The translations under genes and the position numbers were made by a program. DNA of 64,000 bases from Collinsella aerofaciens (GTDB lineage Bacteria; Actinomycetota; Coriobacteriia; Coriobacteriales; Coriobacteriaceae): the NCBI RefSeq assembly GCF_902364945.1, contig NZ_CABJFS010000004.1, positions 1 through 64,000 on the forward strand, given 5' to 3'. Shown one piece after another: positions 1 through 64,000 of this stretch. The notes below the pieces were generated by a model. That model was not told the origin of the DNA. It saw only the letters and a list, made by a program, of their open reading frames with translations, and made no database searches. The first letter of the stretch is position 1. Each line of letters begins with the position of its first letter.

Positions 1-393
1 GAGGGCCTCGCCGCGGCCCGGGACCCCCGACAGGGAGTCCGGCACGCCCAGGGCGGTCCGCGCGATCACCTCGGCGTCGCGCTCGTCGGTCTTGGCCTCG
101 CCGGCGAACAGCCCGGCGGCGCGGCTGGCGGCGAGGCCGGGCAGGTGGGCGACCGCCAGCCCCGCGGCGCGGGCCCGCCTCACGGCGAGGGACCCTATGT
201 TGCGGAACTGGTCGACCACGACGAGCGTGCCGGCGGGCGCGGAGGAGAACAGCGCGTCGAGAGCGCCCTCCCGGTTGCGGACGGGGGCGCTGGCCAGCAC
301 CTCCCCGCCGCGGTCGATCAGGCAGGCCCAGTGGGAGGACTTGCCGACGTCCAGGCCGAGCACGGCCCCTGGTCTGGTCGATGGCGCTTTCAC
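1..393 (-). CDS. IS110-family transposase (bridge-RNA-type recombinase), N-terminal 131 residues
   Basis: The gene starts with GTG at 393 behind a GGAAGGA ribosome site and runs off the left edge, so only the RuvC-like DEDD domain is present. D15 lies in the opening LGLDVGKSSHW strand, D61 is in the usual second acidic position, and D103 and D106 lie in the KTDERDA motif. These make up the expected catalytic tetrad. Family knowledge: IS110 recombinases combine this domain with a C-terminal Tnp domain carrying a catalytic serine, and act with a non-coding RNA encoded in the element's end. Whether the C-terminal half is intact cannot be seen. GC content is much higher than in the neighbouring genes. 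Confidence 0.88.
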   Translation of the reverse strand, partial: MKAPSTRPGAVLGLDVGKSSHWACLIDRGGEVLASAPVRNREGALDALFSSAPAGTLVVVDQFRNIGSLAVRRARAAGLAVAHLPGLAASRAAGLFAGEAKTDERDAEVIARTALGVPDSLSGVPGRGEAL

Positions 394-650
394 GGTGGTA
401 TCCTTCCGGTAGTCGTTCGACCGGATGGCCTCCCCCTCGGCACTCACATTACCAGCCGCGGCCTCTGCCCGGCACTTTCCTATCAGCCGTCGGGGGCGGC
501 GCGTCCCGCGCCGGCAGCACCCAACAGGCCCTCTCGGGGGCAGGGACGTTCGGCCGTGCGCGGGCGCCCGGTCGGCGGCCCGTTCTGGGCGCGCCTCAAT
601 CGTAGCCCGAGACGGGCCCGGGCTGACAATTTCGACTGTAATGGACGTTC
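394..650 (-). ncRNA. Candidate IS110 left-end leader / bridge RNA region
   Basis: About 250 GC-rich bases lie directly upstream of the IS110 transposase start with no coding frame I trust. In the IS110 group, the bridge RNA that pairs with target and donor DNA is transcribed from this left end toward the recombinase gene. The stretch can fold: an exact stem CGGCGCG-tcc-CGCGCCG occupies 497-513, and an AGCCCG/CGGGCT stem lies near 602-624. No promoter or RNA boundary can be set by eye, and the guide loops cannot be assigned without the insertion target. Confidence 0.3.
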
Positions 651-660
651 TTAAATAACT

Positions 661-687
661 AGTCGTTTAAGGACGTCCCCAACGACT
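661..687. repeat. Small stem-loop just outside the IS110 end
   Basis: AGTCGTT (661-667) and AACGACT (681-687) are exact reverse complements around a 13-base loop. The hairpin lies in the AT-rich gap between the IS110 leader and the larger inverted repeat at 697-760. Function unknown; it could be part of the insertion target. Confidence 0.4.
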
Positions 688-696
688 GCATAACGT

Positions 697-760
697 GAGA
701 GTGGATAATTTCCCGGTTTGGGCCTGTATTCGAGCTCAAAGTGGGAGATTATCCACTCTC
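697..760. repeat. Long inverted repeat D (18-bp arms)
   Basis: The left arm 697-714 (GAGAGTGGATAATTTCCC) and right arm 743-760 (GGGAGATTATCCACTCTC) match at 17 of 18 positions around a 28-base loop. The loop contains TTTGGGCCT and GAGCTCAAA and can extend the stem slightly. It lies downstream of pdxT (minus strand, ends at 803), so it could serve as a terminator, but there is no clear U-run. The loop resembles that of the inverted repeat at 57658-57722 although the arms differ completely, which suggests a dispersed element family. Confidence 0.6.
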
Positions 761-802
761 GTCTATTAAGTGTCCGAAAATCCGCACTCGTTTCGATTCC
801 GC

Positions 803-1390
803 CTACATTTGTAGGAACAGTTCGTGGAGGCGGGTGTCTTCGTCGAGTTCGGGGTGGAAGGTTACGCCGAGCTGATTGTCTTGGCGGGCAGCGACGATGC
901 GGCCATCGACTTCGGCCAGGGCCTTGGCGTCGCCGTGGACCTCGACGATGCGGGGCGCGCGGATAAACGTCAGCGGCGCTTCGCCGTCGATGCCGGCTAC
1001 TTGCCCCTTGGTTCGAAAGCTGCCGAGCTGCCTGCCGTAGGCATTGCGCTCGACAAGTACATCCATGGTTGCCAAACGCGGCGTGCCTTTATCGTCATGG
1101 GCGGCAAGGTCGTGAGCCAGTAGAATCAAGCCGGCGCAGGTGCCCAGGACGGGCATGCCTTCAGCGATACGGGCGCGAAGCTCCTCGAGCATGCCCAGCT
1201 CATCAAGCAGCTTCCCTTGAACGGTGGACTCGCCGCCGGGAAGTACCAGACGGTCAAAGTCCTGCATCAAATCAGCCGCCTGCCTCAGCTCAATACAACG
1301 TGCGCCCAGCTCGGATAGTCTTGTCTCGTGCTCGGCAAAAGCGCCTTGGACCGCCAGCACGGCGACCGTCTGGCCTGCATAATCGCTCAT
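803..1390 (-). CDS. pdxT: Pyridoxal 5'-phosphate synthase glutaminase subunit
   Basis: PdxT hydrolyses glutamine and passes ammonia to PdxS for de novo synthesis of pyridoxal 5'-phosphate in the cytoplasm. The 195-residue protein has the class I glutamine amidotransferase features: PGGEST near 51-56, the nucleophile C85 in GTCAG, and the H179-x-E181 pair in FHPE. It lies 20 bases downstream of pdxS in the same operon, as in many Gram-positive bacteria. Length is normal for the family. The ATG start is followed directly by the conserved VAVLAVQGAF strand. Confidence 0.97.
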   Translation of the reverse strand: MSDYAGQTVAVLAVQGAFAEHETRLSELGARCIELRQAADLMQDFDRLVLPGGESTVQGKLLDELGMLEELRARIAEGMPVLGTCAGLILLAHDLAAHDDKGTPRLATMDVLVERNAYGRQLGSFRTKGQVAGIDGEAPLTFIRAPRIVEVHGDAKALAEVDGRIVAARQDNQLGVTFHPELDEDTRLHELFLQM

Positions 1391-1410
1391 GTGCGATCCT
1401 TTCTGCTGGA

Positions 1411-2301
1411 CTAGCGTCCGCGCTCCTCCATGATGATCTCGATCTCGTCAGCGTTGATACCGACCATGGCCTCGCCCAGGTCCTCAGAAAGCTCGGCAAT
1501 GAGCTTGGCGTCGGTGAAGTTTGCCACAGCCTTAACGATGGCGGCGGCGCGTTTGGCGGGGTTGCCGCTCTTAAAGATGCCCGAGCCGACAAAGACGCCC
1601 TCGGCACCCAGCTGCATCATCAGCGCGGCGTCCGCGGGGGTTGCTACACCGCCGGCGGCAAAGTTCACCACGGGAAGCTTGCCCGTGGCATGGACCTCGC
1701 GCACAAGCTCGACTGGAACTTGCAGTTGCTTAGCTGCCTCAAAGAGCTCGTCATCGCGCAGAGCAGCAACGTCGCGGATTTGCTTTTGAATCTTGCGCAT
1801 GTGGCGCACGGCTTGGACGACGTCGCCCGTGCCCGGCTCGCCCTTGGTGCGAATCATTGTGGCGCCCTCGGCAACACGGCGCAACGCTTCGCCCAGATCG
1901 CGGGCACCGCAGACAAACGGGACGTCAAACTGGGTCTTATCGATGTGGTAGACATCGTCGGCGGGGGAGAGAACCTCGGACTCATCGATGTAGTCGATCT
2001 CGATGGCCTGAAGGACCTGCGCCTCGACGATGTGACCGATGCGGCACTTGGCCATGACGGGGATGGAGACGGCCTCTTGAATGCCCTTGATCATCTTGGG
2101 GTCACTCATGCGCGACACGCCGCCGGCGGCGCGGATGTCGGCCGGGATGCGCTCGAGAGCCATGACGGCGCAGGCGCCTGCCTCCTCGGCGATACGTGCC
2201 TGCTCGGGCGTGGTGACGTCCATGATGACGCCGCCCTTGAGCATCTGCGCGAGCTCGCGATTGAGTTTGACGCGATCGGCCTTGCTGGTCTGTTCTGCCA
2301 T
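1411..2301 (-). CDS. pdxS: Pyridoxal 5'-phosphate synthase lyase subunit
   Basis: PdxS condenses ribose 5-phosphate, glyceraldehyde 3-phosphate and PdxT-derived ammonia into pyridoxal 5'-phosphate. The protein is a very well conserved TIM barrel. K85 in VMAKCRIGH and K153 in RTKGEPGTG fit the two catalytic lysines, and D28 is in [10 protein letters not shown] chose the ATG at 2301 (MAEQTSK, 296 residues) because GGGAGC lies just upstream; an upstream in-frame ATG would add 14 unconserved residues. The promoter must lie in the 145-base gap shared with the divergent PdxR-type regulator. Confidence 0.98.
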
Positions 2302-2396
2302 TGTTGCTCCCTTGGTTGGCATGTGCATTGCTTGACGGAACATCCTATCGGGGAGCTGGGTATGGCGAAATACTCAGTTTTCGAGATAATAACAAG

Positions 2397-2415
2397 ACCA
2401 GACTAATACCAGATT
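2397..2415. promoter_or_regulatory. Candidate PdxR operator (direct repeat)
   Basis: ACCAGACT (2397-2404) and ACCAGATT (2408-2415) are direct repeats exactly 11 bases apart, one helical turn, in the gap between pdxS and the divergent PdxR-type gene. Family knowledge: MocR/PdxR regulators often bind direct repeats in the shared promoter. The assignment is inferred from position and spacing only. Confidence 0.35.
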
Positions 2416-2446
2416 GAATGATTCGATAAGGTCAGGTGATAGGCTC

Positions 2447-3862
2447 GTGCTTGACTACAATTTGGAAAAACGCGGCGAAGCATCGCTCTATGAGTATGTT
2501 TACCAGCAAATTCGAGATGATATCGTAGCTGGACGCATTGCGGCGGGGGAACATCTGCCGTCTAAGCGAGCCTTTGCCAGTCATCTGGGAATTAGTGTCA
2601 TTACAATCGAAAATGCATATAGCCAGTTGCTTGCCGAGGGCTATATTTGCTCAAAGCCGCGCCGTGGTTACTACGCGTGCGAGCTTCCCGATGCACCGGT
2701 TTTGGCTTCGGCTGCGGAGGGCATCGACCGAGATGACGCCTCCGTGGGCCCCAGCGCGCATGATGTCAACGGACAAGTCGAGCGATTCGACGCACTTTCT
2801 CCTTCCGCCTTGGAGGCGGCGCGGCTTTGGCAAAGCGCGCTACGGGCGACGCTGACATCCGAAGATGAACGTGAAATCTTTTCGACCGCGCCGGCACAGG
2901 GCACCGCTCGGCTACGACGCGCTATCGCTCACCATTTGCGTGGGACAAGGGGCATGAATGTCGACCCCGACAACATCGTTATCGGTGCGGGCGCCCAGTT
3001 GCTCGATACCATGTTGGTTCAGTTGCTTGGAGCCGACAAGGTGTATGCCGTTGAGGATCCGGGCTATCTGCGCCTGACGCGCATCTATCAGGCCATGGGT
3101 TGCGAAGTGCGGCATATCCCGTTGGACGGTGAGGGCGTGGACTTGAGCGCTCTGCAGAAAACTGGGGCGGATGTCCTTCACCTGATGCCGTCTCACCAAT
3201 ATCCGACCGGCCTTGTGACGAGCATTGCGCGTCGCTATGCCCTGCTGAGCTGGGCCGCCGAGCAGCCGGACCGGTATCTCATCGAAGATGACTTTGATTG
3301 TGAGTTTCGCCTTGCCGGCAAGCCGATTCCCGCGCTCGCGTCGATCGATGCCGCCCAATCGGTCATCTACACCAACACGTTTTCGAAGAGCCTTTCATCG
3401 GCGTTACGTTTGGCGTACATGGTGCTGCCCGATGAACTAATGGAGAGGTTTAAACGCAACCTTGGTTTCTACGCCTCGTCGGTAAGTTCTGTTGACCAGG
3501 TCGCTTTAGCGCGCTTGCTGGAATCGGGTGATTACGAGCGGCATGTGAACCGCGTGCGCGTGCGTGCTCGCGAGGCACGCGATGGCCTGGCAGCGCTTGT
3601 ACGGAAAGCGTTTCCGGCAGGGGAGGTCTCGATCGAGCATGCAGACGCGGGCCTTTACTGCACTGTTGCCCTGGCCGAGGACAAGGCAGGGGAGAGTTTC
3701 GCGAAGGCTCTCGCTGACGCTCGTATTTCCTATGTCAACATCGCCGATTGCCTGTGGACGGGTGATCGGGCATCGACTAAGAACGCTCCATCTCGCGTCC
3801 TCATACAATACGACGACCTGAGCTCTCAGTCGCTCAGTGTTCTTCAGGAGCAACTGCAATAA
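2447..3862 (+). CDS. pdxR: MocR/GntR-family regulator with aminotransferase-like domain (PdxR type)
   Basis: A winged-helix GntR DNA-binding domain (about residues 8-78, LYEYVYQQIRDDI...GRIAAGEHLPSKRA) is joined to a fold-type I aminotransferase-like domain. The probable PLP lysine is K314 in NTFSKSLS. Such MocR proteins sense pyridoxal phosphate, and when divergent from pdxST they control B6 synthesis. I prefer GTG at 2447 (471 residues, beginning LDYNLEKRGEASLYEY) because MocR proteins usually begin this way; a TTG at 2414 would add 11 residues over the putative operator. The gene ends at a bidirectional terminator shared with rubrerythrin. Confidence 0.85.
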   Translation: MLDYNLEKRGEASLYEYVYQQIRDDIVAGRIAAGEHLPSKRAFASHLGISVITIENAYSQLLAEGYICSKPRRGYYACELPDAPVLASAAEGIDRDDASVGPSAHDVNGQVERFDALSPSALEAARLWQSALRATLTSEDEREIFSTAPAQGTARLRRAIAHHLRGTRGMNVDPDNIVIGAGAQLLDTMLVQLLGADKVYAVEDPGYLRLTRIYQAMGCEVRHIPLDGEGVDLSALQKTGADVLHLMPSHQYPTGLVTSIARRYALLSWAAEQPDRYLIEDDFDCEFRLAGKPIPALASIDAAQSVIYTNTFSKSLSSALRLAYMVLPDELMERFKRNLGFYASSVSSVDQVALARLLESGDYERHVNRVRVRAREARDGLAALVRKAFPAGEVSIEHADAGLYCTVALAEDKAGESFAKALADARISYVNIADCLWTGDRASTKNAPSRVLIQYDDLSSQSLSVLQEQLQ

Positions 3863-3871
3863 GCCAACGAA

Positions 3872-3900
3872 AAGGCCCGAACCAATACGGTCCGGGCCTT
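3872..3900. terminator. Bidirectional stem-loop terminator
   Basis: AAGGCCCG (3872-3879) pairs with CGGGCCTT (3893-3900) across a 13-base loop. It lies between the convergent pdxR-type gene (ends 3862) and rubrerythrin (ends 3935). The T-runs on both sides are modest. Confidence 0.7.
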
Positions 3901-3934
3901 CTTCGAGCTAGAGGTTATGTCTCAGGCAGTTGGC

Positions 3935-4495
3935 TTAGCCAAAGTAGCGCTTGAGCAGGCCAGCGAAAGCCTTGCCGTGGCGAGCCTCGTCGCGGGCCAT
4001 CTCGTGCACGGTGTCGTGGATAGCATCGAGACCGGCGGCCTTGGCGCGCTTGGCAAGATCGGTCTTGCCGGCGGTGGCGCCATTCTCGGCCTCAACGCGC
4101 ATCTCGAGGTTCTTCTTGGTGGAATCGGTCACGACCTCGCCCAGGAGCTCGGCGAACTTGGCGGCATGCTCGGCCTCCTCGTGGGCAGCCTTCTCCCAGT
4201 ACAGGCCGATCTCGGGATAACCCTCGCGATGAGCAACGCGAGCCATGGCCAGGTACATACCGACCTCGGAGCACTCGCCCTCAAAGTTGGCGCGCAGATC
4301 GGCAACGATGTCCTCGGAGACGCCCTCCATCTTGGCGACGCCCACGACGTGCTCGGCAGCCCACTCGAGCTGGCCCTCCTCCTGCTTCAGGAAGCGAGAG
4401 CCAGGAACGCCGCACTGGGGGCACTTGAAATCCTCGGGCAGCTGGTCGCCGTCGAACTCTTCCACATAACCGCAAACGGGGCAAACAAACTTCAT
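3935..4495 (-). CDS. Reverse rubrerythrin (rubredoxin domain first)
   Basis: This 186-residue protein has an N-terminal rubredoxin-like iron site (C5, C8, C25, C28) followed by a ferritin-like diiron domain with [20 protein letters not shown] and DEARHGKAF helices. That order is the reverse of classical rubrerythrin. Such proteins reduce hydrogen peroxide and oxygen at the expense of NADH/rubredoxin and protect strict anaerobes. I chose the ATG at 4495 ([10 protein letters not shown]), with AAAGGA upstream, because the longer frame adds an Arg-rich unconserved leader. A single-gene unit. Confidence 0.92.
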
Positions 4496-4653
4496 GATTC
4501 GATCCTTTCGATCGATGGCGATGGTGCGCTCGTCCGGTCCCGTAAGGGCCCTCTCCGGACGTGCGTCTTGACGAGTTCTATTATCCATAAATGAGACCGA
4601 ATGTGAAGCCTATTAGGAATGATTTTTAATAAAACAATTTAAGCATGTGTAGA

Positions 4654-4733
4654 TGTTGATTGATTAACGATTGCTAGACCTCGTGCGACCTCCGATGAGT
4701 ACAATCGGTCGAGCAAATGTTGACCAATCAACA
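4654..4733. promoter_or_regulatory. Candidate operator pair upstream of the alcohol dehydrogenase
   Basis: TGTTGACCAATCAACA at 4718-4733 is a palindrome with exact 6-base arms (TGTTGA/TCAACA), about 20 bases before the start codon. A related but degenerate copy, TGTTGATTGATTAACG, lies at 4654-4669. Two such sites 64 bases apart suggest a dimeric repressor. No regulator gene is adjacent. Confidence 0.4.
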
Positions 4734-4751
4734 AATGAAGGAGCTTCCTTT

Positions 4752-5972
4752 ATGCATCTAGCCCGCCGCGCCTGGTGCCGAACGTATCAAACGGTTTTTC
4801 GCATCGCATTGCCGGTGCTGCCCTATACCGAGCCACGCATTTTAGAGCACGCTGAGGAAGTGCCCGCAGTGCTTCAAAAGCGTTCAATACACCATGTTCT
4901 TATCGTGACAGATCCCGGCATTGCCCGTCTGGGGCTCACGGCACCGCTCGAGACAGCGCTCGCGTCCAAGGGAATTAGCGCTGCGGTCTATGCCGAAACA
5001 CGTGCGAACCCCACGGTCTCAAACGTGGAGGAAGCGGCATCTCTGTATCGAGAGAGCGCCTGCCAGGCCATTATCGGCTTTGGCGGCGGTTCGGCCATGG
5101 ACTGCGCCAAGGGCGTGGGCGCGCGCATCGCGCAGCCAAAGAAGCCCATCAACAAGATGCGCGGCCTGTTGCGTATCCATCGTCGCCTGCCGCTGCTCAT
5201 CGCCGTTCCCACCACGGCGGGCACGGGAAGCGAGGTCACGCTTGCAGCGGTAATTACCGACGACGAGATGCACTACAAGTATCCCATTAACGACTTTGTG
5301 CTGATCCCGCGCTTTGCGGTGCACGACCCCGAGTTTACGCGCGGCCTGCCCGCCTCCATTACAGGGCAAACGGGCATGGACGCCCTGACGCATGCCGTCG
5401 AGGCCTTTATCGGGCGCAGCACCACGCCCTATACGCGCAAGATGGCGCGCCAGGCGGTGCAGCTCATCCACGACAATTTGCTCGAGGCCTATGAGTGCGG
5501 TGGCAACATGTGTGCGCGCCGCAATATGCTTTCGGCGGCGTATAAAGCGGGCGTTGCCTTTACGCGCTCTTATGTTGGATACGTCCATGCCATCGCGCAC
5601 AGCCTGGGCGGGCGTTACGGGATTCCCCACGGCTTGGCCAACGCCATCATCCTGCCGCACATGCTTCGCGCCTATGGCGAAGCTGCTGCTCCCAAGCTCG
5701 CCGATCTCGCCCGCATGGCCGGCATTGCGCCGGCTAATGCGCTGGACAACGTGGCTGCTGAGGCCTTTATCGATTGGGTCGACCGCATGAACGCCGCCTT
5801 GGGCATACCCAAATATGTGACGGGCATTCGCCGCTCCGATATTCCACAAATGGCGGCCCATGCCGATGCCGAGGCCAATCCGCTATACCCCGTTCCGCTT
5901 CTAATGGACCGTTTGGAGCTCGAGCGTATGTACGAGGTCGTCGCGGGTGGTATGTTTGAGGGCGAGAATTAG
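4752..5972 (+). CDS. Iron-containing alcohol dehydrogenase
   Basis: A group III (iron-dependent) NAD(P)-linked alcohol dehydrogenase of 406 residues, interconverting an alcohol and aldehyde; the exact substrate is not predictable. It has the GFGGGSAMDCAK nucleotide-binding motif, AVPTTAGTGSEVT, and the metal-binding helices GMDALTHAVEAF and HSLGGRYGIPHG. The start at 4752 follows AAGGAGCTTCCTTT. The first about 25 residues (LARRAWCRTYQTVFRIALPVLP) are more basic than usual. The next gene, an aldehyde dehydrogenase, begins 8 bases after the stop, so the pair may carry out successive alcohol/aldehyde/acid steps. Confidence 0.92.
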   Translation: MHLARRAWCRTYQTVFRIALPVLPYTEPRILEHAEEVPAVLQKRSIHHVLIVTDPGIARLGLTAPLETALASKGISAAVYAETRANPTVSNVEEAASLYRESACQAIIGFGGGSAMDCAKGVGARIAQPKKPINKMRGLLRIHRRLPLLIAVPTTAGTGSEVTLAAVITDDEMHYKYPINDFVLIPRFAVHDPEFTRGLPASITGQTGMDALTHAVEAFIGRSTTPYTRKMARQAVQLIHDNLLEAYECGGNMCARRNMLSAAYKAGVAFTRSYVGYVHAIAHSLGGRYGIPHGLANAIILPHMLRAYGEAAAPKLADLARMAGIAPANALDNVAAEAFIDWVDRMNAALGIPKYVTGIRRSDIPQMAAHADAEANPLYPVPLLMDRLELERMYEVVAGGMFEGEN

Positions 5973-5980
5973 GAGGGTCC

Positions 5981-7360
5981 ATGAACACCGAGGAAATTGC
6001 GCGCATCGTCGGCGATCAGCGCGCCTACTTTAAGACACACGCCACGTTTGATGTCGATGCTCGACGTCGTGCGCTCGTGAGTTTACGCGATGCGGTGCGG
6101 GCCCACGAGGCCGATATTGCCCATGCGCTCAAGACCGATTTGGGAAAGTCGCATGACGAGGCGTATATGTGCGAGATCGGCACCTCGCTTTCCGAGATTC
6201 GTTATCAGATTGCGCATGTGGCTCGATGGAGTCGCTCGCGCCTGCGTCCGTGTGACCTCGCCAACGCCGTGAGTGTGTGCAAGACGCAGTCCGTGCCCTA
6301 TGGCGTCACACTCATCATGGCTCCGTGGAACTACCCGTTTTTACTGACGCTCGAGCCACTCGCCGGCGCCCTTGCCGCGGGCAATACCGTGGTCATCAAG
6401 CCGAGCGCCTATGCTCCGGCATCGAGCGCGGTGCTCAAGCAAATCTGTGAAGAGGCATTTGATCCGCGCTTGGTGACGGTCGTCGAAGGCGGGCGTGCCG
6501 AAAACGAAGCGTTGCTCGATGAGTGCTGGGACAAGATCTTCTTTACCGGTAGCGTTCCGGTCGGCAAGCTCGTCATGGAGCGTGCAAGTAAAAACCTCAC
6601 ACCCGTGACGCTTGAGCTGGGCGGAAAGAGTCCCTGCATCGTGGATGCGACGGCTAACTTGAAGGTCGCGGCACGCCGTATCGCCTTTGGTAAATGGCTC
6701 AACGTGGGGCAGACCTGCGTGGCGCCCGACTACCTGCTGGTCGATGCGCGCGTGCACGACGAGCTGCTGGACCTCATCAAGGAGGAGGCCCGCCGCATGT
6801 TTGGCGAGCATCCGCTCGACAATGAGAATTACGGTCATATTGTCAACGCCAAGCATTTCGCGCGCGTACGCGGGCTGATCGACCCCGACAAGGTTGTGCT
6901 GGGAGGTACCGCGCGCGAGTCGTCGCTCAAGATTGAGCCGACGATTTTGGACGGCGTGGCGCCTGAGGACGCCGTAATGCAGGAGGAGATTTTCGGCCCC
7001 ATCTTGCCGGTGCTGTCGTTTGAGAGCCTAGACGAGGCCGAGACGTTTATTACGGATCGTCCGACGCCGCTGGCCCTGTATATCTTTAGCCAAGACCGTG
7101 AGGTTCAGCAGCGCTTTGTGCGTTACGTGCCCTTTGGTGGTGGCTGTGTTAATGACACCATTATGCATTTGGCCACGAGCCATATGGGCTTTGGCGGCAT
7201 GGGGGCGAGCGGTATGGGACAGTACCATGGACGCGAGAGCTTCGATACGTTTAGCCACAAGAAGAGCATCGTGAACAAGGCAACGTGGCTGGACGTGCCG
7301 TTCCGCTATGCCCCTTACGCAAGCTGGAAGCACAAGTTCGTGCGCATGTTTGTGCATTAG
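5981..7360 (+). CDS. NAD(P)-dependent aldehyde dehydrogenase
   Basis: A 459-residue aldehyde dehydrogenase of the shorter, ALDH3-like class, oxidising aldehydes to acids or running in reverse with the adjacent alcohol dehydrogenase. Visible motifs are APWNYPFLL, FTGSVPVGK (cofactor loop), LELGGKSPCIVD with the general-base Glu, and the catalytic C246 in NVGQTCVAPDY. The ATG follows TTAGGAGGGTCC, directly after the upstream stop, so the two genes are one operon. Length is ordinary for the class. Substrate unknown. Confidence 0.93.
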   Translation: MNTEEIARIVGDQRAYFKTHATFDVDARRRALVSLRDAVRAHEADIAHALKTDLGKSHDEAYMCEIGTSLSEIRYQIAHVARWSRSRLRPCDLANAVSVCKTQSVPYGVTLIMAPWNYPFLLTLEPLAGALAAGNTVVIKPSAYAPASSAVLKQICEEAFDPRLVTVVEGGRAENEALLDECWDKIFFTGSVPVGKLVMERASKNLTPVTLELGGKSPCIVDATANLKVAARRIAFGKWLNVGQTCVAPDYLLVDARVHDELLDLIKEEARRMFGEHPLDNENYGHIVNAKHFARVRGLIDPDKVVLGGTARESSLKIEPTILDGVAPEDAVMQEEIFGPILPVLSFESLDEAETFITDRPTPLALYIFSQDREVQQRFVRYVPFGGGCVNDTIMHLATSHMGFGGMGASGMGQYHGRESFDTFSHKKSIVNKATWLDVPFRYAPYASWKHKFVRMFVH

Positions 7361-7426
7361 AATCAGATGACATAGGGATAAACAAAGTGGCCGCCCCCGC
7401 GTAAGCGAAGACGACCATTTCTCACG

Positions 7427-7606
7427 ATGAAAACGTGTATCGGAGTTGGCAAGACCCGCTGCCACGGGTGCCATCCGTGTTCCTATCTTATCTGCAAGCG
7501 TTCCGTTGCGCAAGCGTTGCGGCAAACGATTGAAAGACGCAGACAGGATGAATTTGTGTCCGCACGGGCCCGTAGACTTCTCAACTACGTTGTGGATGCT
7601 CGCTAA
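7427..7606 (+). CDS. Small Cys-rich protein (59 aa), possible metal-binding knuckle
   Basis: A short frame of 59 codons with ATG at 7427 and TAA at 7604. Its N-terminal third carries five cysteines (C4, C12, C15, C18, C23) in the order C-x7-C-x2-C-x2-C-x4-C, with two histidines between them. The remainder is a basic, amphipathic helix-like stretch rich in Arg and Ala. It ends 18 bases before another small gene. I see no strong ribosome site, and no family is recognised. The clustered Cys/His pattern is unlike random sequence, so I report it as a possible zinc- or iron-binding small protein. Confidence 0.45.
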   Translation: MKTCIGVGKTRCHGCHPCSYLICKRSVAQALRQTIERRRQDEFVSARARRLLNYVVDAR

Positions 7607-7624
7607 TCGGTAATGGAGGCGCAC

Positions 7625-7804
7625 GTGTTTGATGACGATGACCTGTTCGATCTGACAGACGATCCGTTTGAGTGGGATATGCTACTCGATGACGATGAGT
7701 TGGAGCAGGACCGTAAGAAGCGGCAGGGCAAGAAGACGCGGGATGACGCTTCGAAAAAGCAGGACAAGCGTCGCCGAGGTCTGTTCGGCGGGCTCTTTGG
7801 GTGA
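7625..7804 (+). CDS. Small charged hypothetical protein (59 aa)
   Basis: The protein begins with a strongly acidic half (FDDDDLFDLTDDPFEWDMLLDDD), passes into a basic Lys/Arg segment, and ends in RRRGLFGGLFG. I prefer the GTG at 7625 because GGAGG lies at 7615-7619 with correct spacing; an ATG at 7613 overlaps that site. No domain is recognised. The split acidic/basic layout suggests a binding adaptor, but that is speculation. It lies between the small Cys-rich frame and a metallophosphoesterase. Confidence 0.6.
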   Translation: MFDDDDLFDLTDDPFEWDMLLDDDELEQDRKKRQGKKTRDDASKKQDKRRRGLFGGLFG

Positions 7805-7870
7805 CTGTCTCATCGCCGCGTCTGTATACTAAACAGGTCTTATACGCGTTGCGAAATGAGGACAGAGACG

Positions 7871-8416
7871 ATGATGTGGTTTACCGCCGACCTGCACCTG
7901 GGCGATACGAATATCTTGCACGACATGGATCGACCGTTTGATTCGGTCGAGGAGATGAACCGCAAGGTCATCGATGCCATCAATGAGTGCGTGGCTGTGG
8001 ACGACCGCCTCTATATCTTGGGAGACTTTACCTATCGTTTGCCCCTGGCGGAGGCGGTGCGCCTGCGCGAGCGCATCGAATGTCAGAACGTAACGCTCAT
8101 CTGCGGTAACCATGACGGCGACTGGGAAGATCCAGACGCGCCGCACATTTGGGATGAGGTGCGCGATTATCTGGAGGTCGCCCCCGGTTACGCGAAGGGC
8201 CATCGCCTGGTAATGAGCCATTACCCCATGCTCAGCTGGAACGGCAAGGCGCGTGGCGCCATCATGTTGCACGGGCATATCCACAGCAGGGGAGACCGCA
8301 CCAACGCGCGCAACCGCGATCGCGAGCGCCCCATCTTTCGCTATGATGTCGGCCTCGATGCCAACGAGTACAAGCCCGTAAGCCGTGACCAAATCCTAGG
8401 CTTCTTTGGACTGTAG
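7871..8416 (+). CDS. Metallophosphoesterase, calcineurin-like
   Basis: A 181-residue phosphoesterase with all metal-binding motifs in order: FTADLHLGD (DxH), LGDFT (GD), CGNHDGD (GNHD), SHYPM and HGHIHS. The family hydrolyses phosphomonoesters or diesters with a two-metal centre; the substrate is unknown. I take the ATG at 7871, with GAGG nine bases upstream; the next codon is also ATG. A stem-loop at 8437-8469 follows the stop codon. Confidence 0.85.
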   Translation: MMWFTADLHLGDTNILHDMDRPFDSVEEMNRKVIDAINECVAVDDRLYILGDFTYRLPLAEAVRLRERIECQNVTLICGNHDGDWEDPDAPHIWDEVRDYLEVAPGYAKGHRLVMSHYPMLSWNGKARGAIMLHGHIHSRGDRTNARNRDRERPIFRYDVGLDANEYKPVSRDQILGFFGL

Positions 8417-8436
8417 CTGTAAGTGCAGGTAGAATG

Positions 8437-8469
8437 AACGCGCCGCGCGGATGGTCTGTGCGGCGCGTT
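8437..8469 (+). terminator. Stem-loop between the phosphoesterase and antiterminator genes
   Basis: AACGCGCCGC (8437-8446) is the exact reverse complement of GCGGCGCGTT (8460-8469), with a 13-base loop and a short T-run after it. It may terminate the phosphoesterase transcript or act as a leader hairpin of the antiterminator gene 20 bases downstream. Confidence 0.55.
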
Positions 8470-8489
8470 TCAGTAGGAGCGATGAATCC

Positions 8490-9326
8490 ATGAGGGCTAT
8501 CCAGCGCATTAACCATAACGCTGCCATCTGCGAAGACGGCGCGGGGCGTCAGCTTATCGCGCTGGGTCGTGGTATCGGCTTTGGCGATATGCCGCATGAG
8601 GTCGACCTGGATGTCATCACGCGTACCTTTTACGGCATTGATTCAAAGTACCTGGCGTTTATTGATGAGGTCGACCCCGAGGTGCTGGAGTTTTCTGCTC
8701 AGCTGGCTGATATCGCAACCGGACAGCTTTCGTACGAATTGAGCCCTAACCTCCCCATTACACTGGCGGACCATATCCAGTTTGCCATTAAGCGCGCCCG
8801 CGAACACATGGTGGTGTCGTTGCCGCTCGAGCGCGATCTGGAGCAGCTGCATCCCATCGAATACCGCTTGGGCGAGCTGGCTGTTCGCGGCATCCAGAAA
8901 AGCTTCCGTGTGCGTATGCCCCGAAGCGAGGCCGCGGGCATTGCCATGTCGATTGTCAACGCATCGGTTAAGCCGAGCGAGCGGCGCGTGCTTGCCGAGC
9001 AGCACGAGGAGCGACTGCTCGATATGACGGTCGCGATTATTCAAGAAGAGTTGGGTGTGACGGTCGATCGCTCGTCGTTCGCCTTTGCCCGCTTTGCCAC
9101 TCATGTGCGCTATCTGCTCGACCGCGTGGCAAAGAAAGAGCCGATCGATACCGAGAACTCCGGTCTTTACGACGTGCTCGTGGAGCAGTATCCGGCGGCA
9201 TCGCGTTGCGCTCACCGTGTCGACGATCTGATTCAAGAGACCTTTGGCGAGCCATTGGCCCAAGAGGAGCTCGTCTATCTGATCATGCATGTGAATCGCG
9301 TGGCTTCTGTCCACTCGGATAAATAG
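8490..9326 (+). CDS. BglG/LicT-family transcription antiterminator (PRD protein)
   Basis: This 278-residue RNA-binding regulator has an N-terminal CAT domain (about 1-56, MRAIQRINHNAAI) followed by two PTS regulation domains. Predicted phospho-histidines are H95 (LADHI) in PRD1, and H205 (ATHVRYLL) and H267 (LIMHVNR) in PRD2. The second PRD1 histidine expected in the IALHIVNA-type motif is replaced by S154 (IAMSIVNA). When unphosphorylated at the PTS-controlled sites, such proteins stabilise an RNA antiterminator in front of the sugar PTS gene. A matching RAT/terminator lies at 9439-9528. ATG 8490 follows TAGGAGC; an earlier ATG would add 13 unconserved residues. Confidence 0.9.
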   Translation: MRAIQRINHNAAICEDGAGRQLIALGRGIGFGDMPHEVDLDVITRTFYGIDSKYLAFIDEVDPEVLEFSAQLADIATGQLSYELSPNLPITLADHIQFAIKRAREHMVVSLPLERDLEQLHPIEYRLGELAVRGIQKSFRVRMPRSEAAGIAMSIVNASVKPSERRVLAEQHEERLLDMTVAIIQEELGVTVDRSSFAFARFATHVRYLLDRVAKKEPIDTENSGLYDVLVEQYPAASRCAHRVDDLIQETFGEPLAQEELVYLIMHVNRVASVHSDK

Positions 9327-9438
9327 GCTCTCTGGTATTTCCTTTCCGTCATGGCGACCGTTCGCGGGTCGTTTGCTACCGTTCGTCGGTAATCTGAGCC
9401 GCAACGAACGCATCTGCCGCATATACTCGCCGTGTGTT

Positions 9439-9528
9439 GGGTGTTACTCACGGCGCAGCTCCGAGAGGCACTACCGATTCTGCCGAGACCATAATTGGGT
9501 CTCTGTCGGTTGTGCGCGGGGCTTTTTT
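9439..9528 (+). promoter_or_regulatory. RAT antiterminator site overlapping an intrinsic terminator
   Basis: Within the 340-base gap before the PTS gene, GGGTGTTACT (9439-9448) and GAGAGGCACTACC (about 9463-9475) match the two halves of the BglG/LicT ribonucleic antiterminator. The 3' end overlaps a terminator stem: ACCGA (9473-9477) with TCGGT (9506-9510) enclosing GAGACC (9485-9490)/GGTCTC (9498-9503). TTTTTT follows at 9523-9528. This is the layout of PRD-controlled sugar operons, and the cognate antiterminator is the gene just upstream. The first part of the gap (9327-9438) must hold the promoter, but I could not fix it. Confidence 0.72.
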
Positions 9529-9666
9529 CATGTCGATCCACCCGGGAATCACATGCAAATCAATCTCTTGCCAACTGATATCGCGCGCTGCGCAGGCGCG
9601 AGCGGAATCGTGCGTCTTGGCGCCGTGAAGTCCCACGGCCTTTAGTTGGAAGAGAAGGGATTCGAC

Positions 9667-11115
9667 ATGGCTGTCGATAACAAGAAGATTGCCGAGGACG
9701 TGCTCGCTGCCGTCGGCGGCGCCTCCAATGTGACGAACGCGACGCACTGCATGACCCGCTTGCGTCTGAACCTCAAAGATCAGTCCATTCCCAATGATAA
9801 TGAAGTTAAGAAGATCAAGGGTGTGCTGGGCGCACAGTGGTCTGGCGGCCAGTATCAGGTCATCATTGGCCAGAACGTGCCGAAGGTCTATGACGCCGCC
9901 ATTGCGCTGGGCGTCAAGGGCGAAGGCTCCATTGACGAGAGCCTCGATGACGGCACCAAGGAGCCACTGACGGTCAAGACTGCGGGCAAGAAGGCCCTTA
10001 ACTACCTGTCCAAGACAATGTGCATGACGATCCCCATTATCATGGGCGCCGCCATGTTCCGCACACTTGCCGTACTTTGCGGCGACGGCATGCTCGGTAT
10101 CTGGTCTGCTGATTCCGACATCTACAACTTCTTCTACAACTGGATTTACAACGCAGGCTATTATTTCCTCCCTGTTTATCTGGGTTGGGCTGCCGCAAAG
10201 CAGCTCGGCTGCAGCCAGCCGCTCGGCATGATGCTCGGCGGCGTGCTCATTGCCCCTGAGTTCATGACGCTGGTCAACGCTGCGGCGGATTCGGGTGCTA
10301 CGACCACGATGGTTTACGGCGCGCTCCCGGCTCAGCTGAACAACTATTCTGCGACCGTGCTCCCCATGCTGCTGTCTATGCCGGTGCTGATGGTCGTCGA
10401 GAAGTTCATGAAGAAGATCATCCCCGACATGCTCTCCACGGTGTTTGTGCCCGTGTGCACCATGGCTGTGATGACCCCCGTTTCCCTGTGCGCCCTAGCT
10501 CCGATTGGTTCCATTCTGGGCGACCTGGTCGGCAACTTTATGTTCGGCCTCGGAAACGCTGGCGGCATCGTCACGATCCTCTCCCTCGTCGCCATTGCTG
10601 CGCTTTGGGAGTTCCTGGTTATGACCGGTATGCACCAGGTTCTGATTGCCCTCGGCATTGTGCAGGTGCTCACCTCAGGGTCTGACTCCTGCGTTATGGT
10701 CGCGGGTGCTATCGCTCAGTTCGCCACGTGGGGCATGGCCTTCGGTGCCTTCCTGCGCCTTAAGGAGGTCGACGAAAAGGGCGCTATGCTTGGTTTCTCG
10801 CTCTCCGGCATTGTCGGTGGCGTGACGGAGCCCGCGCTGTATGGCTGCGGCTTTAAGTATACTCGCTGCCTGGGTGCCATGGTCGCGGGCGGCGCTATCG
10901 GCGGCCTGATCGCGGCTCTCACTAATGTGACCACGTATGTTTTGGGCGCAACTAATATCCTTGGTATTACAGGTTATGTTGCAGGCGGAACTGCTAATCT
11001 CGTATGGGGCTGCGTTGCATCGGGCACTGCATTTGTTGCCGCCGCTGCCATCGCCTACTTCTTTGGCTTTACCAAGGAGCAGCTCGACGAAGACGCTGCT
11101 GCCGCCAAAGCCTAA
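9667..11115 (+). CDS. PTS permease EIIBC, beta-glucoside/sucrose (bgl) family
   Basis: A membrane sugar permease that takes up and phosphorylates a sugar. The EIIB domain occupies about residues 1-90 with the phosphorylated C28 in ATHCMTRLR. The multispanning EIIC domain follows, with GGVLIAPEF, the NNYSATVLPMLL loop, GMHQVLIALG and GGVTEPALYG. No EIIA domain is fused, so phosphate must come from another protein. I start at ATG 9667 behind AGAGAAGGGA rather than at an upstream TTG. A PRD antiterminator and RAT precede it and a YdjC-type deacetylase follows, which suggests a beta-linked or N-acetylated disaccharide, but the substrate is not proven. Confidence 0.88.
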   Translation: MAVDNKKIAEDVLAAVGGASNVTNATHCMTRLRLNLKDQSIPNDNEVKKIKGVLGAQWSGGQYQVIIGQNVPKVYDAAIALGVKGEGSIDESLDDGTKEPLTVKTAGKKALNYLSKTMCMTIPIIMGAAMFRTLAVLCGDGMLGIWSADSDIYNFFYNWIYNAGYYFLPVYLGWAAAKQLGCSQPLGMMLGGVLIAPEFMTLVNAAADSGATTTMVYGALPAQLNNYSATVLPMLLSMPVLMVVEKFMKKIIPDMLSTVFVPVCTMAVMTPVSLCALAPIGSILGDLVGNFMFGLGNAGGIVTILSLVAIAALWEFLVMTGMHQVLIALGIVQVLTSGSDSCVMVAGAIAQFATWGMAFGAFLRLKEVDEKGAMLGFSLSGIVGGVTEPALYGCGFKYTRCLGAMVAGGAIGGLIAALTNVTTYVLGATNILGITGYVAGGTANLVWGCVASGTAFVAAAAIAYFFGFTKEQLDEDAAAAKA

Positions 11116-11192
11116 AGCATCCGTTCGGTAGGACAATTATCTGGGGCACTTGGCTGCGCTTCAAGTGTCCCTTTCCGTAGATGGGGGTCAAT

Positions 11193-11957
11193 ATGAAGCA
11201 ATTGCTCATTCGTGCCGACGATATCGGTTATTCGTATGCCGTTAACCTGGGGATTGCCCGCAGTATCAATGAGGGCCTGGTGCGCTCGGCGGGACTTATG
11301 CCCAATATGCCCGAGGCCGAGCGTGGCTGGTCGCTCGTGGCGGATGTCGGCATTGCGGTGGGTCAGCACACCAACGTGTGCCTGGGCAAGCCGTGTGCCG
11401 ACCCGGCGCTCATTCCGAGCATGCTCAACGAGAACGGCGAGTTCCATAGCAGCCGTACCTTCCGCGATCATTTTAAGCGCGGCGAGGAGTTGATAGACTT
11501 CGACGAGGCCTGCATCGAGATCCGCGCGCAGCATGACCGCTTTGTCGAGATCGTGGGCCGCGAGCCCGATTACTTTGAGGCCCATGCCGTCATGAGCAAA
11601 AACCTTAACCGAGCGATCTCGGCGGTTGCTCAGGAGCTGGGCCTTAAGGAGCAAAAGGCGAGCTTCGACCCCGCGGCTGTGGTGCATTGCGGAGATACTG
11701 ATCTGCGCATGGTGATGCGCTCGATGGAGCCGGGCTACGAGCCCAAAGAGGCAATCATGCAGACGGTTCGCGAGATGGTGGACGGCGAGACGGTCGTCTT
11801 TGTGTGCCATCCGGGCTATCTCGATCGTTTTATCCTGGAGAACAGCTCGCTCACGACCGACCGCACCAAGGAAGTCGATGCGCTGATCGACCCCGAGCTT
11901 CGCACTTGGCTTGAGTCTCAACCTGATCTTCGCCTGATCGACTACCGCGACCTGTAA
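11193..11957 (+). CDS. YdjC/ChbG-family carbohydrate deacetylase
   Basis: A 254-residue polysaccharide-deacetylase-like protein with the family metal and catalytic residues: RADDIGYS (Asp pair), HTNVCLG, EAHAV and CHPGYLD. ChbG relatives remove an acetyl group from phosphorylated chitobiose or chitotriose in the cytoplasm after PTS uptake. Its position 77 bases behind a PTS EIIBC gene fits that role. The ATG at 11193 is preceded by GGGGGT; an upstream in-frame ATG would add four residues. The 11968-11998 hairpin follows the stop. Confidence 0.85.
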   Translation: MKQLLIRADDIGYSYAVNLGIARSINEGLVRSAGLMPNMPEAERGWSLVADVGIAVGQHTNVCLGKPCADPALIPSMLNENGEFHSSRTFRDHFKRGEELIDFDEACIEIRAQHDRFVEIVGREPDYFEAHAVMSKNLNRAISAVAQELGLKEQKASFDPAAVVHCGDTDLRMVMRSMEPGYEPKEAIMQTVREMVDGETVVFVCHPGYLDRFILENSSLTTDRTKEVDALIDPELRTWLESQPDLRLIDYRDL

Positions 11958-11967
11958 GGACCCAAGT

Positions 11968-11998
11968 CACCACAAAGGGGACAGTCGCCTTTGTGGTG
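11968..11998. repeat. Inverted repeat A with GGGACAGT core
   Basis: CACCACAAAGG (11968-11978) and CCTTTGTGGTG (11988-11998) are exact reverse complements around GGACAGTCG. The site is 10 bases after the deacetylase stop, and the following T-run is poor. It shares a GGGACAG-like core with the inverted repeat at 26074-26110, although the arms are unrelated. Confidence 0.6.
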
Positions 11999-12096
11999 GT
12001 TCTGGCGCCGTTGCCATTATGGCGGCGGCGTCTTTTTTGTCCGTGCGGCGCGGTAGAGTGTAGGCGGTTGAAATTTGCGTCCATCGAGGAGCTGCC

Positions 12097-13854
12097 ATGA
12101 ACGAGATCAAGTGCCCGCATTGCGGCGAAGTGTTTAAGGGCGATGCGTCCGGCTATGCAGATATCGTCAAACAGGTGCGCGATGCCGAGTTCTCGCGCGA
12201 TCTTGATGAGCGTGTGAAGGCGGTCCAGCGCGAGGGCGAGCAGGCGCTGGAGCTTGAGCGTTCGCGTTCGACGGCTGCCTTGCAAAAGGCAGAGTCTCAG
12301 CGCGACGCTGAGCTCGTAGAGCAGAAGAACGCTGCGGCTCAACAGCTGGCGCAAGAAGTCGCCAAGCGCGATGCCGAGCTTGCCGAGCTGCGCGCCAAGC
12401 TCGAAGGCGCTACTGCAGAGCGCGAGAGTGCAAGCCAGCGCGCGGCGGTTGAGGCCCGCGCCGATGCTCAAAAGGAGAATGCCGAACTGCAGCGCGAGAT
12501 CGACAACCTGCGTGCGCAGTTGGGGCGCAAAGATGATGAAGCCAAGCTTGCCGAGGCAGCGGCACGCAATGCTGCTCAAAACGACCTGTCCGCACGTGAT
12601 GCCCAGATTGCCGAGCTGCAAGCCAGGCTCGCCGCGGCGGACAAGGCCCAGGAGATGGCGCTTGCTGCTGCTGCGGCCGAATCGCAGCGTGAGCTCGAGG
12701 CCGCTCGCAGCGAGGCCGAACGTACGCTTGCTGACTATCGCGCGAAGGTTCAGGAGAAGTTTTCCGTCGCAAAGGCTCAGTCCGAGCAGGAGGCCGAGGG
12801 TCTGCGTGCTCAGCTGCGCGAACAGGAACTGACGGCCAAGATGAACCTATCGGAGGCGGTCGCCGCGGCGGAGCGTGAGCGTGACGAGGCCCGCGCCAAG
12901 CTCACGAGTGAGCTGGCGGTGCGCGATTCACGCGAGGAGCAGGCCAAGGCGGCACACGAGCTCGAACTTGCGCAGACCAAGCGCGCGAACGAGGAACTGA
13001 TTCGCTACAAGGATGAAGAGATTGAGCGCCTTAAGGACATGAAGGTCCGCCTGTCCACCAAGATGGTGGGCGAGTCGCTCGAGCAGCACTGCGAGACCGA
13101 GTTTAATCGTCTGCGCATGACGGCGTTTCCCAACGCGTACTTCGAGAAAGATAACGATGCGTCCGAGGGCACCAAGGGCGACTTTATCTTCCGCGAGTGC
13201 GACGCGAGCGGCAACGAGATCATTTCGATCATGTTCGAGATGAAAAACGAGAACGACGAGACCGCGACCAAACACAAGAACGAGGATTTCTTTAAGAAAC
13301 TCGATCACGATCGCCGCCAGAAAGGCTGCGAGTATGCGGTGCTCTGCACCCTGCTGGAGCCCGAGAGTGACCTCTATAACGCGGGTATCGTCGACGTGAG
13401 TTACCGCTATGAGAAGATGTACGTGATCCGCCCGCAGTTCTTCATCCCCATGATTACGCTCCTTCGCAACGCCGCTATGGGTTCGCTTCGCTATAAGCAG
13501 GAACTGGCGGAGTACAAACAGCAGAATATCGATGTCACGAACTTCGAAGCCAAGATGGAGAAGTTCAAGGATGGCTTCTCGCGCAACTACAACCTGGCGA
13601 GCAAGCAATTCGAGTCGGCAATCAAGGAGATCGATGCCGCCATTAAGCAGCTCGAGAAGACCAAGGACGACTTGCGCCGCAGCACCGAGAACCTACGCTT
13701 GGCCCACAACAAGGCCGATGAGCTTACCATTCGCAAGCTCACATGGGGCAACAAGACCATGAAGGCAGCGTTTGACGAGGCGCGCGAGGCTGCGCCAGAG
13801 ACAAACGAGGAGCCAGCCGAGGCGGATTCGTATGAGGTCGAGGATGCCGAGTAA
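12097..13854 (+). CDS. DUF2130 coiled-coil protein
   Basis: The 585-residue protein begins with a CPHCGEVF half-zinc knuckle (C6, C9). About 280 residues of Ala/Glu/Arg-rich heptad coiled coil follow (roughly 25-310). The conserved DUF2130 domain comes next (about 315-520, including MVGESLEQHCETEFN and FIFRECDASGNEIISIMFEMKNE), then an acidic tail. The DUF2130 core looks nuclease-like (FEMKNE resembles the PD-(D/E)xK strand), but the function is unknown. The ATG follows GAGGAGCTGCC. It is monocistronic and ends at a bidirectional terminator. Confidence 0.8.
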   Translation: MNEIKCPHCGEVFKGDASGYADIVKQVRDAEFSRDLDERVKAVQREGEQALELERSRSTAALQKAESQRDAELVEQKNAAAQQLAQEVAKRDAELAELRAKLEGATAERESASQRAAVEARADAQKENAELQREIDNLRAQLGRKDDEAKLAEAAARNAAQNDLSARDAQIAELQARLAAADKAQEMALAAAAAESQRELEAARSEAERTLADYRAKVQEKFSVAKAQSEQEAEGLRAQLREQELTAKMNLSEAVAAAERERDEARAKLTSELAVRDSREEQAKAAHELELAQTKRANEELIRYKDEEIERLKDMKVRLSTKMVGESLEQHCETEFNRLRMTAFPNAYFEKDNDASEGTKGDFIFRECDASGNEIISIMFEMKNENDETATKHKNEDFFKKLDHDRRQKGCEYAVLCTLLEPESDLYNAGIVDVSYRYEKMYVIRPQFFIPMITLLRNAAMGSLRYKQELAEYKQQNIDVTNFEAKMEKFKDGFSRNYNLASKQFESAIKEIDAAIKQLEKTKDDLRRSTENLRLAHNKADELTIRKLTWGNKTMKAAFDEAREAAPETNEEPAEADSYEVEDAE

Positions 13855-13873
13855 GGCATAGCGGATAGTGAAA

Positions 13874-13911
13874 AAGCGGGGCTGCTGGCGATGTTGCCAA
13901 CAGCCCCGCTT
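13874..13911. terminator. Bidirectional stem-loop terminator
   Basis: AAGCGGGGCTG (13874-13884) pairs exactly with CAGCCCCGCTT (13901-13911). On the minus strand the stem is followed by TTTT, so it can end the helicase transcript as well as that of the DUF2130 gene. Confidence 0.8.
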
Positions 13912-13933
13912 CGTTTCGTCCCAATATGCTTGG

Positions 13934-16615
13934 CTAATCCTCGAGCAAATCCTCGATAAAACCGACGCGGTAGTTCTTGAAGATGACCTCGCCACCGTCT
14001 TGCGTGGCGTCCAGATCGACATCGCCCATGATGCCAAAGTCGTGGTCGCCGTCCTCGTCGGCAAAAATCTGGTGCACGTGCCACACGTGGAGCGCCTTCT
14101 CGTCGGACTCGTCGATCGAGAACATAGCAGAGGAGCGCGCGTCGCCGTCGGTGAGAATCTCCTCGTGCTGCTCGTGGTAAGCGTCGAGTGCTTTTTGCCA
14201 GCGGATCTCGCTCATGCCCCAGTCGTCGTCGAGTTCGCCCAGGTCGCGCACATGCTCGCGGGCGGCAAGAGTCACGCGGCGGAAGAGCGCGTTGCGCACC
14301 AACAGCGTGCAGCCGCGACGGTCCGCCACGACCTCGTCGATGCCCTGCGGCGGCGTGGCGTCGAGGGCTGCCGGGTTGCCAGCGTTCTCCCACTCGTCTA
14401 CCAAGCTCGAGTCGACCGAGCGCACCACAAAGCCCAGCCACGAGATAATGTCGCGCAGGCGCTCGTCGCGCTTCTCGATGGGTACGGTGCGGTCGAGCGA
14501 ACGGTAAGCCTCTGCCAGGTAGCGCAGCAAAATGCCCTCGGAGCGGGCGATGCCGAGCTTTTGAATGTAGCCCTTAAAATCGCTCGCGCTCTCCAGCATA
14601 TCGCGCAGAACGCTCTTGGGAGAGAGTTGGTAGTCGTTTGCCCAGGGTACTTCCTGGCAGTACTTGTCAAAGGCGGCGTCGAGCAGGTCCTCAAGCGGCT
14701 TTTCGTACGTGACGTCCTGAATACGCTCCAGGCGCTCCTCATACTCGATGCCGTCGGCCTTCATCTCGGCCATAGCGCGATCGCGCGCGGCACGCTCCTG
14801 TGCGCGCAGCACCTGTTTGGGGTCCTCGAGCGTGGCCTCGACCATCGAGATCAGATCCATGGTATAGGTCTCGCTCTCGGGATCGAGCAGCTCCAGCGCG
14901 GCAAGCAAAAACGGTGAGAGCGGCTGGTCGAGCGCAAAGTCCTCGGGCAGGTCGACCGTCAGCGCGTAGTCGATGTCCGGCGCGGCATCAGCCGGAGCGT
15001 CGGGTGCGGGCGGTACCTCGGTGCGCACGACGACGCCGGAGTCGATGAGCGTGGCGAAGATTTCGTCGGCGCGAACCTCGAGCTTAGCCTTTTCTTCGGG
15101 AGTCTGCAGGCTCGTCTCGATGAGGTCGTGTACGCGGGCGCGGGCGTCGCCGCCCTGCTCGACCACGCTAATCACCATGGAGTGTGTGATGCGAAGGCGC
15201 GGCTTGAGCGTTTCGGGCTGCGTCTCGATCAGGCGCTCAAAGGTCTGCTTGTTCCAGGTGACAAAGCCCTCGGGGGCCTTCTTCTTTTTAATCTTGCGGA
15301 GCTTCTTGGGGTCGTCGCCCGCCTTGGCCATGAGCTTGGCGTTCTCGATCTCGTGCTCGGGTGCCTCGGCAATCACCATGCCCTCGGTATCGAAGCCCGA
15401 GCGGCCGGCGCGACCGGCAATCTGATGAAACTCGCGGGCGCGCAGACGACGCATCTTGTAGCCGTCGAACTTGGTGAGCGCGGTGAGCACCACGGTATGG
15501 ATGGGCACGTTGATACCGACGCCGAGCGTATCGGTGCCGCAGATGACGGGCAACAGGCCCTGTTGTGCCAAGCGCTCGACCAGCAGACGATAGCGCGGCA
15601 ACATGCCAGCATGGTGCACGCCGACGCCGCATCCGAGCAAGCGCTTAAGAATCTTGCCAAAGGCCGTCGAGAAGCTCGTGCCCTTGGCCGCCTCCTTGAT
15701 GGCCCCACGCTGCTCCTTGCTGGCAATACCAAAGTTGGCGAGGGATTGCGCCGTCGCAAGTGCGGCGTCCTGGCTAAAGTGCACGATGTAGAGCGGGGCC
15801 TCGCCGCGGCGCATTGCGAGCTCGACCGTGCCCTCGAGGGAGGTCGTCACGTAGTCGTAGCTCAGCGGCACGGGGCGTGGGGCATCGACGACCAGATCGC
15901 ACGCGGCGCCGGTGTGCTCCTCGAGTGAGGCGGCGATCGCGGTGACATCGCCGAGCGTGGCGCTCATGAGCATGAATTGTGTGTGAGGCAGGGTGAGCAG
16001 CGGTACCTGCCAGGCCCAACCGCGATCGGGGTCGGCAAAGTAGTGGAACTCGTCCATGGCGACGCAGCCCACATCGGCATCTTCGCCCTCGCGCAGTGCG
16101 TCGTTAGCAAGGATCTCTGCCGTGCAGCAGATGACGGGCGCTTTAGTATTGATATGCGTGTCGCCGGTGATCATACCGACGTTATCGCGGCCGAGCACCT
16201 GTACCAGGTCGAAGAACTTTTCGCTGACCAAGGCTTTGATGGGGGCCGTGTAATAGCAGCGCTTGCCCTGCGCCATGCCCATAAAGAGCATGCCCAGCGC
16301 GACGAGCGATTTGCCCGATCCGGTCGGTGTGCCCAAAATGACGTGATCGCCGGCAGCCAGGTCCATGAGGGCCTCTTCTTGGTGATCCCACAGCTCGATG
16401 CCGCGGTCGCTCGTCCATTCAAAGAAGCGTTCGAAGGCCTGATCGGCCGTGAGCCACGGTTCGGGCTCACTGCCGTCTTCGGGCTCCCACCAGGTGGGGG
16501 AGAGCGCGCCGAGCGAGCCGAACTCGGCCTCGGTTCCCGTGCCGCCCGAGAATGAGCTGGCGGCGCCGGCGCCCGAGACGGTGCTGGCGGCGGTATCTGT
16601 CGTGGTCTGTGCCAT
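13934..16615 (-). CDS. Ski2-like DEAD/DEAH-box helicase (DUF3516 type)
   Basis: A large superfamily 2 helicase of 893 residues. Walker A is GTPTGSGKS (95-103), motif II is DEFH (188-191), motif III is SATLGD, and motif VI lies in HQIAGRAGRSGFD. A long C-terminal half (DUF3516) is typical of actinobacterial proteins predicted to act on RNA. I favour ATG 16615 (MAQTTTDT); a TTG at 16648 would add 11 residues, and neither has a strong ribosome site. The first about 55 residues are low-complexity Ser/Gly/Glu. No operon partner is evident; a 311-base gap precedes it. Confidence 0.85.
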   Translation of the reverse strand: MAQTTTDTAASTVSGAGAASSFSGGTGTEAEFGSLGALSPTWWEPEDGSEPEPWLTADQAFERFFEWTSDRGIELWDHQEEALMDLAAGDHVILGTPTGSGKSLVALGMLFMGMAQGKRCYYTAPIKALVSEKFFDLVQVLGRDNVGMITGDTHINTKAPVICCTAEILANDALREGEDADVGCVAMDEFHYFADPDRGWAWQVPLLTLPHTQFMLMSATLGDVTAIAASLEEHTGAACDLVVDAPRPVPLSYDYVTTSLEGTVELAMRRGEAPLYIVHFSQDAALATAQSLANFGIASKEQRGAIKEAAKGTSFSTAFGKILKRLLGCGVGVHHAGMLPRYRLLVERLAQQGLLPVICGTDTLGVGINVPIHTVVLTALTKFDGYKMRRLRAREFHQIAGRAGRSGFDTEGMVIAEAPEHEIENAKLMAKAGDDPKKLRKIKKKKAPEGFVTWNKQTFERLIETQPETLKPRLRITHSMVISVVEQGGDARARVHDLIETSLQTPEEKAKLEVRADEIFATLIDSGVVVRTEVPPAPDAPADAAPDIDYALTVDLPEDFALDQPLSPFLLAALELLDPESETYTMDLISMVEATLEDPKQVLRAQERAARDRAMAEMKADGIEYEERLERIQDVTYEKPLEDLLDAAFDKYCQEVPWANDYQLSPKSVLRDMLESASDFKGYIQKLGIARSEGILLRYLAEAYRSLDRTVPIEKRDERLRDIISWLGFVVRSVDSSLVDEWENAGNPAALDATPPQGIDEVVADRRGCTLLVRNALFRRVTLAAREHVRDLGELDDDWGMSEIRWQKALDAYHEQHEEILTDGDARSSAMFSIDESDEKALHVWHVHQIFADEDGDHDFGIMGDVDLDATQDGGEVIFKNYRVGFIEDLLED

Positions 16616-16738
16616 GTGTGGTTGCTTTCTCTCGCGATTGTCCGCCAACTATTATGGCGTAGCGGCGGCGCGGGGTGCCAGCGCGCGAGAAAATGCAGGA
16701 AATGGGCGTTCTGCCCAGCCGTTTGGTGCAGTAGCCAG

Positions 16739-16861
16739 CTAAGTGAGTAGACTTTTTGCGATATCGCGAGCACATGGCTTTTGCGCAAGGGCTCTACCTG
16801 CGGTTTTAGTTTTCGCTATGCGGGTTGTGCTTTGCTATTGCTAAATAGTCTACTCACTTAG
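16739..16861. repeat. Long inverted repeat E (15-bp perfect arms, 93-base interior)
   Basis: CTAAGTGAGTAGACT (16739-16753) and AGTCTACTCACTTAG (16847-16861) are exact reverse complements. The interior contains GCGATATCGC and no credible coding frame. It fills most of the 311-base gap between the helicase and trmB; I see nothing else there except a short GGGC/GCCC hairpin at 16704-16715. The size (123 bp) and perfect ends resemble a miniature inverted-repeat element, but no flanking target duplication is obvious. Confidence 0.6.
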
Positions 16862-16926
16862 GTTTGAGGACCGTTCGCTGGCGCTTATTTGCGCTTGTTT
16901 GCCGATGCCGCGACCATCAGAAGCCC

Positions 16927-17766
16927 CTAGGACTCCTGCGGTAAGCGCTTCTTGCCCTTGCGGGCGCGGTTTCTAAAGTTCTCGACGGCTTCTTCCATGC
17001 CCAGAGGCACATAGGTGAGCTCATCGAGGTTATCGGGCAGGTAGCAGGCAAGACTTTGCTCCTGCATGTGACCCGCCGTGAGCACATCGTCACTGGGATG
17101 TGCGCCGGGTGTGGCGCAAATGCCATAGACGACGGCACCCATCTCGCGCGTGCGGCGCTCGTATTCGGTCTCGGGGTGCTCGGGATGGTCGCGGCGGACG
17201 TCGTCGCTTACCCAAAGCGTGTCGTAGCCTGCCGCAGCAAACTGCCCCAAGGCGTAGTCGCGCAATGGCTTACTGTCGGTTCGCAGTGTGACGGTGGCAC
17301 CGGCTGAAAAGAGCGGACGGTACAGCATTAGGTGGTCGACATGGACGAGTCGCTTTTTGGCGTACTTGGCCTTGGGCTGCGGCGTGGGAAAGTTGATGGT
17401 GATGGCATCGAGCTCGCCTGCGGCAAATAGCTGCGACAGCGATGCGGCACCTCGGGGCAGGACGAGTGCGTTGGACAGCCCCTGCTCGCAGATTTTCTGT
17501 GCGGCATAGGCGATGCAGATGGGCTCCTGGTCCATACCGATAAAGAGCGTGTCGGGCTCGTGGGCCGCGCGCTCTACAAGGTACGTTCCCTTGCCACAGC
17601 CAAGGTCCAGGTGAAGGTGTTCGAAAGGCTTGCTGCCTGCGGGCGCACAGGCCTTGCGCCAATCTCCGGCATAGGCCTCGGGGTTCGTCTCAATCGCATC
17701 GGCATAGCGCTCCAAGCGCTCCTCGAGCACAAAGTTCTTAGGGGTGCGAGCGTGGACGGCTCCCAT
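16927..17766 (-). CDS. trmB: tRNA (guanine-N7)-methyltransferase, divergent TrmB
   Basis: TrmB methylates G46 in tRNA using S-adenosylmethionine. The 279-residue protein has the SAM site DLGCGKG (54-60) and the second family block INFPTPQPKAKYAKKRL at 124-140. In typical TrmB this block reads F-x-DPWPKKRHxKRRL, so the catalytic Asp and the Trp are replaced (Thr and Gln). A long C-terminal region beyond the usual about 215 residues is also unusual. The ATG follows AAGGAGCCTC. TrmB is the best call, though activity or specificity may differ. Confidence 0.75.
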   Translation of the reverse strand: MGAVHARTPKNFVLEERLERYADAIETNPEAYAGDWRKACAPAGSKPFEHLHLDLGCGKGTYLVERAAHEPDTLFIGMDQEPICIAYAAQKICEQGLSNALVLPRGAASLSQLFAAGELDAITINFPTPQPKAKYAKKRLVHVDHLMLYRPLFSAGATVTLRTDSKPLRDYALGQFAAAGYDTLWVSDDVRRDHPEHPETEYERRTREMGAVVYGICATPGAHPSDDVLTAGHMQEQSLACYLPDNLDELTYVPLGMEEAVENFRNRARKGKKRLPQES

Positions 17767-17878
17767 GAGGCTCCTTGGTCATAAGTATGGAACGCATGGC
17801 TGCGCGTTCCGGCGATGGGTTAGAAGGGGGCGATTTGCCCGAACGCTGCGGTGCGGCTCGGCGGCGAGTCGTCGGTGC

Positions 17879-18751
17879 CTACAGACGCTTGAGAATCACA
17901 TAGCGGTTGAGCTCGCCGCTGCGACCGTCGGCGTGGAAACGCTCGAGCTCGCGTACGGGAACCTCGCCGCTCTTGTAGAACGTACGGACGCCGCGCACCA
18001 AGTCGGTGATCTGCTGATCGTCAAAGTGATGGCAATAGCGGTAGGCGTGGCGGTCGTTTTGCCAGCCAATGAGGTGGTCGCCGGCTTCAAACTGCGCGGA
18101 ATCGTAACCCTCAAACGGCGGGGTGAGCTCGGCGCGGGCTTCGGCTCGAACGGCCTTGCGCGCCATGCGCTCGTCATTCATAAACTCCCAAAAGCTGATG
18201 GCGATGATGCCGCCCGGGTGCGTCTGGCGCACCAGGGCGTCGAGCACGCGTACGCGGTACTCGCATGACGGCACGTGGTGCATAAAGCCAAAGCAGACCG
18301 AGATGTCGGCGAGCGGGGCGTCGAAAAGCACGTCGGGTGTCTCGGCGGGGTTGAGCTTCATGAGGGCGTCGAGCACGTCGAGTTCCTGGAAGTGCAGGTT
18401 GGGAATGCGCAGGGCGTGGCCGTGGGCGTCTATTGCCAGATCTTGGCACGAGTCGACACCATAGAACTCAAACGGGCAGCTGGCATCTGCCGAGGGGTTT
18501 GCGCCGTCGACGCCCTTGGCGGCAAGTGCCCCGCCGGCGGCAAAGTTCTCGAATCGCATATTGCCGCAGGCAAGGTCGAAGACGCGGACGGGATGCTCGA
18601 TCGTGGCCACATCGAGCTGATCAAGCGCGATGTCCATGGTGCGCACCCAGCCGGGCCACGGGGCCTGGCGCGTATCGGAAAAGGAAGCGGAGTGCTCGCG
18701 ATAGAACGTATTGTTGAGCTGGATGAGCGATGATGCGAAATCGCGGTTCAC
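17879..18751 (-). CDS. Class I SAM-dependent methyltransferase, Trm9/ALKBH8-like
   Basis: The N-terminus (NNTFYREHSASFSDTRQAPWP) matches the F-S-x-TR-x-x-PWP block of eukaryotic Trm9. VFDLACGNMRF (SAM motif I), GVDSC, a HHVPSCEYRV block and HPGGIIAISFWEF follow, and near the C-terminus YRYCHHFDDQQ corresponds to the Trm9 YYHLY segment. Trm9 methylates cm5U at wobble position 34 to mcm5U; the cm5U group is made by Elp3, and an Elp3 homologue lies 2 kb away. I choose the GTG at 18751 (290 residues) because GGAGGG lies 10 bases upstream. The function is inferred from motif resemblance. Confidence 0.7.
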   Translation of the reverse strand: MNRDFASSLIQLNNTFYREHSASFSDTRQAPWPGWVRTMDIALDQLDVATIEHPVRVFDLACGNMRFENFAAGGALAAKGVDGANPSADASCPFEFYGVDSCQDLAIDAHGHALRIPNLHFQELDVLDALMKLNPAETPDVLFDAPLADISVCFGFMHHVPSCEYRVRVLDALVRQTHPGGIIAISFWEFMNDERMARKAVRAEARAELTPPFEGYDSAQFEAGDHLIGWQNDRHAYRYCHHFDDQQITDLVRGVRTFYKSGEVPVRELERFHADGRSGELNRYVILKRL

Positions 18752-19018
18752 GGCGCGGAACTCCCTCCGTTGGCGGTGCGGAATAAACAGTACGACCATA
18801 CTACCGTTAACGCCGCAACGGGGACAACCGAGCTGCGGGTCATTGCTTTGTTTGGACACATTTCCGCAGCTCATATGCGCCCGCAACCTCCGGTTGTCAA
18901 AAATCTCACTAGAATAGGTGGCATGCTTTTGGCGGTGGCGGATAGATTTTTAACTGTGCAAGGCGCCTTAAGAACAAAAACGGTCCGGCGGCACGGCTGG
19001 CATCACATAGGAGGAACC

Positions 19019-19741
19019 ATGAATGTAGAAACTGCGCAGCGGCTCGCCGACCTTCGCCGCAGCAAGGGCTTTAGCCAAGAGGGATTGGCGCGAAAGCTGG
19101 GACTGTCGCGCCAGGCGGTCAGTAAATGGGAGCGCGCGGAGAGCTCGCCCGATACCGAGAACCTGATCTCGCTCGCCAAGCTCTATGGTGTGAGTCTGGA
19201 CGAGCTGCTCAATCCGAGCGACGAGATCGAGGACGATATCGAGTTTGAGAATGAGGACCGCGCCCGCCAGCGCGAGGCCGAGGCGGCGGAGCGAGCCCGT
19301 ACCCACGAGGCGGCGGCACGCGCTACCGAGGCCGCAACGCAGGCGAGTGATGCCGCGGCTAAGGCGGCGCAGGCTGCAAGCTGGAGCGCGCAGGCCGCCA
19401 ATGCTGCTACGGCGCAGGTGACGAGTGGCGGCGCGGTTGGCTCGACTCCGGTGAAGGGGCCGTTCCAGTCGTTTCCGTATTGGGCCGTGTGCTGGCTGCT
19501 GTTCTTTTTGCTGATGTTCCTGTTTGGTGCCGGCCCCTTTGCCGCGCTAATCTTCTTCACGATTCCCATCTATCACTGGGTGGCGCGTGCGCTCGATGGC
19601 GATTGGGCGCGCGGGGATATTCAGATTGGTCCGGCGCCGGTGGCGGTTAAGGCTCAGGAGAAGGATGCTTCTGCGGAACCTGATGCTGACGTAGCTACTG
19701 CGGCCACCGCTGAGCCATGTGCCAAAGAGGGTGACGAATGA
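19019..19741 (+). CDS. XRE-family regulator with C-terminal membrane segments
   Basis: Residues 1-65 form a Cro/C1-type helix-turn-helix (FSQEGLARKLGLSRQAVSKWERAES, then LYGVSLDELLN). An Ala-rich coiled-coil linker (about 75-140) and two hydrophobic segments (about 155-195, WAVCWLLFFLLMFLFGAGPFAALIFFTIPI) follow, then an acidic tail. A membrane-anchored DNA-binding protein would link envelope state to transcription. The ATG follows TAGGAGGAACC. Its stop overlaps the start of the DUF4097 gene (ATGA), so the two are translationally coupled. The palindrome AAGGCGCCTT at 18960-18969 upstream may be its operator. Confidence 0.82.
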   Translation: MNVETAQRLADLRRSKGFSQEGLARKLGLSRQAVSKWERAESSPDTENLISLAKLYGVSLDELLNPSDEIEDDIEFENEDRARQREAEAAERARTHEAAARATEAATQASDAAAKAAQAASWSAQAANAATAQVTSGGAVGSTPVKGPFQSFPYWAVCWLLFFLLMFLFGAGPFAALIFFTIPIYHWVARALDGDWARGDIQIGPAPVAVKAQEKDASAEPDADVATAATAEPCAKEGDE

Positions 19742-20637
19742 TGAAGCTTTCGCATGAATCCAAGCTGCGCCTGGGCGTCGGCATCGGAGCGTTTGTGCTC
19801 ATCATCGGGCTTGTCTTTGGCATTTCGCGGACTTTGATTCATTTTGATGGTCCGTGGGATCTCGACGATGTTGTATCCGGCTTGTCTGGTATGGACGATG
19901 TTGTTGACGACGATGTTTTGAACGATGGCGGTAAATATTCCGCTCAGCCTCAGCAGCTTTCGAGTGCGACCTTTGATGCCGATGAGTTCCGCTACCTCGA
20001 TTTCGATATCAATGCGGCTTCGGTGGACGTCAAGGTTGTCGATGGCAACAAGGCTCGCGTTATCGAGCGGGGGCGCGTTGCCAAGGGTATGGATGCCTCC
20101 AAGGCCGCGACGCAAAACATCGCATTCGTCGAGGACTCGACGCTCAAGGTTTCCCAGTTTGGAAGTGATGACGGTAAGGCAATCGATCGCTCAGTTACGG
20201 TTGAGCTGCCGCGCCGTGTTGCCGAACATCTGAAGGGAGTCAACGCGCACGTGGGCTCGGGTGATCTGCAGATTGCCGGTGTCATCTGTGATGGTTTTGA
20301 CCTTTTCCTGGGTGCGGGAGATGTAGAGTTTACGGGCAGCGTGACTGATGCGCTCAGTGCTGAGGTCGGTTCGGGCGATGCGACGTTCGAGCTCTACCAG
20401 GCTCCCGCGAAGTCGATGGACGTAAGCGTGGGCTCGGGCGATGTGGAGATAACGGTTCCGAACTCTACGGGCTTTACGGCGAGTCTCACCGTGGGCAGCG
20501 GTGACTTCGAGAGCGATTTCCTTCCGCTTGGCTACGATGGCGAGACCATATTGAATCTTGAATTCGACAACGGTGATAAGTCTGCCACGTATCGTTTTAA
20601 GGTCGGTTCGGGTGACATGTCGTTTGATCCGGAGTGA
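19738..20637 (+). CDS. DUF4097-family membrane-anchored beta-repeat protein
   Basis: One N-terminal transmembrane helix (about 13-35, FVLIIGLVFGI) anchors an extracellular domain. Its C-terminal half is made of regularly spaced G-S-G-D repeats (HVGSGDLQ, EVGSGDAT, SVGSGDVE, TVGSGDFE, KVGSGDMS), the hallmark of the DUF4097 right-handed beta repeat. Biochemical function is unknown; relatives accompany envelope-stress regulators. It is coupled to the XRE-membrane protein by a 4-base overlap, and a terminator follows at 20685-20714. A second ATG directly after the first is an equally good start. Confidence 0.8.
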   Translation: MMKLSHESKLRLGVGIGAFVLIIGLVFGISRTLIHFDGPWDLDDVVSGLSGMDDVVDDDVLNDGGKYSAQPQQLSSATFDADEFRYLDFDINAASVDVKVVDGNKARVIERGRVAKGMDASKAATQNIAFVEDSTLKVSQFGSDDGKAIDRSVTVELPRRVAEHLKGVNAHVGSGDLQIAGVICDGFDLFLGAGDVEFTGSVTDALSAEVGSGDATFELYQAPAKSMDVSVGSGDVEITVPNSTGFTASLTVGSGDFESDFLPLGYDGETILNLEFDNGDKSATYRFKVGSGDMSFDPE

Positions 20638-20684
20638 CATGTGGTTTTCGGAGATCGGTACATATAGGCATGCTCTTTGATGGA

Positions 20685-20714
20685 GGCGCCGGGGCCGTGA
20701 CTGGCTCCGGCGCC
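20685..20714 (+). terminator. Stem-loop terminator after the DUF4097 gene
   Basis: GGCGCCGG (20685-20692) pairs with CCGGCGCC (20707-20714), followed by TTTGCCTTT. It is 48 bases after the DUF4097 stop and just before the Elp3 gene. Confidence 0.75.
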
Positions 20715-20734
20715 TTTGCCTTTACAATGGGGAC

Positions 20735-22642
20735 ATGGAACAGATTATCTTGAACATACTCGAGGCTCTGCGTCGCGGCGAGACCGTGGACGACAAGGCG
20801 CTCGTCAAACTGATACATGCCGAGGCGCGCCGTGAGGGTGCCGACAAACGCGATTTGGCCAAGCGCCGTCTGCTGCCGTTCTACCAGCGGGTTAAACGTG
20901 AGGAGCCGGCTCGGTGGGCTGCGTGGAATGTCGATTCCGATCTGGAACGCCAACTGCTGCAGGTGCTGCGCATGAAGCCGCGCCGCACGGCTTCGGGCGT
21001 GGCGACCATTACCGTCATCACCAAGCCCTGGCCATGCTCGGGCGATTGCCTATTTTGTCCCAACGATCTGCGCATGCCCAAAAGCTATCTGCATGCCGAG
21101 CCGGCGTGCGCCCGTGCGGAGCAAAATTGCTTTGACCCGTATCTGCAGGTGAGTGCCCGTTTGACGGCGCTTTCGCAAATGGGGCATGCGATCGATAAGA
21201 TCGAGCTCATTGTGCTCGGCGGTACCTGGAGCGACTATCCGCAAGGGTATCAAACGTGGTTTATGTCGGAGCTATTCCGTGCGCTCAATGACGATGCCGT
21301 CGCCGGCGTGGCGGCAAACCCCATGTTGGCGCGTCCGGGCGTCAGCCGTGCCGAGGCAGGGCGTCTGCTCGATGACGCTCCCGCCGATGCCCTGCCGCCT
21401 GTGGTAGCAGAGCGCCGCGAGCGCTATCGGGCCGCCGGCATTGCGACAGACGAGGTCGAGCTTGCTGCCGGCGTTGCCGACGAGCAGGGGCGTGTGGATG
21501 CTGCCGTGGGCGGCTATAACCGTGCGGTGTGTCGTCTGTACGGTCCCGGTACGCCGTGGGGCGAGGTCACTGAGTGGCAGACGGCAACGATGGAGGAGCT
21601 CGAGCGTCAGCAGCGCATCAACGAGACGGCGAAGCATCGCGTGGTGGGACTCGTTATCGAGACGCGCCCCGATGCTGTAACGCCGCAGGCGCTTACGCTC
21701 ATCCGCCGCCTGGGCTGCACCAAGATCCAGATGGGTATCCAGAGCCTCGACCAGCACCTGCTCGATATCAACGAGCGTCGCATTTCGGTGGCGCAGATCG
21801 AGCGGGCGTTTTCGCTTGCGCGCCTGTTTGGCTTTAAGATCCACGCGCATTTTATGCTTAACTTGCTGGGCGCCACGCCCGAGGGGGACAAGCGCGACTA
21901 CGAACGCTTTATGACCGAAGGGGCCTTTATGCCCGACGAGGTCAAGGTCTACCCGTGCGCGCTCATCGAGGGCTCGCGTCTGGTGGGCTGCTATGAGCGT
22001 GGCGAGTGGCGCCCCTATACCGAGGAAGAGCTGCTTGATGTGTTGGCCGATGACATCGTGGTGACGCCGGCGTTCTGCCGCATCAGTCGCATGATCCGCG
22101 ACTTTAGCTCCGACGACATCATGGTGGGCAACAAGAAGCCCAACCTGCGTCAGCTCGTCGAAAACCGCTTGGCGGCTCGTGGGGAAGGCACGACGGTGCG
22201 TGAGATTCGCTATCGCGAGATCAGTACGGCGGGTGCCGACCTGGATGAGCTGACCCTTGACGAGGGGGTGGCGTACGAGACGCCGGTGACGCACGAGCGC
22301 TTTTTGCAGTGGGTGACACCGCAGGGCAAAATCGCGGGCTTTTTGCGCCTGTCCCTGCCCGACCGCGCGTTTGTTGCCGCGCACGCGGACGAGTTGCCGA
22401 CGATGCCGGAGGAGGCAATGATTCGCGAGGTGCACGTGTATGGCATGGCGGCGCGCGTGGGCGATCAGGGCCAGGCGGCGCAGCATCACGGGTTGGGGCG
22501 TTTGCTCGTAGAGCGTGCGTGCGAGATTGCCCGGGATGCCGGCTATGCGCGCATCAACGTGATCAGCGCGATCGGTACGCGCGAGTACTATCGCCATCTT
22601 GGTTTTTATGACCATGGCCTTTATCTGCAAAAGGAGCTCTAG
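20735..22642 (+). CDS. elp3: Elp3 homologue: radical SAM/GNAT tRNA wobble-uridine carboxymethyltransferase
   Basis: The 635-residue protein has the Elp3 plan. A radical SAM domain carries the cluster cysteines in KPWPCSGDCLFCPND (C-x3-C-x2-C), then LIVLGGTWSDYP, GLVIETRPDAV and GCTKIQMGIQS. A C-terminal GNAT acetyltransferase domain carries HGLGRLLVERA, NVISAIGTREYYRHLGF. Elp3 uses acetyl-CoA and a SAM radical to place carboxymethyl on U34 of tRNA, and single-subunit bacterial and archaeal forms work without the rest of Elongator. The Cys spacing is tighter than the eukaryotic form. The next gene starts immediately after the stop. A Trm9-like methyltransferase is nearby on the other strand. 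Confidence 0.88.
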   Translation: MEQIILNILEALRRGETVDDKALVKLIHAEARREGADKRDLAKRRLLPFYQRVKREEPARWAAWNVDSDLERQLLQVLRMKPRRTASGVATITVITKPWPCSGDCLFCPNDLRMPKSYLHAEPACARAEQNCFDPYLQVSARLTALSQMGHAIDKIELIVLGGTWSDYPQGYQTWFMSELFRALNDDAVAGVAANPMLARPGVSRAEAGRLLDDAPADALPPVVAERRERYRAAGIATDEVELAAGVADEQGRVDAAVGGYNRAVCRLYGPGTPWGEVTEWQTATMEELERQQRINETAKHRVVGLVIETRPDAVTPQALTLIRRLGCTKIQMGIQSLDQHLLDINERRISVAQIERAFSLARLFGFKIHAHFMLNLLGATPEGDKRDYERFMTEGAFMPDEVKVYPCALIEGSRLVGCYERGEWRPYTEEELLDVLADDIVVTPAFCRISRMIRDFSSDDIMVGNKKPNLRQLVENRLAARGEGTTVREIRYREISTAGADLDELTLDEGVAYETPVTHERFLQWVTPQGKIAGFLRLSLPDRAFVAAHADELPTMPEEAMIREVHVYGMAARVGDQGQAAQHHGLGRLLVERACEIARDAGYARINVISAIGTREYYRHLGFYDHGLYLQKEL

Positions 22643-23521
22643 ATGAACAAGCCGAGTGTTTCTGCCGGCGTCGTTGCCGGCGTTGCTCTGGGAGCCGCGG
22701 CGCTTGGTGCGGCCGCTGTCGCTGTTCGTGCTGCCTGTCTGCAGGTTGCGCGAACCTGCAATGGGTTGGCGCGTGTGAAGCGCGTGCACGACGAGGGCGG
22801 CGACGAAGTCCGCGTATTGGTGCAAGGCGGCGTCTACCAAAGCGCGAGTTACGTTGGCGAGCGTTGGGCTGAGCCCGCCTTTGCGTACTATCGTGCGTTT
22901 GACGACGTGTTTGAGGCCGAGGATGCGATGCGCGACGTTTATGGTCACGGTATCAGCCGTATGCTCATGCTGGGTGGCGGCGGGTTTGCCTATCCCAAGT
23001 TTGCACTGATGTCGCACGAGGGTTTGCGCATGGACGTCATCGAGTATGACGGAGAGATTACGCGTCTGGCCCGCCGCTGGTTCTACCTAGACGAGCTGGA
23101 GCGCACGGCGGGCGATCGCCTACGGGTGATTACTGCCGAGGCGCGTTCGTACCTGGGCGTGACGAGCGTGGGGCATCGTCGCTACGACGTGATCGTGAGC
23201 GATTGCTTTGGCGGTGCCGAGCCCGTGCGCGAGCTGGCGACCGTTGAGGCGCTGCGTTTGGTGCGGGGTAGCTTGAACCCCGGGGGTATCTACGTTGCCA
23301 ATATCGTGAGCGCAAACGAGGGAGGCGATGTGACGTTCCTGCGTGATTGCGCTGCCACGGCACTCGAGGTATTCGCCCACGCCTGGGTGGTCCCATGTGG
23401 CGATGCGGAGTTCGGCGGCGAGGAAAACTACCTGCTCATCGCCAGCGACGGCAACTACGCCTTTGCCGAAGCCGTGCCCTTCGACACCGACTTCCTCGGC
23501 ACCGTCCTTCACGACAAATAA
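22643..23521 (+). CDS. Spermidine-synthase-like SAM-binding protein with N-terminal membrane anchor
   Basis: A hydrophobic Ala/Val-rich N-terminus (about 8-32) precedes a Rossmann methyltransferase-like domain. This contains RMLMLGGGGFAYPKFAL, VIEYDGEI and YDVIVSDCFGG, in the order seen in polyamine synthase-like proteins. The real reaction is unknown, since many such homologues are not aminopropyltransferases. It begins right after the elp3 stop (TAG-ATG) with AAGGAGCT inside elp3, so the two are co-transcribed and perhaps coupled. Length is 292 residues. Confidence 0.72.
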   Translation: MNKPSVSAGVVAGVALGAAALGAAAVAVRAACLQVARTCNGLARVKRVHDEGGDEVRVLVQGGVYQSASYVGERWAEPAFAYYRAFDDVFEAEDAMRDVYGHGISRMLMLGGGGFAYPKFALMSHEGLRMDVIEYDGEITRLARRWFYLDELERTAGDRLRVITAEARSYLGVTSVGHRRYDVIVSDCFGGAEPVRELATVEALRLVRGSLNPGGIYVANIVSANEGGDVTFLRDCAATALEVFAHAWVVPCGDAEFGGEENYLLIASDGNYAFAEAVPFDTDFLGTVLHDK

Positions 23522-23547
23522 GTCTCCCCGTCCCAAAAAGACTGGTC

Positions 23548-25992
23548 TTAGGCGTGGTCGCGCCAGCCGAGAACGCGCTGCTTCATGTCTTCGATGTCGA
23601 GCACGCCTTCGGCAAAGCCCTTGCGCACGAGCTCTTCGGGAACGAACTCATCGTAACGATCAAAGTAAGGCACCTCGCCGGGATAGACGAGCTCGATGGG
23701 ATCGAAGTCCTTCTCGGCCTCGGCGGCGAGCACTTCAAAGAACGTCTCCTCGTCGGCCTTCATCTTAAACTGCATAAAGTACGGGCGTGACGGGTCGAGT
23801 CCGCGAAGGCCTAACTCAGCAGCGCATTTGATTTTAAGCATGCGCTCAAGTGCTAGGAAGGCGTAGCTGCCCAACCAGGGGAAGAGCACCCAGGTGTCGC
23901 CACCCAGGTTGATGAGCGGCTTAGTTCCCGCACCCGAAATCTCGGCGGTATGACGAGCCTGTGCAAGACGTGCCCGTGCGTTGCCCATGAGATACGGATA
24001 TGCCGCATGCTCGTTGAGCGCCTTGCGCATGCGCTCGAGTACGTGTGTATTGATGTCACCGGGGCAGTCGCCAAAGTAGGCCGGCACACGGCCCTTGACC
24101 TGCGTGGCAAAGACGGTATGACGCTTCCAGTCCACTTCCTCGACAATCCAGCAATGGCCTGCAATGGCGATGCGCTCACCGGGCGGTGGGGGATTGACGA
24201 TCGTGCCCAACTCGGCCGACTCGCTGCGAACAGTGAACTCCTCGTTTTCCTGGAACACGGCATAGAACTTAAAGTTGTTGATGATGCGCTCGCCCGCGAG
24301 ACCCACGATGAGCCCGCCGCCCTCGGTGACCTGGATATGGTCGATCTTAATGAGGTGACGCAGCAGCACGCGATAGTCATCGGCCGAGATGCGATGGAAA
24401 TAGCTCAGTGTGAGCACGCGCTGGGCAAGTTCGGCCGGCGTGAGCTCTCCGGTGCTGGCGAGGGTCGACATGGTCTGGTGATAGAGCAGACTGTAGGGGA
24501 GTCGATCGAGCTCGGGCGGTTCGACCCACTTTTCCTCGCGATAGAGTTGTACAAGCGCGATGCCCTGCAGGAGCTTCCAAGGAATGGTCTCGGGCATCAT
24601 CGTGCGCGGCTCGGGTTCTTCCTCGCGCATGACAAACCACATCTCGGGCGGAAGGTCGCGACGGCCTGTGCGGCCCATACGCTGCAAAAAGGAGCTGACG
24701 GTAAACGGCGCGTCAATCTGGAAGGCGCGCTCCAGGCGGCCGATATCGATACCGAGCTCCAGCGTAGAGGTGGTGACGGTTGTCTGCGCCTGCTCCTCGT
24801 CGCGCATGAGCTCCTCGGCCGTCTCGCGCAGCGATGCCGAAAGGTTGCCGTGGTGGATGAGAAAGCGGTCGGGCTCGTGTCGACTTTCGCAGTAGCTGCG
24901 CAGCATGGAGCACACGGCCTCTGCCTCCTCGCGCGAGTTGGCAAAGACCAGGCACTTGCGGCCGCGCGTATGCTCAAAGATGTAGCCCATACCGGGGTCG
25001 GCGTTGTCGGGTGCCGTGTCGGTGGGGTTGAGAAGCGCCTGCTCGGCCGCTCGTGGGATGTCGACTTCGCCCTCGGGGGCCGAGGAAGTGCGACGGTCTT
25101 TGGGAGCGGCCTTGCCCCGCGCCTGCTCGCGACGTTGACGGCGCTCCTCTTGTGTGAGTTGTCCGCTGTGACGCATGTCTTGGGCGCCGGCGGGCAGTGC
25201 CGCGGATGCCGCCGCCTCGATGCGCTCGCACGCAAGCACTTCGGCCTCTTGAGGACCCGTGCTCTCGAATCCCCGCTGCTGTGCCTGGGGACCCGAGTTG
25301 TAGAAGTGCTCCATGGAGATGCGCCACACGCGACGCGGTTCCTCAAAACGGGGGATAACGCAGTCGCGTCCCGTTCCCTGCGAGAGAAAGGCACCCGTGC
25401 GCTCGGGGTCGCCGATGGTGGCCGAAAGGCCAATGCGGCGAGGCTGCACGCCGGCCATGCGCGAGAGTCGCTCGATAAGGCAGAGCGTTTGCCCGCCACG
25501 GTCGCCGCGCATGAGCGAATGGACCTCGTCGATAACCACGTAGCGCAGGTCGCAGAACATGCGCGGGATCGCCATGTGCTTATGGATCAAGAGCGCCTCG
25601 AGCGACTCGGGTGTAATCTGCAAGATGCCGCTCGGCTTTTTGATGAGTTTGGCCTTGTGCGATTGCGAGACGTCGCCATGCCAGTGCCAGACGGGGATGT
25701 CGGCTTCTTCGCACAGGTCATTGAGGCGGACGAATTGGTCGTTGATGAGCGCCTTGAGGGGGCCAATGTAGAGGGCGCCCACGCTTGCGGGCGGGTTCTC
25801 CCAAAACTCGGTCAGGATGGGAAAGAAGGCTGCTTCGGTTTTGCCGGAAGCTGTGGATGCCGTCAGGAGTACATTGTCTTGTGTGTTAAAGATGGCATCT
25901 GCCGCCGCAACCTGAATGGAGCGCAGGCTCTCCCAATCGTGGGAGTAGATGAAGTCTTGGATAAACGGGGCGTAGCGGTCAAAGGCGTTCAT
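23548..25992 (-). CDS. sngC: Lhr-like DEAD/DEAH-box helicase; SngC of a Shango-type defence operon
   Basis: A superfamily 2 helicase of 814 residues: TASTASGKTEA (44-54), DEVH (155-158), GLSATIGDPER and QRMGRTGRRD. About 350 further residues follow the helicase core, as in Lhr-like proteins and BREX BrxHI. A Glu/Arg-rich insert lies between the two RecA-like lobes. ATG 25992 (MNAFDRY) follows AAAGGAGG; an upstream start adds ten residues. It is the third gene after a TerB-domain protein and a BrxD-like ATPase, the published order of the Shango antiphage system (TerB protein, ATPase, helicase). The role in defence is inferred from that synteny. Confidence 0.75.
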   Translation of the reverse strand: MNAFDRYAPFIQDFIYSHDWESLRSIQVAAADAIFNTQDNVLLTASTASGKTEAAFFPILTEFWENPPASVGALYIGPLKALINDQFVRLNDLCEEADIPVWHWHGDVSQSHKAKLIKKPSGILQITPESLEALLIHKHMAIPRMFCDLRYVVIDEVHSLMRGDRGGQTLCLIERLSRMAGVQPRRIGLSATIGDPERTGAFLSQGTGRDCVIPRFEEPRRVWRISMEHFYNSGPQAQQRGFESTGPQEAEVLACERIEAAASAALPAGAQDMRHSGQLTQEERRQRREQARGKAAPKDRRTSSAPEGEVDIPRAAEQALLNPTDTAPDNADPGMGYIFEHTRGRKCLVFANSREEAEAVCSMLRSYCESRHEPDRFLIHHGNLSASLRETAEELMRDEEQAQTTVTTSTLELGIDIGRLERAFQIDAPFTVSSFLQRMGRTGRRDLPPEMWFVMREEEPEPRTMMPETIPWKLLQGIALVQLYREEKWVEPPELDRLPYSLLYHQTMSTLASTGELTPAELAQRVLTLSYFHRISADDYRVLLRHLIKIDHIQVTEGGGLIVGLAGERIINNFKFYAVFQENEEFTVRSESAELGTIVNPPPPGERIAIAGHCWIVEEVDWKRHTVFATQVKGRVPAYFGDCPGDINTHVLERMRKALNEHAAYPYLMGNARARLAQARHTAEISGAGTKPLINLGGDTWVLFPWLGSYAFLALERMLKIKCAAELGLRGLDPSRPYFMQFKMKADEETFFEVLAAEAEKDFDPIELVYPGEVPYFDRYDEFVPEELVRKGFAEGVLDIEDMKQRVLGWRDHA

Positions 25993-26073
25993 GAGGCCTC
26001 CTTTCAAAAGCGAATCTCTCAACGCGGCGAGCAGTGGCTTGCTGCATTACTGCTTCAACGTTCGCCCAGATAA

Positions 26074-26110
26074 AACCTGCCAAAATAAACCTGTCCCTTT
26101 TTGGCAGGTT
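26074..26110. repeat. Inverted repeat B inside the Shango-like operon
   Basis: AACCTGCCAAAA (26074-26085) and TTTTGGCAGGTT (26099-26110) are exact reverse complements around a loop containing CTGTCCC. The right arm reaches into the stop codon of the ATPase gene, so on the minus strand the hairpin sits immediately before the helicase gene. It could attenuate or protect the transcript. The GGGACAG loop motif recurs at 11968-11998. Confidence 0.62.
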
Positions 26111-27413
26111 AGATGGTGAATTCGGCGAAGTTGCGGTTGCCGTCTGCGGTGCCGGTGTCGCCTGTTGCAGCTGGCGGCGCCAGCGTGACGCCGCCGACGC
26201 TTTGCAGCAACTCAGCCACGTTTGCATCGGGATTCTGGCACAGGATATCGAGCAGCTCGATAAAGTCACGGATGACCTCACGCGGCGTCAGATGCGTGTC
26301 TGCTCCCACACGACCGAACTCGATCTTGAGGAAGTCTACCAAGTCGTTCTCGGTAAGCGTGGGCGTCCAGCCAAAGTAGCCAGCATGGATCTGCATGAGT
26401 TTTTCGATCAGCACCAGCAACTCCTCGTAGGTGAGTGGCTGCAGGCGGATGATGGGCGCGAGCATGTCCTTAAGATCCTCGCGTGCAAAGCGGCCTTGAG
26501 CGAGTCGGCTGCGCAGGGCCTCGTAGGAGAACACGCCACGGCGGCGGTCTTCGATGGAGGTTGGCGTGCCGCCCATGATCATGCCCAGGTACTGCGCCTT
26601 GCCCTGGAGCGTGTCGTTGTACATGGTCAGGATCTTCTCGTAGTTGTATTGGCGTGTGATGGCGTTGGGAATCTTATACAGATTCACGAGCTCGTCGATG
26701 AGCACCAGCATGCCCTTGTAGCCGCTGCAGACCAAAAAGCGCGCAATGAGTTTGACGTAGTCGTACCAGTCATCGTCGCTGATGATGGTTGAGGACCCCA
26801 GTTCGGCGCGAGCCTCGCTCTTGGTGCGGTATTCGCCGCGGATCCATTTGGTCACGCGGCTCATAGCTTCTTCGTCGCCCTCGGATACGGCCGCGCGGTA
26901 GCGGCGGAGCATGCGGGTGAAGTCAAAGCCGTGGACCATTTCCTCGAGCGGCGCCAGTTGGGCATTGACGGCAGGCTCGTCGGCATCGGCACACGAGGCG
27001 ACCCAGCGATCCAGGATAAGGTTGAGCGCACCGCCCTCGGGGCGCGTCTTGGTCGATATATTGCGGATGAGCTCGCGGTAGGTGGCAAGGCCCTGTCCCT
27101 GACCGCCCTGCAGGCGGCGCTCGGGCGACAGGTCGGCATCAGCGACGACGAATCCCTCGCCCATGGCGTGCGTGCGGATGGTCTGGAGCAAAAAGCTCTT
27201 GCCGGCGCCGTAACGACCGACCAGAAAGCGGAAGCTCGCGCCACCGTCGGCGATGAGACTCAGGTCGGTGAGCAGGGCGCGGATCTCGACCTCGCGCCCT
27301 ACGGTGATGTAAGGAAGGCCGATGCGCGGGACCACGCCGCCCTTGAGCGAGTTGAGAATGACGGCAGCGACGCGCTTGGGCACGCGGGGTGCTGCGGATG
27401 CGGTATCACTCAT
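26109..27413 (-). CDS. sngB: BrxD-like P-loop ATPase (DUF2791); SngB of a Shango-type defence operon
   Basis: A 434-residue AAA-type ATPase with Walker A GRYGAGKS (66-73) and Walker B LVLIDE (D240, E241). An arginine-rich sensor region (GGTPTSIEDRRRGVFSYEALRSRL) follows. The N-terminus (VILNSLKGGVVPRIGLPYITVGR) is characteristic of the DUF2791/BREX BrxD group. Its start overlaps the end of the TerB-domain gene by 8 bases (27406-27413), showing tight coupling. No other BREX gene is present, so I assign it to a Shango-like trio. Confidence 0.78.
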   Translation of the reverse strand: MSDTASAAPRVPKRVAAVILNSLKGGVVPRIGLPYITVGREVEIRALLTDLSLIADGGASFRFLVGRYGAGKSFLLQTIRTHAMGEGFVVADADLSPERRLQGGQGQGLATYRELIRNISTKTRPEGGALNLILDRWVASCADADEPAVNAQLAPLEEMVHGFDFTRMLRRYRAAVSEGDEEAMSRVTKWIRGEYRTKSEARAELGSSTIISDDDWYDYVKLIARFLVCSGYKGMLVLIDELVNLYKIPNAITRQYNYEKILTMYNDTLQGKAQYLGMIMGGTPTSIEDRRRGVFSYEALRSRLAQGRFAREDLKDMLAPIIRLQPLTYEELLVLIEKLMQIHAGYFGWTPTLTENDLVDFLKIEFGRVGADTHLTPREVIRDFIELLDILCQNPDANVAELLQSVGGVTLAPPAATGDTGTADGNRNFAEFTI

Positions 27414-29151
27414 GGTTTAGGTATCCTCTCACGTCTGCTTCGTAGTCCTCGATAATCTGCGGCCCTGCCGCGCCGAATTCGATAACGGTGTCTCCCATCA
27501 GGTCAAAGAGCGCCTCGTTGATGGTATCGACAAGCATGTCCTCACTCTTGCCCGACTGCGCCACCGCCGATGCCGTCTGCACTGCGTTTTGCTCGAGTAG
27601 TGCTCGAAGATAGGCGTCTGCGGCGGGATCGAGTGCGGACGCGGTGTCAGCGGACGTGGGTGCTGGTGCGAGGAGCGGGGCCACGACGCCAAACTGCTCG
27701 GTGGAGATGGTCGGCTCGCTAGCCTCGTCCTGCTGCATGGTCGTCGCGACTGGTTCGGCGATCGTGCCGGCCACGGGCTTGGCTTCCCGTCGTTCGGCAA
27801 CTGTCACCTCGGCATCCGCAAGCGTGCCGTCCTCGCGTTCCTCATCGATCAAAAGCGCTTCGCGCGTTTGCGCAGCGGCGTTCCGAATGTGCCCCAGCTG
27901 ACTCAGATCGATATCGATCTTGACGGGCTGGTGTGCGGCGTCCCACGAAAGCCATGCCACAATCTCGTCATCGATAATCTTGGCCAGATATTTGGGGACC
28001 TTTTCTTCCTTAAGGGGATGGGCGGGGTCCAGCGCCAGGCGTAGGCGTTGGTCGCAGGCGCGCATCATTTCACCGAGCTTGCTGCTCTTTTGCCTGCTGC
28101 CGTGGATACGCATGCATTCCCAAAAGCCGTTTTGGCAACGGTAGATATGGATAGGATTCAGGCGGTATTCGCAGTCCTCGTGGCGCTCGGGCGCAAAGAA
28201 TACGGCCGAGGCAAACATGGTGTAGGGCATGGCCGTCTCCTCCCCAAATAAACTCGCCACGATGCCGGTCTTTCGGTGCGTGTCATAGTAGCGCGCCATA
28301 CGGACATACACGGCGCATGCCACGTGGCGCAGATCGCAGTGGTGGCTGCGGTCGAGCCGCGAGTTACTTAGGTTGTACGTGGAGAGGGCGTTGATGGCGG
28401 CCATGAGTCGTTCCTCGCGCACCTCATCGGGCGGAAGGGGGAGCGTGGGCTCGGAGATTTTGCGACGCTTAGGGGTCTGGCCGGACGGTGCCGGTGCTGG
28501 TACAAGGTCTCGTGCCGCGCGCCGCAGCTCGATAAGGGCGTTATCGAACATGACGGTTTTAGAGTCGCGAAGCAGCTTGGGGTCGAGCCCGTGGAACACG
28601 GCGTAATCCTGCAGCCACACGCGCGCAAACCGGTCGATGCCGGGCTCGAAGGCGCGATAGACATCCCAAAAGGCCTTGATCTTGTTAAAACCATCGAGCG
28701 GATTATCTACGCCAATGCCGCAAATCAGCTCATAGAGATACAGAAAGGCAAAGGACGTAGACGTTTCCTCGACGGTTCCGCGGCGCACTTGGGTACGCCA
28801 GGTAAAGTAGCCGCGCAACTGTCGATCGCTCATGGCATTGTAGGTGGGAAAGTACGACTTAAAGGTGCCGTTGTAGGGGCAGTCGTCCTCAAAGTCGGCC
28901 ATCAGCAGGCCTTGGCGGTAGAAAAGCTCGGCTTCCGAAAGCCAACGACCCGCGCCGCCCTTGGGGTCATCCTGCCAGCGCGATATCTCGCGCATTTTGC
29001 GGTACTGGTCGGGGAGGAAATTCTGCATCTGTCGGCCGGTTTTGAGAATCGGCTCGTCTGCGTAGATTTCGTTAGAGAAGCGGGCGGACTGATGGGTCCG
29101 GGCCTCGGCCATAATGCGCTCGATGAGCATCTTGATGTCCTGGTCGGCCAC
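27406..29151 (-). CDS. sngA: TerB N-/C-terminal domain protein; SngA of a Shango-type defence operon
   Basis: The 581-residue protein has a TerB-N region (about 60-270, with RGYFTWRTQVRRG and AFLYLYELICGIG). A central region and a C-terminal part (about 480-575) follow, the latter acidic and consistent with TerB-C. The TerB fold was named from tellurite resistance but occurs in several membrane- or nucleic-acid-associated defence modules. The GTG start follows AGGAGAAGCG. It is the first gene of the three-gene minus-strand operon. The exact role in Shango is not known to me, and activity here is untested. Confidence 0.72.
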   Translation of the reverse strand: MADQDIKMLIERIMAEARTHQSARFSNEIYADEPILKTGRQMQNFLPDQYRKMREISRWQDDPKGGAGRWLSEAELFYRQGLLMADFEDDCPYNGTFKSYFPTYNAMSDRQLRGYFTWRTQVRRGTVEETSTSFAFLYLYELICGIGVDNPLDGFNKIKAFWDVYRAFEPGIDRFARVWLQDYAVFHGLDPKLLRDSKTVMFDNALIELRRAARDLVPAPAPSGQTPKRRKISEPTLPLPPDEVREERLMAAINALSTYNLSNSRLDRSHHCDLRHVACAVYVRMARYYDTHRKTGIVASLFGEETAMPYTMFASAVFFAPERHEDCEYRLNPIHIYRCQNGFWECMRIHGSRQKSSKLGEMMRACDQRLRLALDPAHPLKEEKVPKYLAKIIDDEIVAWLSWDAAHQPVKIDIDLSQLGHIRNAAAQTREALLIDEEREDGTLADAEVTVAERREAKPVAGTIAEPVATTMQQDEASEPTISTEQFGVVAPLLAPAPTSADTASALDPAADAYLRALLEQNAVQTASAVAQSGKSEDMLVDTINEALFDLMGDTVIEFGAAGPQIIEDYEADVRGYLNHE

Positions 29152-29188
29152 CGCTTCTCCTCTCCTAACGCAGCTTCGGTGACCTCAT

Positions 29189-29197
29189 ATCATAGCA
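29189..29197 (-). promoter_or_regulatory. Possible extended -10 promoter of the Shango-like operon
   Basis: On the minus strand the spacer reads TGCTATGAT, an extended -10 element about 40 bases before the GTG start of the TerB-domain gene. No good -35 hexamer is seen. Confidence 0.3.
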
Positions 29198-29239
29198 CAG
29201 CATCAAACAGGTGTTCGAGATACTGCTGCGTAGATAGAT

Positions 29240-29956
29240 TTAGAACAGGAGGGCGTAGATGACGGCGATGACGACGGAGGGGAGCATATTGGCCGTGCGG
29301 AAGGTCTGAGGACGGATGAGGTTGACGCCGACGCAGAAGATGAGCATGGAGCCTACGAGCGAAAGGCTGTCGAGGGCTGCCGTGGTCATGATGGGGGAGA
29401 GTGCGCCGGCAAACAGTGTGATCGTCCCCTGGAACACGGCGACGGGCAGGGCGGAGAAGATGCAGCCGCGGCCAAGCGAGGCCGTCATGGTGCAGACGAT
29501 GATGCAGTCTAGCGCACCCTTGAGGGCGAGTGTGGACCAGTCGCCGAGCAGACCGTCTTGGATTGATCCCACGATAGCCATGGCACCGATGCAGACGGTC
29601 AGCGATGTCGAGACAAAAGCGTTGGTGAACTCGTTATCGCCCTCACTGCCAGTCTTGCGCTTGAGCCATTCGCCAAGGTTCTCGATGGCGGCTTCCAAGT
29701 TGACGGCCTCGCCGATGAGCGAACCGAGCGCAAATGAGACGATGAGCATGGTGGTACCGGTGGTCGACAGCGCCTTTCCATCGATGACGAGCATCTTTTG
29801 CATGGTGCCGCCCAGGCCGATAAACAGGACGCACAGCCCCGATGCTTTCATGAGCGTGTCTTGGATGCGCGGTGTAATGAAGCGGCCGCCCGCTAATCCC
29901 AAAAGACCGCCCGCAACTAAAAGCACAACGTTGATGATTGTTCCCAAGCCCGGCAT
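29240..29956 (-). CDS. DUF554 family membrane protein (YdfK/YqgA-like)
   Basis: A 238-residue protein with about six or seven hydrophobic helices beginning MPGLGTIINVVLLVAGGLLG. It has the family blocks GLCVLFIGLGGTMQ, GSLIGE near the middle and a DGLLGD loop. DUF554 proteins are inner-membrane proteins of unknown function, sometimes annotated as transporters. The ATG at 29956 is preceded by AGGAGGGCTC; a longer frame to 30025 is unconserved. It ends 88 bases before the TerB gene start region. Confidence 0.85.
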   Translation of the reverse strand: MPGLGTIINVVLLVAGGLLGLAGGRFITPRIQDTLMKASGLCVLFIGLGGTMQKMLVIDGKALSTTGTTMLIVSFALGSLIGEAVNLEAAIENLGEWLKRKTGSEGDNEFTNAFVSTSLTVCIGAMAIVGSIQDGLLGDWSTLALKGALDCIIVCTMTASLGRGCIFSALPVAVFQGTITLFAGALSPIMTTAALDSLSLVGSMLIFCVGVNLIRPQTFRTANMLPSVVIAVIYALLF

Positions 29957-30074
29957 GAGCCCTCCTGTATTGATGCCAACGTGGCAATCGTAGCAGAACG
30001 AAATGCGAGGCACATCGCGACTCATCTAATACGTTATATAAGTGGTATTAGGAATGATGCGCAGCATTTAAGTC

Positions 30075-31505
30075 TCAGGTGGTTGTCGGGACATAGGGAT
30101 AGTAGTCAAAGCGCAGTGTCATAAGCCGCTGTGGGGATTCAATAGCCGCAGCGATGATATTGGCATCACGGGCACGATCAAACCCTTCGAGTTCGATCTG
30201 ATACGAGACGTCTTGCATAATGTCCAGACGTCGCCAGGCTAGGAGTGTGTCGCCATCGAATTCCAGGGTCTTGCCTCCGTCTGGAGCAACGGCGTATAGA
30301 CGCAGTTTAGCGGTGGTTGCAGGGTCGACAACCGTGACCTTTTTAATTTCGTTTCGAGTATTCTTGGCGCCCAACAGGGTGAGCAGTGTTGGGGCCACGA
30401 CCTCGCCCGATGGCAAAAAGACGACTTCGATGGATTCGGGAAATGCGATGATGGCCGACTTGCGGACGGGCTGATTGGCGGCGGCAACTTCGATGTTCGC
30501 AGCGTCGATGACCTCCGTGTGGTCGAGCGCGGCAAGCACGCAGCAGTTGCCTTCATCGATCTCTTGAGGATCAGCAAACCTCAGACTGTCCGCGAGCTCG
30601 GGATCGCTTGGATCGGTAGCGGGCTCATTCGGTGCTTCGAAAGAAGCTGGGACGCTGTTTGTCGGCGACGGCGTGTCGCCCGCACCTGCTTCTTTGTCCG
30701 CGCTCTCTTCTTGTGTGGTTGCGTTGATGGGTTCGTCGTTTGAGGGGAGCGTCTTGGCGTCAAGCGCGGAGGGGAGAATTCCGATGGCTCCGGATCCGTT
30801 CCACTCCATTTCGAGAAGCGCCGGGTCGGCAAGAATGCGTTGCCTGCTTTGCGCGTGGGCATCGATTTCAATAGGGCCTGCCTCTATCCCTCGTGTAAGG
30901 CTGAGTGATCCGTCTGACTTCTCGAAATGAGCGTCTGTGTCTTTGGTGCTGACGGCGTAGAACAGCAGGGACGCTTCTCCCGCCGCGACGGCATCGGTGC
31001 CGGCTTTGGTCAGCTGCAACGATGCCGTGAATGAGAGGGTGGGCTGCGTGTCGTCTGCATTCGCGGCGGCGCAGCCCAGACATATACCGCCTCCTTTCTC
31101 GAAAAACGCACCGTCGAAGACGACCTTCGCTCCGTTCGCCGAGTCATCGACCGAAGCGATGTCGATGCGCAGCTCTAAATTGCATGGATCGCCATCTGCA
31201 TCGAGCACAACCGAGCGCCACGTGCAGACGGCGCACCCCGCCTGGGAGCCGTTTGCCTTGTTCGAACGATTGATATCCACGACTATCGAGCCGTCCGTAT
31301 TACGACGAAGGCATCCCGAGGTTGAGATTGCGGCCTGTGCGATCGAAAAACGCTTGCACGCAATGGCGCTCGACGGATTTGGTGCGGAGATTAGGGCTGC
31401 TGATAAGGAGTCTGCCATGACGGGAGTCGCCCAAGCGGCGACAGGCGTTCCGGTTGCGAGCGCGCCGCAGAGTGCGACGACGGGCAAAAGGTTCTTCGAT
31501 GCCAT
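30075..31505 (-). CDS. Secreted protein of unknown function
   Basis: A 476-residue protein with a classic signal peptide (MASKNLLPVVALCGALATG... AWATPVMA). A Cys-containing domain follows (about 45-160, with paired cysteines GCAVCTW and GGGICLGCAAA), then a Pro/Glu/Ser/Thr-rich linker (about 255-320) and a second beta-rich domain. No family is recognised. There is no LPXTG motif or terminal membrane helix, so it is probably secreted or held by another wall protein. The ATG follows AAGGAGACCCC. It is the last gene of a five-gene operon of surface proteins. Confidence 0.65.
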   Translation of the reverse strand: MASKNLLPVVALCGALATGTPVAAWATPVMADSLSAALISAPNPSSAIACKRFSIAQAAISTSGCLRRNTDGSIVVDINRSNKANGSQAGCAVCTWRSVVLDADGDPCNLELRIDIASVDDSANGAKVVFDGAFFEKGGGICLGCAAANADDTQPTLSFTASLQLTKAGTDAVAAGEASLLFYAVSTKDTDAHFEKSDGSLSLTRGIEAGPIEIDAHAQSRQRILADPALLEMEWNGSGAIGILPSALDAKTLPSNDEPINATTQEESADKEAGAGDTPSPTNSVPASFEAPNEPATDPSDPELADSLRFADPQEIDEGNCCVLAALDHTEVIDAANIEVAAANQPVRKSAIIAFPESIEVVFLPSGEVVAPTLLTLLGAKNTRNEIKKVTVVDPATTAKLRLYAVAPDGGKTLEFDGDTLLAWRRLDIMQDVSYQIELEGFDRARDANIIAAAIESPQRLMTLRFDYYPYVPTTT

Positions 31506-31523
31506 GGGGTCTCCTTAGCTAAT

Positions 31524-31805
31524 TTAGTGCGGCCTGTCCATGTTTTGTTTCTGGCTGCGTTTGATGTGCAGACCGAGGCCGGCGGTTCCTGCGCCTGCTG
31601 CTGTGGCGCCTGCTGCCAAGAGCCATCGTCTGTCGCCTGTCTGCGCCAACGGTTCCTCGCGGTCGCCGCGGTCGAGCTCCGAGAGGTCGACCGTCACTTG
31701 CGTGGCGGCCTGCGCCTGTTCTTGCTGGGCAAAGGCCATGGCTGGCCCAAACGCTAGGATGCTGACGGCGGCGGCCAGGGCGACGGCCTTATACCGTGTG
31801 CGCAC
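31524..31805 (-). CDS. Small sortase-type cell-wall protein (LAQTG motif)
   Basis: A 93-residue protein with a signal peptide (to about residue 26, FGPAMAFA), a short acidic mature part, a LAQTG sorting signal at 53-57, a hydrophobic helix and a KRSQK basic tail. That is the standard layout for sortase anchoring, although the mature part is only about 30 residues. I prefer GTG 31805, 14 bases before the upstream gene's stop; an ATG at 31835 gives a longer basic leader. A tiny wall-anchored protein beside larger secreted proteins may be an anchor or pilus base. Confidence 0.62.
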   Translation of the reverse strand: MRTRYKAVALAAAVSILAFGPAMAFAQQEQAQAATQVTVDLSELDRGDREEPLAQTGDRRWLLAAGATAAGAGTAGLGLHIKRSQKQNMDRPH

Positions 31806-32388
31806 CGGGCTCGACCGTCCAGGTGATCGTCGCAACCTGATCGCCTTCGCCGGTTACGCGGAAGATGTCGCGCGTGACGCGGGCGACGTTTCCGCTTGTC
31901 TTGAGCTTGATTTTGTCCGTGCCGCCGGCAATGCCCTGGTAGCCCATGTCGAAGGCTGCATTCTTGGAAAGATCGAGGCCCGTCCCCTGCATTGCGGCGC
32001 TGGCGTTCTGGAGCGCGCCGTCGGGGCCGACCTTAAAGTCGATGGAGTTCTGCGCGGTTCCGGCCTTGGCGTCGGCGGCAATGGTCCAGGTGTTCATGGC
32101 GTCGATCTTCACGTTGGTGACATGGATGCCGTAGGCCGAATGATTGTCGATGGTGGTCGCGTCTTCTGAGGGGCCCTGAAGCGTGCCGTCGGCCTTGGCG
32201 ACGAAGGGAATAACCGTCGGAACTTTGAACTCAACGTTGTCGATCTCGGTCCTGACCATTACCTTCGTGGTTCCAACGCGCCCGGCTGCCATAGCTGGCG
32301 TCGGGGCGGCGCCCATTGCGAGCGCGAGCGCGAGCCCTGTGCCCACGACGAGCGCTCTGACTCCGTTCATGTTCCTGGTGATGTCCAT
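31789..32388 (-). CDS. Secreted WxL-like or pilin-like surface protein
   Basis: A 199-residue protein with a signal peptide ending AAPTPAMA-AG and a beta-rich mature domain. Two blocks, NTWTIAADA and ATITWTVEP, resemble the paired WxL and W-x-V wall-binding motifs of WxL-domain proteins, but the match is partial. The ATG follows AAAGGAACGACC. Its stop overlaps the start of the LAQTG protein, so the two are coupled. Function unknown; a role in adhesion or wall structure is inferred from context. Confidence 0.6.
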   Translation of the reverse strand: MDITRNMNGVRALVVGTGLALALAMGAAPTPAMAAGRVGTTKVMVRTEIDNVEFKVPTVIPFVAKADGTLQGPSEDATTIDNHSAYGIHVTNVKIDAMNTWTIAADAKAGTAQNSIDFKVGPDGALQNASAAMQGTGLDLSKNAAFDMGYQGIAGGTDKIKLKTSGNVARVTRDIFRVTGEGDQVATITWTVEPGAHTV

Positions 32389-32477
32389 GGTCGTTCCTTT
32401 CTATTCGCCGCGGGCCGTCCCCGCGATGATTGGACGAATGCTGGTGAATTGCATGCGGTGCCGCGTCGGCCGGAAGG

Positions 32478-32987
32478 CTAGTTCTCGGCTTGCTCAACCC
32501 GTACCTTGACACGTGTCGGATTGCCGTGGCTGTCGAGGGTCTTGGCATCGAGTGCTTGGATCTCGATGTACGCCTCGCCTTCTTTGATGTCGCCGGCGGG
32601 GCACGTCTCGATTGTCTTGCCGGTCTCGACCACACCGGATTCGTACATGGTCTCGTCGTTTTGGATGACGCGGAATCGCTGGGGAAATTTATTGTCTTGG
32701 ACGTTTTGCACGTTGACGCGCAGCTTGCCGTCCTCCTGCAGCTGAGCGACCGGCGCGACCGAAATCGTCATCATGTTGTCGCGGACGATGGCGTCGAGCT
32801 CATCTTGGATTTCCTGACGCGTTTTGCCCTCGGCCGTCGTGACCGAAGCGCCCGCCTCGGGTACGGGCTGCGACTGCCAAGCGTATAGTCCTACGGCGAC
32901 AAGGGCACAGACGATGGCCAGACAGGCAGCGATGAGCTTCTTGCGACGCCCCAGGCCTGCAAAGTGGGGTGGCCTCTTCGCGCTCAT
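32478..32987 (-). CDS. Single-pass membrane protein with extracellular beta domain
   Basis: A 169-residue protein: a short cytoplasmic basic tail, a transmembrane helix at about 18-36 (LIAACLAIVCALVAVGLYAW), then an extracellular domain of about 120 residues with alternating beta-strand character. No family is recognised. ATG 32987 overlaps the upstream gene by 4 bases (ATGA), showing coupling. It precedes the WxL-like gene by 89 bases in the surface operon. Confidence 0.62.
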   Translation of the reverse strand: MSAKRPPHFAGLGRRKKLIAACLAIVCALVAVGLYAWQSQPVPEAGASVTTAEGKTRQEIQDELDAIVRDNMMTISVAPVAQLQEDGKLRVNVQNVQDNKFPQRFRVIQNDETMYESGVVETGKTIETCPAGDIKEGEAYIEIQALDAKTLDSHGNPTRVKVRVEQAEN

Positions 32988-33280
32988 GCGGCATCCTTGG
33001 CGGTATAGATGCGCGCAAAGGTTGACGGGTCCGCTCCAAAGAGCATGTGAAGCATCAGACGGCGCGAGTAGACGAGCTCGTCGAAGTCGGGAGGGAGCTC
33101 GATGTCGTGGATATGCGCGATGTGGTGGGCGAGCGCCGAGAACGACTCGGGGTCGCAGATCACATCGGTGGTAACGTGGTAGACCGTCGTATCGGGGAAT
33201 GCCTCTTCGTCGAAAGGCAGGAGATGGGGATCGTCGTCGACTTCGATGGCGATGCCGTACTGGGGCCAGTAATATGCCAT
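32984..33280 (-). CDS. Small acidic cytoplasmic protein of unknown function (98 aa)
   Basis: The protein has no signal peptide and is rich in Asp, Glu and His (VDDDPHLLPFDEEAFP, HHIAHIHDIELPPDFDEL). It opens the surface-protein operon, and its stop overlaps the next gene's start. The ATG follows AGGGAGGTTCCC. I recognise no domain. Confidence 0.58.
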   Translation of the reverse strand: MAYYWPQYGIAIEVDDDPHLLPFDEEAFPDTTVYHVTTDVICDPESFSALAHHIAHIHDIELPPDFDELVYSRRLMLHMLFGADPSTFARIYTAKDAA

Positions 33281-33624
33281 GGGAACCTCCCTGCTTCTGG
33301 GCCAAAACTTCTATCGGTTTTGGCTGTCGATGCCGACCGTATCAGCCGCTACTTGACCAATTTCTGACCAAATGCTTGACGGATTGGTGTCTCCGCAGGT
33401 AAAAGGCGGCAAAAAATACTCCAACTTTTTTCGAGTGACAATCGCGCGGTCGGCGACGGCGGGCCATATGTGTCAAAAGCATCGTCTGCCGAGGAAATCA
33501 AGCCGCTCGCCGAATTGCACGAACGTAAAAATCGCCAATTATGGAGACGGTCTCGAACACGTCGACGAAACGATGCGGTAACATCTCCCTGCAAACACTG
33601 TAGTTAGCTAAAGGGGGAGTTCGC
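33281..33624. promoter_or_regulatory. Divergent promoter region: surface operon / lactate oxidation operon
   Basis: This 344-base gap holds the promoters of two divergent operons. GCCAAAAC (33301-33308) and GTTTTGGC (33317-33324) form a perfect stem. Three TTGACC/CTGACC/TTGACG repeats lie at about 33353-33382, with ACCAAT (33356-33361) and ATTGGT (33383-33388) inverted around them; this looks like a regulator-binding cluster. GAGAC-G-GTCTC occurs at 33544-33554. I could not fix -10 boxes, and no ORF is credible here. Confidence 0.35.
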
Positions 33625-35226
33625 GTGTCTGCAACCATCAAACCCTTCACCGACGAGTTCGAAGAGTATGGTCGCGATGAGTCTCGCGCATCGGGCGAGG
33701 CCTCGAGCATCTCGTTTCCGACAACGGAAGACGAGGTCCGTGCCATTTTGGAAAAGCTCCATGCCGAGCGTGTCCCGGTAACGGTTCAGGGCGCCCGAAC
33801 CGGCCTTGCCGCCGGTGCCGTGCCCCACGGCGGGCATATCCTCAATACTTCCCGTATGAATCGCTACTTGGGCCTTCGCCGCGATGAACAAGGCCAATTT
33901 CTGCTGCGCGTGGAGCCGGGCGTTGTGCTCTCGGAGCTGCGCAAGCAGCTGAGCAAGAAGGTGCTGCCGACTGCTGGTTGGGACCAGGCATCGTTTGAGG
34001 CCTACGAGGAGTTCCAAGAGGCCCCCGAGCAGTTCTTTCCCACCGATCCCACCGAGGCGTCTGCCTGTCTGGGCGGCATGGCGGCATGCAACGCCTCCGG
34101 CGCCCGCAGCTACGCTTACGGCCCCATGCGCCCGCATATCACGGGACTCCACGTCGCGCTGGCTGATGGCGATTTGCTTGAGCTTCAGCGCGGCGAGGCT
34201 TTTGCCCAGGGCCGCCACCTGTCGCTCGTGACGGCAGCGGGCCGTGCACTCGAGCTCGATCTTCCTGACTACACCATGCCCAAGACAAAAAATGCCTCAG
34301 GCTATTTCGTTGCGGACGAAATGGACGCCATCGACCTCTTTATCGGTGCTTGCGGCACGCTCGGCGTTATCACCGAGCTCGAGATTGCCCTGCAGACGGC
34401 GCCTGCGGTCGTTTGGGGTGTGAGCTGCTTTTTCGATAGCGAAGACAAGGCCGTGTCCTTTACTGATTCCGTGCGCCCCGTCCTGTCCCACGCGGCTGCC
34501 ATCGAATATTTCGATGCGGGCGCCCTGGATATTCTACGTCGCCAGCGCGAGCAGTCGACGGCGTTTGCCTCGCTGCCGGCGCTCGACAAAGAGGCGAAGG
34601 TCTGTGTCTACGTGGAGCTCGACTGCGATGACGAGGCCCAGGCGACCGAGGAACTGTACCACCTGGGATGGGTGCTCGAGTTTGCGGGCGGCAGCGACGA
34701 TGCGACATGGGTCGCGCGCACCGAGGTCGATCGCGAGTGCCAGCGGTTCTTCCGCCATGCGGTCCCCGAGAGCGTCAATATGCTTATCGACGAGCGCCGC
34801 CGCACGGATCCCACCATCACCAAACTGGGTTCGGACATGTCGGTGCCCAATGCACGCCTTGCCGATGTCGTGGCCCTCTATCGCCGCACACTGGTCGAAA
34901 GCGGGCTTGAATCTGCTGCCTGGGGGCACATCGGTAACAACCATCTGCATGTGAACATCCTGCCGCGCGATGCGCAGGACTACCGTCGCGGTGGCGAGCT
35001 GTTTGCCCAGTGGGCTGCGGAGGTAACGGCTATGGGCGGTGCCGTTTCTGCCGAGCACGGCGTCGGCAAGATCAAAGCGGGCTTCTTAGAGACAATGTAC
35101 GGTCACGAGGCCATGGTCGAGTCGGCGCGGCTCAAGCTCCAGCTCGATCCCGACGGGCAGCTGGGTCGCGGCAACCTGTTCTCGGAGAAGCTCTTGGATG
35201 AGCTCGTCCAGAAAGGGGGCGCGTGA
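33625..35226 (+). CDS. FAD-binding lactate/glycolate dehydrogenase, LctD-like
   Basis: A 533-residue flavoprotein of the GlcD/D-lactate dehydrogenase family, here beside EtfB and ferredoxin-EtfA. The PCMH FAD domain shows PVTVQGARTGLAAGAVP and SACLGGMAACNASGARS. The C-terminal FAD-linked oxidase domain shows HIGNNHLHVNILP and SAEHGVGKIKAG. In Acetobacterium woodii the same trio (LctBCD) oxidises lactate to pyruvate, driving NAD+ reduction with reduced ferredoxin as co-donor. The start is GTG at 33625 behind AAGGGGG. The Etf genes follow directly with coupled starts. Confidence 0.85.
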   Translation: MSATIKPFTDEFEEYGRDESRASGEASSISFPTTEDEVRAILEKLHAERVPVTVQGARTGLAAGAVPHGGHILNTSRMNRYLGLRRDEQGQFLLRVEPGVVLSELRKQLSKKVLPTAGWDQASFEAYEEFQEAPEQFFPTDPTEASACLGGMAACNASGARSYAYGPMRPHITGLHVALADGDLLELQRGEAFAQGRHLSLVTAAGRALELDLPDYTMPKTKNASGYFVADEMDAIDLFIGACGTLGVITELEIALQTAPAVVWGVSCFFDSEDKAVSFTDSVRPVLSHAAAIEYFDAGALDILRRQREQSTAFASLPALDKEAKVCVYVELDCDDEAQATEELYHLGWVLEFAGGSDDATWVARTEVDRECQRFFRHAVPESVNMLIDERRRTDPTITKLGSDMSVPNARLADVVALYRRTLVESGLESAAWGHIGNNHLHVNILPRDAQDYRRGGELFAQWAAEVTAMGGAVSAEHGVGKIKAGFLETMYGHEAMVESARLKLQLDPDGQLGRGNLFSEKLLDELVQKGGA

Positions 35227-35228
35227 AG

Positions 35229-36044
35229 ATGAGCGATTTCCATATGGTGGTGTGCGTCAAGGCCGTGCCGGGCAGCACCGAGGTCAAGATGGACCCCAAG
35301 ACCAATACCATCGTGCGCGATGGCAAGCAGGCGGTCATTAATCCCTTTGATGCGAGCGCTTTGGAATGCGCGCTGGCGCTGAAGGACGACTTTATCGGCT
35401 TTGGCATGGATGTGCGCGTGACGGTGGTGTCGATGGGCATCCCCGCGACCGAGTCGCTGCTGCGCGACTGCATCGCTCGAGGCGCCGACGACGCGCTGCT
35501 GCTAACCGATCGCGCCTTTGCAGGTGCCGATACCCTGGCAACCACCTATGCCCTCAAGTGCGGCATCGAGGCGCTCGACGAGGACTTCGACCTGCTCATC
35601 TGCGGCAAGATGGCGGTGGATGGCGATACGGCTCAGATTGGTCCCGAGCTTGCCGGTGCCTTTGAGATTCCCTGCGTGACCGACGTGAGCTGCGTGCAAA
35701 GCGCGGGCTTTACGACGTGCGGCTCGCTGGCGCTTGTTCACGGCTGCGATGCCGGCGAGGAGACGGTGTACCTGGAGATGCCGTGCGCGATGACGACTGC
35801 CAAGGAGATTGGCCAGCTGCGCATGCCGAGTATTGCCGGTATTCGTGCGGCCGAGGAGGCGGACGTGCGCGTGGTCAACGCTGCCGACGTAGACGCCGAC
35901 CCCGCGCGCTGCGGTCTTGCCGGGTCGCCGACGCAGGTCGTGCGCTCGTTTGTGCCCGACCGTGACCAAACGTGCGAGGCCGTTGACGGAACGGCGTCCG
36001 AGCAGGCGGCAAAACTTGCCAAGATTATCGAGGGGATGGCGTAG
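35229..36044 (+). CDS. etfB: Electron transfer flavoprotein beta subunit, LctB-like
   Basis: EtfB carries flavin and AMP/FAD and forms a dimer with EtfA that passes electrons to and from the lactate dehydrogenase. Visible family blocks are VVCVKAVPGSTEVKMD, NPFDASALECALALKD and CGKMAVDGDTAQIGPELAG. ATG 35229 is chosen because AAGGGGG is well spaced; the GTG at 35223 overlaps the dehydrogenase stop and would sit too close to it. Length is 271 residues, normal. Confidence 0.9.
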   Translation: MSDFHMVVCVKAVPGSTEVKMDPKTNTIVRDGKQAVINPFDASALECALALKDDFIGFGMDVRVTVVSMGIPATESLLRDCIARGADDALLLTDRAFAGADTLATTYALKCGIEALDEDFDLLICGKMAVDGDTAQIGPELAGAFEIPCVTDVSCVQSAGFTTCGSLALVHGCDAGEETVYLEMPCAMTTAKEIGQLRMPSIAGIRAAEEADVRVVNAADVDADPARCGLAGSPTQVVRSFVPDRDQTCEAVDGTASEQAAKLAKIIEGMA

Positions 36045-37250
36045 ATGAGCGGACTGATTATCGATAGCGAAGCCTGTATCGGCTGCGGTCGCTGCGTTCG
36101 CGCCTGCGCCTCGGGCGGTATCGTAGTGGAAGGCGAGCGGCCCAACCGTTGCGCACGCGTAACCGACGGCTGCATCCTATGCGGCGGGTGCGTCGACGCC
36201 TGCCCCGTCAACGCTATCTCGATCGAGCGTGACGAGGCCGCTGGTGCGGTGGACCTTGATGCATATCGAGACATTTGGGTGTTCGCGCAGACCGACGAGC
36301 ACGATACGGTGACTCCCGTTGCCTATGAGCTTATGGGCAAAGGCCGCGAGCTTGCCGATGCTCGCGGCTGCCGTCTGGTGGCACTGGTCGGTATGGCCCC
36401 CGAGGGTTCTCTCGGTGACCTGGAGCATCTGGTTTGCGCAGGCGCCGACGAAGTCCTGGCCTGTCGCGACAAGCGTTTGCGTCAGAACGATGCGGAGGTC
36501 TACGCCCGCTTGATCTGCGATTTGGTAGCCGAACGCAAACCCGAGGCCATCCTATACGGTGCGACCGCTTTTGGCCGCGAACTGGCACCCGGCGTTGCCG
36601 TGCGCTTGCAGACGGGCCTTACGGCTGACTGCACCGTACTTTCGATGGATACGGAGACGGGACTGCTGCAACAGACGCGTCCGGCGTTTGGCGGCAACCT
36701 GATGGCCACCATCGTCTGCCCCAATCATCGTCCCCAGATGGCAACGGTTCGTCCCGGCATCTTTAAGGCACCCGACTTTGACTACGGCCGCTCCGGCACG
36801 ATCACCCAGATATCGCTTGCGGATGATGCTAAGGCCCGTGTCGAGATCTCGATTCCCGCCGAGGAGTGGGGGCAGCAGGCCTCGATCGCCGATGCCGAGC
36901 GCCTGGTCGTGGTGGGTCGCGGCATTGGTTCCAAGAAAAACCTGCCGCTGATGCGAAGGCTCGCCGAGGCTCTGGGAGCCGAGCTTGGCTGCACGCGACC
37001 TGTCGTGGAGGCCGGCTGGTTGGAGTATCGCCATCAGATTGGCCAGACCGGCGTATCGGTTTCGCCCAAGCTTCTCGTGAGTATCGGTGTTTCGGGCGCC
37101 ATCCAGCATCTTGCCGGCATCGGTGGGGCGGAGTGCATTATCGCCATCAACGAGGACCCGGATGCCCCCATTTTTGGTGCTGCCCAGTACAAGGTTGTTG
37201 GGGACGCCGTCGAGGTCGTCGAGGAGCTGCTGGCCCAGCTTGAGCGCTAG
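36045..37250 (+). CDS. etfA: Electron transfer flavoprotein alpha subunit with N-terminal 2[4Fe-4S] ferredoxin domain, LctC-like
   Basis: The first 60 residues carry two four-cysteine clusters (C11, C14, C17, C21 and C43, C46, C49, C53). The EtfA domain follows, with the FAD-binding C-terminus VSPKLLVSIGVSGAIQHLAGI and IAINEDPDAPIF. The fused ferredoxin is characteristic of Etfs in electron-bifurcating or confurcating complexes such as LctBCD. At 401 residues it is longer than plain EtfA, as expected with the extra domain. It follows etfB directly, and its stop overlaps the stop of the convergent HD gene by two bases. Confidence 0.9.
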   Translation: MSGLIIDSEACIGCGRCVRACASGGIVVEGERPNRCARVTDGCILCGGCVDACPVNAISIERDEAAGAVDLDAYRDIWVFAQTDEHDTVTPVAYELMGKGRELADARGCRLVALVGMAPEGSLGDLEHLVCAGADEVLACRDKRLRQNDAEVYARLICDLVAERKPEAILYGATAFGRELAPGVAVRLQTGLTADCTVLSMDTETGLLQQTRPAFGGNLMATIVCPNHRPQMATVRPGIFKAPDFDYGRSGTITQISLADDAKARVEISIPAEEWGQQASIADAERLVVVGRGIGSKKNLPLMRRLAEALGAELGCTRPVVEAGWLEYRHQIGQTGVSVSPKLLVSIGVSGAIQHLAGIGGAECIIAINEDPDAPIFGAAQYKVVGDAVEVVEELLAQLER

Positions 37251-38059
37251 GCGCGCGCCAGCCAGTCGCGCATCTCGTCCTTTAGGCGCTCCCAGGTCGC
37301 CTGCGTGGCGGGATCGGTAAAGGGGCGCACAATGCCAAAGGGTGCGTCGAGCAGTCGGTAGATATCGCCCTGCTCGCGCGCCAGCGCACGGCTTGCCGGA
37401 TAGACGAGCTCAAACATAAAGCAGATGAGTCCCACCAGGTAGTCTGCGGGCTCGTTGCGTTCATCGCGTGCGACGCAGCGGTGCTCGTCAAAGGCGGCGA
37501 GTGTCGGCGACGAGAAACGGCTGCCGAGAAACGTCTTCTCGTCCACCTTGAGGATGGTGTCGACGGTGCTGTTGGCGATGGTGCGCATAATGTCGATCTT
37601 GTCACCATCGCGCACGATATCGCAGAAGCTTCGCGTGCGCACGTCGAGCTGCGCGGGTAGACGGAAATCGCTGTGATAGGCAATGCTCGCTCGGATGAGC
37701 TCATCTTCTGCCGGGTCATCGATAAAGTCGCGGATGCTCGTTACGGCGGGTGCATCGGCGGGATTCTCGCCAAAGAGGACCTCGATGCCCAGCGCCGCAT
37801 GGCTCATGCTCTCGGCGTCCTTAAAGGTGTCCCAGCGTCGCAGCTGCTCAAAGCGGCCCATATCGTGTAGCAGGCCGCAAAGCCATGCCAGGTCAATATC
37901 TTCTGACGACCAGCCCTGCTCGCGCGCTACGGCATCGCATGCCTCGGCCACGTGGTACGTATGCTCGATTTTGAGCGCGATGCGTGGGTTGGTGGCGTCG
38001 TAGGCATCGGTGTAGCTTTTGAAGGCCGCGCGCGCCCGGTCTCGATCGATAGCTGTCAT
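37247..38059 (-). CDS. HD-domain phosphohydrolase
   Basis: A 270-residue HD-superfamily protein with metal ligands in EHTYHV (H33/H36) and LLHDMGRF (H65, D66), and a distal DGDKIDIMR. These proteins cleave phosphoester bonds in nucleotides; the substrate is unknown. The ATG follows AGGAAGTCATT. Its stop (37247-37249) overlaps that of etfA on the other strand, so there is no room for a separate terminator. Confidence 0.78.
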   Translation of the reverse strand: MTAIDRDRARAAFKSYTDAYDATNPRIALKIEHTYHVAEACDAVAREQGWSSEDIDLAWLCGLLHDMGRFEQLRRWDTFKDAESMSHAALGIEVLFGENPADAPAVTSIRDFIDDPAEDELIRASIAYHSDFRLPAQLDVRTRSFCDIVRDGDKIDIMRTIANSTVDTILKVDEKTFLGSRFSSPTLAAFDEHRCVARDERNEPADYLVGLICFMFELVYPASRALAREQGDIYRLLDAPFGIVRPFTDPATQATWERLKDEMRDWLARA

Positions 38060-38185
38060 AATGACTTCCTAAAAAGTTGTGTCTTTCGATCCGGTGGCAA
38101 TTGTAGGTGAACTCGGTTGCTGTCGGATGATGATTCTGCCGTGTCGCTACATGCGGCTCGGAGACCTTGTAAGGATGAGAAGCGT

Positions 38186-38878
38186 ATGGTGCTCAAAATC
38201 GTTAGAACCGTCTGGCCAGTGATGCTTACCTATGTTGCAATAGGCGCGCCGTGCGGAATGATCATGGGGCAGACGGGAATGGAGCCCTGGATGGTCTTTG
38301 CCCTGAGCAGCACGTTTGTGACGGGCAGCGGTCAGTTTATGATCTGCAATCTTTGGCTGGCGGGCGTACCGACACCTTCGATTATCGCGAGCGTTGCCGC
38401 CATCTCCTCGCGTTTTGCGCTTTACTCGGCATCGATCGCGCCGCATCTGACGGGTGCCTCGAAGCGTCAGACGCTGGCTGTTGCCGCGACACTTACCGAG
38501 GAGGCATATGGCATCTCGCTTGCCAAGTTGGTTGAAGGGGAGGATTGGGGCCCGCGCGAGTCCTTTGTGCTCAACGTGATCCTCATCGCAACATGGGGCG
38601 TTTCGTGTACGATGGGCGCCATCGTCGGCGCCGTTGTCGATGTTCCCACCGCCATTGCAGCCTTTGTCTGCACCTCGCTCTTTATCTGCCTGCTCTTTTC
38701 GCAGCGGCTGTCGCGCGGCAACGTTGTCGCGGCGGTTTCGGGCGCGGTGTTCGTCGCCGTATGCAAGTTCTTGGGCCTCGCGAATATTGCCGTGCCGGCA
38801 AGCGTCGTGGCCGGTATTGCCATTGCGCTGGCGTGCGATGCTGTATTTGACGGAAGAGGTGCCCGCGATGCCCGTTAA
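38186..38878 (+). CDS. azlC: AzlC-family branched-chain amino-acid exporter subunit
   Basis: A 230-residue integral membrane protein with the AzlC hallmarks GAPCGMIMGQTGMEPW, GSGQFMI and a polar block EEAYGISLAK. AzlC and AzlD together export branched-chain amino acids or similar compounds. I use ATG 38186 behind AAGGATGAG rather than the 38117 start, which adds a non-hydrophobic leader. It overlaps azlD by 11 bases. Confidence 0.85.
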   Translation: MVLKIVRTVWPVMLTYVAIGAPCGMIMGQTGMEPWMVFALSSTFVTGSGQFMICNLWLAGVPTPSIIASVAAISSRFALYSASIAPHLTGASKRQTLAVAATLTEEAYGISLAKLVEGEDWGPRESFVLNVILIATWGVSCTMGAIVGAVVDVPTAIAAFVCTSLFICLLFSQRLSRGNVVAAVSGAVFVAVCKFLGLANIAVPASVVAGIAIALACDAVFDGRGARDAR

Positions 38879-39191
38879 CGAGTTCTTGGTTCTGTGGCTG
38901 TCGTCGTGGGCTGCTATCGCGTTCTTTCGCACCGCGCCGGCGTTCGCCTTGCGCGGGCGGACCCTGTCGCCCCGCATTACCGAGGCCCTGGGCTATATCC
39001 CGCCCGCTGCCTTTGCCGCGCTGGTCGCCAACGACTTGGTGAGTCCCAGCGCGTTCGACGCGGGACTCTGGCCTGCCTTGGTTCCCTGGATTGCGGCCGC
39101 CGGCGTCGTGGTCGTGGCGGTCAAGACAAAATCGATGCTGTGGTGCTGCGTCTCGGGCATCGTACTCTATATTGTCTTGAGCCTTATATAG
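38868..39191 (+). CDS. azlD: AzlD-family branched-chain amino-acid transport subunit
   Basis: A 107-residue protein with three or four hydrophobic helices and the AzlD pattern FRTAPAFALRGR, LGYIPPAAFAALV and VAVKTKSML. It is the partner of AzlC and overlaps it by 11 bases, so both come from one transcript. The ATG at 38868 lies inside the end of azlC. Confidence 0.85.
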   Translation: MPVNEFLVLWLSSWAAIAFFRTAPAFALRGRTLSPRITEALGYIPPAAFAALVANDLVSPSAFDAGLWPALVPWIAAAGVVVVAVKTKSMLWCCVSGIVLYIVLSLI

Positions 39192-39341
39192 GGCTGGCGT
39201 CGCGGGCGCCGAATCTCGTTCCATCCCAACTTGTAGAATTTTTCACCGAGCTGGTCTATTTCTTCTGGTACCATGGTCAAACTTTACTGTAGCAAAGCGT
39301 GACGTGGGCTTTTGTACCCCGTCAGCGGAAATGGGGGTTTC

Positions 39342-40364
39342 ATGGCACAGGAAGCAACCGCCAACGAGCAAAAGAAATTCAAGGTCCCGCGCATCCCGGG
39401 CGACATCATGATCTATCCCATGATCGTCGGTCTTTTGCTCAACACTTTCTGCCCGCAGGTTTTTGAGATCGGCGGCTTCTTTACGGCTGCCTGCCGCGGT
39501 GGGTCCAATACCATCGTCGCCGCGATCCTGCTGTTTGTGGGCGCCGGCATCAGCTTTAAGTCCACGCCGGGCGCCATCAAGACCGGCATCGTCGTGCTGA
39601 TCCCCAAGCTGGTCGTCGCAGCGGCTCTCGGCCTGGGCGTGGCATATTTCTTTAACGACAACTTCCTGGGTCTGAGCTCCGTGTCTATCATCGGCGGCAT
39701 CACGTTTTGCAACATGGCGCTCTATACGGGCATCATGGGCGAGTTCGGCGATGAGTCCGAGCAGGGCGCCGTCGGTATCCTGTTCTTTACGGCCGGCCCT
39801 GCCGTCACGATGATCATCCTCGGTGTTTCCGGCCTCGCCAACATTCCCATTGGCACCATTATCGGCTCCATCTTGCCACTCGTTATTGGCATGGTTTTGG
39901 GCAACCTGTTCCCGTTTATCAAGAACCTGCTGGTTCCCGGTGCCAATCCCGCGATTGCCGTCATCGGATTTCAGCTCGGTGCGTCCATGAGCCTGTCGAG
40001 CTTTATCACCGGCGGTATTTCCGGCATCTTGCTGGGCCTCATCACGCTCTTTATCGTCGGTCCCATTACCTTTGCCTTCGAGCGCCTGTGTGGCGGCAAC
40101 GGCAAGGCGGCCGTTGCCTGCTCCACCATTGCCGGCACGGCCATGACCACGCCGGTCGCCCTCGCCGAGGTCGCTCCGCGCTATGCCGAGCTTGCGCCCA
40201 CCGCGTATGCGCAGATCGCCACTGCCGTCATCATCACGGCAATCATGGCCCCGATTCTGACTGGCTGGGTCGATAAGAAGTTCTGCCACGGCAAAGAGGA
40301 TCTGTCGGTCGAAGGCGTCGAGGCTATTGAGGAGGCCGTCGCGACCGACATTGACGGCGAGTAA
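39342..40364 (+). CDS. kdgT: 2-keto-3-deoxygluconate permease, KdgT-like
   Basis: A 340-residue proton-coupled permease with the family opening IPGDIMIYPMIVGLLLNTFCP, about ten hydrophobic helices and NMALYTGIMGEFGDE. E. coli KdgT imports 2-keto-3-deoxygluconate from pectin and alginate breakdown. No kdgK, kdgA or other hexuronate genes are adjacent, so substrate and regulation are inferred from family only. ATG 39342 follows GGGGGTTTC; an earlier in-frame start adds ten residues. A hairpin at 40414-40453 follows. Confidence 0.85.
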   Translation: MAQEATANEQKKFKVPRIPGDIMIYPMIVGLLLNTFCPQVFEIGGFFTAACRGGSNTIVAAILLFVGAGISFKSTPGAIKTGIVVLIPKLVVAAALGLGVAYFFNDNFLGLSSVSIIGGITFCNMALYTGIMGEFGDESEQGAVGILFFTAGPAVTMIILGVSGLANIPIGTIIGSILPLVIGMVLGNLFPFIKNLLVPGANPAIAVIGFQLGASMSLSSFITGGISGILLGLITLFIVGPITFAFERLCGGNGKAAVACSTIAGTAMTTPVALAEVAPRYAELAPTAYAQIATAVIITAIMAPILTGWVDKKFCHGKEDLSVEGVEAIEEAVATDIDGE

Positions 40365-40413
40365 TCGTCGACGCGAGTCAATCAAGCCGGCGTGTGCAAT
40401 TCGCGCCGTATGG

Positions 40414-40453
40414 GCGCCCGAACGGTGGCTGTTCTGCAGTGACGTTCGGGCGC
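40414..40453 (+). terminator. Stem-loop terminator after kdgT
   Basis: GCGCCCGAACG (40414-40424) and CGTTCGGGCGC (40443-40453) form an exact 11-bp stem around 18 bases. The following T-run is weak (TCTGCTATGATTCCCTTT). Confidence 0.6.
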
Positions 40454-40554
40454 TCTGCTATGATTCCCTTTACCCCTGCGGAGAAAGGGGTGTTTGGCGC
40501 CTAGGCGCGACTCGGGCGATTCTGGCCACTTGGATATTGAAGGGAGGGCGTCTA

Positions 40555-41697
40555 GTGATTAAGGCACTCAAGATCGAGATATTCCTGCTGTGCATGATTA
40601 TTCTTATCGGGCTTGCCGTACGAAGCCGTCGCTCCCTGTTCTCGAGCACCCAGCAGCTTTTGTTTAGCATGCTGGGCTACACGTCTGCTGCCTACATTTT
40701 CTTCGATATGATCTGGACGCTCTCGGACGGCGTGAACACTCCTGTAGGCATCACGGCCAACTGGATTTCCAACGCGGTCTCGTTTTCGCTGTTCGCCATC
40801 GCGTGCCTCATTTGGTTTTTCTATTCCGAGACGATGCAGGGCTCACGGCTCCTGACCACGCCCTACAGGGTGGTACTTTTAACGTTGCCAACCGCATTGG
40901 TGGTCGTGCTGGCATTTACCAGCTACTGGACGCACGCTATGTTCTATATCGATGCACAGGGCGTATATCGTCGCGGCTTTGCTTATATGATCCAGCCCAT
41001 CGTGAGCTACTGCTACGTTATATATACGTCCTTGCATGCCTTTATTCAGGCTCAAAAAGTCGAAAGCCTGCAAAAGAAGGCCATTTATCACACCCTAGCC
41101 TTTTTTGCGATTCCCGCTCTGGTGGGCGGTACCTTCCAGGTTTTGTTTTCGGTACCGGGCCTTTGCGTCGGTATAACGCTGAGCATCCAGCTGCTCTATA
41201 TCATCTGCCAGGAGCAGCTGATCTCGACCGACCCGTTGACTGGCCTTAACAATCGCAACCGTTTTGAGACCTATATGCTGTCGCTGTTCTCGGGTACTGA
41301 CCAGGGCGATGGTATGTATCTGCTTATGATGGACGCTGACGGCTTTAAGCAGATTAACGACCGGCATGGACATGTTGAGGGCGATCATGCCCTCCAGGTC
41401 ATATCTGCTACGCTCAAAGAGGTCTGCTCGGCGTCTGGTGGCTTTATCGCGCGTTATGGCGGCGATGAGTTCGTGGTGCTCCAGAAGGCAGCAGCGGAAC
41501 AGGACATCATAGACCTGTGTTTGGCGATTAACGACGAGCTCGCTCGTGCCGAGGTGCCGTATCTGTTGCGGATGTCCATCGGCTATGCGCGGGTCGGTGA
41601 TGGTGTCGATACCTGGCAAGACTTACTTCGCGCTGCCGATACGGAGCTCTACCGCGTCAAGGCCGAGAAAAAGAAAGCCGGCGTCCAGATACGCTAG
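40555..41697 (+). CDS. Membrane-bound diguanylate cyclase (GGDEF)
   Basis: About seven hydrophobic helices (residues 1-225, a 7TM-type sensory module) precede a GGDEF domain. The catalytic signature GGDEF is at 302-306, and DPLTGLNNRNRFE marks the domain start. It would make cyclic di-GMP in response to an external cue. No RxxD inhibitory site precedes the GGDEF motif, so product feedback is unlikely. The GTG at 40555 follows GAAGGGAGGG; the upstream frame has no membrane or sensor features. Isolated gene. Confidence 0.85.
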   Translation: MIKALKIEIFLLCMIILIGLAVRSRRSLFSSTQQLLFSMLGYTSAAYIFFDMIWTLSDGVNTPVGITANWISNAVSFSLFAIACLIWFFYSETMQGSRLLTTPYRVVLLTLPTALVVVLAFTSYWTHAMFYIDAQGVYRRGFAYMIQPIVSYCYVIYTSLHAFIQAQKVESLQKKAIYHTLAFFAIPALVGGTFQVLFSVPGLCVGITLSIQLLYIICQEQLISTDPLTGLNNRNRFETYMLSLFSGTDQGDGMYLLMMDADGFKQINDRHGHVEGDHALQVISATLKEVCSASGGFIARYGGDEFVVLQKAAAEQDIIDLCLAINDELARAEVPYLLRMSIGYARVGDGVDTWQDLLRAADTELYRVKAEKKKAGVQIR

Positions 41698-41796
41698 AAA
41701 AAGGGGCGCACGCTTGCGTGCGTGGCGGCCCTCAGCTTACCGATGTACTCCATTAAACTAAAGTGTGCGAACGCCATTCCTAAAAAGGTGAGCTCG

Positions 41797-42731
41797 CTAG
41801 GCCTTTTTAGGCCTGTTGACGATGATGATGCCGCCGCAGACCAACAGCAGGGCAACGATGACGGTAACGGGGCTCGTGCCGGCGCCCTCGCCGAGCAGCA
41901 GCGCGCTCAGCAGCACACCAAAGACGGGGTTCATAAACCCAAAGACCGAGACGCGGCTGACGGGGTTGACGGCAAGCAGGCGCGACCATAGCGAGTACGC
42001 GACGGCGGAGATGAGTGCCATATAGATAATGAGCGCGATGGCGGGGATGATCGCGGTGGGGGAGAGCGTGCCGCCCATCAAAACCCGATGACGGTAAGGA
42101 CCAGGCCGCCGACCAAGAACTGCCACCCGGCAAGCAAGACGCCGTCATGCTCGCGCGAGAAGATGCCAATGAGGCAGGTCGAAAGGGCACCCGCGATGGT
42201 GGAGGCCAGGATAAAGCCCTCGCCGTCGAGCGTAAAGCCAAAGGTACCGTTCGCGCCCGAAAGGTTGACGAGCGCGACGCCGGCAAAGCCCAGCACACAG
42301 CCTAGTACCTTGGCCGCATCGAGCTTTTCGGTGCGAAACGCCAGGGCGGCAAAGAGGATGGCTAGGAAGTTGGCGCTGGCCTCGATGATGGAGCTCGACA
42401 TGGCGCTGGCGCGCGAGAGTCCCAGGTAGAAAAAGAAGTACTGCCCGATCGTCTGGAAGAGTGACAAGACAAAGATGGGCTTGATATCGCGTGCCTGTGG
42501 GACGAGCAGACGGCGCTGGGCCACGCTCATGCCAACAACGACCAGCATGCCGGCAAGGGTGAAGCGCAGACCCGCGAAGAGCAGCTGCGAGGCGCTGTCG
42601 TGCGCGGGAATGCCAAAGAGCGCGTAGCCGATCTTGATGCAGGGGAAGGCGGAGCCCCAGAGCGCGCAGCAAACGAGACAGCCCAGGATGAGTCCGGGCA
42701 GGGTGGCGAGATACGGCTTGCGGCTTTCCAT
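41797..42731 (-). pseudogene. EamA/DMT transporter interrupted by a frameshift
   Basis: A ten-helix drug/metabolite transporter broken into two frames. The first part (42731 down to 42078, 217 residues, MESRKPYLATLPG...LTVIGF) ends in TGA. The second (42078 down to 41797, 93 residues, MGGTLSPTAIIP...NRPKKA) continues in the -1 frame and completes the second EamA repeat. The break is at GGGTTTTGATGG, where one extra T would restore a single frame of about 311 residues. TGA and ATG overlap (TGATG), so coupled reinitiation into two chains is also possible. It may equally be a sequencing error in the T-run. Confidence 0.7.
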
Positions 42732-42756
42732 GATGTCCTTCCTACATGCGCGAAGC

Positions 42757-42793
42757 AAAAAAGAACCCGCCACCGGATGTGTCGGTGGCGGGT
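42757..42793 (-). terminator. Rho-independent terminator of purL
   Basis: On the minus strand ACCCGCCACC pairs with GGTGGCGGGT (plus-strand positions 42784-42793 and 42765-42774). A TTTTTT run follows (plus-strand A-run 42757-42762). This is a textbook intrinsic terminator 38 bases after the purL stop. Confidence 0.88.
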
Positions 42794-42830
42794 GTTGTTA
42801 CCCGAGGGGATTGTACCCGATGGGAAAGCT

Positions 42831-45800
42831 TTAAGCGAAGTAGGCTACGCCGCTCTCAAAGATCGGCATGAACTTGTCGCCGGGGACATGCTCGGGCACG
42901 TTGCGGTACAGGTTGTCGCCGCGACGCTCGGCATGGCCCATCTTGCCCAGGACGCGGCCGTCGGGGCTCGTGATGCCCTCGATGGCAAGTGCGGAGCCGT
43001 TGGGGTTGATGGAAAGGTCCATGCTCGGCTTGCCGTCCTCGCCCACGTACTGCGTAGCGACCTGGCCGTTGGCGATCAGCTGGGCGAGCGCCTCGTCATT
43101 GGCGACAAAGCGGCCCTCGCCGTGGCTGATGGCGACGGTGTAGGGGTCGTCGAGGCTGCACTGCGACAGCCACGGGGACAGGTTGGACGAGATGCGGGTG
43201 CGCACCAGGCGGCTCTGATGGCGACCGATGGTGTTGAACGTCAGCGTGGGCGCATCGGGCGTGGCGTCGACGATATCGCCGTAGGGCACCAGGCCGAGCT
43301 TGACCAGGGCCTGGAAGCCGTTGCAGATGCCCAGCATCAGGCCGTCGCGGGCCTTGAGCAGGTCGCGGACTGCCTCGGTGACCTCGGGAGCGCGGAAGAA
43401 CGCCGTGATGAACTTGGCGGAGCCGTCGGGCTCGTCACCGCCCGAGAAGCCGCCGGGGATCATGACGATCTGGCTTGCACGGATGCGGCGGGCAAGCTCG
43501 TGGGTGCTTTCGGCAACAGCCTCGGGCGTGAGGTTGTTGATCACGAAGGTGTCGGCCTCGGCGCCGGCGGCGCGGAAGGCGCGGGCGCTGTCGTACTCGC
43601 AGTTGTTGCCGGGGAACACCGGGATAATCACGCGCGGGCGGGCAATCTTGGCGCCGCCGTACACGTGGATATCCTTGGTGCGATAGTCGATGGTCTCGAC
43701 CTCGGGCTGCTCGCCGGTGCTGCGGTAGGCAAAGACACCCTCGATGCCGCTCTCCCAGGCCTCTTGGAGCTCGGAGAGCTCGATGACCTCGGAGCCGGTG
43801 TCGATGACATAGCCCTCGACGGTGGTACCCAGGGGCTCGACGACAACGCCGTTGGCGACCTCGGGCAGCTCGGCGTCATCGGCGAGCTCGACGATAAAGC
43901 TGCCGTAGAGCGGGGTGAAGAGGCTCTCCACGTCCACGTCCTCGGCAAGCTCGATGCCGATCTGGTTACCGACGCACATCTTAAAGAGGCTCTCAGCGCC
44001 GCAGCCGTAGCCGGGCGTGGAGACGGCCAGGGCGTCGCCGGTAGCAGTGAGCGCCTCGACGGCGTCAAACACGGCGAGCAGCTGCTGAGCGTCGGGGCGG
44101 TAGTCCTCGCCGTAGGTGGCGGGGGCGATGCGGACGACGCGGTGCGTCAGGCCCTTGAACTCGGGCGAGACGGCGCGGGTGGCCTTGCCCACGGCCACGG
44201 CGAAGCTGATGAGGGTCGGCGGAACGTTGAGCTCGCCGGCCTCGTCCTCAAAGGAGCCGCTCATGGAGTCCTTGCCGCCGATGGCGCCGGCACCCAGATC
44301 GACCTGGGCCATAAGGGCACCCAGGACGGCTGCCATGGGCTTGCCCCAACGCTCGGCCTCGGTGCGCAGGCGCTCGAAGTACTCCTGGAAGGAGAGGTAG
44401 GCGCGCTTGTGCTCAAAGCCGGCGGCAACGAGCTTGGCGATGGACTCGACTACGGACAGGTAGGCGCCCGCAAACTGGTCGGCCTCCATCAGGTAGGGGT
44501 TGAAGCCCCATGCCATAGCGCTCGCCGTGGTGGTCTCGCCGTCCACGGGGAACTTGGCGACCATGGCCGAGCTGGGGGTGAGCTGCGTCTTGCCGCCAAA
44601 GGGCATGAGCACGGTCGCGGCACCGATGGTGGAGTCAAAGCGCTCGGAAAGGCCCTTGTTGGAGGCGACGTTGAGGTCGGTGACAAGCGAGGTCATGCGC
44701 TCGGCAAGCGTGGTGCCGGCCCAGCTGGGCTGCCACACGCTACGGGCGCAGACGTGGGCGACCTGGTGCTTGGGTGCACCGTTGGAGTTGAGGAACTCAC
44801 GGGACAGGTCGACGATGGCGACGCCGTTCCAGGCCATGCGCATGCGCGGCTCGGCGGTAACCTCGGCGATAACGGTCGCCTCGAGGTTCTCCTCGGCGGC
44901 GTAACCCATGAACTCCTCGACGTCACCGTCGGCGACGGCGCAGGCCATGCGCTCCTGGGACTCGGAAATGGCGAGCTCGGTGCCGTCCAGGCCGTCGTAC
45001 TTCTTGGTCACGGTATCAAGGTCGACATACAGGCCGTCGGCAAGCTCGCCCACGGCGACCGAGACACCGCCGGCGCCAAAGTCGTTGCAGCGCTTGATCA
45101 GACGGCAGGCATCACCGCGGCGGAACAGTCGCTGCAGCTTGCGCTCGACCGGGGCGTTGCCCTTCTGGACCTCGGCACCCGAGGTCTCGATGGACTCGGT
45201 GTTCTGGGTCTTGGAGGAGCCGGTGGCACCGCCGATGCCGTCACGGCCGGTGCGGCCACCCAGCAGGATGATCTTGTCGGTGGGGGCGGGGCACTCGCGG
45301 CGCACGTGGTTTGCCGGGGTAGCGCCCACGACGGCGCCGACCTCCATGCGCTTGGCCACGTAGCCGGGGTGATAGAGCTCGTTGACCTGGCCGGTGGCAA
45401 GGCCGATCTGGTTGCCGTAGCTGGAGTAGCCGGCGGCAGCGGTGGTTACGAGCTTGCGCTGCGGCAGCTTGCCCTCGAGCGTCTCGGACACGGGGACGGT
45501 GGGGTCGCCGGCGCCGGTGACACGCATGGCCTGGTACACGTAGCTGCGGCCCGAGAGCGGGTCGCGGATGGCGCCGCCCACGCAGGTGGCGGCACCGCCG
45601 AAGGGCTCAATCTCGGTCGGGTGGTTGTGGGTCTCGTTCTTAAAGAGGAACAGCCAGTCCTGGTCCTCGCCATCGACATCGACCTTTACCTTGACGGTGC
45701 AGGCGTTGATCTCCTCGGATTCGTCGACATCGGTCATGACGCCGGTCTTCTTGAGGTACTTGGCGCCGATGGTGCCCATGTCCATGAGGCAGACGGGCTT

Positions 45801-46577
45801 AGCGTCGCGGCCGAGTTCGTGGCGCATCTCCATGTAGCGGTCGAAGGCCTGCTGCACCACGGCGTCGTCGATCGTCACGTCGTCCAGGACGGTGCCGAAG
45901 GTGGTGTGGCGGCAGTGGTCGGACCAGTAGGTGTCGATCACACGGATCTCGGTGATGGTGGGGTCGCGGTCCTCATCGCGGAAGTACTGCTGGCAGAAGG
46001 CGATGTCCGCTTCGTCCATGGCGAGACCGCGCTCGGAAATAAAGGCGGCAAGGCCGGCCTCGTCGAGCTCACGGAAACCGTCGAGCACCTCGACGGGCTG
46101 GGGCTCGGGGGTCTCTATGTACAGCGTCTCGGGCAGGTCGAGCGAGGCGATGCGCGCCTCGACGGGGTTCACCACGTAGTGCTTGATGGCATCGATGGCG
46201 GCCTCGTCCAGAGCGCCCGAGATCATATAGACCTTGGCGGAGCGCACGGCGGGGCGCTCGCCCTGGCTGATGAGCTGCACGCACTCGCTGGCGGAGTCGG
46301 CGCGCTGGTCAAACTGGCCAGGCAGGAATTCGACGGCAAAGACGGCGCCATCGCTTGCGGGGAGCTCGTCGTAGGTCACATCGACCTGGGGCTCGCTAAA
46401 GACGGTCGGCACGCAGGAGCGGAAAAGCTCCTCGTCGATGCCCTCGACGTCGTAGCGGTTGATAATCCTCAGGGCCTCGATGCCCTTGATGCCGAGAATT
46501 TCGGTCAGCTCGCCCTTGAGCTGCTGAGCCTCGACGTCGAACCCGGGTTTCTTCTCCACGTAGATACGAGAGACCAT
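42831..46577 (-). CDS. purL: Phosphoribosylformylglycinamidine synthase, single-chain
   Basis: The fourth step of purine synthesis: it converts FGAR, glutamine and ATP to FGAM. The 1248-residue chain fuses an N-terminal PurS-like part, two AIR synthase-like halves (NHPTEIEPFGGAATCVGG, SDHCRHTTFG, GGKDSMSGSFED) and a C-terminal glutaminase with the nucleophile Cys in MLGICNGFQ and PGGFSGGDEPDG. Many Gram-positive bacteria have separate PurS, PurL and PurQ, so the single chain is notable though known. The ATG at 46577 is the first in frame. Monocistronic, with a strong terminator. Confidence 0.97.
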   Translation of the reverse strand: MVSRIYVEKKPGFDVEAQQLKGELTEILGIKGIEALRIINRYDVEGIDEELFRSCVPTVFSEPQVDVTYDELPASDGAVFAVEFLPGQFDQRADSASECVQLISQGERPAVRSAKVYMISGALDEAAIDAIKHYVVNPVEARIASLDLPETLYIETPEPQPVEVLDGFRELDEAGLAAFISERGLAMDEADIAFCQQYFRDEDRDPTITEIRVIDTYWSDHCRHTTFGTVLDDVTIDDAVVQQAFDRYMEMRHELGRDAKPVCLMDMGTIGAKYLKKTGVMTDVDESEEINACTVKVKVDVDGEDQDWLFLFKNETHNHPTEIEPFGGAATCVGGAIRDPLSGRSYVYQAMRVTGAGDPTVPVSETLEGKLPQRKLVTTAAAGYSSYGNQIGLATGQVNELYHPGYVAKRMEVGAVVGATPANHVRRECPAPTDKIILLGGRTGRDGIGGATGSSKTQNTESIETSGAEVQKGNAPVERKLQRLFRRGDACRLIKRCNDFGAGGVSVAVGELADGLYVDLDTVTKKYDGLDGTELAISESQERMACAVADGDVEEFMGYAAEENLEATVIAEVTAEPRMRMAWNGVAIVDLSREFLNSNGAPKHQVAHVCARSVWQPSWAGTTLAERMTSLVTDLNVASNKGLSERFDSTIGAATVLMPFGGKTQLTPSSAMVAKFPVDGETTTASAMAWGFNPYLMEADQFAGAYLSVVESIAKLVAAGFEHKRAYLSFQEYFERLRTEAERWGKPMAAVLGALMAQVDLGAGAIGGKDSMSGSFEDEAGELNVPPTLISFAVAVGKATRAVSPEFKGLTHRVVRIAPATYGEDYRPDAQQLLAVFDAVEALTATGDALAVSTPGYGCGAESLFKMCVGNQIGIELAEDVDVESLFTPLYGSFIVELADDAELPEVANGVVVEPLGTTVEGYVIDTGSEVIELSELQEAWESGIEGVFAYRSTGEQPEVETIDYRTKDIHVYGGAKIARPRVIIPVFPGNNCEYDSARAFRAAGAEADTFVINNLTPEAVAESTHELARRIRASQIVMIPGGFSGGDEPDGSAKFITAFFRAPEVTEAVRDLLKARDGLMLGICNGFQALVKLGLVPYGDIVDATPDAPTLTFNTIGRHQSRLVRTRISSNLSPWLSQCSLDDPYTVAISHGEGRFVANDEALAQLIANGQVATQYVGEDGKPSMDLSINPNGSALAIEGITSPDGRVLGKMGHAERRGDNLYRNVPEHVPGDKFMPIFESGVAYFA

Positions 46578-46761
46578 TGGTTCCTGCCTTCCTGATCGGT
46601 TGGGCGTACGGTACGGTATGCGGCAGCGGTCGGTTTACGGGGCAAGCCTCGCGGTCGCCTTGAGCCACATGTTTGTAAACCTCACTATGATACGACAGCT
46701 CGTGGCGCGTTGAGGACGGCGAGGGTGCTACAGTGATGCGCAATCAAGAGAAAGGCATCAC

Positions 46762-48324
46762 ATGGCATTCGTTTCGCTCGCCATCATCGCACTCGTGGCC
46801 TTTGCGAGTCCTTTTATCGCCTCGGCGATTCCTGGAAAACCCGTTCCCGAGACGGTCTTTTTGCTCGTGCTCGGTGCGGTGCTGGGACCCCATATGCTCG
46901 GCGTCATCCATGTAGATGCCGAGGTCTCGCTTGTGTCCGAGCTCGGTCTGGCCTTCTTGTTCCTGCTTGCCGGCTTTGAGATCGACCCCAAGAGCATCAC
47001 GGGCGTCGAGGGGCGCTACGGCTTGGCGACGTGGGTCGTCACGTTTGGTATCGCCTGGCTTGCCGTGCGCTTTACCCCGTGGTTCTCGGTCAGTCATTTC
47101 GACGGTATCGCCGTGACGCTTGCCCTCACTTCTACGGCGCTCGGCACGCTCGTGCCCATTATGCGTGAGCGCTCGCTCACCGGCACACGCGTGGGCGACT
47201 CGATTCTCGCGTATGGCACCTGGGGCGAGCTCGGCCCTGTGCTCGCCATGTCGGTGCTGCTGTCTGCCCGCACTGGCATCCAAACGCTCGTAATCCTTGG
47301 CTTGTTTGCGGTGGTTTGCGTGTTGCTGGCCGTGGTCCCGAGCCGCTCCAAGCGCGTCGGCAGCCGCTTCTTTGCGTTTGTTGAGGAGCGCGCCGATACC
47401 ACGTCGCAGACCTTCGTGCGCCTGACGGTGCTCATCCTGGTCACGCTCGTGGCGTTCTCAGCTGTCTTTGATCTCGACATCGTGTTGGGTTCTTTTGCCG
47501 CCGGCTTTGTCCTGCGCTATATCATCCCCGAGGGCAACCATACGCTCGAGACCAAGCTCGATGGCCTGGCCTACGGCTTTTTGATTCCGGTGTTCTTTAC
47601 CGTATCGGGCGCAAAGATCGACCTGACGGCCGTGGTGTCGCGCCCGGGCTTGCTTGCGGGCTTTATCGTGGCGTTGCTGATTATTCGTGCCGTGCCCATT
47701 CTTATTTCTATGAGCATTTGTCCTGCGACGCGCGATGTGTCGGCGTATGGCCGCATTACCGTGGCCCTGTACTGCACCACGGCCCTGCCGATCATCGTTG
47801 CCGTGACAAGCGTTGCCGTCAACGCGGGCGCGTTGTCGCAAGACATCGCGTCGGTTATGGTTGCCGCCGGCGCCATCACGGTGTTCTTGATGCCGCTGCT
47901 CGCGCAGCTCTTCTACCGCGTGGTGGATGCTGCGCCGGTCGCCGCCGTGGCAGAAGTTGCCGAGCATCCATCCGATGCGCTCGACATCCTGCGCGCCCAT
48001 CACGATTTGGCGAGCCTGCTCGCACGCGAGCACGAGCTGCTGACCTCGCATGGTCACGGTCGCACGCTCGACGGCATACCTACCCTTGATTCCATTGCCG
48101 ACCGCCTCTCGGCCGAGGCGGCAAGCGGGCACATCGATGCCCGTATCGTGGACGCCGCCCATTTACTGGCCGAAAAGACTTACGGCGACGAGATCGACCC
48201 CGGCAAGCTCACCCCGCGTGAGCGCCGCCGCCTGGAGCGCGCCAAGCTCGCCGTGCGCGAATACCGCCGCCGCATGCTGGAGCTTTACGCACACGAAGAG
48301 GCCCAGGACGACGACGGCAGGTAG
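46762..48324 (+). CDS. Kef/NhaP-type monovalent cation:proton antiporter (CPA2)
   Basis: A 520-residue membrane protein with about 12 helices in the first 390 residues. LGAVLGPHMLGVIHVD, FLFLLAGFEIDP, TLALTSTALGTLVPIMRE and VFFTVSGAKIDLT mark the CPA2 core. A cytoplasmic tail of about 120 residues follows, Glu/Arg-rich and without an obvious RCK/TrkA domain. It likely exchanges K+ or Na+ for protons. The ATG follows AGAGAAAGGCATC. The 62-bp repeat array follows 11 bases after its stop. Confidence 0.88.
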   Translation: MAFVSLAIIALVAFASPFIASAIPGKPVPETVFLLVLGAVLGPHMLGVIHVDAEVSLVSELGLAFLFLLAGFEIDPKSITGVEGRYGLATWVVTFGIAWLAVRFTPWFSVSHFDGIAVTLALTSTALGTLVPIMRERSLTGTRVGDSILAYGTWGELGPVLAMSVLLSARTGIQTLVILGLFAVVCVLLAVVPSRSKRVGSRFFAFVEERADTTSQTFVRLTVLILVTLVAFSAVFDLDIVLGSFAAGFVLRYIIPEGNHTLETKLDGLAYGFLIPVFFTVSGAKIDLTAVVSRPGLLAGFIVALLIIRAVPILISMSICPATRDVSAYGRITVALYCTTALPIIVAVTSVAVNAGALSQDIASVMVAAGAITVFLMPLLAQLFYRVVDAAPVAAVAEVAEHPSDALDILRAHHDLASLLAREHELLTSHGHGRTLDGIPTLDSIADRLSAEAASGHIDARIVDAAHLLAEKTYGDEIDPGKLTPRERRRLERAKLAVREYRRRMLELYAHEEAQDDDGR

Positions 48325-48335
48325 CCAACGCCGCC

Positions 48336-48511
48336 GCGGAAAATGCGTCCCGGAATTGGCGTCCAGAGTGGGACGTGCTTTCCGCGAGAGGCCCGTTGCG
48401 GAAAGCGTGTCCCAGAATCCGCGCCCAGAATGGGACATAGTTTCCGAAAAAGGCCCTGAGGGAAGTTTCGCCCCGTTCTGAGCTGAAATACCGGGACGCA
48501 GTTTCCCATAC
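48336..48511. repeat. Tandem array of 62-bp hairpin units
   Basis: Two full units (48336-48397 and 48398-48459, each exactly 62 bp) and a third, more diverged unit (48460-48511) follow head to tail. Units 1 and 2 begin GCGGAAA and share GTCCC-x-GAAT, a GGGAC box, TTTCCG and GGCCC. Each can fold with GGAAA pairing TTTCC and GTCCC pairing GGGAC. The array fills the space between the convergent antiporter and SDR genes. It contains no coding frame and no CRISPR-like spacers. Confidence 0.75.
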
Positions 48512-48520
48512 AAACAGAAC

Positions 48521-48562
48521 AAAGGCGCGCCGCCTGCAGTTGATGCAGGAAGCGCGCCTTTT
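48521..48562. terminator. Bidirectional stem-loop terminator
   Basis: AAAGGCGCGC (48521-48530) pairs with GCGCGCCTTT (48552-48561), followed by further T on the plus strand. It lies 43 bases from the SDR stop and after the repeat array, between the convergent antiporter and SDR genes. Confidence 0.75.
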
Positions 48563-48604
48563 AGTTGAGCAATGTTGAGGCTGGGAGCTGAGGCTTGTGG
48601 CCCC

Positions 48605-49354
48605 CTAGGAGCGGGCGGCTCCGTCGACGGGGAGTACGGCGCCCGTGACATAGGAGGACATGTCGCTCGCCAGGAAAACAAAGGCGTTGGCGACATCCTC
48701 GGGCTCGCCCATGCGACCCAGCGGAATGGTGGCGATGATGGGCTTGATGACCTCTTCGGGCAGGTTGGCGACCATATCGGTCTTGGTCACGCCGGGTGCG
48801 ACGGCATTGACGCGAATGCCCATGGGGGCGAGCTCGCGCGAGAGCGACTGGACCATGCCGTTGACGGCGAACTTGGACGTGGGATAGCCGACGCCGGAGG
48901 GCTGGCCATACTTGGCGACCATTGAGCTCGTGGTGGTGATGGTGCCGCCGTGGCCGGCCTCGGTCATGATTTTGGCAGCAGCCTGGTGACCATTAAAGAC
49001 GGCGACGACATTGAGGTCCATGACCTTTGCAAACTCCTCGGCCGTGTAATCCAAAAGGGGCGAGCGCTGGGAGATGCCGGCATTGTTGACGACCGTGTCC
49101 AAGCCGCCCATATCGGCGGCAGCCTGGGTAAAGGCCTCAGTTACGGCCTCGAGCGAGGTGAGGTCGCAGGAGCGGCCCCAAACCTTGGCCTCGGGATAGG
49201 CGGCTGCCAGCTTCTCAACGGCTGCGTCGGCAGTCTCCTGGCGCGAGCCAAAGACCGTGACGGCGGCGCCTTCCTCGATAAAACGGCAGGCGATGGCATA
49301 GCCGATTCCGCGCGTGCCTCCGGTGATGATTGCTTTCTTGCCCTTGAGCAACAT
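48605..49354 (-). CDS. Short-chain dehydrogenase/reductase, FabG-like
   Basis: A 249-residue NAD(P)-dependent SDR with TGGTRGIG (cofactor loop), NNAG, the catalytic Ser in TTTSSM, Y-x-x-x-K as YPTSK, and the PG-x-x-x-T loop (APGVTKTDM). It resembles 3-oxoacyl-ACP reductase and hydroxysteroid dehydrogenases of gut bacteria; the substrate cannot be read from sequence. ATG 49354 follows GGAGGCACC; the longer frame is unconserved. Isolated gene. Confidence 0.88.
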   Translation of the reverse strand: MLLKGKKAIITGGTRGIGYAIACRFIEEGAAVTVFGSRQETADAAVEKLAAAYPEAKVWGRSCDLTSLEAVTEAFTQAAADMGGLDTVVNNAGISQRSPLLDYTAEEFAKVMDLNVVAVFNGHQAAAKIMTEAGHGGTITTTSSMVAKYGQPSGVGYPTSKFAVNGMVQSLSRELAPMGIRVNAVAPGVTKTDMVANLPEEVIKPIIATIPLGRMGEPEDVANAFVFLASDMSSYVTGAVLPVDGAARS

Positions 49355-49506
49355 GGTGCCTCCATTCTTCGGGGGTGGACGTACGCAGCACAGCGTAGCG
49401 GTAGCCGGAATCGGCCGCGTTTGCATATCGGTGAACGGTAACCCGCGTTACCGATGAGCGGCTCGCGCAAACGTGCTCTGCCGTTGTGCTTAGGGCAGGA
49501 GACAAA

Positions 49507-49538
49507 AGGGCTCCCGTCCCACATCGGACGGGAGCCCT
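49507..49538 (-). terminator. Strong terminator of hom
   Basis: AGGGCTCCCGTCC (49507-49519) and GGACGGGAGCCCT (49526-49538) form a perfect 13-bp stem with a 6-base loop. On the minus strand it is followed by TTTTGT. It lies 31 bases after the homoserine dehydrogenase stop. Confidence 0.85.
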
Positions 49539-49568
49539 CAAAGCGCGTATTGCTTGGCGAGCGTTGGG

Positions 49569-50912
49569 TTAGTTCGCCATGACGCCTTCGGTCCAAGCCT
49601 CGACGTCCTCGATGCGCAGGACGTTGGCGACCTCGGCCACGCAGTCGACGCTGGCAAGCTCGGCGGCGGCAGCCTGGACGTCCTTCTCGAGCGCGCGGTG
49701 CGTCAGGAAGATGACCGAGCAGGCATCGCTGACGCCCGACTTGCCGTCCTCGACCTGGTTGATGAGCGAGATCGAGATGTTGTGCTTGGCAAAGATATCG
49801 ACCGTCTCGGACAGGGCGCCCACGCGGTCGGCGACCTTCAGGCGCACATAGTACTTGGTCTGGAGCTCGTCCATGGGCTTAAAGGCGAGGTTGTGGCCAT
49901 AGGGCTCAATCTCGGGCAGCGGAGCCACGCCGCGGCTGATCTGCTCGGAGAGCGACAGGATATCGCCCACGACGGCACTCGCGGTGGGGAAGGAGCCTGC
50001 GCCCGCGCCGTAGAACATGGTCTCGCCCACGGCGTCGCCTACCACGTAGACAGCGTTCATGGCGCCGTTGACCTTGGCGAGCATATGGTCTGCCGGGATG
50101 AGCGTGGGGTGCACGCGGACGTCGACGCCGGCGTCGGTGTTGCGGGCGATGCCCAACAGCTTGATGGTGTAGCCGAGCTCGCGGGCCTGGGCGATGTCCT
50201 CGGCACCGATGGTGCGGATGCCCTGCTGGTATACGTCGTCGGTGGTCACGCGGGTGCCAAAGCCGATGGAGGCGAGGATCGCCGTCTTGCTGGCGGCATC
50301 GAAACCGTCGACGTCGGCGGACGGGTCGGCCTCGGCATAGCCCTTGGCCTGCGCGTCGGCAAGCACATCGGCGTAATCGGCGCCCTCGGCGTCCATGCGC
50401 GACAGGATGTAGTTGGTGGTGCCGTTGAGGATGCCGGCGATGGTCAGGATCTTGTTGCCCACCAGGTCGTGCTCAAGCGTGCTCACAATGGGGATGCCAC
50501 CGCCGCAGCTGGCCTCGCACTTAATCTGCACGCCGCACGCGCGCGCCTTCTCGGCGAGCGTCTCGACATGACGGCCCAGCAGGGCCTTGTTGGCAGAGAC
50601 GACGTGCTTGCCGTTCTCGAAGGCGGTGGTGAAGATCTCGGTTGCGGGATGCTCGCCGCCGATGAGCTCGACGACGATATCGACGGCAGGGTCGGTGACG
50701 ACGTCATGCCAGTCACTCGTAAAGGCCTCGCGCTCAATGCCTGCCGCCTCGGCCTGCTCCCAAGCAAGCGCGCAGGCGCGGGTCAGCTTAAGGTCGATGC
50801 CGTAGGCTGCCAGGTACTCATCGTGGTGGCTCTTGATCAGACGGGCCACGCCGCCGCCGACGGTTCCCAGACCGATCAGACCGACGTTCACGGTGCGCAG
50901 GGGTTCGCTCAT
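49569..50912 (-). CDS. hom: Homoserine dehydrogenase with ACT domain
   Basis: The enzyme reduces aspartate semialdehyde to homoserine, the branch to threonine and methionine. It has an N-terminal NAD(P)-binding fold (VGLIGLGTVGGGVARL) and the catalytic region (KCEASCGGGIPIV, GTTNYILSRM, DPSADVDGFDAASK). A C-terminal ACT domain (about 365-440) suggests threonine feedback inhibition. Length is 447 residues, typical. The ATG at 50912 follows GGAGCTATCT. Monocistronic, with a 252-base gap upstream in which I see no riboswitch or clear operator. Confidence 0.96.
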   Translation of the reverse strand: MSEPLRTVNVGLIGLGTVGGGVARLIKSHHDEYLAAYGIDLKLTRACALAWEQAEAAGIEREAFTSDWHDVVTDPAVDIVVELIGGEHPATEIFTTAFENGKHVVSANKALLGRHVETLAEKARACGVQIKCEASCGGGIPIVSTLEHDLVGNKILTIAGILNGTTNYILSRMDAEGADYADVLADAQAKGYAEADPSADVDGFDAASKTAILASIGFGTRVTTDDVYQQGIRTIGAEDIAQARELGYTIKLLGIARNTDAGVDVRVHPTLIPADHMLAKVNGAMNAVYVVGDAVGETMFYGAGAGSFPTASAVVGDILSLSEQISRGVAPLPEIEPYGHNLAFKPMDELQTKYYVRLKVADRVGALSETVDIFAKHNISISLINQVEDGKSGVSDACSVIFLTHRALEKDVQAAAAELASVDCVAEVANVLRIEDVEAWTEGVMAN

Positions 50913-51164
50913 AGATAGCTCCTTCGTGCATCTTATGGATGGATTAACCGCTTAAAGGTTGAGTGCATTCTAGCGTGAAGTGCGGGCGCGTGCTTGTCAG
51001 GCAGCGGGAGCTGCACAAAACGCTACCCTCGAAACGCTGCGGAAACATTGGAAACATGCTCGCTACAAACGGAACTCCGTAACAAACTGTCAACGTTTGC
51101 GCCATAAGGTTTGCCCCGTACCGCAAGACGGCCGCACTGCGGCCAGCGAAAAAAGGGGGACACC

Positions 51165-52331
51165 ATGTTCAACATCAACAGCACACTCAGCCGTAGGAAC
51201 TTTCTCGCCGGCGCTGCAGCGCTCGGCAACACCGCCGCACTCGCTGGTTGCTCGTCGGGTGGCTCGGACGGCGGCTCCGCCGATGACGGCAAGACCTTCA
51301 AGATTGGTGTCATCGGCCCTCTGACCGGCGCCGCGGCAACCTATGGCGTCTCGGCCGAGAAGGGCGCCAAGCTTGCCGCCAAGGATTTCTCGACCAAGGA
51401 CCTCAAGCTCTCGATTAAGTCCGAGGATGACGTCGCCGACGGCGAGAAGGCTATCAACGCCTTCAATACCCTGTGCGATTGGGGCATGCAGGCGCTCGTC
51501 GGCCCCGTCACGACTGGTGCCGCCGTCGCCGTCTCAGGCGAGATTGCCGACGATATGCTCATGGTTACGCCTTCGGCCTCGTCGCTCGACGTTACCAAGG
51601 ATAAGACCACCGTCTTCCAGGTTTGTTTTACCGACCCCACCATGGGCGCCAGCGCTGCCAAGTTTTTGGCCGAGAAGTACGCAGATGCCAAGATTGCCCT
51701 GTTCTACAACTCCGGCGATACGTATAGCTCGGGCGTTGCCGATGCCTTTGCCGAGCAGGCCAAGGCATCCAAGCTCGACATCGTCGATACCGAGACCTTT
51801 AAGGACGATTCCGCCACGAGCTTTACCAACCAGCTGACCAAGGCCAAGGAGGCCGGCGCTACGCTCATCTTTGCGCCGATCTACTACACGCCGGCGTCCG
51901 TCCTGCTCAAGAACGCCAAGGACATGGGCTACGACATGACGCTCATGGGTACCGATGGCATGGACGGCCTGCTCTCCGTTGAGGGCTTCGATACCTCTCT
52001 TGCCGAGGGCGTGCTGCTCATGACCCCGTTCTCTGCTGACGATGAGAAGAATGCCGACTTCGTCAAGGCATATAAGGACGCCTACAACGAGACGCCCAAC
52101 CAGTTTGCCGCCGACGCCTATGACTGCGTCCACGCGATTGTCGAGGCAATCGATAAGGCAGACATCGACATTACGGCCGACGGTGCCGACATTGCCGGCG
52201 ATCTTGCCCGCGCCATGCGCAAGATCAAGATCGAGGGCCTGACGGGCGAGCTGACGTGGAACGACGAGGGCCAGGTCGAAAAGCCCGCTACGGCCTATGT
52301 GATTCAGGACGGCAAGTACATCGCCGCCTAG
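51165..52331 (+). CDS. livJ: Branched-chain amino-acid ABC transporter, substrate-binding lipoprotein 1
   Basis: A 388-residue periplasmic-binding-type protein of the LivJ family, tethered as a lipoprotein. The N-terminus has a Tat-like SRRNFLAGAAAL motif and a LAGC lipobox, followed by GVIGPLTGAAATYG. It delivers leucine, isoleucine, valine or related compounds to LivHMGF. It is a tandem paralogue of the next gene, and a 69-base segment (51867-51935) is identical in both. ATG 51165 follows AAAGGGGGACACC. Confidence 0.92.
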   Translation: MFNINSTLSRRNFLAGAAALGNTAALAGCSSGGSDGGSADDGKTFKIGVIGPLTGAAATYGVSAEKGAKLAAKDFSTKDLKLSIKSEDDVADGEKAINAFNTLCDWGMQALVGPVTTGAAVAVSGEIADDMLMVTPSASSLDVTKDKTTVFQVCFTDPTMGASAAKFLAEKYADAKIALFYNSGDTYSSGVADAFAEQAKASKLDIVDTETFKDDSATSFTNQLTKAKEAGATLIFAPIYYTPASVLLKNAKDMGYDMTLMGTDGMDGLLSVEGFDTSLAEGVLLMTPFSADDEKNADFVKAYKDAYNETPNQFAADAYDCVHAIVEAIDKADIDITADGADIAGDLARAMRKIKIEGLTGELTWNDEGQVEKPATAYVIQDGKYIAA

Positions 52332-52602
52332 GTGCGCACAAAACGCGACCGGTGAAGCTGTTTAAATCAGGGCAGGGGCGCTTGTAACAGAACGGAAACA
52401 ATACTTTCACACAATAAAGTGTCTAAACTGCATAAACCCACAGAAATACGCATGAATATGGATAAATGGACAAAACAAAAGAAAAGTTGAAATAATCGCC
52501 ACTTTTCCTAACTAAAGCGTCTACTATTTTGCGAACGCCGAACACGGCGCAGGATGGCCTGTCGGGTAACCGAAACCCGACGAGATTTGAGAGGAGAGCC
52601 GC
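52332..52602. promoter_or_regulatory. AT-rich spacer between the two livJ genes
   Basis: A 271-base gap unusually rich in A and T for this genome, notably 52400-52530. It probably holds a separate promoter for livJ2 and the operon behind it; weak TTGAAA and TAACTA boxes occur near 52487 and 52510. I saw no hairpin terminator after livJ1, so read-through is possible. Confidence 0.3.
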
Positions 52603-53790
52603 ATGTCGAGCCTCACCGGTAAGTCATTGAACCCTGTTATGAATCGCAGGAGCGTTATCGCGAGCGCAGCAGGTCTGGGGGCGATGTCCATTCTAGCTGG
52701 CTGCTCCTCCAACGGCGGCGACAGCGGTTCCGCGTCGGGCGACGCTTCGTTTAAGATCGGCACCATCGGCCCGCTGACCGGCGCCAACGCGTCCTACGGC
52801 AAGTCCGTTACACAGGCTGTCGAGCTTGGCTGCAAGGATTTCTCGACTAAGGAGCTGCCGCTTGTCAGCAAGGCCGAGGACGACCAGGCTGACGGCGAGA
52901 AGGCCGTCAACGCCTTCAACACCCTGCTCGACTGGGGCATGCAGGCCCTCGTCGGTCCGACCACCACGGGTGCGTCGGTCGCCGTTGCCGCCGAGTGCGG
53001 CAACGACCCCGAGACGTTCATGATCACCCCGTCCGCGTCCTCCGAGGACGTTACCAAGGGCAAGGATTGCGTCTTCCAGGTTTGCTTTACCGACCCCAAC
53101 CAAGGTGTCAACGCTGCCAAGTTCCTGGCAGAGAAGTATGCGAACGAGAAGTTCGTGCTGTTCTATAACTCCGGCGACGCCTATTCTTCGGGCATCGCAG
53201 ATTCCTTTAAGGCCCAGGCCGCTAAGTCTAAGCTTGAGATTGTCGACGAGGAGACCTTTAAGGACGACTCCGCCACGAGCTTTACCAACCAGCTGACCAA
53301 GGCCAAGCAGGCCGGCGCCACCATGATCTTTGCGCCGATCTACTACACGCCGGCGTCCGTCCTGCTCAAGAACGCCAAGGACATGGGCTACGACGTCAAG
53401 ATGATGGGCTGCGACGGCATGGACGGCATCCTGGGCGTTGAGGGCTTCGACACCTCTCTGGCCGAGGGTCTGCTGCTCATGACCCCGTTCTCCGCCGACG
53501 ACGAGAAGAACGCCGACTTCGTCAACGCTTACAAGGATAAGTACGGCGATACCCCCGACCAGTTTGCCGCCGACGCCTACGACGGCGTGCATGCTGTGGT
53601 CGAGGCTCTCAAGGAGGCCGGCCTGGGCGTCGACGCCGACCCCACCGAGGTTGCCGAGAAGCTTCCCGAGGCCATGCGCAACATTACCGTTGACGGCCTG
53701 ACTGGCAAGCTCTCCTGGAACGACAAGGGTCAGGTCCAGAAGGACCCGACGGCGTACGTCATTACCGACGGCAAGTACGTACAGGCCTAA
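52603..53790 (+). CDS. livJ: Branched-chain amino-acid ABC transporter, substrate-binding lipoprotein 2
   Basis: A close paralogue of livJ1 (395 residues) with an N-terminal signal carrying NRRSVIASAAG and a LAGC lipobox, then GTIGPLTGANASYG. The sequences diverge most at the signal and in ligand-pocket loops, which suggests different specificity. The region around 53326-53394 is identical at DNA level to livJ1. ATG 52603 follows GAGAGGAGAGCCGC. It lies directly before the permease genes. Confidence 0.92.
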   Translation: MSSLTGKSLNPVMNRRSVIASAAGLGAMSILAGCSSNGGDSGSASGDASFKIGTIGPLTGANASYGKSVTQAVELGCKDFSTKELPLVSKAEDDQADGEKAVNAFNTLLDWGMQALVGPTTTGASVAVAAECGNDPETFMITPSASSEDVTKGKDCVFQVCFTDPNQGVNAAKFLAEKYANEKFVLFYNSGDAYSSGIADSFKAQAAKSKLEIVDEETFKDDSATSFTNQLTKAKQAGATMIFAPIYYTPASVLLKNAKDMGYDVKMMGCDGMDGILGVEGFDTSLAEGLLLMTPFSADDEKNADFVNAYKDKYGDTPDQFAADAYDGVHAVVEALKEAGLGVDADPTEVAEKLPEAMRNITVDGLTGKLSWNDKGQVQKDPTAYVITDGKYVQA

Positions 53791-53929
53791 TAGGCCGCCT
53801 TACATAGAGCGGTTTTGATCCCAAGCAGGGGAGGTTTTGGCCTTCCCTGCTTGCTTGGTATCTAGGGACGATGTAACGTCCCTGTTTCATACATCAACTG
53901 GAAACCTATTCGAAAGGGGGATGTGGAAC

Positions 53930-54811
53930 ATGACGGTCTTTATCCAATACCTGGTCAACGGCCTGTCCATGGGCAGCGTCTACGCCATCATCGCGTTGGG
54001 CTACACCATGGTCTACGGTATCGCCAAGATGCTCAACTTCGCTCACGGCGACGTCATCATGGTCGGTGCCTATGTCTCGTTCTGTGCCACGTCGTATCTC
54101 GGCCTCCCGGGCTGGGCATCTGTAGTTCTCTCTTGTGTGGTCTGCACGGTTCTCGGTGTTCTCATCGAGGGTCTGGCATACAAGCCGCTGCGCCAGGCGG
54201 GCCCTCTGGCCGTTCTGATCACGGCCATCGGCGTGTCTTACTTCCTGCAGAACGCCGCGCAGCTTCTGTGGGGCGCCACGCCCAAGAACTTCACTTCGCT
54301 CGTCACCTTCCAGGTGCCGGAGTTCTTGGCCAAGTTCAACGTAAGCGCCGTCTCGCTCGTCACCATCGTCGCCTGCCTGGTTATCATGGCCGGTCTGATG
54401 TTCTTTACAGGTAAGACCAAGATGGGCAAAGCCATGCGCGCCGTGTCCGAGGACAAGGCCGCCGCTCAGCTCATGGGCATCAACGTCAACCGCACCATTT
54501 CGATGACGTTTGCCATCGGCTCCGCCCTTGCCGCCATCGCCGGCGTGCTGCTGTGCTCCTACTCGCCGGTGCTGCAGCCCACGACGGGTGCCATGCCTGG
54601 CATCAAGGCCTTCGATGCCGCTGTCTTCGGTGGCATCGGCTCCATCCCCGGCGCCTTTGTCGGTGGCATTCTCATCGGTATCATCGAGGCGATGGCACAG
54701 GCTTATATTTCCACGAGCCTTGCCAACTCCATCGTCTTTGGTGTTTTGATCATCGTCCTGCTCGTCAAGCCTGCTGGCCTCTTGGGCAAGTACGTCCCCG
54801 AGAAGGTGTAG
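53930..54811 (+). CDS. livH: Branched-chain amino-acid ABC transporter permease LivH
   Basis: A membrane subunit of the high-affinity branched-chain amino-acid importer, 293 residues with about eight helices. Family blocks are NGLSMGSVYAIIALGYTMVYGI, NFAHGD, MGKAMRAVSEDKAAAQLMGI and AVFGGIGSIPGAFVGG. I choose ATG 53930 (MTVFIQYL), nine bases after AAAGGGGG; the ATG at 53921 abuts the ribosome site. livM follows immediately. Confidence 0.93.
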   Translation: MTVFIQYLVNGLSMGSVYAIIALGYTMVYGIAKMLNFAHGDVIMVGAYVSFCATSYLGLPGWASVVLSCVVCTVLGVLIEGLAYKPLRQAGPLAVLITAIGVSYFLQNAAQLLWGATPKNFTSLVTFQVPEFLAKFNVSAVSLVTIVACLVIMAGLMFFTGKTKMGKAMRAVSEDKAAAQLMGINVNRTISMTFAIGSALAAIAGVLLCSYSPVLQPTTGAMPGIKAFDAAVFGGIGSIPGAFVGGILIGIIEAMAQAYISTSLANSIVFGVLIIVLLVKPAGLLGKYVPEKV

Positions 54812-55900
54812 GTGAGCGTTATGAAGTTTCTTAAAGAAAAGCAGACGCGTCACGACTTTGTTACGTATGCCATGTGCATCGTGGCATTCGCCATCGTGTT
54901 CTTTATGCAGTCCAACCATATGATCCCGCGCATGATCGCCGGCCAGTTGGTCCCCATTACGGCCTACATCGTTATGGCCATCTCGCTCAACCTCGTTGTC
55001 GGCATCGCGGGCGACTTGTCGCTGGGCCACGCGGGCTTTATGAGCGTCGGCGCCTATACGGGCATCGTTACCGCGGTTGCCCTCGAGAGCGCCGTCCCCT
55101 CCGATCCAATACGTCTTGTCATCAGCATCGTGGTCGGCGCCATCGCTGCCGCTATCCTGGGCTTCTTGATCGGCATCCCGGTCCTTCGCCTGAGCGGCGA
55201 TTACCTGGCTATCGTGACGCTGGCCTTTGGCGAGATCATCAAAGAGATCGTCACTTGCCTTATCGTGGGTGTCGACTCGCGCGGCCTGCACGTGATCTTT
55301 AACATCACGGGCAACTCTACGATCGACGACCTGCACCTGCTCGAGGACGGCACCGCCATCATCAAGGGCGCCCAGGGCGCCTCGGGCGTGTCGACGTACT
55401 CGACCTTCCTCGCCGGTGCCATCCTGGTCATGGTCGCACTCGTGATTGTGCTCAACCTGGTTCGCAGCCGTACCGGCCGTGCCATCATGGCCGTGCGCGA
55501 TAACAAGATTGCAGCCGAGTCCGTAGGCATCTCCGTCACCGAGTACCGCATGATCGCCTTCGTGGTTTCCGCTGCCCTCGCCGGTGCTGCCGGAGCTCTC
55601 TTCGGCGGTAACTTCTCGCAGCTCTCCGCCACCAAGTTCGACTTCAACACGTCCATCCTCATCCTGGTGTTCGTGGTCCTGGGCGGCCTGGGCAACATGC
55701 GCGGCTCCGTCATTGCGGCCGCGCTGCTCACGGTGCTCCCCGAGCTGCTCCGTCAGTTCTCGGACTACCGCATGCTCATCTACGCCATCGTGCTGATCCT
55801 GGTCATGATCTTTACCAACAACCCGCAGCTCAAGGCGTTTTTCGGTCGCGTCAAGGATCGCCTTGTTCCCAAGAAGGAGGTGGCAGCCGATGCCCAGTAA
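54812..55900 (+). CDS. livM: Branched-chain amino-acid ABC transporter permease LivM
   Basis: The second permease subunit, 362 residues with about ten helices. GDLSLGHAGFMSVGAY, LSGDYLAIVTLAFGEI, AVRDNKIAAESVGI and GGLGNMRGSVIAA mark the family. The start is GTG 54812 right after the livH stop; an ATG at 54821 is possible. Its 3' end overlaps livG by 11 bases. Confidence 0.92.
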   Translation: MSVMKFLKEKQTRHDFVTYAMCIVAFAIVFFMQSNHMIPRMIAGQLVPITAYIVMAISLNLVVGIAGDLSLGHAGFMSVGAYTGIVTAVALESAVPSDPIRLVISIVVGAIAAAILGFLIGIPVLRLSGDYLAIVTLAFGEIIKEIVTCLIVGVDSRGLHVIFNITGNSTIDDLHLLEDGTAIIKGAQGASGVSTYSTFLAGAILVMVALVIVLNLVRSRTGRAIMAVRDNKIAAESVGISVTEYRMIAFVVSAALAGAAGALFGGNFSQLSATKFDFNTSILILVFVVLGGLGNMRGSVIAAALLTVLPELLRQFSDYRMLIYAIVLILVMIFTNNPQLKAFFGRVKDRLVPKKEVAADAQ

Positions 55901-56750
55901 GTTTGAGTTCAACAAGGGCAAGATGGTCCCGTATCCTTCTGGCGCCATTGTTCCCGATCGCGACCTGGGCCAGCGCCCGGCGCTCGAGTGCATCCACCTG
56001 GGCATTGAGTTTGGCGGCCTCAAGGCGGTCGACGACTTTAGCCTGACCATCGGCAAGACCGAAATCGCCGGTCTGATCGGCCCCAACGGCGCCGGTAAGA
56101 CCACGGTTTTCAACCTGCTTACCAAGGTGTACCAGCCCACACACGGCACCATCCTGCTCGACGGCGAGGACACCTCGGGCAAGTCCGTCTATCAGGTCAA
56201 CCGTATGGGCATTGCCCGTACCTTCCAAAACATTCGCCTGTTTAACACCATGACGGTGGAAGATAACGTAAAGGTCGGTCTGCACAACCAGGAGCGCTAC
56301 TCCGGTTTTGAGGGCGTGCTGCGCCTGCCGACGTATTGGAAGCACGAGAAGGCCGCCCACGAGCGCGCCATGGAGCTGCTGTCCATCTTTGATATGGAGC
56401 ATCTGGCAAACGAGCAGGCCGGATCGCTGCCTTACGGCGCCCAGCGTCGCCTGGAGATTGTCCGCGCGCTTGCCACCAACCCCAAGCTGTTGCTGCTCGA
56501 CGAGCCTGCCGCCGGCATGAATCCGTCCGAGACCGCGGAGCTCATGGCGAACATCGTAAAGATCCGCGACACCTTTGGCATTGCCATCATGCTGATCGAG
56601 CACGACATGTCGCTCGTCATGAACATCTGCGAGGGCATCTGCGTGCTTAACTTCGGTAAGGTCATCGCCAAGGGCACGGCCGAGGAAATCCAGAACAACG
56701 AAGCCGTTATCGAGGCGTATCTGGGCAAGCAGGATAAGGGGGAGAACTAA
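55890..56750 (+). CDS. livG: Branched-chain amino-acid ABC transporter ATPase LivG
   Basis: An ATPase subunit of 286 residues: Walker A GPNGAGKTT, a variant signature SLPYGAQRRLEI (usually LSYGQQR), Walker B LLLLDEPAAGMNP and the H-loop IEHDM. The first about 30 residues precede the ABC domain. ATG 55890 follows a near-perfect AAGAAGGAGG inside livM; the coding ends overlap by 11 bases. Confidence 0.95.
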   Translation: MPSKFEFNKGKMVPYPSGAIVPDRDLGQRPALECIHLGIEFGGLKAVDDFSLTIGKTEIAGLIGPNGAGKTTVFNLLTKVYQPTHGTILLDGEDTSGKSVYQVNRMGIARTFQNIRLFNTMTVEDNVKVGLHNQERYSGFEGVLRLPTYWKHEKAAHERAMELLSIFDMEHLANEQAGSLPYGAQRRLEIVRALATNPKLLLLDEPAAGMNPSETAELMANIVKIRDTFGIAIMLIEHDMSLVMNICEGICVLNFGKVIAKGTAEEIQNNEAVIEAYLGKQDKGEN

Positions 56751-57464
56751 ATGGCAGAGCCGATGCTTTCCGTCTACAACATCAACGTCTGGTACGGCGC
56801 CATCCACGCCATCAAGGACATCTCCTTTAACGTCAACGAGGGCGAGATCGTGGCCTTGATCGGCGCGAACGGTGCCGGCAAGTCTACAACGCTTAAAACC
56901 GTCTCGGGCCTGCTGCGTTCCAAGACCGGCTCCATCAAGTTTATGGGCGAGGATATTACCCACACGCCTGCCGACAAGCTGGTGGGCAAGGGCCTGGCCC
57001 AGGTGCCTGAGGGCCGTCGCGCCTTTTTGCAGATGACGGTCGAGGAGAACCTGGAGATGGGCGCCTACACGCAGCCCAAGTCCACGGTTGCTCCGGGCCT
57101 TGAGCGCGTCTACGAGCAGTTCCCTCGCCTTAAGGAGCGCCGTCGCCAAGTCGCCGGTACCCTTTCGGGAGGCGAGCAGCAGATGCTCGTTATGGGCCGT
57201 GCCCTTATGAGTAACCCCAAGCTGCTCATGCTCGATGAGCCTTCCATGGGTTTGGCGCCGATTTTGATCGAGCAGATCTTCCAGATTGTCGAGGACCTGC
57301 ACAAGGCCGGCACCACGGTGCTTCTGGTCGAGCAAAACGCGCAGATGGCGCTCTCGATCGCCACACGCGGCTACGTGCTCGAGACCGGCAAGATCACCAT
57401 GACCGGCACGGGCCAAGAGCTCCTGCACGACGACAACGTCCGCAAGGCTTACCTGGGCGGTTAG
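56751..57464 (+). CDS. livF: Branched-chain amino-acid ABC transporter ATPase LivF
   Basis: The second ATPase, 237 residues: Walker A GANGAGKST, LSGGEQQM signature, Walker B LLMLDEPSMGLAP and VEQNA switch. It begins directly after the livG stop and closes the operon. Two hairpins follow, at 57471-57492 and 57537-57578. Confidence 0.96.
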   Translation: MAEPMLSVYNINVWYGAIHAIKDISFNVNEGEIVALIGANGAGKSTTLKTVSGLLRSKTGSIKFMGEDITHTPADKLVGKGLAQVPEGRRAFLQMTVEENLEMGAYTQPKSTVAPGLERVYEQFPRLKERRRQVAGTLSGGEQQMLVMGRALMSNPKLLMLDEPSMGLAPILIEQIFQIVEDLHKAGTTVLLVEQNAQMALSIATRGYVLETGKITMTGTGQELLHDDNVRKAYLGG

Positions 57465-57470
57465 GCGGTT

Positions 57471-57578
57471 CCGCCGTTCTACCGAACGGCGGACCAGTCG
57501 ACGCTGCGCGGGCGCCAGAGCGACAACTTGTCATTCAAAGAGGGCGGCATGACCAGAAGGTCTATGCCGCCCTCTTTT
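57471..57578 (+). terminator. Double stem-loop terminator after the liv operon
   Basis: CCGCCGTTC (57471-57479) pairs with GAACGGCGG (57484-57492). A stronger stem, AAAGAGGGCGGCAT (57537-57550) with ATGCCGCCCTCTTT (57564-57577), follows and ends in TTTT. The second is a strong intrinsic terminator, the first probably auxiliary. Confidence 0.85.
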
Positions 57579-57657
57579 CATGCCAATTTGTTCGCTCTGG
57601 CGCCCGCTCGCTGTCCGTCCTCTGCTTGCGGCGTTGCTTTGGTTCTGCCCCCTTTAT

Positions 57658-57722
57658 GTTGCGGTGGAATAGGGACTAAATGGGAGTCTCAGAGGCCAAA
57701 ACAGTCCCTATTCCACCGCAAC
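57658..57722. repeat. Long inverted repeat C (20-bp perfect arms)
   Basis: GTTGCGGTGGAATAGGGACT (57658-57677) and its exact reverse complement (57703-57722) enclose 25 bases. Read on the opposite strand the loop gives GTTTTGGCCTCTGAGACTC, resembling the loop of the repeat at 697-760. It lies between the liv operon terminator and cutC. The arms are too perfect for drift, so the element is either recent or maintained. Confidence 0.68.
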
Positions 57723-57782
57723 TTCATGGGGATGTGTGACAATGCCCGTCGGAAAACATCTGCTGTCTTTGGGGGTCTATCT

Positions 57783-58460
57783 ATGCTGTATGAGTTTTGT
57801 GCCGAGAACTTTGAGCGGGTGCCGGCAGCTATCGATGCCGGTGCGGGGCGCATTGAGCTGTGTGACAACCTCGCCGTCGGTGGAACCACGCCTTCTGCCG
57901 GCGTTATCAGCGCCACGGTCAACTACGCTCACGAGCACGATGCGCGCGTGATGTGCATGATTCGTCCGCGTGGCGGTGACTTTCATTACAACCAAGACGA
58001 GCTGCGCATGATGGAGATGGACCTGGGCCTTGCCGTAAGCGCCGGCGTTGACGGCTTGGTCTTTGGCTGCTGCAAGCCCTGCGCTGGCGGATGGGCGCTC
58101 GATGAGCTTACGTTGGGCGCCCTCGTGATGGCCGCGGGCTGCGCGACCGAGGAATGCAAGCGTGAGCCCATCGACATCACCTTCCACATGGCGTTTGATC
58201 AGCTCTCGCCCGAGGCTCAGCTCGACGCCGTCGGCACACTCGCCGATTGCGGCGTTACGCGCATCCTGACGCACGGCGGTGCCGCCGGCACGCCGATCGA
58301 GGACAACCTTGAGCATCTGTCGCGTCTTATCGAGTGTGCGGGAGACCGCCTGACCATCCTTCCCGGCGGCGGCATTTCCACGGCCAACCGCGATACCGTG
58401 GCGGCGGCACTGGGCGTCTCCGAGCTCCATGGCACCAGGATCGTGCCACTGGAGGTATAA
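57783..58460 (+). CDS. cutC: CutC-family protein
   Basis: A 225-residue TIM-barrel protein with the family's LYEFCAENFE, AGAGRIELCDNLAVGGTTPS, MIRPRGGDF, FHMAFDQ and ILTHGGA blocks. CutC was named for copper homeostasis in E. coli, but the biochemical role is disputed. The ATG 57783 follows GGGGGT; longer frames run into the inverted repeat. The GalT-like gene starts three bases after its stop and is probably co-transcribed. Confidence 0.9.
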   Translation: MLYEFCAENFERVPAAIDAGAGRIELCDNLAVGGTTPSAGVISATVNYAHEHDARVMCMIRPRGGDFHYNQDELRMMEMDLGLAVSAGVDGLVFGCCKPCAGGWALDELTLGALVMAAGCATEECKREPIDITFHMAFDQLSPEAQLDAVGTLADCGVTRILTHGGAAGTPIEDNLEHLSRLIECAGDRLTILPGGGISTANRDTVAAALGVSELHGTRIVPLEV

Positions 58461-58463
58461 CCC

Positions 58464-59261
58464 GTGGCGCTGGTATTTGACGTTCAGCAGGCGAACGGTA
58501 AGCCCGACGACAACCGTCGTCCCGGCACCGCGTGCCCCTTTTGCGATACAGAAGGGCTCACCGACATCATTCGCCGTGATGGCGATTGCATTTGGCTCGA
58601 GAATAAGTTCAAGACCCTGCGCGCCACCCGTCAAACCGTGCTGATCGAGTCGGCCGATCACGATGCCGACCTGGTGACCTATGAGCCGGATGAACTCCAC
58701 CATGTGATGCGGTTTGCCCTGGGTTGCTGGCAGCAGATGATCGATTCACAGCAGTATCGAAGCGTGCTCATGTACAAGAACAAGGGTCCGCTCTCGGGCG
58801 GTAGTCTCGTTCATCCGCACATGCAGATTGTGGGTTTTGAGCAGGAAGACGGCTACACTTCGCTGACTTCTGCCAATTTCGAAGGCATCAATGTCTGGCA
58901 ACAGGGGAGAATCGCGGTCAACATCTCAACCGAGCCCATCATGGGATTCTTTGAGGTCAACGTCTCGGCTCCACAGGGAATCGCCGCCAGCGACGACGCC
59001 CACGACCAAGCCGAGGCAGACCTGTTTGCCGATGCGATTCAGGTGGTTCTGCGCTACATTTTGCGCGAACACCATGGCGGTCGCGCAGAGTCGTACAACC
59101 TGTTCTTCTATCACCTGGACGGTCGGACCATTGCCAAGGCGCTGCCGCGTTGGGTGGTTTCGCCCTACTTTGTGGGCTATCGTTTGGCCCAGGTCAATGC
59201 CGAGACGACGCTCGATATCGATGCTGAGCGTCTGCGCGCACGCCTGGAGGCGCTTGCATAG
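58464..59261 (+). CDS. DUF4931 / GalT-like HIT-superfamily protein
   Basis: A 265-residue protein with a CPFC zinc knuckle near the N-terminus and the HIT/GalT nucleotide-transfer motif GGSLVHPHMQIVG. The family resembles galactose-1-phosphate uridylyltransferase but lacks the usual gal neighbours, so the natural substrate is unknown. The GTG 58464 follows GGAGGT and sits three bases after the cutC stop. Confidence 0.78.
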   Translation: MALVFDVQQANGKPDDNRRPGTACPFCDTEGLTDIIRRDGDCIWLENKFKTLRATRQTVLIESADHDADLVTYEPDELHHVMRFALGCWQQMIDSQQYRSVLMYKNKGPLSGGSLVHPHMQIVGFEQEDGYTSLTSANFEGINVWQQGRIAVNISTEPIMGFFEVNVSAPQGIAASDDAHDQAEADLFADAIQVVLRYILREHHGGRAESYNLFFYHLDGRTIAKALPRWVVSPYFVGYRLAQVNAETTLDIDAERLRARLEALA

Positions 59262-59291
59262 CCAAAGGCTCGGCCTCGCGCCTGTGGCTGG

Positions 59292-60290
59292 CTATTTCGC
59301 CATTACGCTGCGGCCAGCCTCGACCCGCTTGCGCTGGGCGGCGCGCTCCTCGCCGGTCAGGCGCTCAAAGAGATGCCCGATAATTGAGGCCAACACCTGC
59401 TGAAACAGCGTTCCGCACATGACGGGAAACACGACTTCGCCCGGGAAGTACTGCGTGGCGATGACGGCGCCCGAAGAGATGTTACGCATGCCGCAGGTAA
59501 AGCACATGGTAGTCGTCTCGCTATATGGCAGATGGAGCGCACGAGCGACCAGAAAACCGACGACAAAGCCGCTGATGGCGAAGGTCAAAATAAAGAGGGC
59601 GACTTCTAGGCGCACCGCGTTCATGTGCAGCACGTACTCGCTCATGGCGGTGGAGTTGGACGCGATGACGCCCATCATCATGAACTTGCAGGCGGGCGAG
59701 AGCGCGGGGGAGAGTTTCTCGTGTCCCCATCCGCGCGTGAGTTCGTTGATCACGATGCCGAGCACGGCGGGGATGGCGATCATAAAGGCCATGTCTTGCA
59801 TCATGCTCGGCACATCGATCGAGACGGTGGCACCCAGCAAGAGCTTAAGCGTGAGCGGAATCGTCACAGGGGAGATAACCGAGGACGTCAGGATGATGGT
59901 GAGCGCGAGCGGGCCGTTGCCGCCGAACATGCTAATCCACATAAAGGCAGTGACTGCCACGGGCACGCTGTACTCGAGCACGATGCCGCAGACAAGGTTG
60001 GGGTTGGAGCCAAAGAAGAGTGACCCTATGGCATACGCCGCGATGGGGATGAGCACAGCCGAGACAAATAACGCCAAAATCAAATGTAGCGGACGGCGGA
60101 ACACCTCGGTTACCTGGTGGAAGGTGTTGCTGAGCGCACCCTGAAACGTCATAAAGGCAAACAGGGCGGGAACGATGGGCTTGAGCACGCCGATCTGCTG
60201 GGGAAAGAGCACGCCGAGCGCCACGCAAATCGGAACGATGATTTGCATGTGCCCCGCGAGAAATTTGCCCAGTCCAACCCACTGCTTCAT
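59292..60290 (-). CDS. Bile acid:sodium symporter (BASS) family transporter
   Basis: A 332-residue membrane protein with about nine or ten helices and BASS-type elements: FMTFQGALSNTFHQ, VLEYSVPVAVTAFMWI, TIILTSSVISPVTIPL and FTCGMRNISSGAVIATQYF. Relatives carry bile acids, pantoate or other organic anions with sodium. For a gut bacterium bile acids are an attractive but unproven substrate. The ATG is at 60290. It is divergent from the recJ-helicase gene. Confidence 0.82.
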   Translation of the reverse strand: MKQWVGLGKFLAGHMQIIVPICVALGVLFPQQIGVLKPIVPALFAFMTFQGALSNTFHQVTEVFRRPLHLILALFVSAVLIPIAAYAIGSLFFGSNPNLVCGIVLEYSVPVAVTAFMWISMFGGNGPLALTIILTSSVISPVTIPLTLKLLLGATVSIDVPSMMQDMAFMIAIPAVLGIVINELTRGWGHEKLSPALSPACKFMMMGVIASNSTAMSEYVLHMNAVRLEVALFILTFAISGFVVGFLVARALHLPYSETTTMCFTCGMRNISSGAVIATQYFPGEVVFPVMCGTLFQQVLASIIGHLFERLTGEERAAQRKRVEAGRSVMAK

Positions 60291-60452
60291 ATGCGCTTGC
60301 GACTCCCTTTGCTCGTGAATCCGTTTTGAATGGATATGCTAGACGCTCGCATGCGTCCGTGCGTCAGAAACGCTTGATTATTTCGAGGCTATTACCGGCA
60401 TCGTTTATCGAAACCGCGGCGTGCTGCGGCGATTGGCGTCCGCACTGCACGG

Positions 60453-60458
60453 TATAAT
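60453..60458 (+). promoter_or_regulatory. -10 box of the recJ-helicase gene
   Basis: A consensus TATAAT lies at 60453-60458 in the 276-base divergent gap, with a weak TTGGCG 15 bases upstream. The start codon is about 110 bases downstream. Confidence 0.45.
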
Positions 60459-60566
60459 AAATCCGTTCAACAGATCTGCCTGCCGAAGCGGGCATACACA
60501 GAGGACTCATCGCTATGAACCGTGAGAGGTATCGCGGCGACCTGCCCCTATCGGGGGTGGGTGCCT

Positions 60567-63500
60567 ATGTCATCGCTTAAGACGACGCATCGCTGGGCGG
60601 TCGCTCAGCAAAACCCCGAGCTCGAAAAGGAGCTTTCGGCTGGTCTGGGCATTCCCGGGCTGGTGGCGCGCATTATGGTCGCGCACGGCATTGGCTCCAT
60701 CAAAGAGGGCCAATTGTTTTTGACGCCTTCGCTCGATCGCGACTGGGCCGACCCACTCATTATCCCGGGCATGTCGGTCGTTGCCGACCGCGTCGAGCGT
60801 GCTATTCGCAACCACGAGCACATTGCAGTCTTTGGCGATTTTGACGTTGACGGTATTACGTCGACCTGTCTGTTGACCGAGGCGCTGCGCACGTTTGGCG
60901 CCGATGTCACGCCGTTTATTCCGCATCGCTTTGATGAGGGCTACGGTCTTTCGCGCGCGGCACTCGACCGCGTTAACGAGCTCGCTCGCCCCCAGCTGAT
61001 CGTGACCGTCGATAACGGCATTGCCGCCAAGGAAGAGGTTTCCTATCTGGAGAGCCTGGGAATCGACCTGGTGGTCACGGACCATCACGAGCCCTCCGAT
61101 CAGGTGCCGCAGGGCGTGCCCCTGACCGACCCTAAGCTCGAGGACGAGGGCCCCTCGCGCGAGCTTGCCGGTGCCGGTGTGGCGCTCAAGCTGGTGCAGG
61201 TTTTGGGTGAGCGTCTGGGCAAGCCGTCGTATTGGCGTTCGTTGATTGAGGTCGCGGCGCTGGGTACCGTGTCCGACATGATGCCGCTCACGTCCGAGAA
61301 CCGCGCGCTGGTCGCCGAGGGCATCCAGCAGATGCGCGTGACGGCTCGTCCCGGCTACATCGCGCTGGCGGCGCTCGCCAAGGCCGACCTCTCTAGCATT
61401 ACGGCCGATGGCCTGTCGTTTTCGCTCATCCCTCGCCTGAATGCTGCCGGCCGCATGGCTGATCCCAAGCTGGCGCTCGACCTGCTGCTTGCCCGCGATC
61501 CTATCGAGGCAAGCGCGCTGGCGGCCGAGCTCGAGGAGATCAACCGCCAGCGCCGCGAGATCGAGGCGGAGCTCACGCGCGATGCCATGGCGAAGGTCGA
61601 GGAGACCTATGACGGCGGGCGCGCAATCGTCGTGGGCGGCGAGGGCTGGCACGAGGGCGTCAAGGGCATCGTGGCGAGCCGCCTGACCAATCGCTATCAC
61701 GTGCCGGCGCTGCTCTTCTCGATCGAGGACGGCATTGCACGCGGATCGGGCCGCTCGGTGGGCAAAGTCAACCTGTTCGACGCCGTCGAGCGTTGCTCCG
61801 ACCTGCTGATTCGTCGCGGCGGGCATGCCGGTGCGGTGGGTGTGACCATCGAGGCATCCAAGCTCGATGAGTTCCGCCGTCGCCTTTCGGCCGTGCTATC
61901 GGAGCTTCCCGCCGATGACTTTGAGGACACTGATGAGGTTGCCGCCACCGTTGACCTCTCCGAGCTGAATATCGAGACTATCGAGCAGATTTCTCGTCTT
62001 GAGCCGTTTGGCCAGGGCAATAAGGTGCCGCTTCTGGCCGCCGAGGGCGTGACGATGTGCGATCGCGCCGTGGTGGGCAAAACCGGCGAGCACATGCGCT
62101 TTGTGGCGACCGATGGCGCCGCGAGTGTGCCGGCCATCATGTTCCGCGTGCCGCAGATCGATAAGCTCATCAATTGCGACAGCGCCGTCGACTTGGTGTT
62201 CGAGGCCGTGGCCGAGCATTGGCAGGGACGCGTGAAGCCCAAGCTCATGATCAAAGATGTCTTGGTGCGCGATACCACGGCGTCCAATATCGACGATCCG
62301 GCATGTGAACTTCGCCGCGGCGTGCAACCGGCGGATTCTGGCCTGCGCCTGGAGTCGCGTAAGCGCGAGACACTCGCCCAGCTTTCTTATACCGAGCTGA
62401 CGCGCTCGCTTATCCATAGCTTTATCGGCTCGAACCAGCCGCACCGCGTGCAGGTCGAGGCGCTCGATGCCCTGGCCGATCACCAAAGTGTTCTGGCCGT
62501 TATGGGAACGGGGCGCGGCAAGTCGCTCATCTTCCATGTGCATGCCGCGCGCGAGGCGGTCCTTCGCGGGCGTGCGAGCATCTTTGTCTATCCGCTGCGT
62601 GCGCTCGTTGCCGACCAGGCCTATCACCTCTCGTCGACGATGGCAGCGCTTGGCATTGGCGTTGGCGTGCTGACCGGCGAGACCGTGGAGGCCGCACGCG
62701 ATGACGTGTTCGCCGGTCTAGCTTCGGGCCGCACCGGTATCGTGCTCACGACGCCCGAGTTCCTGTCTATCCACCGTGACCGTTTCGCGCGTTCGGGCCG
62801 CATCGGCTTTGTCGTTATCGATGAGGCGCACCACGCCGGCCTTGCCAAGGGCGGCGACCGTAGCGCCTATCTTGACATGCCCGATATCCTCAAAGCCCTG
62901 GGCGACCCGGTCGTTATGGCTGCGACGGCCACCGCGACGGCTCCGGTCGTGGCCGAGCTTGCCCGCATGTTGCCGATCACTCGCACGGTGGTCGACGAGA
63001 CGGTGCGCGAGAACCTGCAGCTCGAGGACGACCGCGACCTTGCGAGCCGCGAGAACCGTTTGGTGTCGATCGTGGCGACGGGGGAGAAGACCGTCATTTA
63101 CGTCAATTCGCGCGACCAGTCCGTGGCGCTCGCCAAGACGTTGCGCAAGCGTGTGCCCGATTGCGCAACCCATATCGCGTTCTATAACGCGGGGCTTGCG
63201 CGTTCCGATCGCCGTCGCGTGGAGGAAGCATTCCGAGACGGAAGCCTCAGCTGCATCGTTTCGACCTCTGCCTTTGGTGAGGGCGTGAACCTGCCCGATA
63301 TCCGCCATGTCGTGCTCTACCACATGCCCTTTGGCGGCATTGAGTTTAACCAGATGAGCGGACGCGCCGGTCGCGATGGCCGGCCCGCCGTGATCCACCT
63401 GCTCTATTCGTCGCGCGACGCCCGCATTAACGAGCGCCTACTCGACTGCTATGCGCCCGAGCGCGACGAGCTCGTCACGCTCTATCGCGCGCTGCAAACC

Positions 63501-63854
63501 ATGTGGCGCTCCAACCGCGGCAAGACCGGAGACGACTCGTTTAGTGCGAGCGATATCGATATTGCGCAGATGTGCCTTGCCATCGATGCTCGCACGCCGG
63601 TCGACGAGCGCTCGGTGGAAAGTGGCCTGGGAATCTTCGAAGAGCTTGGTTTCTGTCGAGTTTCGGGGTTTGACGACACTCGTCGCATCGCGATGGCCGA
63701 AAACCCCGGCCGCGTGCAATTGAGCAGGTCAATTCGCTATTTGGAGGGCTTGCGCTCGCGCATGGAGTTCTCGGCTTTCCGGAGTTGGGCGCTCGATTCG
63801 TGTGCTTCTGATATGCTAGCCAAAGTTAACCGCCCGATCGTACCGCGGGCCTAG
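60567..63854 (+). CDS. recJ: RecJ exonuclease fused to a RecQ-like DEAH helicase
   Basis: One 1095-residue chain with two enzymes. The RecJ part (about 1-565) has the DHH/DHHA1 motifs: GDFDVDG (90-96), VTVDNG, DHH (172-174), and later RGGHAGAVGVTIE. The C-terminal part (about 600-1095) is a superfamily 2 helicase: Walker A GTGRGKS (647-653), IDEAHHAG, TATATA, VNSRDQ, and motif VI QMSGRAGRDG. No RQC or HRDC domain is seen. RecJ degrades ssDNA 5' to 3' and usually works with RecQ in trans, so fusion would couple unwinding to digestion. ATG 60567 follows GGGGGTGGG. Confidence 0.85.
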   Translation: MSSLKTTHRWAVAQQNPELEKELSAGLGIPGLVARIMVAHGIGSIKEGQLFLTPSLDRDWADPLIIPGMSVVADRVERAIRNHEHIAVFGDFDVDGITSTCLLTEALRTFGADVTPFIPHRFDEGYGLSRAALDRVNELARPQLIVTVDNGIAAKEEVSYLESLGIDLVVTDHHEPSDQVPQGVPLTDPKLEDEGPSRELAGAGVALKLVQVLGERLGKPSYWRSLIEVAALGTVSDMMPLTSENRALVAEGIQQMRVTARPGYIALAALAKADLSSITADGLSFSLIPRLNAAGRMADPKLALDLLLARDPIEASALAAELEEINRQRREIEAELTRDAMAKVEETYDGGRAIVVGGEGWHEGVKGIVASRLTNRYHVPALLFSIEDGIARGSGRSVGKVNLFDAVERCSDLLIRRGGHAGAVGVTIEASKLDEFRRRLSAVLSELPADDFEDTDEVAATVDLSELNIETIEQISRLEPFGQGNKVPLLAAEGVTMCDRAVVGKTGEHMRFVATDGAASVPAIMFRVPQIDKLINCDSAVDLVFEAVAEHWQGRVKPKLMIKDVLVRDTTASNIDDPACELRRGVQPADSGLRLESRKRETLAQLSYTELTRSLIHSFIGSNQPHRVQVEALDALADHQSVLAVMGTGRGKSLIFHVHAAREAVLRGRASIFVYPLRALVADQAYHLSSTMAALGIGVGVLTGETVEAARDDVFAGLASGRTGIVLTTPEFLSIHRDRFARSGRIGFVVIDEAHHAGLAKGGDRSAYLDMPDILKALGDPVVMAATATATAPVVAELARMLPITRTVVDETVRENLQLEDDRDLASRENRLVSIVATGEKTVIYVNSRDQSVALAKTLRKRVPDCATHIAFYNAGLARSDRRRVEEAFRDGSLSCIVSTSAFGEGVNLPDIRHVVLYHMPFGGIEFNQMSGRAGRDGRPAVIHLLYSSRDARINERLLDCYAPERDELVTLYRALQTMWRSNRGKTGDDSFSASDIDIAQMCLAIDARTPVDERSVESGLGIFEELGFCRVSGFDDTRRIAMAENPGRVQLSRSIRYLEGLRSRMEFSAFRSWALDSCASDMLAKVNRPIVPRA

Positions 63855-63869
63855 GGGAAGGGGACCTCG

Positions 63870-64000
63870 ATGGATACCGCAGCCCGTACCGCCCATGATT
63901 CCACCCTCCAGCCGTTCTCGGAGATGGAGCACTATAAGCATGCCGATGAGCTGCCGCCCGAGATTATGGCGGACAGCTACGACAAGCTGGAGCGCTTGTG
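63870..64000 (+). CDS. Start of a gene, possibly RelA/SpoT-type
   Basis: An open frame begins with ATG 63870 behind GGGGAAGGGG and runs off the window after 43 residues (MDTAARTAHDST...). The visible sequence is acidic and has no catalytic motif. Its place after recJ and the PPEIMADSYDKLE stretch recall the N-terminus of (p)ppGpp synthetases/hydrolases, but this is a guess. Confidence 0.45.
   Translation, partial: MDTAARTAHDSTLQPFSEMEHYKHADELPPEIMADSYDKLERL

Follow-up and report, generated by a model that had tools for sequence, protein, structure and literature searches.

A three-gene locus of the Shango family in Collinsella aerofaciens (sngA, sngB, and sngC; Table 1) is a long-resident part of the core genome and not a defense island. 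We base this verdict on its fixation in the genus, the patchiness of control defense genes (Cas1, HsdR, and PglZ) in the same genomes, its ordinary and conserved neighbors, and its low omega. Patchiness and an island setting are the usual marks by which defense systems are recognized. In this family of common gut bacteria, a three-gene system that Proteobacteria carry on plasmids and in islands is nearly fixed and is under the constraint of core genes. In a literature search that took in few subscription papers and preprints, no paper among those listed reported the Shango trio as core or fixed in Collinsella or Coriobacteri-, and with the same coverage the papers listed for Collinsella and phage defense did not mention Collinsella. 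The novelty lies in the core-genome fixation of the trio in Collinsella; as far as the accessible text of the sources goes, the kinship of SngC with BrxHI and the BrxD-BrxHI dyad are already in print.

Three Shango-family genes without a detectable TerB core

Gene calls on the window (the whole stretch of 64,000 nucleotides that was analyzed) confirmed what an earlier note on this DNA had read at 23548..29151: three consecutive, co-oriented genes in the Shango order of TerB-type protein, ATPase, and helicase, the first two overlapping by 8 bases. The same three families in the same order make up Shango (SngABC) of Pseudomonas aeruginosa PA14 and Escherichia coli, a likeness established through the PADLOC models, of which SngA, SngB, and SngC were the best for the three proteins, with nearly full-length matches. 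Pfam detected TerB_N and TerB_C in SngA, BrxC_BrxD (which we take to be the former DUF2791) in SngB at 498 bits, and DEAD and Helicase_C in SngC, in agreement with the ATPase and Lhr-like helicase that the note had proposed. The motor motifs of SngB and SngC are intact, as in Shango, and no nuclease domain was found in any of the three proteins. The start of sngC is most likely ATG 25992 and not TTG 26022; AAAGGAGG lies four bases upstream of the former.

Table 1. Features of the sngABC locus and its conserved neighbors (positions are those of the window)
Feature	Position	Strand	Description
Elp3-like radical-SAM protein	20735..22642	+	Conserved neighbor
Putative methyltransferase-like protein	22643..23521	+	No Pfam match; conserved neighbor, convergent with sngC
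sngC	23548..25992	-	SF2 helicase of the Lhr-like kind, 814 aa when started at ATG 25992; intact motifs TASGKTE, DEVH, SAT, and QRMGRTGRR; residues ~240-330 hydrophilic and poorly conserved; PADLOC SngC 915 bits
sngB-sngC gap	25993..26108	-	116 bases
sngB	26109..27413	-	AAA+ ATPase of the BrxC/BrxD type, 434 aa; intact Walker A (GRYGAGKS) and Walker B (LVLIDE); PADLOC SngB 561 bits
sngA stop/sngB start overlap	27406..27413	-	8 bases
sngA	27406..29151	-	581-aa protein starting at GTG; TerB_N (residues 65-195) and TerB_C (residues 407-575), with no TerB core detected; PADLOC SngA 256 bits
DUF554 protein	29240..30025	-	Conserved neighbor; at most 3 genes upstream of sngA in 21/86 mapped SngA loci
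purL	42831..46577	-	Same strand as the trio; displaced here by ~13.7 kb

In a sequence comparison with solved structures, SngA had no match and SngB no meaningful one, and the chains closest to SngC included Lhr and MrfA (YprA) (5v9x first, 7lhl second, and 6znp fourth), although the best matched stretches spanned only part of the helicase core. Lhr and YprA/MrfA have repair roles and, in contrast to the trio, are not known to act with partners of the SngA or SngB type.

The TerB assignment of the first gene held for TerB_N and TerB_C but not for the TerB core (PF05099). Among 68 Coriobacteriia SngA sequences (aligned from the 80 left after a length filter), TerB_N and TerB_C were present in 68/68 and PF05099 in 0/68 at E values up to 0.1. 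The accessible text of PMC10952713 gives this core as a Shango component, and because it was not detected we file the locus, on its sequence features, as a variant of Shango and not as a plain member. A plasmid-encoded SngA of Pantoea does carry PF05099, and profile comparison with Coriobacteriia SngA aligned only 54 N-terminal columns; a Paenibacillus SngA lacks it, and the core may therefore not be universal in Shango. The Paenibacillus trio shares the Collinsella gene order, and its SngB is 51.5% identical, but it lies on an 897-kb plasmid record and its SngC is shorter (733 aa). In the papers listed for TerB and tellurite, DUF2791 was not mentioned.

The trio could in principle be what is left of a type 2 BREX system that kept BrxD and BrxHI, the ATPase-helicase pair of type 2 BREX/Pgl that is homologous to SngB-SngC: SngB also matched the BrxD model (132 bits) and SngC the BrxHI model (409 bits). 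The Sng models nevertheless score far better (561 and 915 bits), NCBIfam BREX_BrxD scores SngB at 133 bits where its cut-off is 350, and the accessible text of PMC12839542 names no TerB-type protein such as SngA as a part of type 2 BREX. The 20 window proteins scanned besides the trio included no PglX, PglZ, PglW, BrxC, or other BREX protein, and a search for PglZ came up empty in 30/43 genomes of the genus, the nearest genome and 29 others. Profile scores and PglZ distribution contradict a remnant, which the earlier note had also dismissed and which we consider barely credible. The note's further idea of a bridge between BREX and Shango does not single out this locus and has for the most part been published already: in their accessible text, PMC12278908 places SngC and BrxHI in one potentially distinct SF2 clade, and PMC12839542 treats BrxD-BrxHI as a linked dyad with a suggested helicase-loading role, with no mention of Shango there.

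Core-genome distribution and constraint

Among 43 Collinsella species genomes, SngA was found in 43, SngB in 41, and SngC in 43, whereas control defense genes were patchy in the same genomes (Cas1, 7/43; HsdR [HSDR_N], 15/43; PglZ, 13/43). SngB was present in 62/65 genomes of the family Coriobacteriaceae (56/57 of the good ones), with genus and family assignments resting on named close loci. Of the three misses, G015 is explained by the edge of the assembly, the SngA match there stopping at base 11,997 of a contig of 12,006 bases; G027 is 72% complete, and its SngC is truncated by the end of a contig; and G318 is 85% complete. In a genus of another family in the same order, hereafter the second genus, SngB was found in 29/31 genomes and in 25/25 good ones; two genomes there have, in addition, a partial SngB match that is interrupted by a stop codon. 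Class-wide, SngB occurred in 121/296 Coriobacteriia genomes, and in the rest of the phylum sample in 18/396, 17 of these in Coriobacteriales. The trio is thus part of the core genome in Collinsella and in nearly all sampled family members, and it is long resident, as the earlier note had guessed; that guess proved to be the main result. The note had also set fixation across all Coriobacteriia without island behavior, together with a demonstrated housekeeping role, against its own defense reading: fixation was found in the genus and, almost complete, in the family, with no island behavior seen, but it does not extend to the class, and a housekeeping role is so far only a proposal. Its description of an antiphage operon was not supported in the sense of a defense-island element.

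Omega was 0.041 for SngB, 0.037 for SngC, and 0.116 for SngA, against 0.068 and 0.037 for the core neighbors ELP3 and DUF554 (length filters removed 6/86 SngA below 450 aa, 3/86 SngC below 650 aa, 4/36 ELP3 below 560 aa, and 0/87 SngB). The faster rate of SngA falls in residues ~421-540, inside TerB_C, with an omega of 0.27-0.35; residues 301-360 have an omega of 0.005, and adaptive change across the whole protein was rejected. Across 30 genomes, tree distances for SngA, SngB, and SngC correlated with those for rpoB (r = 0.66, 0.64, and 0.69), and none of 1000 permutations reached these values. The trio is under strong purifying selection and has descended mainly vertically. Each of the three trees shared 11/27 splits with the rpoB tree, and 7/17, 5/12, and 5/14 well-supported splits, respectively, conflicted with it; because agreement is only partial, some transfer of trio genes within the order is likely. 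In the SngB tree, the node joining Collinsella with 11 family members had a local support of only 0.22.

Genomic context and mobile relatives

The neighbors of the trio are ordinary conserved genes common to several genera (gene maps of relatives were made with codon models trained per locus; the neighbor count for the family of the second genus includes one locus with a longer helicase and neither SngA nor SngB, which is no Shango locus). The methyltransferase/Elp3 pair lies at most four genes from SngC in 29/34 Collinsella loci, and purL lies at most three genes upstream of sngA in 11/86 SngA loci from three families, none of them Collinsella. The 8-base sngA-sngB overlap recurs in 20/31 measured Collinsella junctions, with starts called by script. 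Unlike in Shango of P. aeruginosa PA14 and E. coli, sngB and sngC are often apart in Collinsella: of 28 loci with both genes on one stretch, 14 have them separated by over 600 bases and by as much as 9.6 kb, and in three species each sits on a contig of its own amid other genes. Across the genus the trio is not strictly one operon, and a strict single-operon model is weakened by this separation in half of the loci and by the different contigs. A sigma-70 promoter scan found none, and the count of terminator-like sites was not above that of shuffled sequence.

The window holds 53 called genes. Two generic enzymes gave PADLOC cross-matches: a DUF3516 helicase at 13934-16615 (PDC-M23B, 75 bits; HamB, 70 bits) and a RecJ-helicase fusion at 60567-63854, over its helicase part (DpdF, 188 bits; PsyrT, 155 bits).

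Mobility of the family elsewhere could suggest that the Collinsella trio is itself a recently acquired defense operon or island. SngB relatives occur on 691/72,556 plasmid records (three of which were opened, and some of which may be BrxD-type) and in 479/5,426 E. coli genomes. No phage record matched SngB. The two E. coli loci opened, of the 479, both carry integrases and broken trio genes, and one also has AbiE-type and condensin-type genes. As far as accessible sources describe it, Shango elsewhere sits patchily in hotspots and islands, whereas the Collinsella trio is fixed, core, and constrained; a mobile, defense-island distribution was not what we found at this locus. Its genes have GC contents of 0.60, 0.62, and 0.61 against 0.61 for the window, bearing out the host-like composition that had been noted, and its neighbors are shared across genera. 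No tRNA was found in the window, a search of 19500-33000 gave no noteworthy flanking repeats, and none of the 20 proteins scanned against PADLOC, out of about 50 called in the window besides the trio, is a clear defense protein. A fresh mobile island here is contradicted by fixation, neighbors, and GC, and recent acquisition is very improbable.

Immune or housekeeping role

We give about even odds to the proposal that SngABC, a Shango-family DNA-processing machine in the core genome, acts as a standing, vertically inherited genome-surveillance defense. SngB, an ORC/Cdc6-like AAA+ ATPase, would oligomerize and load the Lhr-like SngC onto DNA; SngA, a quickly diverging TerB_N/TerB_C protein, may recognize the trigger or restrain the complex; and SngC would then unwind or strip DNA. 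Because no nuclease domain was detected in the trio, harm to the invader would come through blocked replication or host nucleases, and the defense would be kept by constant phage pressure and not by gain and loss. In favor of such a role are the anti-phage activity of Shango in P. aeruginosa, given in the accessible text of PMC10250203 as a modest, 10- to 100-fold change in efficiency of plating for many but not all phages, the loading idea for BrxD-BrxHI (PMC12839542), and the presence of Lhr and YprA among the nearest solved relatives of SngC. Housekeeping genes more often show such fixation and an omega near 0.04, which counts against it, as do SngA without PF05099, the partial agreement with rpoB, the separation of sngB and sngC in half of the loci, and the search of solved structures that gave no meaningful relative for SngA or SngB. 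A phage test in a member of Coriobacteriia did not turn up either; protection against phages by Shango has been shown in other hosts only.

Somewhat less probable, in our estimate, is a housekeeping role in which the trio of Coriobacteriaceae serves the repair of replication forks or of DNA damage, SngC fills an Lhr/MrfA-type place, and mobile Shango is the version recruited for defense (or the reverse). The near-fixation of SngB in the family and in the second genus points in this direction, as do an omega as low as that of core neighbors, the retention of all three genes where sngB and sngC are apart and in Collinsella genomes of only 1.7-1.9 Mb, and the presence of Lhr and YprA/MrfA among the closest solved SngC relatives. 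No second SngC-profile match above 84 bits was seen among the matches listed in 35 Collinsella genomes, and the three lesser matches scanned were two RhlE/CshA-type RNA helicases and one Hel308-like protein. The function would nevertheless not be universal, because SngB is absent from most class genomes and nearly all other phylum genomes; the partial SngB copies with internal stops in the second genus also speak against housekeeping, and relatives of these proteins are mobile elsewhere and act against phages where this has been tested (PMC10250203).

Whichever role applies, near-fixation means that a defense-finder call in Collinsella should not be read as acquired defense. The trio of this gut bacterium bears on the question of whether Shango is immunity made permanent or a DNA machine turned to immunity. 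More speculatively, and on balance unlikely, SngABC may be an ancient Coriobacteriales genome-maintenance machine, an ORC-like loader, an Lhr-like helicase, and a TerB-type controller for host DNA, with mobile Shango and, by extension, BrxD-BrxHI of BREX as descendants turned against phages. If that were true, the family would represent the living "before" state of a defense system.

Domain content and family assignment

In the window, sngA, sngB, and sngC follow one another consecutively on the minus strand, the first two overlapping by 8 bases. BREX models in PADLOC scored well below the Sng models on the trio proteins (BrxD, 132 bits; BrxHI, 409 bits), and SngB fell under the cut-off of the NCBIfam BrxD model. 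No Pfam nuclease domain was found in SngA, SngB, or SngC. When aligned with selected relatives drawn from several families within the class, SngB retained its Walker motifs and SngC its helicase motifs, with identities to the window proteins of 56 to 80% for SngB and 45 to 81% for SngC (15 relatives each) and 27 to 56% for SngA (14 relatives); SngB was 97 to 98% identical to that of named C. aerofaciens loci.

A table in a published review assigns the TerB core domain, PF05099, to Shango (PMC10952713). This domain was undetected in all 68 Coriobacteriia SngA proteins, each of which contained both TerB_N and TerB_C; it is likewise absent from a Paenibacillus SngA, whereas that of a Pantoea plasmid has it. 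The middle part of the Coriobacteriia protein may be a diverged TerB fold. Because PF05099 was undetected throughout these 68 proteins, the Collinsella trio is best described as a core-genome, TerB-core-less variant inside the Shango family and not as a plain member.

Features of the window discussed in the text
Feature	Coordinates	Strand	Assignment
sngA	29151-27406	-	Pfam TerB_N + TerB_C; best PADLOC model SngA, 256 bits
sngB	27413-26109	-	Pfam BrxC_BrxD; best PADLOC model SngB, 561 bits
sngC	25992-23548	-	Pfam DEAD + Helicase_C; best PADLOC model SngC, 915 bits
IS110-type (DEDD) transposase	1-363	-	N-terminal part, at window edge
DEAD helicase with DUF3516	13934-16615	-	613 bits; second SF2 helicase, ~7 kb from sngC
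HTH_3 regulator, then DUF4097 protein	19019-20637	+	DUF4097 protein, omega 0.26
Small-gene cluster	30075-33280	-	part of purL-sngA interval; two genes, omega 0.19-0.24
RecJ-helicase fusion	60567-63854	+	1095 aa; DHH, DHHA1, RecJ_OB (residues 85-564) joined to DEAD/Helicase_C (residues 627-938)

Distribution and descent

Across a Collinsella sample of 43 genomes, one per species, SngA and SngC were found in all and SngB in 41, with one copy of each gene per genome at the thresholds used and no internal stops in the matches listed. SngB was missing from one genome in which SngA reaches a contig end (G015) and from another that is 72% complete (G027); SngA of a third (G029) is split across two contigs. 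Yardstick genes were patchy in the same 43 genomes (Cas1 in 7, HSDR_N in 15, PglZ in 13). SngB was encoded by 62 of 65 Coriobacteriaceae genomes (56 of the 57 good ones) and was near-universal in one genus belonging to a different family within the order (29/31; 25/25 good genomes). Two members of this second genus carry, beside a longer SngB match, an extra partial match with an internal TAG (G282 C1:321385-321888 and G686 C204:5791-6297). Across the class, 121 of 296 genomes had SngB, representing 28 of 125 genera; in the phylum sample, SngB was found in 18 of 396 genomes, 17 of them from the trio's own order.

Comparison with rpoB in 30 genomes (distances and splits, 1000 permutations) yielded distance correlations of r 0.66, 0.64, and 0.69 for SngA, SngB, and SngC, against permutation maxima of 0.58, 0.45, and 0.41. 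Each trio gene had 11 of 27 splits in common with rpoB, and the well-supported splits in conflict with it were 7/17, 5/12, and 5/14, respectively. The smallest SngB clade containing all 32 Collinsella tips comprised 43 tips (local support, 0.22), of which the remaining 11 all belonged to Coriobacteriaceae, with Clostridia unrepresented; four members of another genus of the family (g24) fell outside it, among other families. Together, these correlations, splits, and tree point to mainly vertical descent with some exchange inside the order.

Relatives occur in mobile settings. A DNA search found related SngB in at least 479 of 5,426 Escherichia coli genomes. Both E. coli loci that were opened contained integrases and trio genes that were frameshifted or IS-interrupted, and one contained AbiE-type and condensin-type genes. 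The latter locus, in E. coli 2015C-4136CT1 (L239, 1-22000), is an island that combines integrases, an AbiE-type toxin, Shango (sngA IS-split, sngB frameshifted), and an MksE/condensin-type set. SngB relatives were also on 691 of 72,556 plasmid records, every one below 60% identity, and part of these could perhaps be BrxD-type; Klebsiella or Salmonella accounted for 593 of the 691, and a Klebsiella record that was opened encoded an ATPase and a helicase, then a large hypothetical protein. None of 50,697 phage records had an SngB relative.

Genomic neighborhood

In the window, the trio lies among ordinary genes: those for an Elp3-like radical-SAM protein, a methyltransferase-like protein, a TrmB-type methyltransferase, DUF554, and an FAD-linked oxidase, with PurL more distant. 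Genes were mapped in the window and in 95 fetched stretches. The methyltransferase/Elp3 pair was no more than four genes away from SngC in 29 of 34 Collinsella loci; in four of the five exceptions, the sequence left on that side held just two or three genes. The pair was equally close in 7 of 15 loci from other genera of the family, and in 2/25, 2/8, and 0/5 loci from family f5, family f2, and three further families. Within three genes upstream of SngA, PurL was found in 11 of 86 loci (three families) and DUF554 in 21 of 86.

Among the 28 Collinsella loci holding all three genes, sngA and sngB were neighbors in every one, and strict adjacency of the three was seen in just 15. An iron-only hydrogenase and ABC-transport block lies between sngB and sngC in eight Collinsella loci (L032 to L038 and L041; one representative per cluster was scanned). 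Separate contigs, with different surrounding genes, carry sngA-sngB and sngC in three species (G005, G021, and G030). Since all three genes persist in both situations, the trio is retained even after its members cease to adjoin. The block divides the trio in several Collinsella species with no trio gene lost; part of it is also in loci L047, L050, and L123.

PADLOC models identified no clear defense gene among 20 of the about 50 other window proteins. Generic helicases of the window cross-matched these models, most strongly a natural RecJ-helicase fusion (DpdF, 188 bits; PsyrT, 155), the matches falling in its possibly RecQ-like helicase part. The small-gene cluster at 30075 was seen, among mapped loci, only in the C. 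aerofaciens group, and the three of its genes that were scanned had no Pfam match.

Constraint, proposed mechanism, and role

For SngB, SngC, and SngA, the omega values over 12 loci from the C. aerofaciens group were 0.041, 0.037, and 0.116, respectively; neighbors gave 0.037 (DUF554), 0.038 (gene at 17879), 0.064 (FAD oxidase), 0.068 (Elp3), and 0.092 (methyltransferase), and five less constrained ones 0.10 to 0.26. The excess in SngA was located at about residues 421 to 540 (0.27 to 0.35), with 0.03 to 0.07 at residues 61 to 180 in TerB_N and 0.005 at residues 301 to 360. Mean identity over 16 Collinsella species was 78% for both SngB and SngC, 49% for SngA, and 90% for rpoB; for Elp3 it was 69% (10 species).

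By its sequence, SngC is Lhr-like, and its closest solved chains include Lhr (5v9x, 7lhl) and YprA (6znp). SngC, BrxHI, DruE, and DpdJ have been grouped within SF2 as a single clade that is potentially distinct (PMC12278908), and BrxD has been described as an AAA+ ATPase of the ORC-Cdc6 type, with BrxHI as the helicase that it may load onto DNA (PMC12839542). By homology to BrxD-BrxHI, we infer that SngB would load SngC, and that SngA, the fastest-diverging of the three and encoded by the gene overlapping sngB, would sense or restrain.

The trio's fixation, its low omega, and its survival once the genes have separated suggest a job that is needed constantly, and housekeeping is a serious contender, if somewhat short of an even chance. 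A further hint in that direction is that above 84 bits no other SngC-profile match appeared among the matches listed for 35 genus genomes; three lesser matches that were scanned were two RhlE/CshA-type RNA helicases and one Hel308-like protein. The trio is, however, absent from most genomes of the class, and the family has a defense record elsewhere, both of which favor immunity: Shango in Pseudomonas aeruginosa is reported to lower plating 10- to 100-fold for many, but not all, of the phages tested (PMC10250203). We slightly favor, at roughly one chance in two, a reading in which the trio serves Collinsella as resident immunity.
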